NCBI GenBank assembly: GCA_012845835.1
Contig: JABAKD010000016.1
Span: forward strand, 12,165,007-12,229,006
From: Undaria pinnatifida
Lineage: Eukaryota > Sar > Phaeophyceae > Laminariales > Alariaceae
Length of the DNA: 64,000 bases
Direction of reading: 5' to 3'
Every line of letters starts with the position of its first letter. The first letter of the stretch is position 1. This document shows, one piece after another, positions 1 to 64,000 of the stretch. The notes below the pieces were generated by a model that was not told the DNA's origin, made no database searches, and worked only from the letters and a program-made list of their open reading frames with translations. The position numbers and the translations under genes were made by a program.

Positions 1-297
1 TAAATGTATGTAACACACTTCGACAAAATATTCGATCTCACAGCTGGAGTGTATCTTAATTTTTAAAATATATAGACTATAATACACGATAGCTTTTTTT
101 TTAGAGCCATCCTACGCTAAGGGTGCAGCATAACTTTCTAAGAATTTTTTGGGCTCTCGTAACACAAGGAGCTCAGCATTTCGCCCGAAAGGTTACTTCA
201 AGGGCGTTCGTTCGCGCGATACCGGTGGTTCCTCACTTGAGCGGTGGTGAAAAAAAAAAATGCGATTTAGCCAAAATAAGGTATACTGCCATGTTCG

Positions 298-592
298 ACG
301 CGTGCTACGATAGAGGTGCACCACTTTTTTTCCTGAGGTTTTCCTCAATTTGGGAGCTTAAGACCTCTCCCCCCCAAAAAAAAAATGGAGAAAAACGACA
401 CAAAACTGGTTTCTTCATCCCGGATGAAAAAAATCCCCGAGGGCCTAGGTGTTACACACAACGAGAATCTCGCGGCAACAAAAGAAAATGGTTTATATTT
501 TTTCCGATGATGTTGTGTTAAGGAGCCTCGTCATTCAGAAAAAACTTTCGCCAAAAAAAGGTATACCTTAATACCTCTATTGTAGCACCGTG
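298..592 (-). mobile_element. Family A inverted-repeat element, copy A1
   Basis: Bounded by acgcgtgctacgatagaggt and its near reverse complement cctctattgtagcac. The interior holds the family landmarks in reverse order (cctaggt, acaacgagaat, ttttccgatgatg, ttaaggagcctcgtcattcag). No ORF spans it. It resembles a MITE. Confidence 0.65.
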
Positions 593-1634
593 TCGTTGGG
601 GGCCCACTAGTAAGTACGATACGAACAGATAACAGATAACTAACCCTGACAACAATAAGTAATGGTATTATTGCCTCTGTCTGGGAGCCTAGCAACGCAT
701 TTTATATGATCTAGGATGCGAAGACATGGTACAACGGGGTTTCACTTGCCTTTGGAGGCGTGTGCATGCATGTAGGAATAAGGGGGTGGTGATATTGCGC
801 CATTCGTGCATGGAAACTTTTCAGTTATGTCAGCGGCTGGTTGCATTATTACAAGGAGGTTCAGCGAGACGAGTGAGTGGCCAACGTGGAACCTGCCTAT
901 TAATAGTGCCTACCAATAGTAGTGTACTTTCCCCGTGTCGAACTTGAAAAATAGTCTTCCCGGTATCCCCAGGAAATGAATCCGCTTCGATCTTGACACG
1001 TCCGCCCGTATATATATCCAGCCGACCTGTTATCCCGCCGTTTCAGGGGGAGATAGTGTTATAAGGCTTAGTTTTGCAAGTGTGTGTGGCTGTGAGTCGG
1101 CACGACTTATTCGCCAAAACTACTGTAGATAGTAGTCGGGCTAATAGTCATATCCTGAAGGTGCCGACTATCCGACTTATTGGGTGTCCAGCACTTGCAG
1201 CAAGGATTATTGAACGTGGGCCGGGGCGCGGGACTAATACCCCACACTAGTTTCTTAACATTGGTCAGACAATCCCCGACAGTCGGAACTGCGCGGGCTT
1301 GTAGCTGAGACTGGCACACAACCTCACTCTCAGCAACCAACCAAGGAATTTTCTTCAAACACAAACAAAACACTATCGTCACGAAAAAAAGGTGTGCTAA
1401 GCTTTTTGAAAAAAAAACAACCTTCTGCTGCTTCAAAAATTATGTTCACCCGCGCACACGAGATGGACCACGCGGCAGAGCACTAAACGTGCTATTATTA
1501 CTTCACGTTGTTGTGCAGATCTAGAAAAAAGAAGGTAAAAACTCGCAGTATCGGACGAGCGACGCTTCAGCACAACAAGCCCACCCTCGACCGCCTGTGG
1601 GAAGTTTCCAAGAGAAGTTTGTAGGAAGCAAGGC

Positions 1635-1864
1635 ACGCGTGCTACGATAAAGGTAGCACTTTTCGTCTAAAATATTTTCTGAAAGAGGGGGCTCCTTGAT
1701 CCAAAATCGTCGGAAAATAAATAAATAATAAGCCATTTTTTTGTGCATGATCCTCGTTGCATAATACCTATAGACCATGCATCGGATTTTTCCTCCCGTA
1801 CATGCGGTGGTAGCAGTTTTATTTTTCTCCAAGAAACTAGTTTTTGGGCGAGGGACATGTCTTA
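1635..1864 (+). mobile_element. Family A copy A2, 3' truncated
   Basis: It has the 5' end acgcgtgctacgataaaggt and the interior landmarks (attttctgaaagag, aaaatcgtcggaaaataaat, gccattttt), but stops at ggcgagggacatgtcttaac without the right terminal repeat. Confidence 0.55.
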
Positions 1865-1867
1865 ACA

Positions 1868-2065
1868 TTAAGTTATATATATAGGGATGGAGAGACACAG
1901 AGTGTCTTCTGCAGGTGTCTGCTTATTTTGAGCAGGTCCTCGGCTAGTAATCACATTCGCCATTTCTTAAGTTATATAGGGGTGCCCAGGGAGACACAAA
2001 GTGTCTCCAGCAGGCCCGCCTGTTGAGCGGGTCCTCGGTGAATACTCACACTCTTAGCCGTACGT
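1868..2065. repeat. Two direct repeats of about 99 bp
   Basis: Two units start ttaagttatat, at 1868 and 1967, and share agacacagagtgtct, gcaggt and gagcaggtcctcgg-type blocks. They directly follow the broken end of A2. Confidence 0.6.
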
Positions 2066-2195
2066 AGTAGAGAACAGAAGAAGCGTTATGATCTCCACAG
2101 AGCCCCGGATAGCAACTGAGAACCGAGGCGCATGCCTCGGTTTCATTTCCTGACTACCCGGGGCCGGGCGAACAGATATAACGCCAATCTATCTG

Positions 2196-2487
2196 ACGCG
2201 TGCGCTACGATATATGGGTAGGTGTAGCACTTTCCGCCTGAAATGTTTTCTGAATATGACGGGGCTTCTTAACGCCAAATCGTCCGAAATAGGCCATTTT
2301 TTTTGCATGATTCTTCTCGTAGTGTACTTGGACCCAGATGGGATTTTTCATCCGGGATCATCTAGCAGTTTTGGATTTTTCATCCGGGATCAAATCAGTT
2401 TTTGGGTTAAGAAGGACATGTTCTTATAACCTCCCAATTTGATAGGAGAACCTCAGAAAAAAAGTGCTGCACCTCTATTATCATACG
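2196..2487 (+). mobile_element. Family A copy A3
   Basis: Nearly full length: acgcgtgcgctacgata at the left and cacctctattatcatacg at the right, with tgacggggcttcttaacgcc, aaatcgtccgaaa and atttttcatccggga inside. Confidence 0.6.
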
Positions 2488-2826
2488 AAAACGGCCAATT
2501 ACTACCCATCAAATCAGACATGTCTTAGCCTCGAGCCATCCCACGGTAAGGGTTGCAGTTGTTGGATTTGTAACTAATATTATATACGAGCCATCCCACG
2601 GTGTAGGGGGTGCAGCATCAGTCCCATCACTCCTCTCCTCACATGAGGGACTCAATATCTCACCCGATACTACATGACTTCCCGAAGGCATTCGTTCGCA
2701 CAACCCGACTAAGCGCTTCTCCATGCCTTGTAATCCTAAAAAAATATATACTCGTCAAATAATTACTCACACTAATGACTAACCGGGGGGCAGTTCCTCA
2801 CGTGAAGAACTCAATCGCGGACATAC

Positions 2827-2948
2827 GGTATACCTTTTTTTGGCGCAAAAAGTGCAACCCCTGCGCGGTGGGATGACTCCCTCCTAAAGCGAGGAACCCT
2901 CTTGAGGAAAAAAAAATGGTGCCCCTCTATCGTAGTGTAGCACGCGTC
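2827..2948 (+). mobile_element. Family A copy A4, internally deleted
   Basis: It begins ggtataccttttttt and ends gcccctctatcgtag then cacgcgt, joining the two ends of the family with most of the interior missing. Confidence 0.45.
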
Positions 2949-5876
2949 ATTCTTGTTCTTTCTGTAACATGTCATGTGGAGCATGATCATCTAGGAGTCA
3001 GAGAAGAGTATTACTTTAAAGTAATAGTAGTAGACTGTCTACAGGCGCTATCAACCGTTTTATCGAGGCTGAGCCAAGCCGTACGTACACGATATTCTGT
3101 TCCTCGTGTGTGGTTTATGTTTGCCGTACGTAGCTTACAACACGTATTTTGTACAAGTCTTTTGCGTTCATTTGATTAAAGGGTCCGCAGTGTTTTAAGC
3201 CAGTTCTTAATCGGACGGACGGACAGAAGGACCGACGGATGGACACACACACATCGCCCCGGACTTTCCTCCGCCACAGACACTCAGCCTACGGGGCAGA
3301 CCACGCATCCCACCTCTTCTTGCTGTCAACGTTGAAAACACATCATCATGCTCTTAACATTGAAAATGTTCCACACACATCTGACAGATCACCACCTAGC
3401 GATTTAGATCACCTAGATGATAATATATCTGTCTCGGTATGTTACATTGCGCAGGATCTGTCTGTATCTAGCACACATCATATCCAACCCGGGACACACG
3501 TGCTAGGTCGTCATGCAGAGATCACCCCCTCCCCCCCCCCGCCGTCAAAAGTTGTTAACTGCTGTTATCCCACGCGGTAGGGGTTGGCTTTTTGGACCCC
3601 AAACGTTTCTGATAATGCCACGGTTCAGCTCCCTCAAGGGAGGTAACACTACCGTTTAGTCTTGACACTTGTACGAGAGCATCTTCTGTGTTTTAGGACT
3701 GTAGCGCAAAGACGTGAGGGTCGACTTGCGCGAGCGAATGCCTTTCAAGTCTTGTTTCGTGTGATGGAGATTATATTACTCCCATCCTGTTGGGAGCTCA
3801 GAAAATTCTTAGAATCTGCCGCACGCACCCCAACCAAGCGTGGGATGACCCCGCAATATCCATATGATTTCGACCATGCACATCATCTCTCTACAGACCA
3901 GGCATCTATCTGCCCTGCAATGCACACATAGTCTATATATACCATTGAACGGGATCTGATCTGACCTGTCCTGTAGTTCACATGTATGTGTAGCGTTCAT
4001 CACGGAGGAGGGGAGGGGCGATTACAATCCGAATCAGACATAAAACATATATATGAGTTAAACTTCAGGTGGTTGGTGTCCGGCGTCCCGTTTTGCCAAA
4101 TTAACCATCCTCCGAGGATTTGCGGTAGACGGCGACAAAACAAGGGACCTCTCCCTACCCTAAAACTAGAACCCTACCCTACCCTACCCGACCAAAAAAA
4201 AGAAAGAAAAAAAACCTTGACACCAATACAAACGCGCAAAAGACCACAAAACACAGCATTTAACGCACCACACAATAGTCGCAGTCCACTGACGATTTCG
4301 ATGCAGCGGCCCTGACCTCTCCTGCCCGTACGGATAAGACGAGAATTTTTCCGTTACACCGGGCGCGAAAAAAAAAAACGCGCGGCAGGCGCAAAGAGAA
4401 CAGGCGGCACGCAGGATACGCGGGGGCCGCGCGCGCCAAACCTCTATAAAAAAAAGACTTGAGATGAAGAGAGAAGACAAGAAAACAAAAAACGCAGACG
4501 CCAAACATTTGCAAGGAAGGGCTTGTTGACTAGGATATATACTCCAGGGGTACCCATGTACCACATCTGATGAGTTAGGTAATACTCGGGCATGTCTGTA
4601 CGTACCCACCCGCGGGTGCCCACCCTTGAGCATATATATACCCTGCCATAACATACCTTTGAAACATTGATGGTGCTTATGCGCTCCGTGTGCTCCCGCG
4701 TCATGGACGTAAAATTAAACAAAAAAAACAGACGACGCGGGAGAAAAACCACACGCTTTGTTACGCATTGCCCTGTCCACGCTGTACCTCTTGGGCCACT
4801 CGCGCATTAGCTCCCCCCCCCCCTCCCCCTTCTATCTCCCCATTCGGACTAGACCTAGCTCTGGTCTGGCCGAAGCACGCACAAGGCGATAGCTCCGGCT
4901 GAACAGAGACCTATACGCTGCCAACCTCCTGAATCCAAAGCTTTCGAAACCAAACGCCTTCGATTTCAACAGCTTCCGAAATCAAAAAGCTTTCCAAAAT
5001 CAAAAAGCATCGCCACCTCTTTTTTAATAAAACCCCGAAAGGCTTGACGTACAAGCGAAAGCGGGGGCAAAAAAAAGGAGCCCAGAAAAAAATGATCCAG
5101 CTGCCGCTGCTCTTCGTTTCTACCGCGATGGCCGACATGACCCGACCTGACTTTCGATTTACGTATCATATACGGCGGTATCGTAACTTTTGGCGCGTCA
5201 AAAAAAAAAGGAGCACACGTGACACGGGAACGGCCCGTCCCTGTCCCCCCCCTGACACTGACGCGCATGCGTGGTATCATACGTACGGAATGGGTGACTT
5301 TCATCTCACAACTTCGAGGCTCCACCAAGTTACGACAGCAAGGCAAAGCCATAGCATGCACCCTAGTTTACATGGCCAAAAGGACAGGGAGAGGTCCTCG
5401 CCGAACAGTACTCTCCACACGCCCCCTCCCCCCCTCACTCATTCCTGCGCGTGACGAGCTCCACTTCTTACGTCGTGCCCCCCCCCCTCCCCTCTCGCAT
5501 CCCTAACGCCTCAACTTCCAGCAGCAAAAACGAAACAAAAACAACCAACAACACGCAGAAGACCCCCATCACAAAAATGCTCCCCTCCGCACCGCCCTGC
5601 GCGCACTACTCTCTACTTTACTACGCCTTCTAGCCGCTTGTCACGCCAGCGTCAGGCAGGCCTTGCTACCCGGTACATATAATACACCCTTCCGGTGGAG
5701 ATATACCAGGTACAGTACACCCCACGCCAGACATATTATATCCCCTTGTGGCAGATAAAAATATTAACCCGTTTTACGAAACCGAGCAACACCCGCCGGC
5801 GCTCCCAACATTTGCGTGCCAAGAGTTAGGCTCCGGTGGCGCCGACGAAAATGGCTCCGGCGTGTCGCCCACGTAT
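2949..5876. other. No gene seen; low-complexity spacer
   Basis: No frame here shows convincing protein character or splice structure. It holds A- and C-rich runs, a short (CCCTA)n run near 4155-4190, and fragments of family A-like terminal sequence near 3560-3660. Confidence 0.5.
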
Positions 5877-6245
5877 CCCAACAGGTTTTCGAATGCCTTG
5901 GAGTACACCTAGCGATAAAAAAAAGAGGCGTTTGGGGGGTGAAGGGGGAGGGGGAAAATAAGGTGTGACACCCTTCAAAAATAATCATATACCGGGTATG
6001 TTTCTCAACACCCTGGAGCACGTGCATGGACGGCCAAAAACAAGCACACAAAAGGAGGCGTATGTTTGAAGGGAGGTGGGGAGAAGGCGTTCGTGAGGGG
6101 GAGTAGGCATTCGTGGCGGGGGGGGGGGGAGGCGTAAGACTCCAACAACAGGCTTTAGAACGCCATGGAGATATCTAGCTGCAAAAAACAAAAAAGCATG
6201 CAGCAGGCATTCATGGCGGTAAAGGGGAGAAGAAAAGTGTGAGAC
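5877..6245. repeat. Three diverged tandem units of about 130 bp
   Basis: Units share ccaacag, then cctggagta or ccatggaga, then an A-rich run, then gaggcgt or ggcattc and a G-rich tail ending gtgtga. They are clearest at 5877-5970 and 6140-6245, with a more diverged middle unit. Confidence 0.45.
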
Positions 6246-6424
6246 CACACGTCACTTCTTCCCCATACGTACTATAATCGAGTCAAGTTAAGAAGAGCCA
6301 TGAGCGCGTACCTGGTACATTAACACGACTATTTACCTACAGGGCAACGTTTGAGACAACCAGACGACTGCTAGGGGACAAAAAGCGAATGAGACACCAA
6401 ACTACAACGACGGAAATAAACCAC

Positions 6425-6483
6425 CCGTGCTTGCTCTACGCTTTCCAACATGGTTGTTAGCTTCTGCACCTCCGTCTTCATAC
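6425..6483 (-). pseudogene. Decayed copy of the coiled-coil exon (copy 4)
   Basis: It reads T-E-V-Q-K-L-T-T-M-L-E-S-V-E-Q-A-R followed by a donor-like gtggtt. Flanking AC-rich sequence is shared with the other copies, suggesting tandem duplication of a larger unit. Confidence 0.42.
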
Positions 6484-6674
6484 CATAACCAAGTACAATC
6501 GAGTCCCCAAAACGCCCCAGTAACAAGAGCTACGAGTAAGGCAACATGTCTTGTCACATATCAGGCATACGAAGGGCGACCCAACCCGGGGCTGCTATAT
6601 TGAAGACGAACGAATCGACGAATCGAGACATCCAACCACAACGACCGGCCTGAATAACACAAAAATCATTTGTA

Positions 6675-6710
6675 CCTGCTTGCTCTACGCTTTCCAACTC
6701 CGCAACAAAA
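6675..6710 (-). pseudogene. Decayed copy of the coiled-coil exon (copy 3)
   Basis: Only the 3' half remains: A-E-L-E-S-V-E-Q-A followed by an intact-looking donor gtacaa. Confidence 0.4.
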
Positions 6711-6736
6711 CGATCGTCCTAATTCACACAAAACAT

Positions 6737-6798
6737 CTGCGCTTGCTTGCCCTCCGCTTTCCAACTCCGGTGCTAGTTCCAGCACCTCCGCTTCCATG
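6737..6798 (-). pseudogene. Decayed copy of the coiled-coil exon (copy 2)
   Basis: On the minus strand it reads M-E-A-E-V-L-E-L-A-P-E-L-E-S-G-G-Q-A-S, close to the segment at 7083-7163 at the DNA level. The donor has been lost (cgcagat). Confidence 0.4.
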
Positions 6799-7082
6799 CT
6801 GTGTATCAAATGTATTACGCAGCTTGCAAAGATGAGTATCAACCCTAAATTTGTCGAACTACGTTGTTAGAATAATTTCATAAAAAATAACCAAGTCCCA
6901 AAACGGCTGAGTGACAAGAACCAAATACTAACTACCAGCGAGGCAACACCACTGCCACAAATACACCAAGCGACGACTACGACAACCAAAACATGACCAA
7001 ACAACTAACCACCACCTGACGAACGAATGACGAGCGAACTGGAACAGCGCACCAAAACCACCGACCGAAGCAACCCAATCAC

Positions 7083-7163
7083 CTGTGCTCGCTCTACGCT
7101 TTCCAACTCGGCCGTGAGCTTCTGCACCTCTGCCTCCACCTTCTGCAGGGTTGTCTCCGACAT
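7083..7163 (-). CDS. Candidate first exon encoding a coiled-coil segment
   Basis: An ATG is followed by 27 codons, M-S-E-T-T-L-Q-K-V-E-A-E-V-Q then K-L-T-A-E-L-E-S-V-E-R-A-Q, ending at a donor gtgatt in phase 0. Hydrophobic residues recur with heptad-like spacing, and third positions are mostly G or C. Three degraded copies of the same segment follow on the same strand. I could not find later exons, so this may be a live short-exon gene or a relic. Prefoldin-like or other short coiled-coil proteins are possible, but I make no assignment. Confidence 0.4.
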
Positions 7164-7202
7164 CGCACCGCCGCTTCAAACAGGGCGCTCCTCTGTTATC
7201 AC

Positions 7203-7415
7203 AAGACACCACATACAAGGGTGGGTGGGAGGGTTGGTGGGTTGGGTGGGTGGGTGGGTGGGTGGGTGGGTGGAATGGGTGGGTTAGGTGGGTGCGTAGG
7301 TGGGTGGGTGGGTTGGTGGGTGGGGTGGGTGGGTTGGGTGCGTGGGTGGGCAGGTTGGGTGCGTGGGCGGGTGGGGTGCGTGGGTGCGTGGGTGGGTGGG
7401 TGGGTGGGTGGACGA
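7203..7415 (+). repeat. (GGGT)n tract, G-quadruplex-prone
   Basis: About 210 bp of GGGT/GGTGGGT repeats on the plus strand, with many runs of three or more G spaced by one to four bases. It lies between the divergent ATGs at 7163 (minus) and 7440 (plus). Glycine/tryptophan-rich frames across it are artefacts of the repeat. Confidence 0.85.
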
Positions 7416-7439
7416 GAGGCAGCGCGGAACGAACGATCG

Positions 7440-7532
7440 ATGGCGGAGCGGCTGAAACTTCTAGGCTTGTTGGCTATTGTAGGGCTAGCCCTAAACGCAG
7501 GACGGACTAGCCAAAAACAAACAAACTACCAG
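7440..7532 (+). CDS. Candidate first exon with signal-peptide-like N terminus
   Basis: An ATG in good context (gatcgATGG) starts M-A-E-R-L-K-L-L-G-L-L-A-I-V-G-L-A-L-N-A, a charged start followed by a hydrophobic core typical of a secretory signal. The frame continues 31 codons to a CAG|gtacca donor in phase 0. It lies just beyond the (GGGT)n tract, divergent from the coiled-coil exon. No downstream exon was found, so it could be chance. Confidence 0.25.
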
Positions 7533-7854
7533 GTACCAGTCGTTGGTGGCCCATTTTAATTTTACACGTCGACCCAGACTAACCCGACCATGGCCCTGCC
7601 CTGAACTCTATTATAAACCCAAACGCCAACAGTTTAGGCGGTTCAAGGTTTACGGCTGGGGCAGCCAGTCGTCGCGCGGCTCCACATCGTGTGTAGTTGT
7701 AAAAAAAAAAAAAACGGCGGGCGTTTTTGCCAAGCCTCAACCAATCAGATCAAAGACGACCGGCAGGAAGTTTTCGCCTCGTACATACCCGTCCTGCATT
7801 CAGGGCTAGACGCTATACACATAGCACCGCAAGGTAAAGTCATCGATGGTCGAC

Positions 7855-8586
7855 GCCTTGTTGGTTTCGATAGGGGTTTTATAAACTTTTCTCGGAAATG
7901 GCGGGGCATCTTAACGCCTTCATAACTGGAAACCTGTTTTTTTGGGGGGGGGACAAATTGCTTGGAATTAGTATAGAGGGGTTTTGCGGCTCTTGAGGGG
8001 TTTTACAAACTTTTCGGAAATGGCGGGGCACCTTAACGCCTTTACAGCTGGAAACCCGTTTTGGGGGAAAAATTACTTGGATTTAGTATAGAGAGAGGTT
8101 TTGCGGCTCCAAAGGGGTTATAAACTTTCTGTAAATGGCGGGGCACCCTGACGCATTTACAGCGGGAAACCCGTTTTTGGGGACAAATCACTTGGATCTA
8201 GTATAGAGAGGTGTTGCGGCTCTAAAGGAAGGGGCTATAAACTTTCTTGAAATGGTGGGGTACCTTAACGCCTTTACAGCTGGAAACCCGTTTTTTTTTG
8301 GGACAAATTACTTGGAACTTAGTATAGAGAGGGGTTTTGCGGCTCTACACGGGTTAGCTTAACCCCAAATAGCCCATTTTTTATTCTTTGTTTTGCACGA
8401 TCACTTTGATTTGTTTTTTGGATGCATGCCTAGGCCACTAGGCCACCAACGGGTTTCACTTTCATTTCTATTTTTTTTTTGAAAAATCAGTGTTTCGGGT
8501 GAGATATACCAACCATTGTTTTACCGAGCCACCACCCTCAGAAGGCAAAAACTATGGTTGGTGCACCTCTTGATGGTAGCATGTGA
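7855..8586 (+). mobile_element. Family A copy A5 carrying an amplified B insert
   Basis: A left part with aaatggcggggcatcttaacg and a right part with accccaaatagccca, tttgcacgat and gcacctcttgatggtagc belong to family A. Between them is a four-unit tandem array (separate entry) that contains family B. Confidence 0.5.
7860..8345 (+). repeat. Four tandem units of about 117 bp spanning an A/B junction
   Basis: The landmark ggcggggc (or gtggggt) recurs at about 7900, 8022, 8138 and 8255. Each unit contains a piece of family A (aaacttt..gaaatggcggggcaccttaac) followed by family B (gcctttacagctggaaacccg to gcggctctaaaggggtt). Confidence 0.8.
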
Positions 8587-9194
8587 CTGGCGGTTAAACA
8601 TAAAACGTAGGCTGGTGGGTAGTGCTAAATAGCCAATGGCGACCCAGTCTTCGGACCCCGACGAAGCAGCCAGATAACCCAAAAAATGCCGTGCTTACCA
8701 ACCGTCTGTAACAGTGCGAGCGCGCAGTAGTACGACAAGCCATTAGTCTCCTGCTGGGCGTGCTGCGCGTGTACTGTATAACTCCTTGAACTATATCATA
8801 GTTTGGGCATTGCTGTGTCAAATCCCCTACCCGCTAGTCCAGCAACGCGACTTTGTTGATGTGGCTAATACTGCTGTAATCGCCTTTTCTCGTTTTTTTT
8901 TTTCTCCTTTTCCCTTTCTCTCCTTCGGGTCACAAAAAAAAGGTTGTACTTAGTATACCATGATAACAGCCGTGGGGGCTGCTCAGCGTGAAGTGGAAGG
9001 CGCGTCAAGGTGGTGTCACGTTTGATCCCTCCTGTGTCGTGTCAAGAGCCACCACACCCTGACCGACAAACGGCGCATATTGCTCGAGCCAACGTAGAAC
9101 CGAGAACAACATTTTGTGCAGAAGAAAGCCCCCCGGGGGCTAGCACTATCCCGCCAATGGCAAAAGAGCAGCCTCAACCACGAGCAAAAAAAAG

Positions 9195-9525
9195 ACGCGT
9201 GCTACGACAGAGGCAAATAACTTTTCGTCAGATTCTCTGAATGACGGGAGCTCCTTCACCCAAAATGGTGGGAATAGCCCATTATTTTTGCATCATTCTC
9301 GTCCTATACCTAGGCCGTGGGATGTTTCGTCCGGTCAGCAGTTTTGTTTCTCCTCAAATCGGTTTTGGGAGAGGTCTTAACCCCTTCAAAGCCCCCAAGC
9401 CCCTCCTTATACTAATTCCAAGTGACTTTGTCCCCCAAAAGGGGTTCCGGCTGTAAAGGTCTCAAGTTCCCAAATTGAGGGGTAATATTAGAAAAAAAGG
9501 GGATGACCTCTATCGTAGCACGCGT
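9195..9525 (+). mobile_element. Family A copy A6, both ends intact, with B insert
   Basis: Terminal repeats acgcgtgctacgacagagg and cctctatcgtagcacgcgt are almost perfect complements. A family B copy interrupts the right half at a TTAA. Confidence 0.7.
9377..9466 (-). mobile_element. Family B element inside A6
   Basis: It begins TTAAccccttcaaagccccc and contains ccaagtgactttgtccccc and ccggctgtaaaggt. The right TTAA has changed to CAAG, while A6 sequence (ttcccaaattgagg) resumes directly after it. Confidence 0.6.
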
Positions 9526-9798
9526 CACAACCTGAACGATCACGAGCACGTACTCGGCGGCAAACCAGGAAACCGCCCGGTAGGGAGGGCCGTTTCCACG
9601 GGGCTGATGGCGCATGAACGGATGGGCGCCTGATGAGTCGCCGTCGACGCACACCGCGCGCCGTGCCCAAGGCGACGCCGCTTGGACCCAGTGATCAGCG
9701 ACGGCCACGGCCGCAGATTTGCAGCATTCGGTCGCTTTTAGATGTCGTTCGACACCCCCCGCCATCTCATGCAAAAACCCTATAGTTTCTACCGTGAA

Positions 9799-9801
9799 TC
9801 C

Positions 9802-9838
<37 letters not shown>

Positions 9839-9839
9839 C
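9799..9839 (+). repeat. (GTT)n microsatellite
   Basis: About thirteen uninterrupted GTT units; they produce poly-Val, poly-Cys and poly-Thr frames that are not genes. Confidence 0.9.
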
Positions 9840-10139
9840 TCACATTACCTCGCATAATCAAGTCCGTGGTCACAGGACAGGCTCCAGTCACTCTGGAGCT
9901 GAGGAATACCCCAGGGAAAACACACACACAACCCAAGGTGGTACACGCATGTATCACAGCTGACGCAATTCATGCCTCCACCAGAAATATATAAAAGTGA
10001 ATCCTAAAACCACACGAGTAGCAGGCGGCCCACTCTTTCTGGTGATGGACATCGGATATCGAACAAAAAAAAACTTTGATCCATACGTTATCCGCTTGCA
10101 GGTTTACACGTGCATGGGCCATTATACCCCGACGGTCCT

Positions 10140-11060
10140 TGTGTTCAGCATGGTGCGGTAGGGTGGGTAAGTAGACTAAGCTGTAAGCTCGTCTGTGCTG
10201 GTCGGTGAACAGTTACTTGCGCGGTCTCTCGCGCGGTGGGTAATTTTGTTTCTAGAGTTTCCAAGAACTTTCCCCCGCTCTTCCGCTTGCGACACACCCG
10301 TAGCTTGAAGCGAACCACGTCCGCGTCCCGAAGAGGAACCTTGTAGGCAAACTGCAGTAGTTTAAACTCGTTGTAGACTAAACTATAAAATCATCCGCCG
10401 GAGGATAAAAAAAAATAAAAAAAATAAACTATAAACTTGTTTGCGCTGGCTATATAGTCGGTGCGGTGTTACTCAGTTGCCCGACTACTTGGGCCGTGGT
10501 TATTATTAAATATTAATAGTTGTTTTTCCTTGAGTTTGAGTTTTTTAGTTCTACCTGGTATGTATAGATCATACACCGGTATGAACCACGTCCCGAAGAG
10601 GAACCTTGTAGGCACACTGCAGCAGTATAAACCCGTTGTAGACCAAAACTACAAACTCGTTTGCGCTGGCTATATAGTCGGTGCGGTGCTACTTAGTAGC
10701 CCGACTACTTGGGCGGTGGTTATTAGTTGTTTTCCTTCAGTTTGAGTTTTTTATCCTCTACTTGGTATGTGTAGATCATGTACCGGTATATACGGACGCC
10801 TGTGTTTCCCCTTTTTGAACTTGCGACACCTCCGGTATTTCAGGGCAACCACATCCCGGAGGGGAACCTTATCGTATATGGACTAAGCTAAAAAATCGTT
10901 TGGGCTGGTCGGTGTTACCCTCCGGGTTACTTGCGGCGTGTGGCTTACTGTTTTTTCTTCGGTTTTTTCAGGAGTTATGTCCCCCTTTTCAACTTGTGAC
11001 ACCCCCGCGATTTCAAGCCAACCACGTCCCCCGAAGGGGGAGCCTGTACGGCATACAATC
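10140..11060 (+). repeat. Family C, four diverged tandem units
   Basis: The block aaccacgtcccgaagaggaacctt (variants) recurs near 10313, 10581, 10848 and 11021. It is followed by actgcagcagt, then tcgtttgcgctggctatatagtcggtg and ttacttgcg or cgactacttggg. Periods are about 265 bp, then 173 bp. No coding frame runs through the units. Confidence 0.7.
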
Positions 11061-11223
11061 TGGCAGCATACTGCCTTTTTTACTGATGCTACGTTGCGTA
11101 TAATACTGCTGTAATGCTGCGCTTAGGACGATCTTGTACTCGAATCGCGACGGACGTCCCCGGCGAACATCGTCGACGAGTCATCGTCGTATGATCACAT
11201 GATGCTTTTCTTTTTCTTTTTTG

Positions 11224-12036
11224 TTTTTCTAATACTCCGGCGGATGGGGGAAACATAAAGCTTTAGCTCACCACACTGCCAGGAAATTTCATATATAGTA
11301 CTCCGAGTATATTATAAAAAAAAAATACACTCCAGCTGTGAGATCGAAGATTTTGTCGAAACTCATTTTTGCAAGTTGTGTGTGATGCTCCGATCGCGCG
11401 TATTACTGGGTGTGTGTCCTCATTAAGGACATAGGTCGGCGACTCCCCTTGCAACTACAGTGTAGCTATCAGGGTCAACAGGATGATGTTAGTCAGTCTG
11501 TGCGCGGAAACCATAAAACCCGTTTTCGAGGGGGACAAAATCTGGCAGCTGTGGAAGGAAATGCATCAGTTTATCAAGTGTATCCTGCAAGTTGTATAAC
11601 CGGTGAGGGGAGGGCGGAGTTTTTAACGGCGTGGGGGCCTGGGTTTGAACAAGAGGGAGTTATGTATGTCATGTTACCATTTAACTCAATTGTATTCGCA
11701 ATCCAAACACTAGCCTCAGTATTCTTCACTTCCGGCGGTAGCGACAGCGTGAGCTGGCCCTGTCCCTACCGGCGGGCACCGTTATCACATTTTTTTAGAA
11801 AAATGCAAACTCGACATACACACGCACCCGTATACAACGGCAGCTTGCGCTGCCGAGGTTGTAACGAAGACCACTGATAGGGACAGCTTACGCTATACCT
11901 ACAATGGGACCCGAAGGGTGCGCCAGCTAGCGTTGGGCTGCGAAAGCAACTGAGTTAAATCGACACACGACGTGTATGAACATACGTGGAAGTGTGGTGA
12001 GCTAAAGCTTTATTTTTCCCCATTCGCCGGAGGATG

Positions 12037-12040
<4 letters not shown>
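11224..12040. mobile_element. Element with terminal inverted repeats of about 48 bp
   Basis: The left end (ctccggcggatgggggaaac, then ataaagctttagctcaccac) is the near reverse complement of the right end at about 11993-12038, and both ends point outward. The 815-bp body includes family D sequence and a 155-codon frame (11410-11877) with no recognised motif. A solo end lies near 29930. A DNA transposon relative is likely. Confidence 0.6.
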
Positions 12041-12065
<25 letters not shown>

Positions 12066-12068
<3 letters not shown>

Positions 12069-12200
12069 CAAAGTACACTTGAGCTGTGTGTGATGATGAT
12101 GAGATCGACCAAAAAGGAAGTTTTGATCAAAACTCAGCTTTGCAAGATGCGTGCGATACTTCGATCGCGCGTATCACGGGGTGTGCCACATGATGTCACG
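12066..12200 (+). repeat. Family D fragment
   Basis: It shares agatcgaccaaaaa, aaaactcagctttgcaaga, ttcgatcgcgcgtatcac and ggggtgtgcc with 11327-11430 and 21603-21700. Confidence 0.6.
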
Positions 12201-12799
12201 TCTAAACTCTTTTACTTCTGTACTGCCGTACGCGGTACATAAACGCGATACCAGCGTGTGCCACCACGGGCGCAAGTACAAGGACACTTATGTATTCACT
12301 GCCGTACGCTGTACAGAGACAACTATAATACCAGCATATACCAAACTGAACCAAAACACAAGGACTTTTTGGTGTTCACTGCTCTACAGCGTACAGAAAC
12401 AAACATAATACCAGTGTACCAGGTATCAGGTATGTAATACCATTCTCGACGAAAATACATGGATTTTTTCGGTACTCGCGCATACTGGTGACACTAACAG
12501 TTGCGAAAAAAAGTCAATCACAGCTGCCGACGTAGTCAGTCAACTACGTATTAATAACAAAAGATCTTGCCGACAAACGCCCGCAATAAAGAAACCACCA
12601 AATCTCCGCGTTAATACATGAACGGTCCTTATATTTACGTCCAATGTGGCGACTATCGGTCTATCTTCAATTCCAACAAATGTGTTCCCGAACCGGAGGC
12701 GCATGTGCAGTCCTTTGGGTCTTCAGAGCGAAAATTTGCGAAAAAATGAACAGCCGTTTACGGGTCGTGACCCGGCCCGCAGGTCGGATGAGGAGCGTT

Positions 12800-12915
12800 T
12801 CAATAACTCGTGGGTGGAGTCGGGTCGGATCGGGTCGGATCGGGTCGGGTCGGGTCGGGTCAGCCCAGGAGGCTTTCAAATCTCACGGGTTGGGTCGGGT
12901 CACCCCCGATCCGAC
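12800..12915 (+). repeat. GGGTC satellite, block 1
   Basis: Runs of gggtcgggtcgggtc alternate with caggaggctttcaaatctca, a pattern repeated at four other places in the window. Confidence 0.8.
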
Positions 12916-13149
12916 CAGTGAGAAGTGGCCCGACTCATGAAAAGCTCTGAAAAAAAGACGAACACAGCAAGTGTTTTAGACGACATAACGAATACCTGGT
13001 AGGTGGTACCCCACGAATGTTGCCCGACCGAAAGAGATGATGGATACAATGGAGGTCAGGCACTTGGTAGTGTTTTTATGTGGATGCTAGCGGTTAAAGG
13101 TTCTATTGTTTCTGAACGTACTTCATGTCACATCAGGAATTACAACACA

Positions 13150-13245
13150 GCAGTAGTGCTTTCGCGCACGGAAACCCGTCTTTAAGGGGAACAAACATCT
13201 GACGGCTGTGCAAGTTTTTCAGCTGATAAGTTGTGGGGAGGGGAA
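13150..13245 (+). repeat. Family D right-half fragment
   Basis: It shares cgcacggaaacccgt, aaggggaacaaa, ggctgtg and tttttcagctgataagt with the D copy at 21600-21935. Confidence 0.45.
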
Positions 13246-13914
13246 CCATTTCTGGGAGGAACGGTTGGTGGAGTCATAGGAGACATACTACTGCTTTACG
13301 CAAGGGTGTTCGCTCTACATCGGAACGGCATCTGCGCCACATTATCAGGGAGTAAAAAAAAAAAAAAAAAATGGCGTTACCGGAGGGGGGGGGGGTTAAC
13401 TCCTTCTCTATTGGAAACCCTTTTTTGGGACAAAAAAAACACTTCAAGGCAGTACAGGGAGGGGGTTCGGGGCTCTAAAGGGGTTTTTACGTCCCCGTCA
13501 TAAGTTTGCGTGCTACCGCAGATTGGAGTGCGAGCCTACCCATAATACAGCAAATTTGAGAAATTGTGAACACACCGCACCCAAGAACCGCTACCGAAAA
13601 AAACGCGCGGTAGGGGATGGACCGTCGTCATCCCCTTGCGAGAAAACATTGAAAAACGAGGAATTTCCAACATGTACAGATGGATGCCTTTCTCTTTAGG
13701 AGCTCTTGTCAGACCTTCGATAATCGAATTTTTCCCGAGCAGCTCGAATGTATGTGAGAACCGTTCGCGGACCGGGACCGTTACCGGTACCACCCCCCCC
13801 TGTGAATAACTCCCGGTTGGATAGCGTGACACAACACAACAAACGGGATCTCACGGACGACGCCCATCAAGACAACGCACACGGCAGCACCACTTAGATA
13901 ATTATACTAACGTT

Positions 13915-14097
13915 GTCGTGGTCCCCGCGTTAGTGCGGTACCCTAGATAGTGCGGGGTGCCGGTTTAGTGCGGTGGAAATCGATTTTAACGACTTCGCCC
14001 GACAGAGTGCCTTCGTGTCAATAATATCCCGGGACAGTTGGGGGTGCCACTTCAGTGCGGGTATTGTCCTCTGGGAAGGCACAGCACGAATGAGGGG
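13915..14097 (-). mobile_element. Family J palindromic element, copy 1
   Basis: It starts gtcgtggtccccgcgttagt and ends gcacgaatgagggg, with internal gtgcggggtgcc and tttagtgcggt. It is the reverse orientation of copies near 16.8 and 38.5 kb. Confidence 0.6.
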
Positions 14098-14864
14098 CAA
14101 CGGCTGTACAGGCGAAAAGTCGACTGAACTACCGGCGTGAAACGCAGGGCTGGATCTGTCCGCGCTGGGGCCAGCTACGACGGAGCTGGAGAATGGGCAT
14201 TGCCTCGACGGAGCCGGAGAATGGGCATTGCCTCAGGGAACCTGCCGTTTCGGATCCCCCCCCAGTTGTAATTTTGTCATCATGGAGCGCTCTCACTCCA
14301 CCAAAACCGACGAAACATGAACAGTGAACATCGGCGCCCTGGATACTTAACATATCATAGACACAATCCTCAACACTTCCCCTCGCTGGGGCCGTATCCG
14401 GAGCCGTAGGACATTAACTCTTTAACACAGAAATGCACCTTTTATCAGACACTAATCCCATGTAGCTTGTCCCCAAAAACGTGGGTTCAGTTCTAAAGGG
14501 GTTTCTATAATGCGTATAGTACTGGAAAAAATATCCCAACACTTGCTTCCATGTAGTTCGTCCCCAAAAACGTCGATAGAGTTTTGTACGAGTTAGCGGG
14601 ATGTTTCTGGCGGGGACCGCGCTGCTTGTTGTAGGCGATGTGTTTGAGAAGTGCGAGACATTGTTATGGTGGGGCAGGTGAATAACACGGCGCTGACGGT
14701 GGGGACGGCCGCGAAAAAGCTGTCCACCGCGACGTGGTAGAACTGCGAGACAGCGATAGGTTTGGGCGGGGTGAACGGGACGGAGTCAACAGGAGGAACG
14801 CCGCCGAAGCTGTTCGCTCGGGACGTTGTTGGCGGGGGTCGCGCTGGATATGGGTGACGTGCGC

Positions 14865-14995
14865 GAAGGAGCGATACAGTTTGACGGGGTGGACGAGCGG
14901 AGGCTGACAAAGGAACGCCTGCCGCAGGCCTTCCTTAGTCAATTTCTCCGCATCCACCCCGCTCAAACGTACTGCTGTTTCGCGTTCCCGGTCGC
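14865..14995. repeat. Inverted repeat, arms of about 50 bp
   Basis: Left arm cgcgaaggagcgatacagtt then tgacggggtggacgagcgga is roughly complementary to the right arm tccgcatccaccccgctcaa then acgtactgctgtttcgcg. A long hairpin could form. Related pieces recur at 14700-14830 and 15100-15160. Confidence 0.55.
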
Positions 14996-15899
14996 CAGCT
15001 TCGCAGGCATGCCTTAGCCAACTTCGACATACCCACCCCGAACAAAGGCATCGTTGTGTTGTACCGTGCTTAACCCGCTCTATCCATAACAGCGCGGAAA
15101 GCGGTCAACGGCTTCGCGGGCGCCGCCCCTGTCAACTCATCCTCATCCATTCCGCCCAAAAGTATCGCTGTCGCGCATCCCAGTCCACCCATGCCACCCG
15201 TACCCAGCACGGTCCCCACAAGCACCATCCCGTCGCGGTCGCTAGGTTCCACACATCGGACAAATCAGATCAGATCTCCATTAACCATTGATGATCTGTG
15301 TCTCTCGCCGTAGATAAATCCCTTGTCAGTATGATCTGCAAGGCTTACAGGTCATGTTGCCGTGTTTTGACCCGGAATATCTGAACGATCTAGCATACGT
15401 TTTTTGGGATTTGTACAACACAAATCCTGCACAGCACAGCATACCATAACGGCAGATGTACTATGACCTAGATAATCTAGATCGTGATCTGTTAGATGTA
15501 TGCTTAGCTTCGCGGGCGTTCCTCTGCCCTGTCATTCACTCGCCCCGCCGAAAGGCTGTTTTCGCCCACGTCATCCATAACCCCGCCAGAAACGTTCCGT
15601 CAAGGCCCTAAACTTCGGGTAGATGCCCCCAGCAGAGCAGGCGTGACGGCCCCAGCGTGGGCAGCAAGCGTGATCCCACTCTGTTTCCTAGTAGTCAGTC
15701 CCCAAAAAGGTTGCTTCAGTTCTAAAGGAGGCTAAGCGATTGGCTTATGACAGTGAGCATCCTTTTCACCTGTCTTCACTCTTCATGTGCTTTGGCGGAG
15801 CGAGCGCTCTAACACCACAAAAAATGGGGGGGGGGGTGATGCGAATGCCAGCTTTCCTGACCCACAATGCCAACCCATATGTACGAAGTCATTTCGTAA

Positions 15900-16033
15900 C
15901 GTCCACGGTGCGTCCACCCCCTAGCGGGCCTTTTCCGGCTTCCCACGATCCACGAGGGGATATACGTCCACGGTGCGTCCACCCCCTAGCGGGCCTTTTT
16001 CGGCTTCCCGCGATCCACGAGGGGATTTTGTCT
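15900..16033 (+). repeat. Two tandem units of about 67 bp
   Basis: The unit gtccacggtgcgtccacccc, ctagcgggcctttt and cggcttcc.cgatccacgagg occurs twice with very few differences, so the duplication is recent. A more diverged copy lies near 16090-16145. Confidence 0.85.
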
Positions 16034-16794
16034 TCTCTACCAGAGCCCCTGAACCAACTCGCCCATTGATCTCATAGGAAACCTTTTTCTGACATCCACC
16101 CCATGGTGAGTGGCGAGCTTTGAGTACTCCCCAAGATCCACGAGGAGGCGTTTTCTCATCGTGTTCGGCTTCGGGGCGTCCTGTCTGTCCCTTGCCAGCG
16201 GAACTTTTACCGAGATGGACCTCGCCCTCGCCCCCCTGACCCTGCTGTTTCCTCTCCTGTTTGTTAGAGCGTCACACAGCCTTCACCATTTTTCGAGGCT
16301 TTGTTTGACGCCAGATAGTCTCAGGATAGATTGAGCACTGCTGTTGACATGCTGACATACAGATCAGAAAAAGAAAAGGCGAGAGAGAGGAGCGACCTCG
16401 CTACCTCTCCACCTCGGCAAGGTATCTACCAACCTTGGGCACAACGATCCGTGGAGAGCAAAGCCCCACGGCGGAAACCTTCACCCCGTGGGGGGCACAC
16501 GACGTCCCACGAGGGGAGGACAAGCGGAGCGCTCTTCGAGAAGCGCTGAAGCGTTGAGAAGAGATTTCCTACATACGAGGAAGCACGTTGGCTCAGGGGA
16601 CCCGGCAATCACAATTTTACTAAGAAGTGTTGGTACGACATGATACCATAGCAGTAGGTCGTTTTTCGATCGCCCAGCCCACGCTTCTTCACTGAACCTG
16701 GTGACATGCCAATTGCGATGGCGGATCAAATCGCGTGGGATCAGGGTGTGTTGTTGGTCCCCGCCGGTGGCCAAATCATAACCAGTAGTCGTGG

Positions 16795-16975
16795 CAGTCC
16801 CTCGGTGGTGCTGTGCCATGCCAGATGACGAATACCCGCACTAAAGTGGGACCCCGAACTATACCAGGATAGTGCGGTATTGGTACTCATCAGGACGAGG
16901 TGGTGACACGCGATTTTCACCGCACTACACTGGGACCCCGCAATAATGTATCGCACTAACGCGGGATCACCATCG
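16795..16975 (+). mobile_element. Family J palindromic element, copy 2
   Basis: It contains gtgccatgccagatgacgaa, ccgcactaaagtgggacccc and cgcactaacgcgggatcacc. Ends and centre are partly self-complementary. Confidence 0.65.
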
Positions 16976-17634
16976 TACCGGTATTCAGGGACAGTCTGGA
17001 GGGCTCAGGTCCCAGGTCCGGTTGGGACGAGGCCCGGGGATCCGGATGGGATCATCAGGGTTCCAATTGGGAGCAGGGTCGGATTTTATTTTTTTAAACG
17101 CCGACCTGTGCATTTCTCTGACAGGCATGTGGCTACACATATTCCTTGTCTGGCACAATTATCTGCAGTAACGAGGCCTGCCAACAGTCCAGACTCTCTA
17201 GTCCAACATCTGGCATACTTGTTCTCAGTTTTTTTCCTGTTCTGTAGCAGTTTTAGTGGACAAACCTTGTTCTGTAGCAGTTTTAGTGGAAACTCCGATT
17301 TAGCTGGATGCCATCGGAACCTCATCTGTGATGCACGCAAGATGTGAATCATGACCACGGGGACAATTAGGAGCCATCCCCGGGTTTCAGTCATTTCATT
17401 TGCTTACCAAGGTGTGCCTCGATTCATTTGCGCCGAATTTTGTTTTCTTAATCTGTGACCCTATAATTTGTACTCATCGCGTGCTCGCGCGCAGGAGATA
17501 AAGAATGAGTGCTGTTGAACGACAGGCACTGGGGGTGCTGTAAAAAGCAGTACGAACCCGGTATGTACAGCAGTGGGTGCACGCTGTCGCTGTCGCTGTG
17601 TAGAAAGTACAAAACAACCAGGGTTATTCACGGA

Positions 17635-17815
17635 TCAGGAGGTTTCCAAATATCGCAGGTCGGGTCGGGTCACGCGGGTCACCGGACCCGTCATGTTTGG
17701 AAACCTCCTGACCAGACCCAACCCGTCAGATTTCGAACAGTTCCTGACCCCACCCGACTCGCCTCTCGAGATTGTGGAAACCTTCTGACCCGACCCTCGG
17801 GACTGGTCATGAACC
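17635..17815. repeat. GGGTC satellite, block 2
   Basis: Units such as caggaggtttccaaatatcg and gggtcgggtca occur in both orientations, giving imperfect palindromes (aaacctcctgaccagaccca). Confidence 0.8.
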
Positions 17816-18044
17816 GTGTCAACCCCTGGGAAAAATGAGTGAACCCAACCTTTTCTTGGGATCCAGCTACAGCCATCGAAAAGACGAGAAAGGCGGCAAT
17901 AACACGCACGCGCACCCACCCACCTACCCACCCACCTACCCACCCACCGTGCTGCACAACGTACCCCGTTTTACGACTGCTGTGTACGAGTGTGTATCCT
18001 CCAGATGCCAACTCCTTGTAGACAAAATCCAAGGGATTTTCATG

Positions 18045-18230
18045 GTTCAGGAGGTTTCCAAATACCGCGGGGCGGGTGGGGTCATGGGTCAGTGTGACCC
18101 GACCCGATCCGATCCGGGGCATTTCACGCGTCAGAAGGTTTCCAAGTTGTCCCGACCCGGCCCGTGATATTTGGACGCTATTTGGAAGCCTCCTGACCCA
18201 ACTCAACCCGTCAGAATCCGAACAGTTATT
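18045..18230. repeat. GGGTC satellite, block 3
   Basis: Same pattern as block 2: caggaggtttccaaataccg, gacccgacccgatccgatcc and gaagcctcctgacccaactc, again in both orientations. Confidence 0.8.
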
Positions 18231-18595
18231 GCCCATTCATTGCTCATGAATTTATCAGAAGATGTCGTAGGTAACGCAACTTGCTCAGGAGCCACAAGAC
18301 AGGAGACAGGAGTCCTCGTGAGTCGCGAAAATAACGTATTTCTACTGCTGTTGTATGTGTGTAGAAGAGCGAACACTTTTTCTCACAATGGCAAGACGGT
18401 ATGATTCATCCACAATGGCGGAACTTGCTAGTACTATTCGTACAGTAGGCATCTGCCCTTGCTTGCTCGCTGTGGTCTGGTGGTAAGTACCTGGTTTTAC
18501 ATGTATAGTTGCTGCCCCCAGCGCTGGTTCGGTGATGTTAGGTCTGCTTTGTTGCGGGCTGGCTGTTTTGGCTTAGTTTTTGTTTTTGTCTTGCC

Positions 18596-18795
18596 GTGTT
18601 GTCTCACCAATATTTTTGTTTTCCTGGGTACCTCTTTCCCCCCCCTGCGTTCCTTTGCTCACTTCCTTTCCATTTTTCATTCTTGTATTTTTCTTAATTC
18701 TGATTGTTCTTTTCTTTCCTGCTTGCAAGTAGTCTGGTGCGCTGGCATGCTTACATCCCGCCTTCGTATTCATTGCGTCTGGCATTGCATGCAAA
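18596..18795 (+). repeat. Left arm of a roughly 200-bp inverted repeat
   Basis: Reverse complement of this segment matches 19668-19866 in order: gcatgcaatgccagacgcaa, gcaggaaagaaaagaacaat, aaaaatggaaaggaa, ggaacgcagggggg and gtacccaggaaaacaaaa. Confidence 0.7.
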
Positions 18796-18885
18796 AAAAT
18801 CTGGCTGTGTTTGCGAATGTGTCACCACAGCGCCCGTCTCTCCAAGAGGAGCCCCCCGCCCTGACACAAGCTGCACTACAATTAG

Positions 18886-19458
18886 ATGGGTGCAAAAACC
18901 AGTTTAATGTCAAGAACACACACGTATGGCACAGCAGTGGAGATTCCAACAGCAGTGCCGGTATCTCCAGCCCCACATAACGGCAATATTCAGGGCACCG
19001 GCACTATTTGGAATAGGGTGCCAAGCGATTTGACCGGCACCATAGCAAGCAGTCGCACTATTCAACCACTATCCAACAGGCACTGTTGGGGTCCCCCCAC
19101 CGTTGCAATCGAGTTCATGTGGCTTGTTTCGTGGACAATGCAGTTCTTCGTTCTCATCGGCTCGTGGAACTGGTGGCTGGTTGTCAATCACGCAAGATAC
19201 CACGCCACGACCGATGGCGGGGGGTTGGTTGAGAGCCATGGGTCAAAGTGGTTGAATACAGGCCCGCGTGGCAACGGCGGTTTTTGTCCGGCTACTGAGC
19301 TGATTTTGGTCGAGACCAAGCTTATATCTGTTTCTGTTGGGGGAAGCTTGGGCTACATAGAAGTGGACTACGGAGGGGCGGCCAGTCCACGATCATGCCT
19401 GTTCTATGTCACAGGGTGGCGTCACTTCTGGGATCGTTCCTATCTCTGTTCCGGATAA
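18886..19458 (+). CDS. 190-codon ORF between inverted repeats, unrecognised
   Basis: The longest open frame of the gene-poor left half, starting M-G-A-K-T-S-L-M-S-R. It contains an aromatic run (W-L-V-S-W-T-M-Q-F-F) but no transposase, polymerase or integrase motif that I recognise. Its position between two roughly 200-bp inverted repeats is the only reason to list it. It may be a chance frame. Confidence 0.18.
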   Translation: MGAKTSLMSRTHTYGTAVEIPTAVPVSPAPHNGNIQGTGTIWNRVPSDLTGTIASSRTIQPLSNRHCWGPPTVAIEFMWLVSWTMQFFVLIGSWNWWLVVNHARYHATTDGGGLVESHGSKWLNTGPRGNGGFCPATELILVETKLISVSVGGSLGYIEVDYGGAASPRSCLFYVTGWRHFWDRSYLCSG

Positions 19459-19667
19459 TCCCATGGCATGTAGGCAGAGACAGGGCTGAGCTGATGCTGT
19501 ACGATTATTTCATAAAAATGTGCTGCAATTGTACACTTAATGTATACTCTATCTTATAGTTTGTGAGCACAGAGCTCGTCGCTCTAGAGAATTACAAGCT
19601 CATCAGAGAGACGAGCTCTGTGGCCATAAAACCGTAAGACAGACATACACATCGCAAATACGTTAAT

Positions 19668-19866
19668 ATGATTGGCCACGCCATGCCAAACGCAACGAAT
19701 ACGAGCAGCGAGGGAGGGACACAAGACACAAGCAAGAACAGCACACCAAACAACTTGATTGCAGGAAGAAAGGAAACAACAATAAGCAAGAAGAAAAAAC
19801 TAGAAGGAAAAAAATGGAACGAAAGAGAGAACGCGGAACGCAGGGGGTACCCAGGAAAAGCAAAAC
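19668..19866 (-). repeat. Right arm of a roughly 200-bp inverted repeat
   Basis: It contains gccatgccaaacgcaacgaa, gcaggaagaaaggaaacaac, ggaacgcagggggtacccag and gaaaagcaaaac, the complement of 18596-18795. The intervening 870 bp carry a 190-codon frame. Confidence 0.7.
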
Positions 19867-20112
19867 ATGAGTGAAGCATTTGTATATTCTTTTTTTCTTC
19901 ATCCCATTTATCATCCTCGCACACTCTCGCGCTCCCTCCCAGTAGCAACTCAGATCATCCGGGGTTACATAGCGTCCCTCCCCATCACGGTACGTGCCTT
20001 CATTTTCATCGCTAGAAGAATTCAGCATTTTCTTCCCTCGTCGACTCGCGTCGAATTGTGCCTACCCACGCTGCTAGGCGCTCTCAAGAGCTGGGTTTTT
20101 TTTCTTCAAATG

Positions 20113-20211
20113 AATTCAAAATCTCACCATCAAGAATCGAACTCAAGGACCGACGCTATTGATATTGGTTTCGAGGGTAACGTTTTCGAGGGTAACCACT
20201 AGACCACAGGG
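20113..20211 (-). pseudogene. tRNA-like sequence with A-box and B-box, probably tRNA relic or SINE head
   Basis: On the minus strand, tggtctagtggtta fits an internal pol III A box and gagttcgattc a B box about 60 nt later. The T arm can pair (TTGAG with CTTGA). The acceptor stem does not pair, and ttttcgagggtaac is duplicated between the boxes, so it is not a functional tRNA. Confidence 0.4.
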
Positions 20212-20483
20212 GCGACCTGCGTCAAGACCAAAACGAGAACTAAGCAAGTAGTCAACCAGACAACCAGGCGGAGCAGGAGTAGCATGCTGAGATATTATAC
20301 TGATATGCTGATACACCCTCCACGTTGGTTTGTTTTCGGTGGTGGGTGTGTCCCGGCCAACTATCCACCTAAGCATCGTCGCGCCGCCAAACGCTCGGTG
20401 TTCAGTATTCACCACTCAGCGTGAAATGTTACTACTTCATCACGTGACCACACATCAATAAATGTGTGTGTTGCCTTCACACT

Positions 20484-20600
20484 AAACCGTCCTTTCTTTC
20501 TTTCTACTGTACCCAGTGTACCCAACGACATCAGTACACCCGGAGTCCCAGAGTCCGTGCTGACCAATGCAACTGAAAAAGATGAAGTACGAACATGAAG
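20484..20600 (+). repeat. Dispersed repeat shared with 45862-45935 (inverted)
   Basis: The block accgtcctttctttctttct, then cccaacgacatcagta and cccagagtccgtgctga, occurs in reverse complement near 45.9 kb. Confidence 0.55.
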
Positions 20601-21599
20601 TCATTTGTTCAGATACACAATCGGCGTAAAATTGATGAACTTTTGGTGGCCCTATGCGTACACGACCCCATGACGCACGACACTCGAACCTGGCGTTCTT
20701 CACCCAACTCTACAGGCGAGGCAACAGGCAACAGGCAACAGGATTCAACGAGGACAAGTACTAACATGCTGGTGTACAAAAGGAACATGAGGGCGAGGCA
20801 ACGCCACGGCCGTATGCCATCATACGACACATCGAGTGGGGTAGGGTGGGGTGTGGCAGCGCAAGCATTGCCTTTGTAAACACGAGTGGGAGACCACAGG
20901 TGAAAAAACATCAACCTTCGTATAGTTTTAGCGTTGTTCCCGATTTGATGTGGCTTTAGTGTTGTTCCCGCTTTAATCTCTAATGTGATTTTAGTGTTCC
21001 CGTTTGGGATGTGGCCTTTCTGGTGGAAACCCCGATTTTGGTCGTTTTGGAGGATCAGGTATGAAGTGCCGAGTGGCACCAGGGCGGTTCGTGGAGGCTG
21101 CCAGCGGCAAATTATAACACCCAGAGTCAGCTTGGAGGGCTCAGGCCGGGGTCGGATTAGGTCAGCGTGGGATCAGGGTGCCAAACGGGAGCTGGGTCTG
21201 TATAAGGGTTCCACCTGCGTAATATGAGATATGATACTCGTTTCTGCAAATCGTTTTTGACAGCGATGTCGGGGGCGGGGTTGAAGTGGAGTACGCACAG
21301 CAGTACAAGCATACATGGGAAACGGTTAAAAGGTAAGGTGACAGCTAGCTGTCGCTTCGTTCGACAAAGTATATGTGTGGAAGAACAAAAACAGACTAGA
21401 GCGTACCTCGTATGATGGATGGCTGCTGCTATCATGGCCGCGCTGCTGCTGCTGCTGCTGAAAGCAAAATAAACAGGACGAGAAAACATAGCAGGTCCGC
21501 TACCGTACAAGTACCAGCAAATTAGTAGGACGAGTATGAAAAATAAACAACAGCAGCAGAGTCCAAGTACTAAATGTGATCGAAAATACACCACTGCAA

Positions 21600-21935
21600 C
21601 AACTGCTGTGAGATCGAGGATTTCTTCGTAACTCATCTTTGCACAAGTTGTGTGTCGTATGATATTCCGATCGCGTGTGTCACGGGGTGTGCACGGGTAT
21701 GTCCTCATGAAGGATATAGGGTCGGCTACTCTGCTCAGTGCTAGCTATGATACGAGTATACCAGGGTCAACACGGTGGTACAACGACGTCCGGTCTTCAA
21801 TGATTCAACTACTCTTCGCACGGAAACTATCAAACCCGTTTTGATGGGGACAAAAATCACGGGTAAAAACGCTGTAATTGATTATCTCCTGTGAATTGGC
21901 TGTGCACTCGTGTATTTATCAGCAGTGTATATAGC
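21600..21935 (+). repeat. Family D copy, long
   Basis: It begins tgctgtgagatcgaggattt, passes ttccgatcgcgtgtgtcacg and gtcctcatgaaggatatagg, and ends after cacggaaactatcaaacccg and gatggggacaaaaatc. It parallels 11327-11600 but does not preserve that copy's reading frame. Confidence 0.65.
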
Positions 21936-24900
21936 TCTCACCACCGCCACGGCAGGCATAGAAGGCAAATAACAGGAGCTACAGAGTAGGCATACGGCAC
22001 ACGCGACCGAGGCAGATTTTGGTCGGGCCTCGAACTCGAGCGTCTTCGCCGACGAAAGTAAAACATAGGATATTATTCAGTTACTTTCAGTGAAGAAACC
22101 ATTTCTACACTAAACTTCAGTATCTCTCGAGATCGGACGGCGCCATCCATATCAATGTATCCTACGTCCTGGGTCGTTCGTTATCAACAATACCCGAGTT
22201 GCAACCCACAAAGAGCAACGGCGTCTTACAGGGGGCCAACAAGCTCCAGGGCTGAGCCAACGGCCACGTTTTAACACCCCGATCATTGCGAGGACAATGG
22301 CATGGCAAGTCGACGGCTACAGCAGCAGAGAGAGGTACCTGGAGATGCACGAAGTACATACTTTGTAAGCCTGCCCTGGGAAACACGGGAGGTCGGTCGG
22401 ACCACCATGGACAGACCGGAACAAACACATGCCGTGGGCAAGGCACCAAGCGTGAAACGCTCACACATCGCTGAAAAAATATTCCGTATTGCCTGTGCGC
22501 GCGATACCGACTACTGCTGATGCATCACGCTGCACCGACAGCAGCAGCAGCCGCAACTCAACGCCACCCCGCCACAGCAAAGCTAGAGCATTGGGCCAGC
22601 GCTGTGCGGACGGCCACATGGGGCGGAGGAGGGTGCCAGTTCTGCGTGTCGCTTGAGTAAAAACGCGAACGCTTTTTCTTCGCCTCTCACATCGCTTCAG
22701 AAGATGACCGGGGAAGCAAACAAACCTCCCCCGACAACAGGCCATAGTAGTGGCGCAAATAAGCAACAAGGAGAAACCTTGCCCCTCTACGGCTACTGTT
22801 CCATCACCATGGACCCGAAGCAACAGAGCTTTGCTTGGGCCAGAGCAAAGGAAAAAGCCGACACAGCGGCAGCAGCAGAACCTCAAATATACATTATAGT
22901 CGGGTCTTTCTTTGTTCTGTGGATTCGAACCCGTTCATCGGGCGATTCTTCTTCTGCGTTGGGCACCATCGCCATCTCACCTGGCCCCGTGGCACTCGCT
23001 CCCTCCCCCTTGCTAATGGTCCAAGAGCTTGCCCAGTCTCACTCCTTCAAGTGTATCCTCCGGCTGTAGAGAGTCCTAGCTGCGCCCGTCAAACTTGCTG
23101 CTAAACTTGGTAGACTTGCTAAAAACCCCGTAAACTGAATGAACTGAAGTAGTACAGCAGTACTCGTATCATATAAAACATAGAGGACCCGCCGAGTCAA
23201 ACAAGTACCTGATTTATCATAAATATAAAGGAATGTTTACACTACTAAAATATATATAATAATCCTTATATTTACGATCGGATCGGTATCGCTCAGTAAA
23301 ATAACGAAAAACGCCGTCGATGTCGGTAAAAAAAGGGGAAAATAAGAGAAAATTCGGCTGCACATTGCAGTTGCGCCGATTTGTGTCGACCTGATTACTT
23401 GCAAATATTTTCGATTTCTAGGGTGCATTTTTCAACTTCGATTCATTTTCCAAGTAATATTTCAAGAATGCAACAAGCACCTCACCACAACTACTAACTA
23501 CACCCACCGCCCGCATCTTTGCTTGCTTGCGATCTGCTTGCCTATGTTTGGCAGTGCGGCAGACGAGGGAGCTCTTTCACCCAACCGTGCAGTACACTCG
23601 AGCTGGCTGTTCTAAACGCGGGGTCGTCAATGTGGGCTTACTTCGTAGCAAGAATGTCTACGTACGTACTCGTACATACTCGTAGGGCGTGTGTGCGAGT
23701 GTCTTCGACCCTGCTTTGCGGACCTCCGGAAAATCAGAAGCGTACCAACTTGGGCTGAAATGTAAAGGCCATCAAATAAATCATCGAAAATGGCTCAACG
23801 GTCCTTAAACTTCCGTCCATAATGGTTAAATGCGTCTCTGCTACTACTAATACTGGGCTGCTGCTATAGGACGTTGGGTAAGAGGGTTAGACTTCGCACC
23901 ACACTACAAGTATTAATGATATTAAATCATACCCGGTAGACACATACGCACACACGGATCCTTTGCCACCATCATCAAATCATACACATCCAGTTGATCC
24001 ATCCATACCCCCACCTTTTGCCGCTTAGATTGCGCTACTTTTTTGTTTTCCTTTGGGGGGGGTGCAGTTAAATCCCCGTCGCAGCCCGAACTAACTGCAG
24101 CAACGAAACAACGAAAAATGTGTCTGATTGTTAGTGCGCGTGCGCGTAGTGCGTTGTTAGTGCTCGCGGGTACTTACTCTACTTACTGCTGTATGTACAC
24201 GCTGTAATTATATCATCGTACGAGCAAAGTAAGTTGCACTCAGGCAAACCAGTAGAATATCCACAGAGTAGATATTCTGCTGCTGCTGCAGCAGCAGGTA
24301 GGTGGGCTGTGTGTGGGTGCTTGTGCACCGGCGGCTGGTGTTTGACCGCGCAAGTAGTAGTACTTGGTATGTATGTATGGTAGTGGTGACGAGCCTCTCT
24401 CCTGTTGCTTGAATGAGAAAAAAAACGTGATAATGTAACTATTAGTAGCTGAGAACTCGCGGTTGGTATACCCCCAGTCTGCTGCCTGCCGTTGTTGCGC
24501 CTGCTGCTCTGCTGGTGCTGATTGCTGCTGCTACTACTGTATGCAGGTAATAATACTCAGTTGTGAGACTTGCTTTCGGTATAGACTAGATAAGCAATTG
24601 TGGTTAACCTTTTGCCAGTGAGTGGTCAAACGGGCTATTTTAATAGTACCCTCTAACACACTAGAAGACTAGTCTATATTAACAACTCCCAACTATATTT
24701 CAGATTGGCACCGACCACGTGATAACATGTATGATCATATGATGCCAAGTGCCACAATGAGAGATAACCGTTATGACAGAGCATGACATACTACATGCTG
24801 CTGCGGCTGTTTGGATGTTGATGTCCGTGCAACATACCATCAACTACCGGCTGGATCGGCGATCGCTCGGTTACTTGGCCTTGCACAATATTATCGTTGG

Positions 24901-25106
24901 TTGTTATTGGCATTAGGTCTACTATCTCAGTATCCTCTTCTTTATGATCGCAAATCCATCCGCCCAAGGTCGTGACCATGAACGAAATCCTTGACACCTG
25001 TCTGTCTTTCTGTGGCTGTGGCTCTAGTCTACCGCTTTGCCGTTCTCTACACAACAATTACATGGTACGCCAAAAGAGCACGATAGTACTACTCATATGA
25101 TACGCA

Positions 25107-25200
25107 GCGCTTAACCCCTTTCCAACTCTAAACTCAATCTGGTCTTATTTACTCCAAGCCATTTGTCCCCCAGTCGAGAGTGTGATACTAAAAGGGCCAA
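25107..25200 (-). mobile_element. Family B element, diverged
   Basis: It starts TTAAcccctttccaactcta, contains actccaagccatttgtcccc and ends ctaaaaggg, without a right TTAA. Confidence 0.45.
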
Positions 25201-25554
25201 TGTTCGTTGGTCACCTTTCTTTGTGTAGTATATTAGACTACAATATCGAGAAGGTTTCCGAACACAATTACAGTGGGCCAACACAACAAGTTTACCTCTC
25301 CGCATCCTACCCCCCCCCCCGCTTGTCCTTTGTCCCGGCCATCGGTCGTACTTCAGCCTCTCGTTCTCCCCTGTACTAGGATTTCTGAAACCCAAACAGG
25401 GTCTTCAACGTTCATCCATACGTATATGTCACTCGATGCCCACCGCTTTCTGAACCGCACCCTTGGCCCCGCCCGCCGCCAACTTGATCGTACCCACTAT
25501 CTTTCCAGCAACTAGAGTAAACTCTTTAGGGGGCAGCCTCCCCGCCCCGCCCTC

Positions 25555-25622
25555 TCTCCTTCCCGCCCCCCCTCCCCCCCCCCCTCCCCCCCCCCCCCCC
25601 TAGCCCCCCCCCCCTCCCCTCC
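25555..25622 (+). repeat. C-rich tract
   Basis: Nearly continuous C runs broken by single T or A residues. It is G-quadruplex-prone on the minus strand and i-motif-prone on the plus strand. Confidence 0.85.
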
Positions 25623-27374
25623 CCGCATTCCTAGTTTTTACTACAGTAGTAGTCCTTCTATAGCGTATAGTGCGGGTATGTGCACTACAGAGGAAAAAAC
25701 CGGGACAATAGCGGTAACTGGTACGACGCCGCGTAATGCCGCTACTGCTTGCTCCCAGCTATACCCAAACGATTAATTTTCGTCACAGGCATTTATAGCG
25801 GGCAACAGGAACTAAACAACCCGCGCCATAGAGGAACCACTACCCTATGACTGGGTGTCCTCTGTGTACATCACATGCGATACACATCACAACAATTAGA
25901 CCGGCACCGCCATTTTTACGTTTTACCGACATAATTGGTTCTTGGTCGATGTTGAAAGCGGAGATGATGTCGGAGTACCGCTTTACGGCATTACGGGGAG
26001 GCCACTTTAGCGGTTCCTGGTAGAAATTGGTCTGGGCCGCCGTAAGTGAGCACAAACCCCTGTCCCCAATCACTAAAGCCACATGTCTGTTCTGGGGAAT
26101 CCGGGCATTTTCTCGCACCGGGCAGCTCCGCTGGCCGTCCCATTGCAATATTTGGACTATAGGTAATTGCCCGTTTCAAGCAGCTAAAAATCCCTTTTTT
26201 TTTAGATAATTCGCGGAAGCACAAGCTATTTTGGCGGTTATCCGGCATCTCTGGTTGGAACTCCTGAAGCGGGGAACGGGGGGGGGGGTGGGGGTCGTTG
26301 TTCGACAAGTGAAGTACAGGGAGAGTTGTTCGCTTTACCTGTAGGAGGCTTTTTAGGTGCGTCACGTACTTTCACGATTTCGTGGTCTTCATACTCAATA
26401 TATTCCACATTTTTTTTAGATTGATATTCACACTGGATGTAATAGGATGGCAAACCTTAACAGGATGGCGAATGTATCTCTAACATTCGAGGGGGTCTCT
26501 CATTCTCCTCCTTCATGATCTACGGGATGGCTTGACCGTGTTCATATCCAATAATATGCAGGCTGTAGGCAGACGGACGGACACGTTCCAACTCTCCGCC
26601 ACAGCAAGGACCACACTAATAGATGATAATCGCTCCCAAATTTTAAAAAAAACGTCGGTCTCGCTCTTGTGTCTGCGGTTATAATATCATAACCTTGCAC
26701 AGCTCACACAGGTCAGATCCCTCTGTCATAATCTAGATGATCTCGCATAGATAGATCCCTGATTTGATCTATCTATTTCCATGAGCTAGATTTTGGATAG
26801 AAAGATATCTGATCTATATCCATATCCGAAGTGTGCCATATTGCTCTGCTGAACTACAGCTAGGTGCATATTCCCAGGGATTCGAACCAGCATCGACATC
26901 ACCATCGGTACCTCCGGTCCCTCGCCAATGGACCGTTTTAGCTACCAGGTACCATACAAACCTTTGCCATATTACGCCAACCAGCATATTAGAGAACCTC
27001 CCTTTTCGGGGTTTGACCGCGCCCTTCCTATTATTGTTGACCTCTTGAGGCTCATGAATAGCGACCACACAAGCGATTCGCGCGTCTTGTTTTCAAGCGT
27101 CCATAGAAAGAGCTTGTGGCAGTACGAGGGCACCACATGTTGCGCGCGCGTGTCGCACAGCTCCTTGCATTGCAGCTATCATTAGGAAACATCCGGCCGT
27201 ATGTCCCAGCGACGTTTGAGTGGTCGATGCTGCAATCGACAGTAGTAATCAGATATATTGTTTCGACAGGTTTTCCCTCTGAAGCCCTCAAGGGGTTAAC
27301 CACCCGAGCTCTCTTCGCTTGAGCTTGCATCGCATGCTGATGCCCCCCCCGCCCCCCCCCCCGAGGAAAAAGAA

Positions 27375-27499
27375 TCAGCCCGCCGCAACTTCCACCGCAG
27401 ACGCGGCAGACACTCCAGGAGCGAATCGTCGATGCCACTCTGTTGCCGTCTCGTACGCTTGCCCTACCCTAAGCAGCAGATCTTCCGACAGCGATTTTC
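27375..27499 (-). CDS. gatA: gatA exon 12 (C terminus)
   Basis: After a gccccag acceptor it encodes [17 protein letters not shown], the C-terminal GatA helix, then W-H-R-R-F-A-P and the stop TGA at 27377-27375. The phase (1) matches exon 11. The stop is followed by a G-rich tract on this strand. Confidence 0.93.
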
Positions 27500-30400
27500 C
27501 TGGGGCGGGAGGAGGACGTGGTCGGGGGGAGGGGCCGGGGCGGTGGGGGTGGGGGCACGTGGCGGAGACGGGGGGGGGGTAGTCATTGTCATGCATGGCC
27601 ATAGTCTGCCAGGCAATAGACCCTCGCTTCCCTACAATGTCAGGACAGAACACGTCGGGTTTTCACCGACCAGGCAGGCGGGAGGAGCGGGGGCGGGGGC
27701 ACGCGGCAGAGGCGGGGCGGGCGGGGGGGGGGGGGGGGGGGGGGACGGGGGCGAAGATGGAAAGGGAGCGGGCGCCACCAACGAAACGGAAAATGAGCTT
27801 AACCTTGACGTTTTGTTTTGTCGTATGCCACTGCTGTGTAGATTCATGTCGTTTTTCGAGCCATGCCGCCGTATGGGGGAGGGGGGGTCCCACTTGACCC
27901 AAACCGGTTCCCGGGCTCCTCATCTGGGGACGTAGCCACCATCGATGGAATCCCATATGATTTCTACAAAGCTATTCGTTGTACAAGGTTCTCCTTCGGG
28001 GTGTGGTTGGCTTGAAATTGCGGGGGTGTCGCACGTTGAAAAGGGGGGCATAACCCTTGAAAAAACTAAAAGGAAAAACAACTAGCCGCACACCGCAAGC
28101 AACCCGGCAAGTAACACCGACCAGCCCAAACGAGTTTACACTGCTGCAGTTTGCCTACAAGGCTCCCCTTTGGGATGCGGACGTGGTTGGCTTGAAGTAC
28201 CGGGGGGGTGTCGCAAGTTGAAAGAGGGGGGAAAACGCTCTTGAAAACCAATTATTGACCCGAAATTCGTCGAACTCACGGCTGACGTCCGTGAAATATT
28301 TTTTATATAGTAGTACAGGAACATAGTTAAAAAAAAACACTCTTGAAAAAGACTCGAGAAGAACAATTGGCCACTGAGTCAACGCACATGTTACGATAGA
28401 GGAAGCAAGGTATACCATATTTTGGTCGAAAATATTTCTGAATGATAAACCTCCCTTAACCCAAATAATCGGAGCTTTCATTTTTTTCAGCTGCAATATG
28501 TTTCGTTTAATTGTATGCCTATTAATAGGCCGTCGGATTAATCAGCGGGTAGGACTTTTTTTTTGTTTTCTCAAATCAGGTTCGGGCAATAAGGTGCGGT
28601 TTGTACGCCTAGGCCGTCGGATTAATCAGCGGGTAGGACTTTTTTTTTTGTTTTCGCCAAATCAGGTTCGGGCAATAAGGTACGGTTTGTAGTCTATACC
28701 TATTAATAGGACGTCGGATTAATCAGCGGGTAGGACTTCTTTTTTTGTTTTCTCCAAACCAGGCTCGGGCATTGAGGTACGGAGAAGCTCCTCCAGAGAG
28801 AAGTCCCAGAAACAAAATAGTGTACATCTAACATAGCATGCGTCTTAGCCACCACCCAAGTCACCCGGCAAGTAACACCTGACCAGCCCAAACGAATATA
28901 TGGCTTTTAGTATAATATACATACCCAGGCGACGCATGCGCCGGAAGAGTACACCAATATTTCCCGAGATTCATCGTTTGGGGAGCTCTACACCTTCTTA
29001 ACGCCTTTTTCCAACTGGAAACCTTTTCTTGGGAACAACACTACTTGAAATTTAGTGTAGGTCGGGATTTTGGGGGCTCTAAAGGGCTTAACCCCAAAAA
29101 CCGATCTGGAGAAAAAATCAAAACATCACCCCCGATGAACAATCCCATGGCTTAGCTGGGAACACAACGAAACATGTTGCCAAAAAAGAAGAAAAAAAAA
29201 GATTTTTTTTTAACGATTTTGGGTTATGGAGCCCTGTCATTCAGAAAAAAAAATCAACCCGAAAAAACGCTACCTCTATCGAAGTGCACGTCAGAATTTA
29301 TTGTCTCAAAGTTAGCTATAATTTTGGGGGGTATGGAACTCACCAAGCTTATCAAATGAAGGGCCAAAAACAAAAAAGAGGTGCACTCTCACCTTAGCTT
29401 GCGTCAGCTCTGCCGCCTCCCTCCCTCCCTCCCTCCCTCCCTACCGCCCCCCCCCCCCCAAAAAAAAACGAAAAAAAAAAAGTCTGGAGTCGCCACTCAC
29501 GTCTACGCCTATCACACTAAGAGCCGCCTATTGGGAGGGGCCAACCGCTGCCTCCACCGCACGGCACACAAGGAACACAGAACACGAGCAACGCGCGCTG
29601 CGATAGAGCTGCTACGTAAGGTATACCGTTTTTTGGCGAACATATTTTTCTGAACGATGGGGGGGCCTCCTCAGCCCAAAACCGTCGGGATGTACCACTG
29701 CTGTAGTTCTCGTTTCGCGGTAAAAAAAAATAGGTATATACCTAGGCCATGGGATTGATTTTTTATCGAGTTGCACTTTCACAGCGTGTACGACTCAAAA
29801 ACAGTGTTCGGGCGAGGTATACAGCTCCACTCACCAGGTTAACATGTTGAGAGCCTCAGAAAACAATGGTTGGTTGCACCTTCACCGTACTCGTACGTAG
29901 TTTTTTTTTTTCTTTCTTCAATCCTCTGGCGGATGAGGAAAAATAAAGCAAGTAAAAGTTCGCCACACTTCCACGTGTCGTCATGCATGCTGTGTGTCAA
30001 CTTAACTTAATTACAGCATGCAAAAAGTTGGGTATTAACCATTCAATTGGTTGGTTTCACAGCGGACGGTTTTTGTAAGAACTTTTGCTACTTCTAGTAA
30101 TAGTTTAAACGGCGCCAAAAATAGTGTCTCGTTTATTTACTTTAATCATCGAAGCGGGATCATAAATATATATATATGTATATATATATGCCAGCCGCCG
30201 ACCGGAGAGACGCGCGCAAAAAACTTGACAGTTGTAAATATCCTTTCTGCTGCGCAAGAGTTCCTGTGAACAGCGACGGCAATACTATCGGGGAAAAGCA
30301 ACCAAACGAAAATGTAGTCTCTACTCACCGATTAGTTGAACGCCTACCGGGAGGCCAGCGCTGTCCTGACCGCACGGCACACTTAAAGCCGGTAGTCCTG

Positions 30401-33400
30401 TCAAGGATGCGGGTGCCGTGAAGACGTCGTCGGCATACGCGTCCACGCCTTTTTCGGCAAAGTCTCCAAGCCTAACGCCGGCCGCGGAAGGAGAGGCAAC
30501 GGGCAAGAATTGGCCCTTATGTATTGCAATTAGGCACACCCAAAATGTTGTCGGAAAACTGTGTACATAGCTTGAGCACACGAAGCACACCTATGTCGTC
30601 TTGTCCCAAGAATTGTGGTTTGTTCGCACGAGGCGTGCCGAAATTGTTGTTGGGAAAGCTGTTTAGTTTGTAGACGTGTTACCCTGTTGCCCATTACCCG
30701 GGTACTGACGAGTATTACCCGGCCTGCCAATACCCGTCACAGGTACGAGTAGCACTTCACACCCGCCGGCTTCGGGCCCCACGTAGCCAGGTACCTAGGT
30801 ACCCAATACCCTGGAAACCCCGGGGATGGCCAATTTACCATCCCCCAAAATCATGCCCTCCGGGCAGCATTTCGCACGCAATCTCCAGGAAACCTATCCC
30901 AGGCGCGAGGCTTACGTCGTCGGCACGATGGGACAGACGAGGACGTCCACCCTGTGCGTCCGCTTGTAGTAGTAGTACTGTTGTCGAGGTTTGAATATGC
31001 GAGTACTGGGCTCTACTAAAGCGCTTGCAGGCTCTTGACACTGCGAGTTTAGAGGCATACCAGGGGCCTACCAGGTATTCAGTATTCTCGACTCGACTCG
31101 GTGATACCGTGAGTGCTGCGAACGAAATAGTATTCTGGTCCTGCCCCCGTACACTGGCCGTACCCCCAGTACCAAGTACTGCTATACTTCGAAGTATTAT
31201 AATAGGCATGTTCGTCATCCGTCAATGTGCAGCATCAACTTCACCGTCGACCACTCATAACGAGCAAAAGGATGAGGGAGCGAAAGCGACCGAGGCCGTC
31301 TTTTGCCTTGCACGGCGAAAAAGTAGGGCTGAGTCGGCTGGAGTTCCCACCTAGGTTTTAGTTGGCTGGCGAAGCCAACCAACAAATCGACTAAAGAAAA
31401 AGCCTTCCCCCCGGTCTAGGGGGGGGCGGAGGAGGTACCCCCGGAGGGCCCACCGCCAGAGGCAAAAAAAATACGCAAGATGGCATAATTTGACACCAGA
31501 AAAATACGATAAATCGGTCAAGTTTATCACTGGGTTTGGTCACGAAACAGGTACCTTTTACAAGTTGTCTCAGTTTATCAGACCTTATAGAGATGCACCA
31601 GAGAGTATGGACATGTCGTTCCCGTTTGGGGGTCTTTCACCGGTGTTTCGTTGTGCCGTGTAACGGTCAATACTCGTGCCGCACTCGGTAGCACTCCACC
31701 AGTAAAACAACACACAAAAATAACACACCTGGTCGGAATAGACTGGGGGCTCGTCCACGGCAGGAGCATAGATAATAGATTACTCATCGTCGGCGACTCA
31801 AGAACGATGAGCTAGCAAATACCATGTCATACCCTCCGTGGTATTGGGTGTGTTGCCGACTAATACAAAAAAAACAATCTGTGCTCTACGAGGTGTCATT
31901 TCCGAGCCTTACGGTCTTCGCTGAATAGACACGCAGCTCAGGGCGAGCATCGCTCAAACACCCGAGCCAGAGGTGCTCATCACCCACTGGACACTGAACA
32001 TACGAACGAGAGACATGCTTGTAACAGAACTAACGACAGCAGACCTCCCTGTGTGCTCGCAGCGTGGTAGTACTCCTTGAAGACGACGGGAAATGCGTAC
32101 CCCGTACCAAAAAAGCCTTCTTACAAGCAAGGAAACCCAAACGCGAAAAAAATCGGATAGTTGGTACCGCCGCAATAACACCTCGCAACAAACTATAATA
32201 CCTAGCCAACTAAGCCAAATAATAACTAGATGGCGACTTTTAGTCAGCCAACCCGCGGCCTTGAAAAAAAGGCTTTTTATGGCGGAGTACGTACAGGTTT
32301 TCAATGCGAGAGATGCACGGGGCCGATTTCCGCAAACCCGGCGTCCACGCGGAGCTGCTCGTTTCATTGCACGCCGTCTCGACTCGCCCGCGCGGTTGGT
32401 TACCGCGCTGGTGCACTTTTGGGGGACTTGGACCGCTGGTGTGATGCATTTTTCATGCGGCCGGATTTTCGTCGATTTCTTTCTTCTTCGAACTTACACG
32501 GCCTACGGCACGCACGAGGCACTCTTGCCCCATTTACCATTCTAGTAGAAATGAGGCAAGGTCGAGCCGTTTTTTCGCCTTGGAAGGCAAGAAGGCGTCT
32601 TCACGGCGGGATGTTCCCAATGAACGCGCGCTAGGATAGAGGGGCGCCATTTTTTTTTTCCAATACTACCCCTCAATTTGGGAGGTTAAGACATGCCCGT
32701 CTTGACCCAAAAGCTGATTGAGAGAAAAGTAAAACTGCTACTAAGTCGTTCTACGGTAGTAGCCCCCCAACATTTCCTTCAACGAAATCGCCGGGTTTTT
32801 GAAACCAGCTCCCGTCCGTATCTCCCGAAATACGGTGCTCATTGTCACCCCGACGTCATCGTTCGATAGTCCTTTGCAAACAATAAAGTATTTGAAAGAC
32901 ATGGTTCTTACGGCATTCTTCCTCGTGTCGAGCAGCCACAAAAACGTTCGTTAAACAAAAAGAAAATCGATGTTTTTTTTTGTTCGTTTTTTTTTTTGGG
33001 GGGGGTGGGAGGGGGGGGTCTATCGTAGAATCAGTGTACTAGATGAAAAAAACCCCATGGGCTAGGTACGCACAACGAGAATCACGCGATAAAAAATGGC
33101 CTTCGTATTATTTATTTATTTTCCGACGATAGTATTAGTAGGTTAAGGAGCCCCGTCATTCAGAAAACACTTTCGCCAAAAAAAGGTATACCTCTATCGT
33201 AACACGCATTTTTTTTTTTTTCGTCAGTCTGTCTGTTGGTCTGTCCGTGTCTGTCTGCCTGTTTGTCTGTCGGCGGCTAGATCACCGATTCCGAGAGCTG
33301 TACGTGGCCAACTTCGACAAAAACTCGGGGTCTACAAACGGGGACGAGTATACGCCAACTGTGTGAGACTTGTTTCGTTGCACGCCGTCCGTAGCCGGCC

Positions 33401-36400
33401 GCGGTCGTCGGGCTGTTGTGGTTTTGGGGGCCTTGGACTACTGTGTTTTAGGTGCGGCGAGATATTTTTCTTTTGAATGTATCGTATCCTGCGAGGGAGA
33501 CCCGGAGCCCAGCGGCGACACAGTCAGGGGACTAAGCCAGCGAGCTACAATCCCCGACGGAGGATTCACGCCTTCGGATCCCCGCCAGGCACACGGTTTC
33601 CTTTGGGTGCACTTGAGGTACGTACCGCGAGGTACGAGTAGCGAGTAGGGGGAGCTTTTTGACAGCAGAACAACCCTGCCGGTAATTATCCCGCATGATG
33701 AAACCTCCCACAGGGTTTTTGGAGAAATCAGCACACATCCAAGCATTTCCGATCTCCGCTTCTAGCGATACACTGCACTGCCGCAGACCCACCCAGGAGG
33801 GATGTTGAGGCATGCGCGCTAGCACCGTCGAGTCCAATGGCGAGGCGGGTGGGCACCCTCCGCGTTGTACACTGGGCACGTCGGACACATGAAGTCTTCG
33901 TCTTCCTGATCGTCTCCAAGGAAGACGGATTTTTTTTCAATTTTTTTCATCTTATTCATATTAGGGACATTCTATAGCTATTAATATGTACAGCCCCAGG
34001 AAGAGGAGGGATGTCGTGCTGCTATTGCTGTGTTCCTTTTTTCTTTCTATTTCAGTACGAGAAACCCTCGCGCAACATTACTATACTTCGAAGATACAGT
34101 ATGTATATACCACACGCTAGACCAAGACCACGATACCCCCCCCGCCCCCCCCCCCCCCTTTTTTTTTTGGCATACTTCTACTGTTCAGCTTCTCGACAAG
34201 CCGTGGTCACAGGTGTCGTCCCTTCCCCCTCCCCGGTTCTTGCCTTTAAGTTTTATCGCGCACAGGGTTTAGCAATCCCAACCTTCTCGTCGTTTTCTCA
34301 TCGGGTATTCGCTACCGGGTTTCCACCAATCGCACAAGCAACTCTGTACCTCGCAGACAATACCACTCTAGGCGTTCCTTTCTTGGCGCAGCGTAGTAGG
34401 CCACCATTCCATTGCGGGTTCATATCGCAAAAAACTTAAAATAGCACGAAAGCTTACGACCACAAGTAAAGAGAGAGAGGAGAGAGGTCACCCGCGCGAG
34501 CAACCAACCCACAGACTCTGCAAAAACAACAACAACAACAAAAAACTGATCCCGCTACCCCAGCCTTGGCCATTCCTGCTGTACCTGTTGCATTGGGATG
34601 ACGGGTGCTACGATAGAGGTATACCTTTTTTTGGCGAAGGTGTTTTCTGAATGACGGGGCTCCTTAACCTACTATTGCTATCGTCGGAAAATAAATAAAT
34701 AATGGGCCAATATTTTTTGCATGATTCTCGTTGTGTACCTAGGTCATCGGGTTTCCATCGGGATGCGCTTTCCGTTTTCTGATAATCGTTTTTTTGGGCG
34801 GAGTGCAGCGCCCCTCCTGTGAGGAATCTTCGAAAAAGAAAGGGTGCGCCTCTACCGCGGCGCGCGTTGAATGCACCCGGCCAACTGCAAGTACAAGGCA
34901 CTCTTGCCTCGTTTACCTCTGTACTATTAACAGCAAACATTCCCGCCATGTAGAAGAACGACAAGGGAAACCCCTACGTGCGAACTCTTACCTCCCTTCT
35001 GTACCCACTTCCGGCTTAGTATCTTTCTTAATAATGAGGCGAGGAATAGGGAACGAAGCCGCCTAGGCCGTTTTCTTCCTTGCAAGGCACAAAAAAAAAA
35101 GCGGCGTGCGTACAGGTACAGACTTCCACTACTCAGCTAATCTGTCTGTCTGTCTGTCTGTCGGTAGTATAGCGTCTGTCTGGTAGCAAATGCCATTGCA
35201 TCTTCGATTGTGAGAGCTGTACGAGGCCGGTTTCCGCAAACCCGCCGTCCAGGAAAGAAGACGAGCTTGAGCTACCTCGTGGTTGTGGTTTCGTTCCATG
35301 CCGTTTTAAGGTGGTCGCGGTCGCCCTGCTGCTGTGTATGGTTTTGAGAAGCTTGGGCTGGAGCGATTGCTTCTTCGCGGCGTTTTTTTGTGTTCCTTTC
35401 CTTCGAACGCACAAGGCCTACTGCATGAACGAGGTGCTCTTGCTTCATTTACCACCCAATCCACTAGGAAGTATATTGTTGCGACCTACGCTGCGCAATC
35501 CGAGCGCGTGAGGCATACCTGTACGCCGTCGTCGGTGCGGTGGGACAAACGAGGATGTCCACCTCTTCCAACACCGACGAAAAGTCGCGGGAAAGTCCCT
35601 GGCGAACCCCCTGCGCCCGCTTGTAGTACTTGTCTGAGTAACCCGCCGATAAGGAGAAGGTTCCAATAATTATCCTCTTTCGCACCTGGAATAGAGATAT
35701 ATGGGATCAACCGGGGTCGACTTTACTTCATACGAAAAGTATAACATCCGCCGCCGACGTATGATCAACTGACTTGACTTTTTTTCTTTTTTAAAATCAG
35801 GATGTGATTTGTTCGGGATTATAACGTGATCGGGGAACTGATCAGATCGGGTTTCGGTCTTCATGAGGGTTGGTGAGATGCGCAAAGACGACGAGAACTG
35901 CGGCTGAGTCCATCCACGGACAGCCGGAACGCGACTTAACCAACAATTTTTATCAACATTTTTCATGTCTCGAACGGAAGCAGGTCTTTGTCACCGCCAC
36001 GCCGTACAACTCGAGAACGAACCGCATGGACAACCCCAATCCTTAATCGCGGGGAGCATACCGCTATTGCTTCAAAAAGGCAGCTGAAGCGACGCGCGAG
36101 TCCGACAGCAGCGGCTCGGCTTGCCGCAGGGCAAGGCAAAAGCAACATCACCATGGTGACACCACCTGGGCAACGTATAGGAATACCATACAAACCTCCG
36201 CCCCGAAGCCGTCATGCCGACTTTTCAGCATTGCTTCCTTGGAGGACGCGGCGTCTGGATTCCGGTGTCTGCCGAGAAATACGCACAGCGCAAAAAAAAA
36301 CAAAAAACGCCACGGGTCGGTTAACGATCAGCGGTCAACGGTCAGCAGTCAACGGTCAACGGCTAGCAGTCAACGGTTAGCTGTCAATGGTCAGCCGTTA

Positions 36401-39400
36401 ACGGACTTAAGTCAAAGGTCAACAAATGGCAGTCAACAGTCAATGGTCAGCGTTCAGCATTTTTTTTTTTTCCCGTTTCCGTGATCGTTCTTGTTTTCGT
36501 GTTTGTCCCTGTTTTCCTTTTCTTTTTCGTCCAACTTGTGTATATGCGAAGTATATACACTAATCTTGTCTTCTGCGTTTTTTTTTAATACGCGTTTTGT
36601 CCTCACCCGTAGCGTATCCCGTCAAACCTGGCCAGGTTGGCCGAGGCCTCCGAGAGAGCGTTCACGTAGTACGCCGCGCACTGCTGGGGAAGGGACGGGA
36701 GCGACACCTCCGTCACCTCCGCTCCCAGGGCCGACATCGTCTGCGCAAGGACAACCCACAAAAAACCGCGGTCAGATAAGCACACCAACACAGAAACGCA
36801 CCTTGAGGGGCCCACGAACCCAGAAAAGCAGACCAAGGCCATTTCACGCAAGGGGGGATGTTAAGGAAAGCACACCAAGGCACCACTAAGGGGGGATGCC
36901 TTTTCCTCATTTTTGTTCCGAGCACCATGACAAACCGTTCGATCGCGGCGTCGTATTTCGCGAAACAATACACAACCAAACAACAGCTGAATGCCAACCT
37001 TAACATGGTACCGTAGAGGCGCACCTAATATTCGGCGAAGACGACGAGCTCCAACCACTCACCCAGAACCCGACTCTGACAGGCATTGTTCACTCGACAC
37101 CCATGTGCAATCGAACAAAGCCTATGGATAGGCTTTGTTCTTACAACGATTAAAATCGGAAGCACAAGCAATGTTCCGAAGGCACTGGGATTCTTTTTTC
37201 AATGAAGAATCCCACCGCGCCGCCGTACAGAAACCATTTCGCCCAAAAAAGTGCTCATAGTACAGTGGGTACCCCGATTTAAGAGCTCCGAGGATAAAAG
37301 CATTCGGGTACTAACGCCTGTACAACTGGAAACCTGTTTGGCGGGGAAATTACTTGGAACTAGAATAGCGGGGTTGGGGCTCTAAAGGGGTTAAACGAGC
37401 GGTCAAATAGGAGTGCCCGCCTATGCTAAAAGCTATATATTGTCTACTACAGATGCAAGCAATGTAAAGTTATGAGCGCTTGTTTCGGCTTGTCACGGGG
37501 TGCTCTAAACCGGGGTGCCCACTGCTGCGGCCCTGCCGTATAGCACGCATCGGACTGACTTTGGAGTGGGACCAGGTCCGGACCAAAGCTGCGGCACGAT
37601 ATGCTATGATGATGTCATGATGGTGTTATGATGATGTTATGATGATGTTATGATGATGTTGTGATGATATTATGATGATGTTATGATGATGTTATGATGA
37701 TGCTACAATTATAATGTTATGATGACGTTATGATGATGTTATGACGATGTTATGATGATGCTACAATGATAATGTTATGATGATGTTATGATGATGTTAT
37801 GATGATGTTATGACGGTGTTATGATGATGTTATGATGATGTTATGATCATGTTATGACGACGATGTTATGATGATGTTATGCTGGTGTTATGATGATGTT
37901 ATGACGATGTTATGACGATGTTATGATGATGTTATGATGATGTTATGATGATGGTATGATGATGGTATGATGATGTTATGACGGTGTTATGATGATGTTA
38001 TGATGATGTTATGACGACGATGTTATGATGATGTTACGGTCGTGTTATGATGATGTTATGATGATGTTATGCGATGTTATGACGATGTTATGATGATGTT
38101 ATGATGATGTTATGACGATCTTATGACGATCTTATGATGATGTTATGATGATGTTATGACGACGATGTTATGATACACCCCAATTATCACCACCGTGCTT
38201 GAGCCACTCGGACGGGTGACTCTGTACCTCACCGATAAAAAAGACTTTCGGCGATTTTACTTTTGGTGCAGCGCAGCTTAACCTTCCGTCGCGGATTCAT
38301 TTCGCAAAACAAAACAAAACCAAAAACGAAAAAGAAAAATTCAAGGCCGTCAAGGAACAGGGGGGTCACTTGCGCGAGTGATTGATCCCGACACACTGCA
38401 AAAAAAAGGCCTCAAACGTGACCGCCTCCTACCGCAGCTTTGGTCTCCGCGTGGGATCAGTGTGACAACAAGCGCAAGGACAGCGACAACGAAACACGAC
38501 GGCTCAAAACGCCTCCATGCAGTCGTGGTCCCTCATTAGTGCGGTGCCGTGCCAGACGACAATGACCGCACTAAAGTGGGACCCCGAACTATCCCTCAAT
38601 AGTGAGGTACTCTATGACAAGCGATACAGACCGCACTAAACTGGCACCCCGCACTATATAGGGTACCGCACGAACGCGGCACCACGACTGTATTCGCACT
38701 GTGACCTACAAAAGTATTTACGGATTTCCACGGCTCCTCACATCTACAGCCTTCGTGACGGCCGCCGCCACGTCTGGCTGCACCCTCTGCGCCAGAGCCT
38801 CGCGGATGACCCCCACCTGTGAGCAAAGCGGCACGAGGAAAAACGTGGGAGTCGAGCCACCGCTCGGTGCTTCGGAGGTCGATGCAAAAACGTGCGATGA
38901 CCAAAGCAAGCGATAATCCAATAAAAGAGCTTTAGACAATCCAAGCAAGGGCTGTAGCCAAAGCTGCTGTGGCAATCGACGTAAAAGTGGCAGTCAAATC
39001 AAAGCGCCTGCGACTGACTGCACGCCTTCAAGTCGCCGGCTTGATAGTACTGTCTGATCAAGCGGAAAACTCCACAAAAAACATGGGACCACCACATAGT
39101 CTAATATATAGGCGTTCCGATGACATATCAGGCCGCCGTCGGCGCGCTCGCCCAATAAAAAGGTTTGTTGGTTGGTCCACGCACACGCAAGCGCTCACCT
39201 TTAACCCCGAAAGGGGGCGTGAGCTCCCAGACGCCGCAGCCTGCGGGGACAAAAACAACAACCAGAGGGACACGGTAGACACAAAGACGATCAGAAGGCG
39301 GCTATATTTCGGCGCCTGCGCCATCTTGTTTTGTACAGCAGCAATACCATAGCCCCCACCCGGGAAAACCATGCCGTGGACATCATGCATCATGTTATGA

Positions 39401-42400
39401 ATATCATGTCATAAACATCATGCTATGAGCAATAAGTCCTGCTGTTCGACTCCGGCAGGCTGGGGTGTTGACCACGGGAGCTCTGCCGAGCACAAAAATA
39501 ACCGCACCGGCGTTCACCCCTCGGCAGAAAAACCGTCGCTTTGCGGTGCAAAACCCGTTTCCGTCCCCGGTGCACGTCAAAACTCGGTCCATAGGCAAGC
39601 TTGTGCCCGTCGGAAACTGCTTTGTGGGCACAGGCGACGGGGGGTTGATCTCGCTACACGACACGACACCACAGCATAGCACAGCACAGCACACCAGACC
39701 AGACCACATCGCATCATACAACGCGACACCAACCACACATCACACAACCACACGAAACCACACCGAACACCACACCGCGCGACCATAAGACAGTATAGCC
39801 GTCGCTAAGAGCTCGCGCAGCAGGGCATTCATTTGTACAACCTGTGTACGTTAGCTGATTTTAATAATTGGAGAATCGTCATGAATCTCGTTCCACGGTC
39901 GTAGAACCTCGGTCGCAGATTCGGCCTCAGCCGGCTCGAAAGGGGTCGTTACTTGTGTAAGCCGTGTAGATTACAGAGCTCATTTGAGTTGGCTGGACTT
40001 GTTTACTAGTATTAATAGTTATCGATTGGGTGTCGGAGTAAAAGCCAACTATTGGTATTAACAAGTTGATTCCAGTCAATCGGATGCGAACACGAAGAAA
40101 TCTGCAATTTACCGCACGCAACAAAGTGTAATGTATTACCTGTAGTATAATAAAAATGTAATACCTATTCTACTAACAACTAGTCGGTGATTGAGTACTA
40201 GCATAAATTACTATGAGTATAGTGAGCCAACTCACAGCACTATTAATAGTTATTGTACAACTGCAATACCTAGCCAACTAACAACTAGCCGGTGATTTAC
40301 TATTAGCACAACGTACTACTAGCATAGTCTAGTGAGCCAACTCACAGTCCTATTCATAGTAGCCACTCTGTACCGAAATATAGTTCACATTTGGACTCCT
40401 GGCGGCATAACTCCTGCTGTGGGAGGATTTTTTTTGAACGTTTTTTTTTGCTGCGCAGAACCTTTGGTACTTGGTACTTATTATGTTTGTGCTGTATGTT
40501 CTGTAGCGCTGTGCCAGGCAGATAGTACCGGCCCTCTACCATGAAACCGGGATACTGGCAACTAATAATGCGACTACAATAACTGCAGTACCTTGCCAAC
40601 CAATGACTGATCGGCGGCTTCACAATAGTAAAGTAACTCACCATTAGTAAATTGAGCCATATTAGTGTGGCAACTTGCTAACAGTACCGCAAGTAACTAT
40701 TAGCATAGTGAGCCAACAAAGTCCTATGGACGGTTAATATGCTCTTTACGCACTGTATGCTCTATATGTGCTGTATCCTCTGTATGCGCTGTATCATACA
40801 GTAGTACAATAGTACAATAACTGTAATATAATACCTAGCCAATTAACAATCAGTCGGCGACTTACTATTAGTATAGTCAGCCAACACCGCCCTCGTAAAC
40901 TAGTAGAACTCGTATTCTTCGCACGTATTATAACAACAAACACTGACCTCCGCGAGCATGGCCGTGTAGTCCGGTACCGGCTGCTGGAGGGCTGTGGAAT
41001 CGCCCGCTTTGTCCTCTCCCGCCACGGCCCCCAAAAGCGCAGCAACGTCGGCTACCGAAGAGGCGATGGGACCCACGCAGTCCGTAGAAGACGCGTACGC
41101 GATCAGCCCCTTTCGGCTCAGCCTAGTGGGTTTCCACAAGCGTGCGCGCGTTCCGGTAAAGGGGAATGGGTGATGAGGGGGGGGGGGGGAGGGAGGAAGA
41201 GGGGGCGGGGGGGGAGGGGGGAGGAGGGGGGGGGAGTAGGTAGGTTTAATGCCCAAGGCAGGTTGATCGCGGCCGGAATGCCTGCATCGAAACCGGAGTA
41301 GAAACCTGACGATGAGGGCGAGGAAAGCCAGAAGAGCTTGTTGGGACCAACACCCCGGGCGCACGACGGCTGACTTCTTCGATCTACATCCCTCCAACAA
41401 AATCGGTTGGCCACTCCAGCTGCACAAAAATTCGGTGGAAAAAACAACGCAAGACAGGGCGAGCGAGCACCCGACCCCCACTAAAAGCCAACCGGTCTGC
41501 TGCATGCCAAAGCACAAAACAAAACGCACAAAAGAGAGCACCTATGCCCTAATAAATCAGCAGTAACACCGTTCTACGGCCTCGGTAGCACCTTTTTCGG
41601 CCAAACAGTTTCGGTTGGTCTGCCGGGGCGGCGGGTGCTCATCGACCAAGGGATTACCGCATATATATCGTGGGAACAACCATTTGCGATTTACCTGGTA
41701 AGTGACTCCTCCTTGTGCACCTATGCATAGGCAATGGCCTTTGCCCTGTCACCTTTCTCAAAGGGCAGCTTTTGCGCGAGGTACAGAACTCCTCCAAAGC
41801 GAGGAATCGACGCGGGTGCTACGACAAAGGTATACCCCTTTTTGGCGAAAATATTTTCCGAAAGAAACGACGGGGATTCTTAACCCCTTTAGAGCCCCAA
41901 GACCCCCCCCTCCCTGTACAAATTCCCAGTAGTTTGTCCCCAGACACGGGTTTCTAGTTGTGAAGGCGTTAACCCCCCCCCCAAAAAAAGTCGTCGGAAT
42001 GTCGCTCTTGTTTTGCAGCAACAGGATTCATTTTATATTCGAGTACCTAGTACTTGCAGGTAATCTGGGTTTGGTCCACGGGCACTTTCAGTTTACTCGA
42101 AATAAGCTTTTGCCTCCGAGAGCGCTATGATAGGGCATTAATACAAGTGACGAGGAGTAATAAGAAAAAAAAGGAAGGTGCAACTCTACCATAGTATTAC
42201 CATACTATTAGATTACCCGCCTCTCCGCCACCAGAATCTACGGAGACTACACGACCACTTTTACTACAACAAGGCACAATATCCAACACCTCTGGAACGG
42301 CTACCGTTTATACAAATCTTCACGAGACGATATTTATACGCAACGGTAGAAAGTGTACCTGCGACCCATAGTACTATTAGTACTCTTAGTAGCATGTGTC

Positions 42401-45030
42401 TGTACCAGAGCATTCAGTGTGCACTCGCTTCCGTAGCGTATGCGTCAGTAGGCTCTGTTTGCGCGTGCGGCTTGTGCGGCGACTCCACCCCAGTGCCTCA
42501 CGGGGTCATTCCCAACAAACACCGAAAAGGCAGGACTCGCAACCAAAAGAAATACAAGATTGGCGTTGACAAAAAAGCGTCTTTTATTTAGTTGTCACGC
42601 TTTCAGAAACAAATTCAAGCGTTTTCGTTTTAGTCACGATTCGTGCCTTCAATCTTTTTTCATCTTAACACATTAACACACACACAAAGAAAATCGGAGG
42701 TTACTCACCGTTCGTGGCAAATTACCACGAACCGCGAAAATGAAACAACATTATCTAAAACGTGTTTCAAAACACGTTTTTGTTGGTTACGATTCATGTC
42801 GTCGATTTTGTTCGCTAGAAGCGGCCCTCGCTTACCGTCCGTAGGTAGGCTTCAGCCCCACCACGCCGCACCAAGAAGCCGGCTGTCTCACGGACCCCCC
42901 GGTGTCCGTGCCGAGGGCGCCAGCTACGGCGCCCGATGCTACCGCCGCCGCCGACCCCCCTGAGCACAGATGACACGCGCAAAGAAACACCCTTGGCTTC
43001 ATAGAAAAAGTCATACGTTGTTCTAGATAAAACGCAGGACATACGCCTCCATCAGTTGTAACGCGCGCAAGCAAGCTTATCCATTCCCCGCCTCCATGCC
43101 CTCCCCGCCCCCCGCCCTCCCGCCCACGATGAAACCGGTCGATTCCAGAACGCACGACGCTGCAGCGAAAGACCGCTATATCCCTTTAAAACGAAAAGAC
43201 AGAATAATATTTGCCTCAAATTCCAAGTCGTTTGTCCCCAAAAGCATTGGCGAAGTTCTGAAGGATTCGCGGCAACGGCATTGAGTAAGAGCAGCACCCG
43301 GGGGAACCTGCACCCACCACACACCCGGCTACCTCGGCCACAGCCGTACACAAGTCTGATCACCTACTTCGTAACGTACATCGGGGATTTTCGGAAATTT
43401 TGCGGCACAACTACTGCCACGTATTGACGTTGTTTTTTCGCTCCGCTTTCGACCTTGGTTTCGTCGGCATCTCGCTGGAAACCCCACACCCGAACTTTTT
43501 ACAATCGACCACTCAATCGGTCGATTTCACAGCTTACGATTGTACTTGAAATATTTTTTGTTAAATAAACAATGAAACCACACACCTGACGACCCCCCCG
43601 GCGCGTGCTCGATGTTCCTCGGGTTTCTGGTAACCTGGAAAGCAGACGTCTCCGTCGTGGAGCCCATAGCATACTCGTCCATGTTCGTCTTACCGAGCTG
43701 CTGGCCGTAAAAGAGAGAGAGAAAAAAAAAGGCCTCTAGAACCGTAACAAAAACTGTCGACGCGAGTGCCAAAATCTCAAAGTATTGGCACTGTCGTTAC
43801 TACTGTGCATGTGAACGATGCAGTTACAGGATGTGCAGGGCTCCTATCATGGAGACCTTGCCATATCACCAGCCTGGTATACATCCCCGACCGCCTGTTA
43901 GGCGCGTGGCGTCACATATTCTCCGAATTCATGAAGTAGCCGAGCTTCGGTTCATATCGATAGCTACGCTTGCCCCACAGCACTCCATAACATGTACCAG
44001 GTATACGTACCGTTGACGTATGCCGGCGCCAGGTACTACGTAGCAAATCAGGAGTTTATCTGGCTTGGCGACAAGAAAAATTTGTAGGCACGCAGGCACG
44101 AGCCCGCGGGAGAATACCCCAGATCAGACACCACTATATGGCCGGTGATGTGGTTTGGGCCCGCGGCAGAATACCCCAGATCAGATACCACTACATCGCC
44201 TTTGATGTGGTTTGGGGCTCGAATGTTTGGGTTGGGGTTTGTAACCTGTCTTCGTGCGGCGAGATTTCAGAATTGTCATGCGCGCGCCTCTCACCACGAC
44301 CCCTCCCGCTTGTTTCAGCTTGGAAACCACCGCCGCATCGTAGGAAGGCAGGTACCCCTCCAGTATTCGGCTGGCGGCCGTCGTGGGGACTCCCCTCGTG
44401 CATAGGTTGTCCTTGACCCCCAAAGGGACCCCCAACAGCGGGAGGGCCAGCGTCTCCTTGCACCCCTTTGCGACCTGGTGGTAGTTCAGTTTTGCAAAAA
44501 AGATAGCGTGAGTCAGTCAAGGGCTGGCGGGCAGTGGTGACAAGACAGGCTCCGATAACTCTGTAGATTACGCGCACTCCGCGCGCCACCTGTGATCGAG
44601 ACAGCGTCGGCTTCGTAGAAGATCTGTGCTCCCCGTGCTCAGGGTCCTCCAATACCTACCCTCAAAGCTCAAAGAAGGAAAACAACAAAAAAGTTTGGCC
44701 CAACCCCCCTGTCGGCATGTCATAACCATAACCCCCCCGCCCGCAACACCCCCCACCCCCCCCCGTCACAATACCCCCAAACCCCGAAAAAAAAAACACC
44801 AGACAAAAACGCCTCCTTTTGAAACACGCTCAGCAGATCGACCGCACCTTCTGGTCTATCCCTCTGGCGGCGTCCACTGCGGCGCGACCCTGCACGCTCA
44901 GGAAAGCCCCCACGTCCCCCTCCGTCTCTTCCAGCCGTTTCAAAGCCTGAGTCACTAGCTCTTCGGAGGAAACACGGCCGGATCTTACCGCTTCCGCCGC
45001 CTCCAGTAGAGGGGACGGAGCTGCTGCCAT
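27375..45030 (-). CDS. gatA: Glutamyl-tRNA(Gln) amidotransferase subunit A, 12 exons
   Basis: GatA is the glutaminase/amidase subunit of GatCAB, which converts Glu-tRNA(Gln) to Gln-tRNA(Gln) in bacteria and organelles. Exons, in order: 45030-44848, 44474-44295, 43700-43586, 42959-42836, 41122-40948, 39240-39199, 38816-38742, 36740-36607, 36268-36196, 35685-35519, 30471-30329, 27499-27375. All introns are GT-AG and all phases match, giving 511 aa plus stop, within the usual 480-530. The Ser-cisSer-Lys triad of amidase-signature enzymes is present: Lys82 (GVKDN), Ser158 (PGGSSGGS) and Ser182 (GTDTGGS). GatA-type motifs are [29 protein letters not shown] and [10 protein letters not shown]. The start is the first ATG after an in-frame TAG, and no organelle presequence precedes the family's N-terminal helix, so a targeting exon may lie upstream. 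Introns total about 16 kb, the largest 5047 nt. I infer an organellar role from family knowledge; other amidases are unlikely given the motifs. Confidence 0.95.
27710..27745 (+). repeat. Poly-G run in gatA intron 11
   Basis: A run of more than twenty G with flanking GGGGC repeats on the plus strand; in the gatA transcript it is a C run about 210 nt upstream of the last exon. Confidence 0.85.
27985..28265 (-). repeat. Family C, two units in gatA intron 11
   Basis: Reverse complement of the 10.1-11.1 kb family: acaaggttctccttcggggt, gtggttggcttgaaattgcg, aagtaacaccgaccagccca and aacgagttt, then a second unit from ctacaaggctccccttt. Confidence 0.7.
28387..28851 (+). mobile_element. Family A copy A7 with internal triplication
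   Basis: It begins atgttacgatagagg and ggtataccatattttgg, and ends tacatctaacatagcatgcg. Inside, a segment is tandemly triplicated (next entry). Confidence 0.6.
28517..28790 (+). repeat. Three tandem units of 85-97 bp inside A7
   Basis: The block aggccgtcggattaatcagc, gggtaggac, a T run and tcaggttcgggcaataaggt recurs at 28526, 28611 and 28708. It corresponds to the middle of family A. Confidence 0.85.
28998..29091 (+). mobile_element. Family B element with TTAA at both ends
   Basis: It runs from TTAAcgcctttttccaactg to ggctctaaagggcTTAA, 94 bp including both TTAA. Flanks (gggagctctacaccttc and ccccaaaaaccgatctgg) look like the A sequence around its TTAA, so B sits in an A remnant. Confidence 0.65.
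29524..29570 (-). pseudogene. Decayed partial copy of gatA exon 11 in intron 11
   Basis: It matches the 3' part of exon 11 (the [12 protein letters not shown] segment and the sequence running into its donor) with substitutions and small indels; the frame now reads into a stop. It lies about 760 nt downstream of exon 11. Confidence 0.5.
29591..29895 (+). mobile_element. Family A copy A8 in gatA intron 11
   Basis: It begins acgcgcgctgcgatagagct and aaggtataccgttttttggc, contains aaaccgtcggga and cctaggccatgggat, and ends near atggttggttgcacc. Confidence 0.55.
30329..30471 (-). CDS. gatA: gatA exon 11
   Basis: It encodes L-G-D-F-A-E-K-G, then [14 protein letters not shown] and L-P-V-G-V-Q-L-I, the GatA core strand. 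The acceptor gcgttag completes an Arg codon; the donor is gtgagt (phase 1). It follows a 5047-nt intron. Confidence 0.95.
30912..30974 (-). pseudogene. Decayed partial copy of gatA exon 10 in intron 10
   Basis: The minus strand reads [19 protein letters not shown] then TAA, matching exon 10 (Y-Y-K-R, then [12 protein letters not shown]). About 45 nt between the two blocks are missing and a stop replaces the Ala codon. It lies only 440 nt upstream of exon 11 in the direction of transcription and must be skipped. Confidence 0.7.
32290..32545 (+). repeat. Family U repeat, copy 1 (gatA intron 10)
   Basis: Ordered blocks gagagatgcacggggccgat, ttccgcaaacccggcgtcca, ttgcacgccgtct, tttttgggggacttgga and aggcactcttgccccattta are shared with 35140-35470 and partly with 33227-33480. 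Confidence 0.6.
32624..33208 (-). mobile_element. Family A copy A9, interrupted
   Basis: The right-end side (acgcgcgctaggatagaggg, cctcaatttgggaggttaag) and left-end side (ccccatgggctaggtacgca, ttaaggagccccgtcattca, tacctctatcgtaacacgca) are separated by about 290 bp of unrelated sequence at roughly 32746-33036. Confidence 0.65.
32741..32941 (-). pseudogene. Coding-like fragment inserted in a family A element
   Basis: A 66-codon frame including [12 protein letters not shown] and [13 protein letters not shown] then stop. It sits in about 290 bp that interrupts family A copy A9 inside gatA intron 10. The composition looks protein-like, but I do not recognise it and see no gene structure. It may be a captured gene or retroposon piece. 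Confidence 0.3.
33227..33480 (+). repeat. Family U repeat, copy 2
   Basis: It starts with a (TCTG)n-like run, then ccgagagctgtacgtggcca, ttcgttgcacgccgtccg and gttttgggggccttgga. It is more diverged than the other copies. Confidence 0.5.
34601..34867 (+). mobile_element. Family A copy A10 in gatA intron 10
   Basis: Good ends: acgggtgctacgatagaggt and gcgcctctaccgcggcgcgc. Interior: atgacggggctccttaacct, atcgtcggaaaataaataaa and gcatgattctcgttgtgtac. Confidence 0.7.
35140..35470 (+). repeat. Family U repeat, copy 3, abutting gatA exon 10
   Basis: It starts with (TGTC)n, then gtgagagctgtacgaggccg, gtttccgcaaacccgccgtc, gttttgagaagcttgg and gaggtgctcttgcttcattt, ending about 50 nt from the exon. 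Confidence 0.6.
35519..35685 (-). CDS. gatA: gatA exon 10
   Basis: It encodes [16 protein letters not shown] through the core [14 protein letters not shown], and ends with a phase-2 donor gtatgc. The acceptor is attccag. A decayed partial copy lies about 4.6 kb further along the same strand. Confidence 0.95.
36196..36268 (-). CDS. gatA: gatA exon 9
   Basis: A 73-nt exon that completes the Gly codon and encodes H-R-N-P-D-A-A through S-R-H-D-G-F-G-A-E, the GatA segment linking R-Y-G to the R-K-R-I-I-I-G-T strand. The acceptor is ctcggcag and the donor gtttgt, phase 0. It contains no start codon in a long frame and is easily missed by ORF scans. Confidence 0.93.
36315..36458 (+). repeat. GGTCAAC/GGTCAGC minisatellite in gatA intron 8
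   Basis: About twenty 7-mer units (ggtcaac, ggtcagc, agtcaac and variants) lie 50 nt upstream, in the sense of transcription, of exon 9. Confidence 0.8.
36607..36740 (-). CDS. gatA: gatA exon 8
   Basis: It encodes [15 protein letters not shown] through R-F-D-G-I-R-Y-G, a hallmark GatA block. The acceptor is ttgcgcag and the phase-2 donor gtgagg. Confidence 0.95.
37308..37396 (+). mobile_element. Family B element in gatA intron 7
   Basis: It reads acgcctgtacaactggaaac, ggaaattacttggaactaga and ggctctaaaggggTTAA. The left TTAA is degraded to CTAA. Confidence 0.6.
37600..38172 (+). repeat. ATGATGTT minisatellite in gatA intron 7
   Basis: About 570 bp of 9- to 12-bp units gatgttatgat with point variants (gacgatgtt, gatggtatg, gctacaatgat), some in higher-order blocks such as tgatgctacaatgataatgt. 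Confidence 0.92.
38525..38692 (+). mobile_element. Family J palindromic element, copy 3 (gatA intron 7)
   Basis: Ends gtggtccctcattagtgcgg and ccgcacgaacgcggcaccac are inverted. Interior ccgcactaaagtgggacccc matches the copy at 16.8 kb. Confidence 0.65.
38742..38816 (-). CDS. gatA: gatA exon 7
   Basis: Twenty-five codons starting V-G-V-I-R-E-A-L and ending K-A-V-D, phase 0 on both sides, with a cacag acceptor and gtgagg donor. This matches the GatA segment that precedes the L-G-A-E-V strand. Confidence 0.92.
39199..39240 (-). CDS. gatA: gatA exon 6, 42-nt microexon
   Basis: Fourteen codons ([14 protein letters not shown]) lie between a pyrimidine-rich ccccgcag acceptor and a gtgagc donor, in phase 0 with both neighbours. 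They supply the linker and the S-G-L-K that normally precedes the V-G-V-I-R-E strand. Without it the protein would lack this conserved join, which is why I accept so short an exon. Confidence 0.85.
40140..40905 (+). repeat. Diverged tandem units in gatA intron 5
   Basis: Units of roughly 120-170 bp share aatacctagccaactaacaa, tagtcggtgatt, ctattagcat and agtgagccaactcacag. Four to five are seen, with related pieces near 32190, 45570 and 45950. Confidence 0.65.
40948..41122 (-). CDS. gatA: gatA exon 5
   Basis: It encodes the stretch after [15 protein letters not shown], then D-C-V-G-P-I-A, ending [10 protein letters not shown]. The acceptor is cccactag and the donor gtcagt, phase 0. This matches the conserved GatA block that follows the nucleophile region. 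Confidence 0.93.
41180..41240 (+). repeat. Poly-G tract in gatA intron 4
   Basis: G runs separated by single A residues on the plus strand, so a C/T-rich stretch on the gatA sense strand shortly before exon 5. It may act as its polypyrimidine tract. Confidence 0.7.
41810..42195 (+). mobile_element. Family A copy A11 with B insert (gatA intron 4)
   Basis: It begins acgcgggtgctacgacaaag and tatacccctttttggcgaaa. It is interrupted at gattcTTAA by a B element, resumes cccccccccaaaaaaagtcg then tcggaatg, and ends gtgcaactctaccatagt. Confidence 0.65.
41880..41972 (-). mobile_element. Family B element flanked by TTAA inside A11
   Basis: TTAAcccctttagagcccca at one end and ctagttgtgaaggcgTTAA at the other; 93 bp including both TTAA. 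Uninterrupted A copies have a single TTAA here (ctccttaacccaaaatcgtc). Confidence 0.75.
42836..42959 (-). CDS. gatA: gatA exon 4, nucleophilic serine
   Basis: It completes the signature with G-G-S-A-A-A-V-A and contains [12 protein letters not shown], whose serine (182) is the acyl-enzyme nucleophile. It ends in G-L-K-P-T-Y-G-R, split by a phase-2 donor gtaagc. Confidence 0.95.
43174..43262 (-). mobile_element. Family B-like element in gatA intron 3
   Basis: It contains tccctttaaaacg, ttccaagtcgtttgtcccca and aagttctgaagg in family order, diverged and without TTAA ends. Confidence 0.45.
43586..43700 (-). CDS. gatA: gatA exon 3, cis-serine, tandem CAGCAG acceptor
   Basis: It encodes the G-K-T-N-M-D-E-Y segment and the first part of the amidase signature, P-G-G-S-S-(G), whose first serine (158) is the bridging cis-Ser. 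The acceptor is a NAGNAG tandem (ccagcag): using the first AG adds one Gln, using the second starts at 43697. The second choice gives 75 residues between catalytic Lys and cis-Ser, the spacing of Staphylococcus aureus GatA (K79, S154). The donor gtgtgt splits a Gly codon. Confidence 0.93.
44295..44474 (-). CDS. gatA: gatA exon 2, catalytic lysine
   Basis: It encodes 60 residues (62-121), flanked by ccaccag acceptor and gtgaga donor, phase 0 on both sides. It carries the G-V-P-L-G-V-K-D-N motif, whose lysine (residue 82) is the general base of the amidase triad, and the conserved [10 protein letters not shown] segment. Confidence 0.95.
44848..45030 (-). CDS. gatA: gatA exon 1 (N-terminal helix)
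   Basis: It encodes residues 1-61, starting [15 protein letters not shown], and ends at AAG followed by the donor gtgcgg (phase 0). The frame is open upstream to a TAG without another ATG. The start aligns directly with the family's first helix, leaving no room for a classical transit peptide. An unseen upstream exon with a targeting signal is possible. Confidence 0.85.
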
Positions 45031-45999
45031 CGAGCAAGATTGCAGGCCGCATTTGGTCTTGTGCGCTCTGTGGGTTCCGAGGGAGGGTGGAGGGATCTAT
45101 TCAAAGCCGTGAGACGGCTGCAATTCAAGGCTATGTATAGTTTTATATGAAGAATATTAGTTGTATTGCGGAGAAAAAGCCAGAGGACTGACTTGGTCTT
45201 CGTTACCAGTCCGACAATACTTATAAGCCCAATATGCAGAGCAAAAACACATATGCTCGATCAGCAATTGAGGCCATGCGGCACTATCATACGCCCAAGA
45301 CTCACTTGATTATTGTATCCCCATGCCGAGAGATCAACGTATTCAAGCGTCAATTGTTTGACCCGGGGATGCTCATTCATCACCTCCTAAGATTTTGGAG
45401 TTTCGCGTATCTTTCTAAACACTATTCGTACCAGGTGGTATCGAGCTATGTATTTATCGTTGGAGTGGCACTAAACACCACAAGTCGAGCTACAAGCGCT
45501 CCGATGAGATGCGAAGACGCAAAGTACCGCAGTACGCCGCACGCAACTACTTCACTGCAAGATCTTTAACAACCAACCAATTCATAACTAGTTGGCAACT
45601 TACTTTTAGTAATATTGATGGTACAACGTATACTTTTGCGCTTTTGCATTTCGTGGTCAGGAGTTTTGGGTATTTCATCATGTTTTTGATGCTTGACAAG
45701 AAAAAAAAAGTTTTAGTTTACTAACGCTGCACATTGTCGGATGGGGAAATATGTAAGAATGTCGGAACAGTCTGGACTTGCTTTATACCCTGATGAATTG
45801 CGATTGTTTAGTTTACTCTGTTTTACAGTCGTGACCACAGACTTTGTATCTCTCTAGGATGAAGAATCAGCACGGACTCTGGGAATACTGATGTCGTTGG
45901 GTAGAAAGAACGGTTCAATGAGAAGACAACACGCACATACTAGTAGTATTATAGTCTAGTCAGCCATCTCACAGCCCCACAACGGAAATAGATAGATAA

Positions 46000-46225
46000 G
46001 GAGGGTGCCAGGGGAGCGATACAATTCGATGAAAATCGACAAGCATAAAAAGCTGAAAAGTGGGAGCACTGAACCCTATGCGCGAAAAAACATGAACTCA
46101 AGTACCCGGGGTGGAGAAGAGAAGACGCCTGTGACTACGGCTTATCCAGAAAGTCGCTGACGGTAAAACGTGAAGCGTCTTACGAGTTGAGCTTGAGAGT
46201 AAAAGTGAAACATAAATAAATAAAT
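46000..46225 (+). mobile_element. SINE-like repeat, copy 1
   Basis: It shares aaattcgatgaaaatcgac-type sequence, cataaaaagctgaaaagtgg, gcgcgaaaa and tgtgactacggcttatccag, then agtaaaagtgaaa, with two copies at 56.5 and 60.5 kb. It ends in (ATAA)n. Confidence 0.65.
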
Positions 46226-46320
46226 AAATAATTGACATAAAAAATAATGCCTGGTATACAAAGTATATAAATAAAAAAATAAAAGTCAATCAATCAATCA
46301 ATCAATCAACCAATCAAAAT
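46215..46320 (+). repeat. (AAAT)n and (CAAT)n microsatellites
   Basis: A (AAAT)n run near 46215-46230 and a (CAAT)n run near 46287-46310, the first forming the tail of the SINE-like copy. Confidence 0.85.
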
Positions 46321-46799
46321 ATATATAGATATAAACGAAAGTAACAGGCCGACCAGCAGTACAGCCAGCTTCTCGCGAGCGTAAGAAAGGGGTTGCATAT
46401 AAAGCATCCCATCCGACCGCGGGGCGGCCAGATCACCCGGACTTGGGGATTTATACACCAGAGGGCAGTCATTTGGATGAGTCGAGGTGGGGGTCTCAAG
46501 CGACCCAAATCCATCCAACGCGACGCATGCTCAGTGAGCAACAACTGGCTCAAAGAGCGATGCAGCGGCTGTTGTATTAGTAGGTCAACTCTGTGCTGCT
46601 GCTAGACGTAATAGCCGGTACGCAGTACGGCACATCTAATAGCTGCCCTGGGACGGGTGCGGAACTTAGAGCAGCAGCTGCAATGCTCACGGCGTCGTTG
46701 GTCGTATGGGTACGATCAACAAGTAACCGTGAAGTTTTCATACCTCTCCCGTTGTCCGCGCGACGCGCGTCCAATATTGGTGCAGGGCGCTTTTTACAG

Positions 46800-47060
46800 G
46801 GCCTTTCACAGGTCAGGTCACACCACGCGAGTCGGGTCGGGTCACCCGACTTGACCCGTAAGATGTTAAGAACCTTCTGACCCGACCCGGTCCGATCCGA
46901 CCCGTGAGAGGGCGAAAAGTCCTGACCCGACCCGACCCGACCCGCGAGATTTCAAAACCTCATGACCCGACCCGGCCTGACCCGTGAGAACACCTCCTGG
47001 CTCGACCAGGGCAGACCCGCCGGGCTCCGAGTGATCCGTGAGATACACGTCATGTCGCGG
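46800..47060. repeat. GGGTC/GACCC satellite, block 4
   Basis: Units of gacccgacccgacccgtgag followed by atttcaaaacctcatgaccc repeat with variants. The orientation flips near 46850 and 47055. Confidence 0.85.
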
Positions 47061-47394
47061 GTCGGGTCACCTTGACCCGCCAGATTTCTCCCCAGCTATG
47101 GGTTCAACCCACGTTCGCGGGTCGACGTTTCGAAAGTATTTAATAAACCCCACAGCAGTGATATGCGGCCTGGCTGGGTATGGATGGAGTTGGACATGGA
47201 TATACACATTTGGCGGCGTTTCAACGTGCGAAAATGATAAAAGAGGAACATCGGCACCGGAGAGGTTCTCGGGCAGGAAGAAGTATCAGTTTCAATGCGG
47301 GTCAGATCTGCGGACTCGACAAGCGGGGCAGAATACAACAACTTGTGTGTTACAGCAGTGGCGCAACCCGTGACGTGATCCGTATATCACGGTT

Positions 47395-47525
47395 CATGAT
47401 CCAACCCGACCCGACCCGACCCAACCCGACCCGTGAGATATCAATGTCTCTTGACCCGACCCGACCCGACCCGTGAGGTTTTGAAAACCCCTCAGACCCG
47501 ACCCGGGTCGGGTCATGACCCGTGA
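47395..47525. repeat. GGGTC/GACCC satellite, block 5
   Basis: Same unit as block 4 (gacccgacccgacccgtgag, gttttgaaaacccctca), with an inverted gggtcgggtcatgacccg join near 47505. Confidence 0.85.
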
Positions 47526-47839
47526 AAAGCCCTTTTTATTTTGAACGTCACCCATGTTTTAGGGGTTAAACTACATCAGTAGTGGTTGGTCCCTTTACAG
47601 CAGTGGCGGTAGAGTAGTGCCTGTTGCCCTCTACGGTGCCTGTGAAATCCCTTGGCACAGATGGGAACAGCCAGTAGTGTCAGTATGCGGAGTAGTGCCG
47701 GTTGCCGCTACAGTGCCAGTGTTTCCGGGTGGCACATACGGGCACAATAGAGGGACCGCTGTGTATGTACTGTACTTGGAATTAGTGCGGGGTATTTTCT
47801 ACTTTTTGCACGTCCGCTCTCTCGGCTGTTCGCGTCCAA

Positions 47840-48330
47840 GTCGTTGGTATATCTTTCGCCAATGGAAGCGATTGCTGTACAATACCTGTTGTGTAATACA
47901 AGTACCAATATAACATGGCGTGCCTCGCCTCCGACCTTACAGGCATGCATTCTCCCGTCAAGGCGGTTGTGGGGAAGAACATCACTGGTCCACCACACTA
48001 CCGCTCGAGTGCATGGCGATATGTGCGGATCATGAGTAGACCCCATAGGCTTGCCGGCAGTAATAACATCACCGGTCCAGCACACGCACACTACTATTAA
48101 TACGCGTGGTACACGACATGAAATGACCACACGAGTTGATGCGACGGTTGTACATCGAGTGTGGGAAAGAACATCACTGGGTAAACCGCACGAGTGTAAG
48201 CGTACAGCCGCGCTTTGTATTACCGACCTCACGGGCATGCCTTCTCCCGGTAAGGTGCTTGTGGGTACAGATCATCACAATCGTCCAGCGCACTACGGTA
48301 CGAGGGCACCCATGCGGTGTTGGTACCGGG
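47840..48330 (+). repeat. Diverged duplication of about 280-300 bp
   Basis: Blocks gaccttacaggcatgcattc and tcccgtcaaggcggttgtgg recur as gacctcacgggcatgccttc and tcccggtaaggtgcttgtgg. gaacatcactggtccaccac recurs three times in variants. Confidence 0.6.
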
Positions 48331-48927
48331 TACCGGTGCTACACACCATGAAAGATCATGAAAGGATCATTCGTAGTACGGCTACTGCTGTAGCCTGTCA
48401 TGTTTCTGCCGGAAGGACAAGGCACAACTACTCGACAACACGAAAGTGGCTGCCTCCCACAGGCTGCCGATGGTGGTGGACTCAGGTACAGTGCAGACAA
48501 TAGCATACCACCGCAACACCGTCGCTCTGAGTCTACAGCAGAGGGCCTTCGTGCGATGCTTCGTATGACTTGATGGGAGTCCCGGCAGTGACTGACCTTG
48601 TTGCTGTGCGGTGTGCGAGACCTGGTGATCTTGCCGGCAAGAAAGCACCCGCTGGCACAATAGCTGCTAACGCTAGCACCACGACTATCATGGTGGTGGT
48701 TAATCCCACGCCCATCGATGGCTGCGCACGCAGCACTTCAAGCGCTCCGACGTACAGGTAACAGGCACACAGAGCGAACATACAGCGGGCCGTAAAGTTG
48801 AGGGGTCCCTTACTAAGAAAGCCTCGATCCGATACGAACTCCACGCGGCGAGATTTCATGATTTCTGTCAAGACCTGGCGCAGGCAGCAGCAGTGTTTTT
48901 GTCAGCAGTCGATGACCCCATGATCTT

Positions 48928-50046
48928 ATGTCCCAGCGAGTTAGCGTAGGTGACCCTGCAGCGGCATCTCTGTCATCGTCCATCTGTGTCTTCCCGGGAG
49001 GCTTTAGCCTTCTCACTGAAACAGGCCGGCTGCGACCCTACTTCGTGTCGGACACAGCACCAGAAGACGATGTTACTGCTGCTGCTGTCGCTGTACCAGA
49101 GGTGATAGCCGCTGATCCCATACACCTCAGCGCGCCATCGCCACAGGGGTTGTTCCCAGTAGACCAGGACGTCCCCGTTGACCACTCGTGGTCTCGAGAC
49201 GGTAGTATCTTGGTCGTTTTGCGTCGGTCTAGCTTTTCGGTGTACCAGTGCTGTCGACCTTTACAGAGCAGTGGATCTAACGACGAGAATGGGGATATCG
49301 GGAGCAAGCTCCAAGAGGGTCCAGCAAGACCGCGGAGCATTGGGCCGTCTCTGGGGCTAGAGGAGGTGTACACGAGCTGTACAGATTTCGGAGGGAAAGT
49401 GGTCGCCTGCTGTTCTATAGACGTGCCCACTGCAGCAGCAGCAGAAACAGCAGCGGAAGAGTCGGCGTCGAAGTCAAGAGGCAGCGGCACCGACGACAGA
49501 CCGGCCTACTTGATCGCGATTGGCGGTACCTTCGGCATCGAATGCCACGCAGTCAAGGTTTTCGCCCCACCTCGCTGCAACGCCGACACTACGACTGCGC
49601 CAACGACGGCCAACGACAAACAGCCGGAAGTACAGCAACCAAAGCGAGTTCCCTTGCCAGGAAAAGGCGAGCCACTGCTGGGTTATCAAGCGCTAGCTGC
49701 AGGTGCCCAGGAGAATCGCTCGGCGACAATGGGGGCGGCAGCGGCCACGGCAACATGTCGGCCTCTCACCACCCTCTTTCGCGGGTACCCGGTTGTTGCG
49801 CTAGCGTGCTCGCCAAACTCCTCCCTAATGGCTGCAGCAGCCATGACCGGGCACGTCCGCATCTGGCATGTTGCCTCGATTGCCGCCCCTGTACAGCAGC
49901 AGCAGGAGGTTGTTGCTCCCTCGAGGCGAGAGCCTGTCAAGCGAGGACGCGGGGATAAGAAGAAGGGGTTGGACGGGGTCTTGAGTGCAACGCGGCCGCT
50001 GAGACAATTGGACAGTGTCGGGGCGGCCGCCCTCTGGGGTGTAACG
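48928..50046 (+). CDS. Beta-propeller gene, exon 1
   Basis: An open frame of 373 codons from ATG to the donor gtgaga. It starts M-S-Q-R-V-S-V-G-D and ends A-A-L-W-G-V-T. The strands around W-S-R-D-G-S-I-L-V-V and G-H-V-R-I-W-H-V look like WD repeats, with Q-rich and basic (KRGRGDKKK) insertions between. Frame length and GC-rich third positions support coding. Confidence 0.8.
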
Positions 50047-53000
50047 GTGAGAGCGTGAAATAGTGGAGAGGGCGGGGAAGGGTGGGGGCGGGGCGGGGTT
50101 GAGCTGCGGTTTGTGTGTTTTGAGTTTGGATGGACGGCGCAAGTGGGGCTGTTGTGGTCTCCGGTAGAAGCGTTCGTTTTGGAAGGAAAGTCCGTAACCC
50201 CGTTCGAAGTGCTTGTCTGGTGGTGGACTAAGGCTCGCACACTCCTGTATACCAACAGCTATAGTAGTGTCCAGTTTGACGTTGTGGCTCTCCACTACTG
50301 CCACTGTTGCACCTTGCGACCACTGCTGCTTCGTCAACCCAATCGACCTACGTATTGAGAAAAGTGACACAGAACGCTCGCCCCGATGTACCTGCGCTTC
50401 GCACGTTTCCCCCTCCATCCTCACGCAGCTTCCCATGGCTCGGGCGACCTCTCTGTCTTTCTCTCCCACCGACAGCGCAACCTTTGCGCTTGCTTGTTGG
50501 GATGGTGCAGTCGTTGTCTTCACGCCGACCTCCACTGCCACCGCCGCCACCTCCACCCCCCCCTTTCCCGACGGAATAAGCCCAAGTCTCATCGAAACCC
50601 TCCCCGATCGGCGAGGGAGCGGCGATAATACGAGCCGCATTGACAGCCGCGCGTGGAAGCCAGTCTGGCGGGAGAAACCCGCGCCGGTTAAGGCAGGGGG
50701 TGGAAAGGGCGGGAGTTTAGAAGATCAGGATGGCGCTTTCTTGTGCTGGTGTAGGAGACCTGGCTCCAACGCTGTTGCCGACCTTGCCGTCTCGGCCTAC
50801 GGTGTAACGGCCAACGCTTGCAGCGGTAGCGAACATCGCGACCACGCTCCACCGGGCTTGCAAGGAGTTACAGGGAGTGGGGATGGCCTGCACGGGTCCG
50901 ACGGCTGTGCGCAGAAGGGGCCGGGGTTTGAACTGTTTGCTGCGGGCCTCGGAGAGAGGCTGGGGGGGATGCTGGCAGGATCGCGCCCATCCGGCGTGAC
51001 GGAGCACACCGCAGAGAGGTACTTGATTCACGGGCTGGCGGCGGGTCCGAAGTTTGTCGCGCTTTATGACTCTGACCTTTGTTTGCACGTCGTATCGCTC
51101 GCTGCGATTCTCAGCGCTGGGAGCGTTTTACCGCCTCCCTCGTGTCGAAACCCCGCAGCGGAGGCGGTGGCCAGGGAGTCGGTGCAAGAGGCGCCGCATC
51201 TGACGGGGGACGCCACGCAAACTCAGTCTGACGCAGCGGCGACGGAAGATGGACCACCACCTACTGCCAAGGTGATGCTGGTCAGTAATGACCACGGCTT
51301 GGCCGTGGCCGACGTGGTTAGACATCGTGAGCCCGGAGGGCATGGTTTTGACGGCAGTTGTTTGGCTGAGGGGGGCTTGAAACTGTCAGTTACCTGGCGA
51401 AACCCCACCACGGGGGAGGAAACCGCCGACGATGGCAAGTGTGCCGGGAAAGCGGGCGGAAGCGATACGCGGATGCCGTTTTTACCCGCTCAGCTCGCAA
51501 GCGATGCGGTAGACGATGAACTGTGTGGGGTGTTCTGCGCAGACGTTAGATGGGGGCGCTTGGCCCTCTTTACGAGGTACACGGTGCTGGTTTATACGCG
51601 CCTAAGTCAAGAAATTGAAGCCGCCGGAAAGGCTCCGGAGGCGGAGGCGGAGAGTTTAAGCGCTCCGAGTTTGGCGGGAGGGTGGAGAGCGTACGCGGGT
51701 TACCCGATTGTGCACGGAGTGCTCCTTGGAGGTGAGCGGTGGGTTCTTTTTGGCTCTGATTCGCGGCTGCGATCGGCGGATGGACGGGGCCGGCCGGCGA
51801 TGTCGCTCGTTTTAGGAAATCGCAACTCAGCAGAGATTGTGGACGGAAGGTTTGTTTTTACTTTAAGGAGAGGGTGCTGCTGGGGCCCGCATGTCGTGTG
51901 TATGACTACAGTAACGTGGCGTTGTCATTGGGTTTTCAGCTGCAACGTAGCAAGTGGCTTTTCTTGTGTTGCGCGTCACTGCCATTGGTGTGTTGTATCT
52001 TGCGCGTAGGTAAAGAAAAAACGGTGCCAAGCCTGCCGAGAGAGTTGAAAGTGATTGTAGAAGGAGCGCATGAACTGCTTGGCAGGTAAACACGCCCAAC
52101 TCCTTGCTATACCGTCATCTGCCAACGTACTTTTACTGCGTACGAATCGGTTGAAAAAGCTTCGCCATCGGTGGTAACGGTTGGCTTCACGTCACACGTC
52201 AGATATTGATGCTATACTTACTTTTGTGAAATGGGCCTTGTCTTCGCGTGTGGCGGTTGTTTTTTCAACTCCCCTTTCATTTCCGTATCCCCGCTACCGC
52301 GACGCCTGTTCTGCCTACGAAACCTTACATAGGAGCTTCGACGGCGGCACCTCGATCGCGGCACCTCCCCAACGCACCGCCAGACATGGACGGGCTCCAT
52401 CTCGTGACGGTCTTGGCGACCGACGGAGATGGCCCCGGCCCAGTCGTGACAGTCCGGTCCCTTCGTGACCGAACGTTGACTTGTCGGCGAGCTCTTAATA
52501 CTACGGCGAGCGATGGTAAGGAGGCGGGTGTCGCAGCAAACAGGGTGAAAGTGTATGCGTCTCCTGGGTACGCTGGCTCGGGAGTGTTCGTGGTGGCGGC
52601 CGGGGGGGGCGAGGGAGAGTGCGCCATCATTTGGCGGGCTGCGTTCGACGAAGGTAATTTTCTGTTCTCTTCTTTTTTGAGGTTGTTGAATGTCGGACTG
52701 CCAAGTGTTTGTGCAGAGCGGAACGGTCGCGGCGCTTCCTTGAACATTGTACCGGTTGCTATTGCCAATAGTTGGAAGCATAAAATTGCGATGGATTGAG
52801 TGTGTTGTCTGTCGACGTCTTTCGACTACCTGGTTCGTTGTTACGGCGATGATGCAAGCCCTCCTTCGTGCTCCGGGTAGGGCGTCGCGACACGTGGTGG
52901 AGGGTGGCGGGGGTAGTAAAAGGTGACTCGCGAATTATTTCGTTCCGCCTTTGAATGCAGCACCAAAATTTCACGGGGAATGTTGTACCTGTGCTCTTCC

Positions 53001-55997
53001 GTCACGACATCGCTCCCTCATTCGCTCTCTCGTTGCTTTGTCGTTGTTTGATTTTTTGTTCGCGCATGAACGTCGATGGCAGCAACCTTTGAATTGAAAC
53101 TGGCGCCTCCAAGGGTGATCACGTCGTCTCCCTGGCCCGAGCCGGAGACACTAAGACTGGCAGGAGTGGCGGGCCCCAATTGCGAGCTTATATTGTTTAA
53201 GGTGCCTGCCAAACCGCCTTTAGCATCGCACCCTTTTTTTCCGGGAAAACATGCTTGTCATTGGTGTAGCGTTTTTTTTTTCCGTGGAAAAGGGTTAAAA
53301 GAATGGGAGGCACGTATCGACGGCCGACGGCAGGGTACTGCCAAATACCTACTTGGTATGTATCGGAGCACGCTTTTGTGTGTCGACGGGTTCGCACGCT
53401 CTTTGGGACCCGCAGGGCTTGATGTTGAAACGTCAAGCCGCGACACAATGTTACACGGAGATTAAAACGCCTCGGAAGGTGATGTGAATGTTGACACACT
53501 AACCCTTACCCTGTTACTGGGTCAAGACCAGACTCTAAATCCAATAAGTATGTTGTCCCCCAAAGCGTGGACACAATGTTAAAAGGTAAGCTTTCAATCT
53601 CTTCACACCCTAAAGGATTGAAGACAGCGTTTTTTTTTATAACGATAGCGCGAGCGAAAACAAAACATTTGTTTTGGAAAATGAAGGATGGCCGTGACCC
53701 GAGCTCAAACGTAGCTAGAAAGCCATGCACACTGCGCGCTGTATTTCATCTAGAATTTTTTGCCGTGTTCGTTTGCGTCTTGATCTGTTTTTTGTTTTTC
53801 GTTTTTTTTCCTTCTCCGTTGCCGATCCTCAACGGTTCGCCCGTGCACGCCGGCCGCACGCAGGAGGTGAGCGATTCGCGCACGGACGGGAGCGCTGGCG
53901 ATCAGAACGTTCGATGGTGGATCACGTGGCCCGGTGAGTATGATCTGCTTTCGGGACACTGCCGATTGAGCTTCTAGCGGCCCGTAAGCACCGCTGTCGC
54001 TGCTGCTGTTGTCTCTGGCGCTAGCTGGTGGCTTATACCCAGCGCTACACCCGGAGTCGCGCCTAGCTTTAGTTTTTGTACCTAGCGTTAGCCTCAACGT
54101 TGGTTCCAGGTCGGGGACGGTAGACACCAGGTAGGCGTGTTTTCGAACGGCGTAGGTGAGGATCACTTTTATGTTTTTTATATTTTGCGGCCAACTGGTT
54201 AACCCTCTTATCACTGCAAACATGATACCATGCTTATGCCACGTATCCCCCCCCCCCCCCTAAAGAACGTTGGTGGAGTTCTAAAGGAGTTAAGGCAGTG
54301 GGTTGTGATGCCGTCATCCGCGGGTTCATGTTCCGTCATTCACAGTTTTCTGGAAGCGTTGCACAAAATATGGCGCCGAGAGGTGGGTGGCCACCCCGGT
54401 CCGGTCTGAAGCGCGCACGGAAGTTTGGAGTGGCACACCGGATGCGATACCGCGAAACCAGTGGTAGGAAAATGCAGTACGACGCGCGCTATCTTCATAT
54501 TTGCGACGCGATTCAGCATTCTACCGATAGCGGTTAATGCCGATGTTTTGTATGGACCACTCTAGCCAGGAGTATAGCCCCCGTTTGATACCCTACCCTC
54601 ATCGGAGTACAAACGGGTATTATATTATCGGCCAGAGCGGTATATGTACATCTTGTTTGCTTCAGGTTTATTTTTGCCTTCCAGCAAAGTGAGGCATAAT
54701 CTTCCGCCGATCATTGATAAACTGCTGTATAATATAGGTACAGACCAAGTGTACGTGCGTGAGTACACACGAAGCAATACAACAACAAAAGCGTGGTATC
54801 GACTCCACGAATTCCGACCGCCTGCTTACTTGAACTTAGTCGACGAAAAGCGCGGTGTGTGTTCTGCTGACCCTTTTCGGCCCCTCGAGGGTCCTACCGC
54901 CCTGTCTCGCTGACGCGTTCCATGCCCCCGACCTCGCTGGCGTTCCACCTGTTTTTCGTCGGCGTTTACCCCCGCGGGTCCACGTTAATATGCCAGAACT
55001 TGATATATGGAAGTACGTCGAAGCGCCTGTCCTACTGGGGGACGAAGAACTGGGCGTGGCTGACTTCGTCAAGATTTTTCAGTTGGAGGTGGAGGAGATG
55101 ATGGTCTCGCGTCCGGCTGCTGGTACCACTGATCCTCTTCACGGCGGTCGTACTAGTAACGACATCGGAGGCTGTAAGGCGTAGTCCCGCCGGAGACCTA
55201 GGCATTTTTTGGGGGGCGGATATTTTGGCGATAAGGTTTTAATCCCGCCAGAGGCTTGTGCTGTTGTGTGGGGGGGTATTTTCACGCGCTATAGGTGCGC
55301 TTTTGTTCTTGGTCCGAGCTCCACGATTTTGATTCTCCAACGGTTGGTGAGGGCGTGCAGTTTGCATTGGACCATCCATACCCATTTTATTTGTTTGTTG
55401 CGTTTTAGACTTACAGGAATGGATAGGGCTGGTCTGTATTCGAAGCTTTCCCAAAAGGAGCAGGGCCAGGTGTTTTTCGCGATTTATGTGGCCAACGCGG
55501 GTAAAGGTATTCTCTGACTGTAAATAATGCATGCTGGTGTAAGGTTGCACCCAGTGCGAAGGTTTCCCAAGGGCTACCATTAGTATTTAATACCACTGCG
55601 TTTGTTATTCTAGAATATTATGCTAGCAGCAGCATCGACGGTAAACAACCGCTGAAAAAATATGTCACAGAAAAACTGGACGAGAGGGCTGGTCGATCGT
55701 GGATCGTTTTATGTTCATTTTTCGTCGAGTCTTTCTGTCTTGCGTATACTCTTCACGCAAGTGACTTCCTGACGGAAGAGTTCATTTGTCCCAGCAACCC
55801 CGCCAACTTGGAGCCGCGAGAAGACTCGGGCCACACGCAATGCGCGCGGGCGCTATCTCCAGATCGTTCCCTGGGGGATCGGGTCGACTCGAGCCCTACT
55901 TTTTTTTAATCCTCCCGCGTCATATTTATCGTGCATACCTGGCAGGCCGAATCTATTGGCCCATAGAGGGAGGGAAAACCCGGTTGCTGCTCTGTGA
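48928..55997 (+). CDS. Large beta-propeller (WD40-like) protein, multi-exon, model incomplete
   Basis: Clear exons are 48928-50046 (373 codons) and 50429 to about 51850, joined in phase 0. Later likely exons are 52010-52085, one ending at 52653, 53083-53201, 53864-53933, one ending at 55122, 55417-55506, and a possible terminal exon 55795-55997. Propeller-like strands are seen: W-S-R-D-G-S-I-L-V-V, C-S-P-N-S-S-L-M-A-A-A then G-H-V-R-I-W-H-V, and L-S-F-S-P-T-D-S then C-W-D-G-A-V-V-V-F. Long Ala/Thr/Ser/Glu-rich loops separate them. Junctions 53201/53864 and 55122/55417/55506/55795 fit in phase. The joins near 51850-52010, 52085-52333 and before 55122 do not fit, so exons are missing or the sequence has indels. 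I do not recognise the family; large scaffold or trafficking propellers are alternatives. It diverges from gatA across a 3.9-kb spacer. Confidence 0.72.
50429..51850 (+). CDS. Beta-propeller gene, exon 2 (3' end approximate)
   Basis: After acceptor cacgcag the frame continues exon 1 in phase 0: L-P-M-A-R-A-T-S-L-S-F-S-P-T-D, then A-C-W-D-G-A-V-V-V-F. It stays open for more than 470 codons. Near 51850 (donor gtttgt) the coding signal seems to shift by one base into a frame reading R-V-L-L-G-P-A-C-R-V-Y-D-Y-S, so the 3' boundary is unsure. Low-complexity acidic and Gly-rich loops are abundant. Confidence 0.72.
53505..53592 (-). mobile_element. Family B-like element in a beta-propeller gene intron
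   Basis: Blocks ccagactctaaatccaataa, tatgttgtcccccaaagcgt and aatgttaaaagg occur in family order. Confidence 0.45.
55795..55997 (+). CDS. Possible terminal exon of the beta-propeller gene
   Basis: The acceptor tttgtcccag matches the phase-1 end of the 55417-55506 exon and the frame stays open to TGA at 55995-55997, starting A-T-P-P-T-W-S-R-E-K. The second half looks less protein-like. An internal donor (gtcgac) is an alternative. Confidence 0.35.
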
Positions 55998-57315
55998 GGC
56001 GCCGAGCACAAAGGTGATCGTACTTCGTATGTATGCTTACAGCAATAGAAAGCGCCATTGCTTATAGTTTTCAGTAGAGCTTGGGGTCAAGACTTTTGAT
56101 TTTTTGGCTTATGTTTTTCGCGAAACATTCAAGAAAATATTTTGTTTCTGAATTTAATACTCTGTGTCGGGCAAACGCTGCCTCACGCAATAAGTTGAGC
56201 CTGGCGAAAAAAAGAGTGGTGTTGCATACTAACACTGCTTTGACTAGGGTCAGAGCGAGATACCGACCAACCAGGAGGGGTGTAAACGTTCAATCCTCCT
56301 GGGATGAAACGTGGACTTTTTTTTCTTTCAGCCGTTCGTTCATCCTACAGTACGTAGGGATTCGCCCGGCAAATTGGTACAGCAGTACCAGGTGCTACGT
56401 TCTACAACGACGGTTAAAATATCGGCGCTGATGTAGGTGCAAAATCTCACAAGGAACCCTTTCTTACAAATCGACAGGCAGGCCGAAAGCGCGAGAGCGT
56501 GATTTGGCAAAATTCGAGGAAAATCCACCAGTATAAAAAGCTGAAAATTGGGAATGCCGAACCCTGTGCGCGGTAAAAATAAAAGCAATTGCCGGGAGGG
56601 AAGAGGGTGAAGAAACCTGTTACCACAGCTTATCCAGAAGATCGCTGCCCAGGGCAAAACCCCTCGAGAATTGTGAGCTGGAGAGTAGTTAAAGGTGATC
56701 ATTTTACAAGAAAAAAAAAAAAATGTGCACAGCCCGAACGAACACTAGTCTATACGCATTGTGGGGAGAGAAGGTTGGGTGCCAGGTAATTGGCTGGAAA
56801 GAGAGAAAGAAGGACCAATTGCTTTTATTAATCAAAGACAGAGAACGGAACGAAAATGATAATAAACAGAAAGCGCCTTCCAGGCAAATATCACAATCAA
56901 TGGGACAGATCTATGATATCAACGGGCGCGTTGTTTTTTTTTCGTTTGATCTCGGGGGCGCAAGCCATCGAATAATAGGACACTGCTGTATTCTCCACGT
57001 CTCTGTCCCCTCTCCTCGACCTGAACCGGTTTGGCCAGAACACGAGCATGGGAAACGGAGGGTGTACGCGCAAGTATCGTATGATATAATGAATAGGCGC
57101 CAATGAATATTATGATATAATGGCCGCGCAGGGAGTTCAAGAGTCAAGATCCTTGCTTTCTTGCTCTGGCGCGAAACGTAACAAACACAACGACCACGCC
57201 ACGATCACATGAACACATGGAACACCAGCCAGCCAGCGTTTTCGCAAGTTCCCCAGGCAGCCAAAGCCCACAGAAGGCGTAAAGCCTGCGTGTCCACAGT
57301 CACACCCACGCCACC
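55998..57315. other. Spacer between the two plus-strand genes
   Basis: No coding exon recognised; it holds a SINE-like copy. The start of the next gene has a strong ATG context but no clear promoter motif. Confidence 0.45.
56455..56720 (+). mobile_element. SINE-like repeat, copy 2
   Basis: It starts ggccgaaagcgcgagagcgt, has gtataaaaagctgaaaattg and cacagcttatccagaagatc, then gagctggagagtagttaaag, and ends in a run of A residues. Confidence 0.68.
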
Positions 57316-60300
57316 ATGTCCTCCCGCGTGGGATATCCCGGCACCCGAGGCCAGTCTGGTGGTGTGAGGAGCAGCAGCGGTAACAGCAGCAGCAGCAGCA
57401 GCAAGATGAGCCGGGAGGGCAGTAAGGAGATACCACTCGATCCCATGAAGGCTTCAGAACCTAAGCCTACCAAGTTGGACCCAACTTTGTTGAGCAGTGC
57501 AATCAGCTCGGGCATGCCAACGTTTCTGCTGACCAAAGGGGTGAGAGCGCTGTACGGGACGAGGGGAGGGCTCGTCATAAAACAGAGAAGAACACATGGC
57601 ATCGTCGATCGTCTATCGTTGTAATTGCGCCGCATTTTTTTATCTTCAACTAACTGTGTAGTCTAGACTAATTGCGCCGCACCTTTCGCTGTCCTCCTCG
57701 AATCGATCCATTGAGTGTCTACGAAGGGGCGTAGCTTGAGAGGCCGAAACCGCGTGAAGCGGGTGAAGATTAAGAGATACAGCAGTACACTGATCCACGC
57801 TTCCATGCCAGCGCGCTTGTCACCCATACGGTATACGAATGCGATCTCGTTCTTGTTCTCTCGACTCTTGACAGTAACCTCAATCCCTTTTTCATGTACT
57901 ACAGCAGTTGTACCGGGTGTTCATCGTACCTGGTGCACCGCACTACAGCAACAGCTGTAGCATTTTTTATTAATAGTAACACAGCAGTATTTTGTACTTC
58001 GTACAAGGTTCCCCTCCGGAGGGCTGTGGAGCAAGAAGCTGATGAATTTCATTTATAATTGAGAGGAAAGAGCGTAGAAATAAAAAATGCATAGAGCGCT
58101 CATCCGCTCGGAATATGGCTTCGGTGTAACAGCAGTATTGGCGGTATAGACGATGGCGGCAGCAGCATCGCGTGTGCGTGCGAAAACACAGTCACAAGCA
58201 AAGAGTCTCGATTTTTTTAATGAAAATGATCGTCCGACGCCACGCGGCAAAATGGATGTACACAACAACAGCTGCGGTTAATTTAGTAAACGAGAGAGCA
58301 GTACAACAACAGCAGGCGTAAAACAGCAGTGCTCAGTACACCACAGCAGCGGCGGTGGGTCTATACGTGCACCTCGTACTATAGTCTAGTCTATATATAC
58401 ATGCGTGTGACAAAAATAATCAAAACGCCTTAGCAAGCACTCGAGTGTCCCTGCGATGAAAAAAAACGGAATTTCCTATTTTTCCATCCGATTTGAAAAG
58501 TCTAGATTCATTCCGGCCTCCTTTCGGTTGTGTTTGCGAGATACGCGCACACAAACGGAAATATATATATATTTCCATCCGATTTGAAAAGTCTAGATTC
58601 ATTCCGGCATCCGTTCGGTTGTGTTTGCGAGATACGTGCACACCAAAACACAACAACAGCAAAAATGAAAACATCCTGTACAAAATCCACAGAGACGATT
58701 CGATGCACGCCGTGTAAGTAAACCTCTAAAACTATTAATAGAGCACAGTATGGAAAACCTTAAATTTTGTGTAAGAATGCACGCACGGCATAACTGAGCA
58801 CAACCACGGACACATCGTGCTTTGGGGACACGCGCATTAGATCGTGAGAACAGCAGCAGCAACAACACAGCAGCAGCAGCAGCAGCGGCGATGAGGACAG
58901 AGGCAGCGATGGCCCAGCAAGGAATTGCGGCACAGCAGCAGCAGTAGTACCTACAGCAGCATCTCGCAGGAGAACACACACACTGGCTCGGCGAGGTGTA
59001 CGATCACCATCAACACCATAGACAACCGTTTTCAAGGACAGGCAGACACCAACAGCAACAGCAGCAGCAACAGCACAGCAGCCGCCTCTGCAGCAGCAGA
59101 AGCAACAGAAGCACAGCAGCAATAACAGCGGCGGCGCGGCGGGGCTGGCAGTCGGTGACAGTGTTGTGGTATAGCGGCGGTGTCAACACCGACTATGATA
59201 CGACAACTTAAAATCCGCTAACGTTTTGAGCAACAACTGCTGCTGAGAGAACGCGAAGGGCGGCAGCTGAAACCGTTGCAGTCTATAGTCCAAAAAAAAG
59301 GAAAGGCCCACTAGCAGTTTGAAAGTTTGCACAGGACAAAAAGGCGAAAGGCGTTAACGGCCACGACAGAGAAATCGGTAATTGTGTTTGCTGCAGGGGT
59401 ATTCTACATGTACAGAGCGGCGTTCATAAAGAATGGATTAGTGGACTTTACTACGTACGGACGTGCTTTTTGTTATCCTTGTTTCCCTTGGACACCCCAA
59501 ACACACGCACTCGTCCCACTCTTGCCCTACAACAACGACAGGTTCCGATTATCGACCGTCGAAATAAGAGATTCGTCTCGGCACGAGCGCTCGCGCGAGT
59601 TCAAAGGAAGAAGGTGCCCCCCCAATGCCTCGACTATCCCCCGGATAGACCTCTGTGCCTCCGCGGACACACGCCTTCAATGGTCGGACCTTCTGGCGCG
59701 AGAGAGGAGCCGAAGAAGTCGGTGAGGGGGCCGCGAGGGGCAATCGATGTGCCTACAGGGGCATTTGCAAAGTCTGGGGTGCTTGGAGGACTGAGCGTTA
59801 GCCCCTGGGTGGTCCAGGAGGAAGCGGAGCGAGCACGACGTGCGGAGTCGCATACAGCCGCCATTTCAAAGGTTGGGCAGAGTTTTGTTTTTCGAGATCG
59901 ATCGTGATTTGATGCCGTGGGTGCAATAATGGTTTAGTTCCGTAGTTGGGGCGATGGTTGTTTGTTGGTGTTCGTCGAGAAGGGAAAGGGTGCGGTTTCA
60001 CGTCGTTGTTCTTCAAAAGTTCTTGTCGCGCTTTTGAATGCGTTATAATTACCGAAATTCTTGTCGCGCTTTCAAGTTGCATTATAATTTCCGACCGCTC
60101 TTCGTGGGACGCCCCTCAGCCACCAAAGAAGGAATGCTATCAATAGCGCTCCACTCCAACCTGTCATGTCCGTCGTTATTTTAAATCCCGGTCCATTTTC
60201 TCGAAACGCAGACAACACCCAGGGGGCTACACGGTTGTCAATGGCGTGATCGATAAACAAACACGAAAACCAACCACGAATCGAGTTCGATGTGAACATA

Positions 60301-63300
60301 AACGAAAATATAGAATCGATATCGTAAGATTTCGATAATTGACACCCGTGTGCGTCGAGTCTGTTCGTTGGTTATCAGTCTAAAAGAATCGCGAACGTCA
60401 GGGGATTCCGATATATATCGAACATACAGACGCCCCCTGTGGTGTAATAGGGGATTACCGTCCGCGTTAAAGTTCATGATTCGGGTTTGAACTCTCCCGA
60501 GTTTATACTCGTGCTCTTGAGAACTTTTTCTTGCTAAAAACTCGACGAGCGGAAAGCGCGAAAGCGTGAGTTAGCAAAATTCGATGAACATCGACGAGCA
60601 TAAAAAGCTGAAATGTGGGAATGCGTGAAGCCTATGCGCGATAAAAATGAAGGCATGCACTGGGGGGGAAAAGGGAGGATTCCTGTGACCACGGCTTGCC
60701 CAGAAGATCGCTAAGGGCAAAAAACTCATACGGGTCGAGCTGGAGAGTAGAAGTGATGATAAGTTGAAATAAAAAATCCGGCACGTCGAGAATATGGTAT
60801 CGAAAACACAATATGGTAAATCTAACATCCGATTATTTAAAAACGCTCGATACGATATCGGCGATACGATATATCGAGCACCCGATATATCGAAGCATTC
60901 GATACGATATCCAACACTGTTATTACAGTAGTTGACAACATCCCAACAATGGTTACAGCTGTCAACCCCTGAAACGCTTGCTGTACGGCTGTCGGAAAGG
61001 ACCCCGTGGTGTTCCGACGAAAACGGGAGGAAGGCGGGCTCTTGGACTACGCTGAGGAGACTCACGCCATGAAGCGCTTTCTCGACAAGATACACCCGTT
61101 GAAGGACGAGTCGTGCCCTCCCAAATCAGGATTCAGCTACAGGTGACCTTTGTTGATGCGGTTGGGTAGTAGGGGAGAGCAGAATTTTTGGTTAGGGGAT
61201 TTTTTGGTCGGGAATTATTGAAATGGTGGAGGGGAGAAGTTCGTTTTTTTTTTTTTTGGTGGACAAAAAATGGAAACACCGACGCTCCATATAACACGCG
61301 ATCTTGCCACAGGAAAAAAAAAGATATCACGGTTATGTTCGCCTCCCTTGTCAAATGGGTAACACCGAAAAACCAATACCGGTCTGCCATTGATCCATCA
61401 GAGACACCGTTTCGTTGCGATATCTTTGCAGCTGAGCCATGTTTGCCAACCAATGAGTAACCGACCCCCCTCGCTATCACAATCGTTGAACCACCACAAT
61501 GTTGCCGCTTGATGCTGCTGCTGCTGCGGTATTGTTTGGCACCACCAGAAAAGTTTGCCATGACATCGAGCCCCCAGACGTCTACGACACGAGGCTGGAC
61601 TCTGTCCGTCCCCGCACGGTGGGCTACTCACCGGGGCACGTTCGAGCCTTGTCGCCCACCCCTCCGCTGACTTGGGGAGGGAGGGAGAGCTCGAGGGCTA
61701 GCTTGGAGTGGGGGGAGGGAACCGGCGGGTCTTTGGGGGCCGTGAAGGCTTGCTTGGGAGGCGCAAAGAGGGGTAGCAACGTGAACGACCATGCTTCGTT
61801 TGTGGTGAGAGATTGAAGTGGAGATGAAGCTTTTCACGAGAGGTTGTTGGGCTCTGTTTGTTCGAGAGATTGATTCTGACGAGAGGTTCGGCTCTCTTTG
61901 TTCGCCCCGGAAAAGGATTTTGACGAGCGGTTGGGGTCTGTTTCTTCTAGCGTAAGGACAAGGAAGGCGTCAATGTCCGCGTGTTCGGCCGTGCAGCAAA
62001 ATACGCATGCCTTGAGGTGTTGTACACGCTACCCTTCTCGTCTTGGATTCTCCTACAAGTACACGAGTCGTGACTTGCAGACTGGTAACGAAACCTTACT
62101 TCCCTGAACACCATCAACATCAATTTTTGCGTGAAACCATTGAAAATTCCAATTTCGCCACGTTGCGGTGGGTTATGTTTCTCTGCCGAGCCACGGGCGA
62201 GTAGCTCGACCAGTATCGCACCAGTTTCCGGTTTACGATGTTCTGTTTGTCCCCCCAGCGCACCTGGTACGGCACGGCCAGCACCGACCTCTTTCTGCCC
62301 GGTTGGCACTCCTGAATATTCCGGGTGGGGTTAAATTACGTGCCCGCTTCTCCGTCCGCCGGCCTTCCCGTATCCGTTTGAAGGACGAGAATTTCAGCCA
62401 GTCGTGGACGGCCGAAGCGTTTCCAGTTAGTGGCGAACAGCCACAGGAGCAGCGATCGCCGAGCAACCAAGAAGCAGAAGCCGGGGGTGCCACCATAGAG
62501 GTAAGGGTCTCGCTATGGTGTGTGTTGAGGGGTTGACGGTTTCGATGCCATGATGACTGCAGGAGCCACCGCGCTGTTCTTTGTATTTTGTTGCGCTGGT
62601 TGCGCGTGCTGCAGACAGATGCACGGTGTTCCTTGGGGACGAGATATTTGCCTTCCTTTATGCTTGAGGCTTTTTCCTTATGGGAAATCGATAGGCAACA
62701 TGTAAGGGAGATAGGCGACGATGATGGCGTCGATTGTTGGTCATACGAAGCGGCCCCGGTTGCTGTGGGCAAGGGGATGGATGGTATATTGCAGTGTCCG
62801 AACTACGATGCAAGGAACTGTCGGACACGCGCGCAGCGGGGCGCTTCTACTGCTACGCGAGCGCATTTCTCATGTTGTCGGGCGTTGCATGCCTGCCATA
62901 CCTGTCCCCCAGAAAGGCTAAACGCCTGGCAGTGTCCAAAGACCATGTGATCTCATGGCACCTGTTATGTGGATCAATTGCATCGATTTCTTGGTTCTCC
63001 TCTGTTTTTTTCGTCTAACCATGCGCTCTTTTGCTGCAGTGACTTTTTGGGTACTCTAAATCGAGGCCAGATGGTAGGCCTCCGCTCTCGCCTGCCCTAC
63101 CCGGGTTTCTTTCTTCATGCTATTTGTTGCGCATGGGGTTTCTCATTACTCTCAACGGTAGGCGTTTGCCAAGCGGCCCTCTTATCGACGTGGGCCGCGG
63201 TTTTCGATTGACGCGTGACGTGCAGGTGTGAACAAAGAAACGTGTTTCCCGTATGTCAAGAATCGGATTAAGAAGTAAAACCAGGCTTCCTTGCACCGGG

Positions 63301-64000
63301 GATCACACTCAACAGAGCACACACCGCTAAAGAGGGTACGTGGCCACCCCTAAACCGCACCAGGACGACCATTCACAACCCATTGTCACACGTCGAGCCC
63401 CAGAAGTCTATCAAGACGCATTCGGTTGCACACTCTTGACCCTCCGCCCTCCTCACGCTCCACGTAACTCGCCGAACACCTCACGGTGCTTCGCGGTTGG
63501 CACAGGCAATGTCTGCCTCGGCGGTGAAACCCCGACATGCTCCGTCCCGGCATAGTAGGGATGCGAGGGTCCATGTCCCTCAGGATTACGGCCATGCATT
63601 ATATGACCCCCCCCCCCCTCCCCCCCCCCCCGCCGTTATCCCTCGTGTTTTAGTTTTTCTTACCCGCCACAGATCATCTCGTTCATCCGCTCGGTGGACT
63701 TTCTTTCTTCCCTCGCCAGGTACGACCGATGTGGAGTCGCCAAGGGTTACGAACGAGGCAGGGGTCCTCTTCCTTCAGCTCCCCCGTCCTGCGCCCCTTC
63801 ACTTCCTCGCACGATCACCTCGGCCGGCCAATGTCCTGCGGGGTCCTATCCCGGTCTACTTCCGGCCTCAAGCCGCAGCAGTTCGACACGACGCAGCGGC
63901 GCTCTGAGTACACGTGCGCCCTTGTGACCAAGCGACAGGCGCGGCTGGCAAGAGAAGCTCGCGAGAAGTTGGCGGCTAAAGTTGTAAGGGCTGCTGTGGC
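57316..64000 (+). CDS. Unrecognised basic protein, six exons in phase, runs off the window
   Basis: The start is ATG at 57316 in a strong context (gccaccATGTCC). Proposed exons: 57316-57540, 59542-59871, 61000-61142, 61549-61804, 62225-62500 and 63720-64000 (continuing). All are GT-AG and phases agree throughout. The start has a Ser-rich low-complexity run, then M-P-T-F-L-L-T-K-G. Exon 2 has R-R-N-K-R-F-V-S-A-R and P-W-V-V-Q-E-E-A-E-R. Exon 3 has D-Y-A-E-E-T-H-A-M-K-R-F-L-D-K and exon 5 has V-Y-D-V-L-F-V-P-P-A-H-L-V. The last exon ends in a charged helix, K-R-Q-A-R-L-A-R-E-A-R-E-K-L. I do not recognise the family. The exon 3 acceptor (ggaaag) and exon 5 start are the weakest points. A transcript from the upstream propeller gene is separated by a 1.3-kb spacer. 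Confidence 0.62.
58480..58660 (+). repeat. Two direct repeats of about 100 bp
   Basis: The block ttccatccgatttgaaaagt, ctagattcattccggc, gttgtgtttgcgagatacg and gcaca occurs twice, 93 nt apart, in intron 1 of the unrecognised gene. Confidence 0.88.
58840..59125 (+). repeat. CAG-rich low-complexity region
   Basis: Interrupted (CAG)n/(CAA)n runs in intron 1 of the unrecognised gene. Poly-Gln, poly-Ser and poly-Cys frames here are artefacts. Confidence 0.85.
60545..60780 (+). mobile_element. SINE-like repeat, copy 3
   Basis: It starts gcggaaagcgcgaaagcgtg, has cataaaaagctgaaatgtgg, gaccacggcttgcccagaag and gagctggagagtagaagtga, and ends ttgaaataaaaaat. It lies in intron 2 of the unrecognised gene. 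Confidence 0.68.

Follow-up and report, generated by a model that had tools for sequence, protein, structure and literature searches.

The closest described counterparts of the element reported here are the CMITEs of Acropora corals, miniature elements of about 100 bp that carry TTAA duplications, have ends reading CCCTTT or CCCC, and occur in tandem arrays, at paired empty and filled sites and, in the case of CMITE-IN, inserted into a second small element at its TTAA (excerpts of PMC2872659). The same excerpts quote the piggyBac end motif as CC[C/T]T, give CCCC also for CMITE III and, at its right end, CMITE IV, and describe terminal inverted repeats (TIRs) that coral family I has in common with an isolated piggyBac element, AmiPB1. 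Also similar by description are the non-autonomous Pokey MITEs (mPok) of Daphnia, which belong to a piggyBac-superfamily transposon (excerpts of PMC4912750 and PMC3849761), and the non-autonomous T2-MITE/Kolobok elements of Xenopus, which likewise target TTAA but whose ends start AGGRR or RR (excerpts of PMC6004289). For the brown alga Ectocarpus, four DNA/PiggyBac families with 1588 copies are listed, and the miniature inverted-repeat elements named in the excerpts at hand are Tc1/mariner, with no TTAA element like ours among them (PMC12477816).

The element, here called B, was found in a window of 64,000 nucleotides of Undaria pinnatifida (the whole stretch of DNA analysed) and was followed in the window's own genome (511 Mb; 511,146,479 bases in 68 contigs). 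It matches the CMITEs by description in size, TTAA duplication, kind of end sequence, arrays and nesting (excerpts of PMC2872659), and is therefore an element of a known kind. B is somewhat shorter than the coral elements (96-108 bp, same excerpts), which bears on the minimum length of DNA that such a transposase needs, and, unlike coral family I with AmiPB1, it has no partner that we could find. At about 89 bp, present in many copies, with inverted ends and too short to encode a transposase, B has the features of a MITE. Our data support the view that it works like a piggyBac MITE and that it is a real and well-supported case of that kind.

A TTAA-bounded insertion in repeat A and other copies in the window

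Positions 41880-41972 hold a 93-bp insert with TTAA at each terminus inside a copy of repeat A, as the first-pass annotation had described. Repeat A is about 300 bp long with inverted ends (ACGCGTGCTACGATAGAGG...), and nine copies were aligned. The A arm (...GACGGGGATTC) lies to the left of the insert and A resumes on its right (...CCCAAAAAAAGTCGTCGG), where a C-run is longer than in other A copies. The insertion point, site L, has the context ...GACGGGGCTCC-TTAA-CCCAAAATCGTCGG... in A. The interrupted and empty copies are as follows:

41880..41972, plus strand: B copy of 93 bp with its two TTAAs counted, inserted at A site L in the orientation of A (locus L001)
41808..42199, plus strand: A copy split by B, with nhmmer profile matches at 41808-41887 and 41969-42199; a member of the A profile's training set
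268..595, minus strand: A copy with sites L and R2 unoccupied
2195..2520, plus strand: A copy with sites L and R1 unoccupied
34601..34886, plus strand: A copy, empty at site L
33036..33207, minus strand: left part of A, empty at site L
28389..28587, plus strand: left part of A, empty at site L

Uninterrupted A copies had been said to hold a single TTAA at this place, and five of the nine empty copies in the window do so (at ~569 minus, 2195, 28407, 33205 minus and 34602); the other four read TTGA, TTCA, TCAG or ATAA (1636, 9196, 29610 and 29091 minus). TTAA occurs at 0.26% of positions in the window. The further claim, that removing B with one TTAA restores A, stood for the left arm together with TTAACC: with the flanks joined via one TTAA, the local alignment to the best empty A copy scored 59 (shuffle maximum 36) and spans this part only; the right arm was recovered solely by comparison with a profile that has the 41880 copy itself as a training row. 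Cleaner restorations from outside the training set are seen at L044, where A is matched over profile positions 5-311 (E 1e-50), and at L081 in comparison with L062. The 41880 copy entered an A element that was already resident. As had been proposed, this B insertion is younger than A by its nesting, and in the window B is less diverged than A (mean pairwise identity 0.735 over six B loci versus 0.607 over nine A copies, the latter figure including poorly aligned arms).

A profile search of the window found nine near-full B copies together with four fragments that match more weakly. Both TTAAs are exact in two of the nine (41880 and 29091 minus) and at least one is exact in eight. The copies other than that at 41880 are:

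7911..8362, minus strand: four B units in a tandem array of ~115-bp period in A site L, reversed relative to the 41880 copy
9377..9465, plus strand: B copy at A site R2, right end TCAA; host A ~9196-9524, empty counterpart 268-595
28998..29091, minus strand: B copy at A site R1, both TTAA exact; host A 28902-29291, empty counterpart at 2195
37311..37394, minus strand: B copy in repeat D, outside A, right end TTAG; join score 108 against L060, given without a shuffle baseline
13396..13485, minus strand: B copy with an exact TTAA on the right and AAAA on the left

Joined flanks restored A at site R2 (9377-9465 against the copy at 268-595, score 89; shuffle maximum 29) and at site R1 (28998-29091 against the copy at 2195, score 50; shuffle maximum 29). 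For the array (units 7911-8002, 8033-8120, 8151-8228 and 8265-8356), which reaches through the TTAA of its host A copy, the joined flanks scored 41 through TTAA against the empty copy at 2195 (shuffle maximum 31) and matched A profile positions 48-310 (E 5e-8), while the single flanks scored 30 on the left (shuffle maximum 27) and 28 on the right (maximum 31, not beaten). Pieces resembling the left arm of A separate the units and, since one follows each B unit, three of the left ends in the array look like duplication junctions rather than insertion ends. The junctions in 7889-8362 carry AGGGGTT-like letters common to the arm of A and the end of B, suggesting slippage or unequal exchange. Nesting in A was also considered for the copy at 13396-13485 and is not claimed, the join test giving no support (score 27, shuffle maximum 29). 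Diverged half-copies at 14420-14507, 14510-14600, 15650-15732 and 43180-43270 match the middle part of B, with no clear match to its ends, and are possibly a related sub-family.

No transposase was matched by Pfam in ten open reading frames of the window and 139 stop-to-stop frames (105 aa or longer and containing 14 or more kinds of residue); the same runs returned only Amidase, WD40 and a weak Transgly_assoc match. The Amidase match (PF01425) lies in an exon-like frame at 40903-41541 on the minus strand. Rfam and tRNA scans gave no match, and each of three patterns, two for B and one for A, had 0 matches in scans of viral contigs, near records possibly lying outside the scanned set.

Ends, empty sites and recent copies of B across the genome

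The first-pass annotation had proposed counting the B copies flanked by TTAA, and had regarded the reading as lost if most lacked it. Over the part of the genome covered by three pooled sets, exact TTAA stands on both sides of 57 of the 89 near-full copies examined and on at least one side of 83. The first set, chosen by similarity to the 41880 copy, comprises 58 copies at 39 loci outside the window (38 with both TTAAs, 53 with at least one); it derives from the 40 that were scored of 1658 first-look candidates, which together gave 47 matches, and covers L002-L008 and L016-L047 (L009-L015 repeat L002-L008 and were counted once), matches that start after profile position 8 or end before 86 being left out. 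The second, chosen by similarity to the intact copy L028, comprises 20 copies (17 with both, all 20 with at least one), the exceptions being a right end TCAA in two and a left end ATAA in L082 (a one-base match offset allowed for); these are 20 of the best 40 matches, from 40 scored of 1896 first-look candidates, leaving out the row C33, the loci L003, L016, L028 and L047, which already belong to the first set, and others lower in the list. As the queries themselves contain TTAA, both sets are biased toward intact ends. The third set was drawn from 163,604 bases not chosen for B, namely the window, six arbitrarily placed stretches and four chosen for transposase, and its 11 near-full copies have TTAA on both sides in two and on at least one in 10. 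B therefore carries the 4-bp TTAA target site duplication of piggyBac elements.

Between these duplications the element reads TTAA-CCCCTTTA...TAAAGGGG-TTAA, with many copies finishing in GGCG instead. The youngest copies measure 81 bp between the TTAAs and 89 bp with them. In an intact copy the terminal inverted repeat pairs at 10 of 12 positions, the first eight of them without mismatch, and only 5 of 100,000 shuffles reach 10; the L016/L028 sub-family owes this value to its right end AAAGGGG-TTAA. An earlier figure of 4/12 came from a consensus misaligned at the left end and was replaced by a consensus of 89 bp and an intact copy. B starts CCCCT (CGCCT at many right ends), one C more than the CC[C/T]T motif.

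Two copies on different contigs, L016 and L028, agree at all 89 bp and have no similarity between their 300-base flanks, and the best 40 matches to L028 are 96-100% identical, most of them across all 89 bases and on many contigs, which indicates that B moved recently. L026, L044 and L047 differ from this pair by one or two positions; L026, at site L, has the same aligned letters and is sited elsewhere, its copy being one base longer. Mean identity is 94.5% among the 12 copies with the AAAGGGG end and 81.9% among the other 43.

Single-TTAA empty sites of A, the other feature to look for, were found several times, in the window and at other loci. B fills four TTAAs, three in A and one in D, each with an empty counterpart holding one TTAA in the window or elsewhere, and two of the four (site L and the D site) are filled in both orientations. 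Site L carries B forward at 41880, L063, L065, L081 and L082 and reversed at 7911-8362 and L076; L069 and L080 carry B in opposite orientations at one TTAA of D. Joined via one TTAA, L081 (site L) is unbroken at the junction against an empty A copy in L062, L066 (site R2) is unbroken against the A copy at 268-595, and L080 (repeat D) is unbroken against L008, where the TTAA is kept; L060 reads CTAA at the same position of D. At L067 a young B lies within an older B, as judged from the flanks. TTAA duplication, single-TTAA empty sites, insertion in two orientations, near-identical scattered copies and short inverted ends are thus all observed for B.

These sites bear on two other readings of the same pattern. 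B might be an ancestral internal part of A, the empty copies being deletions of B, and it is indeed unusually frequent in A, mostly at site L and in one orientation. Its presence at three different positions of A, in both orientations at one of them, its occurrence outside A (in repeat D, in another B copy at L067 and between many unrelated flanks) and the identity of copies at unrelated sites make this explanation hard to credit. Equally improbable is a Tc1/mariner-like element with a 2-bp TA target whose sites read TTAA by chance. TA does lie within TTAA, and the ACCCC.../ACGCC... ends are also inverted about TA; such an element would duplicate TA free of any wider constraint, whereas each of the three A sites, like the D site, has an empty counterpart with TTAA, both sides are TTAA in 17 of 20 young copies, and just 5.1% of the TA in the window falls in TTAA.

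Candidate transposases and a proposed mechanism of movement

Our preferred reading, which we hold with high confidence, is that B is a non-autonomous MITE inserted by cut-and-paste into TTAA with duplication of the TTAA, using a transposase supplied in trans that is likely of piggyBac type. B duplicates its TTAA targets as piggyBac elements do; a transposase acting in trans, most likely piggyBac-type, would recognize the CCCCTTTA...TAAAGGGG ends, excise B and join it to a new TTAA, and excision would probably leave a clean TTAA behind. The suggestion that B may be a tiny non-autonomous piggyBac-like MITE is accordingly retained from the first-pass annotation, on the strength of the TTAA duplication and the single-TTAA empty sites; as to the enzyme, a member of the piggyBac superfamily is what we infer.

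The genome offers a putative source of such an enzyme. The search for a partner was by Pfam family, and PF13843 (DDE_Tnp_1_7, the piggyBac transposase family) exceeded the curated cut-off at five places (best E 1.5e-9) and in 0 of 14 control genomes; its count in the genome is low, with five hits from eight candidates. These putative piggyBac-type transposases are known as sequence pieces that lie in separate frames. DNYFTS or DNYLTS is present at three of four transposase loci, NNYFTS at one and GVDxxDQ at two, and we take the DNYFTS-like and GVDxxDQ pieces to belong to the catalytic region. A sequence search of the PDB with one piece recovered piggyBat weakly (E 0.22), ranked under two unrelated chains.

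An autonomous piggyBac transposon with the ends of B, for which the first-pass annotation had proposed a search, was not recovered: the four loci hold transposase pieces with no B-like ends adjoining. In these four stretches of about 9.9 kb each we detected no TTAA-anchored inverted pair (9/14 matches) around the gene, no match to the B profile and no B-type end at up to three mismatches. As none of the four has B-like ends, assignment of a transposase to B is by inference. A 190-bp repeat near three of the loci was considered as a transposon end and rejected, being a common repeat in other loci. At L053, TTAACCCTTTTGAGAC adjoins a transposase piece (L053:7048, minus strand), which makes the TTAACCCTTTTGAGAC-end family a lead as the transposon end of the L053 transposase; a profile of this family with L053 left out matches that locus no better than E 0.05. 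A TTAA-bounded family with TTAACCCTTTTGRGAC-like ends directly adjoins B at its right TTAA in L006, L025, L031 and L036, the four loci that are training rows of the TTAACCCTTTTGAGAC-end profile, and at L023 such a family adjoins the TTAA of B by end motif alone. L053:4997-6795 is a 1.8-kb palindrome (99.2%) with two inverted transposase pieces, either real or an assembly artefact.

Sola3 elements target TTAA. The statement that a perfect TTAA duplication is the hallmark of piggyBac holds for B in that the duplication is there, and fails as an exclusive mark, Kolobok having the same target (excerpts of PMC6004289). Movement of B, as a TTAA-targeting MITE, by a transposase from outside piggyBac, such as that of Kolobok or Sola3, would account for the duplication and for the lack of a piggyBac element with the ends of B in the four transposase loci. 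Kolobok ends, which start RR beside the TTAA (excerpts of PMC6004289), differ from those of B, which start CC or CG; in addition, the genome has a piggyBac-type transposase (PF13843), and CCCTTT or CCCC ends are described for coral piggyBac MITEs of about this size (excerpts of PMC2872659). We therefore regard a non-piggyBac mover as unlikely and a piggyBac-type transposase as the probable agent.

A possible preference for A, or spread of an A+B composite

Among the young copies of B, 7 of 20 lie in A, compared with 6.6% expected from the share of TTAAs that A holds (14 of 211, in 99,604 bases of ten stretches outside the window; binomial P 2e-4), A matches having been called at E limits that differ (1e-3 and 1e-2). 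In the stretches outside the window that were not chosen for B, A is the host of both B copies (site R2 in L059, site L in L060). Tentatively, the TTAAs of A, of D and of the flanks of B may be preferred, mostly in one orientation, so that A+B is assembled recurrently and B seeds arrays whose units share single TTAAs.

The same excess would arise if most B copies in A descend from one A+B composite spread by A's own movement rather than from repeated insertion of B, a reading that we also consider possible but doubtful. At site L about 19 copies are forward and 2-3 reverse, several judged by one flank; identity among the L-site copies is slightly above that of random sets (0.864 versus 0.836, permutation P 0.07), and for 6 of 15 the nearest neighbour is another L-site copy (3.9 expected). 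Set against this, L-site copies are unclustered on the B tree (11 changes versus 11.9 shuffled, in a tree with no well-supported branch and low power), young L-site copies occur in both orientations, and L026 at site L is identical in aligned letters to L016/L028, which sit elsewhere. Array units were dropped beforehand, 10 for the tree and 11 for the identity tests. It is possible that a sub-family of A with B spreads as a single unit.

Arrays are also seen outside the window. L041 (G000:C38:15520126-15521532) holds seven head-to-tail B units, mostly with an 85-bp period, in which neighbours share a single TTAA, and dimers like these units occur at L004/L011, L032 and L045. At L059:1327-1971 an A copy has its internal part (profile positions ~48-155) in about six or seven tandem repeats.

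B offers a clean and countable record of TTAA transposition in this alga, its near-identical copies suggest that it was active recently, and, with one TTAA of A used repeatedly, target preference can be tested by counting.
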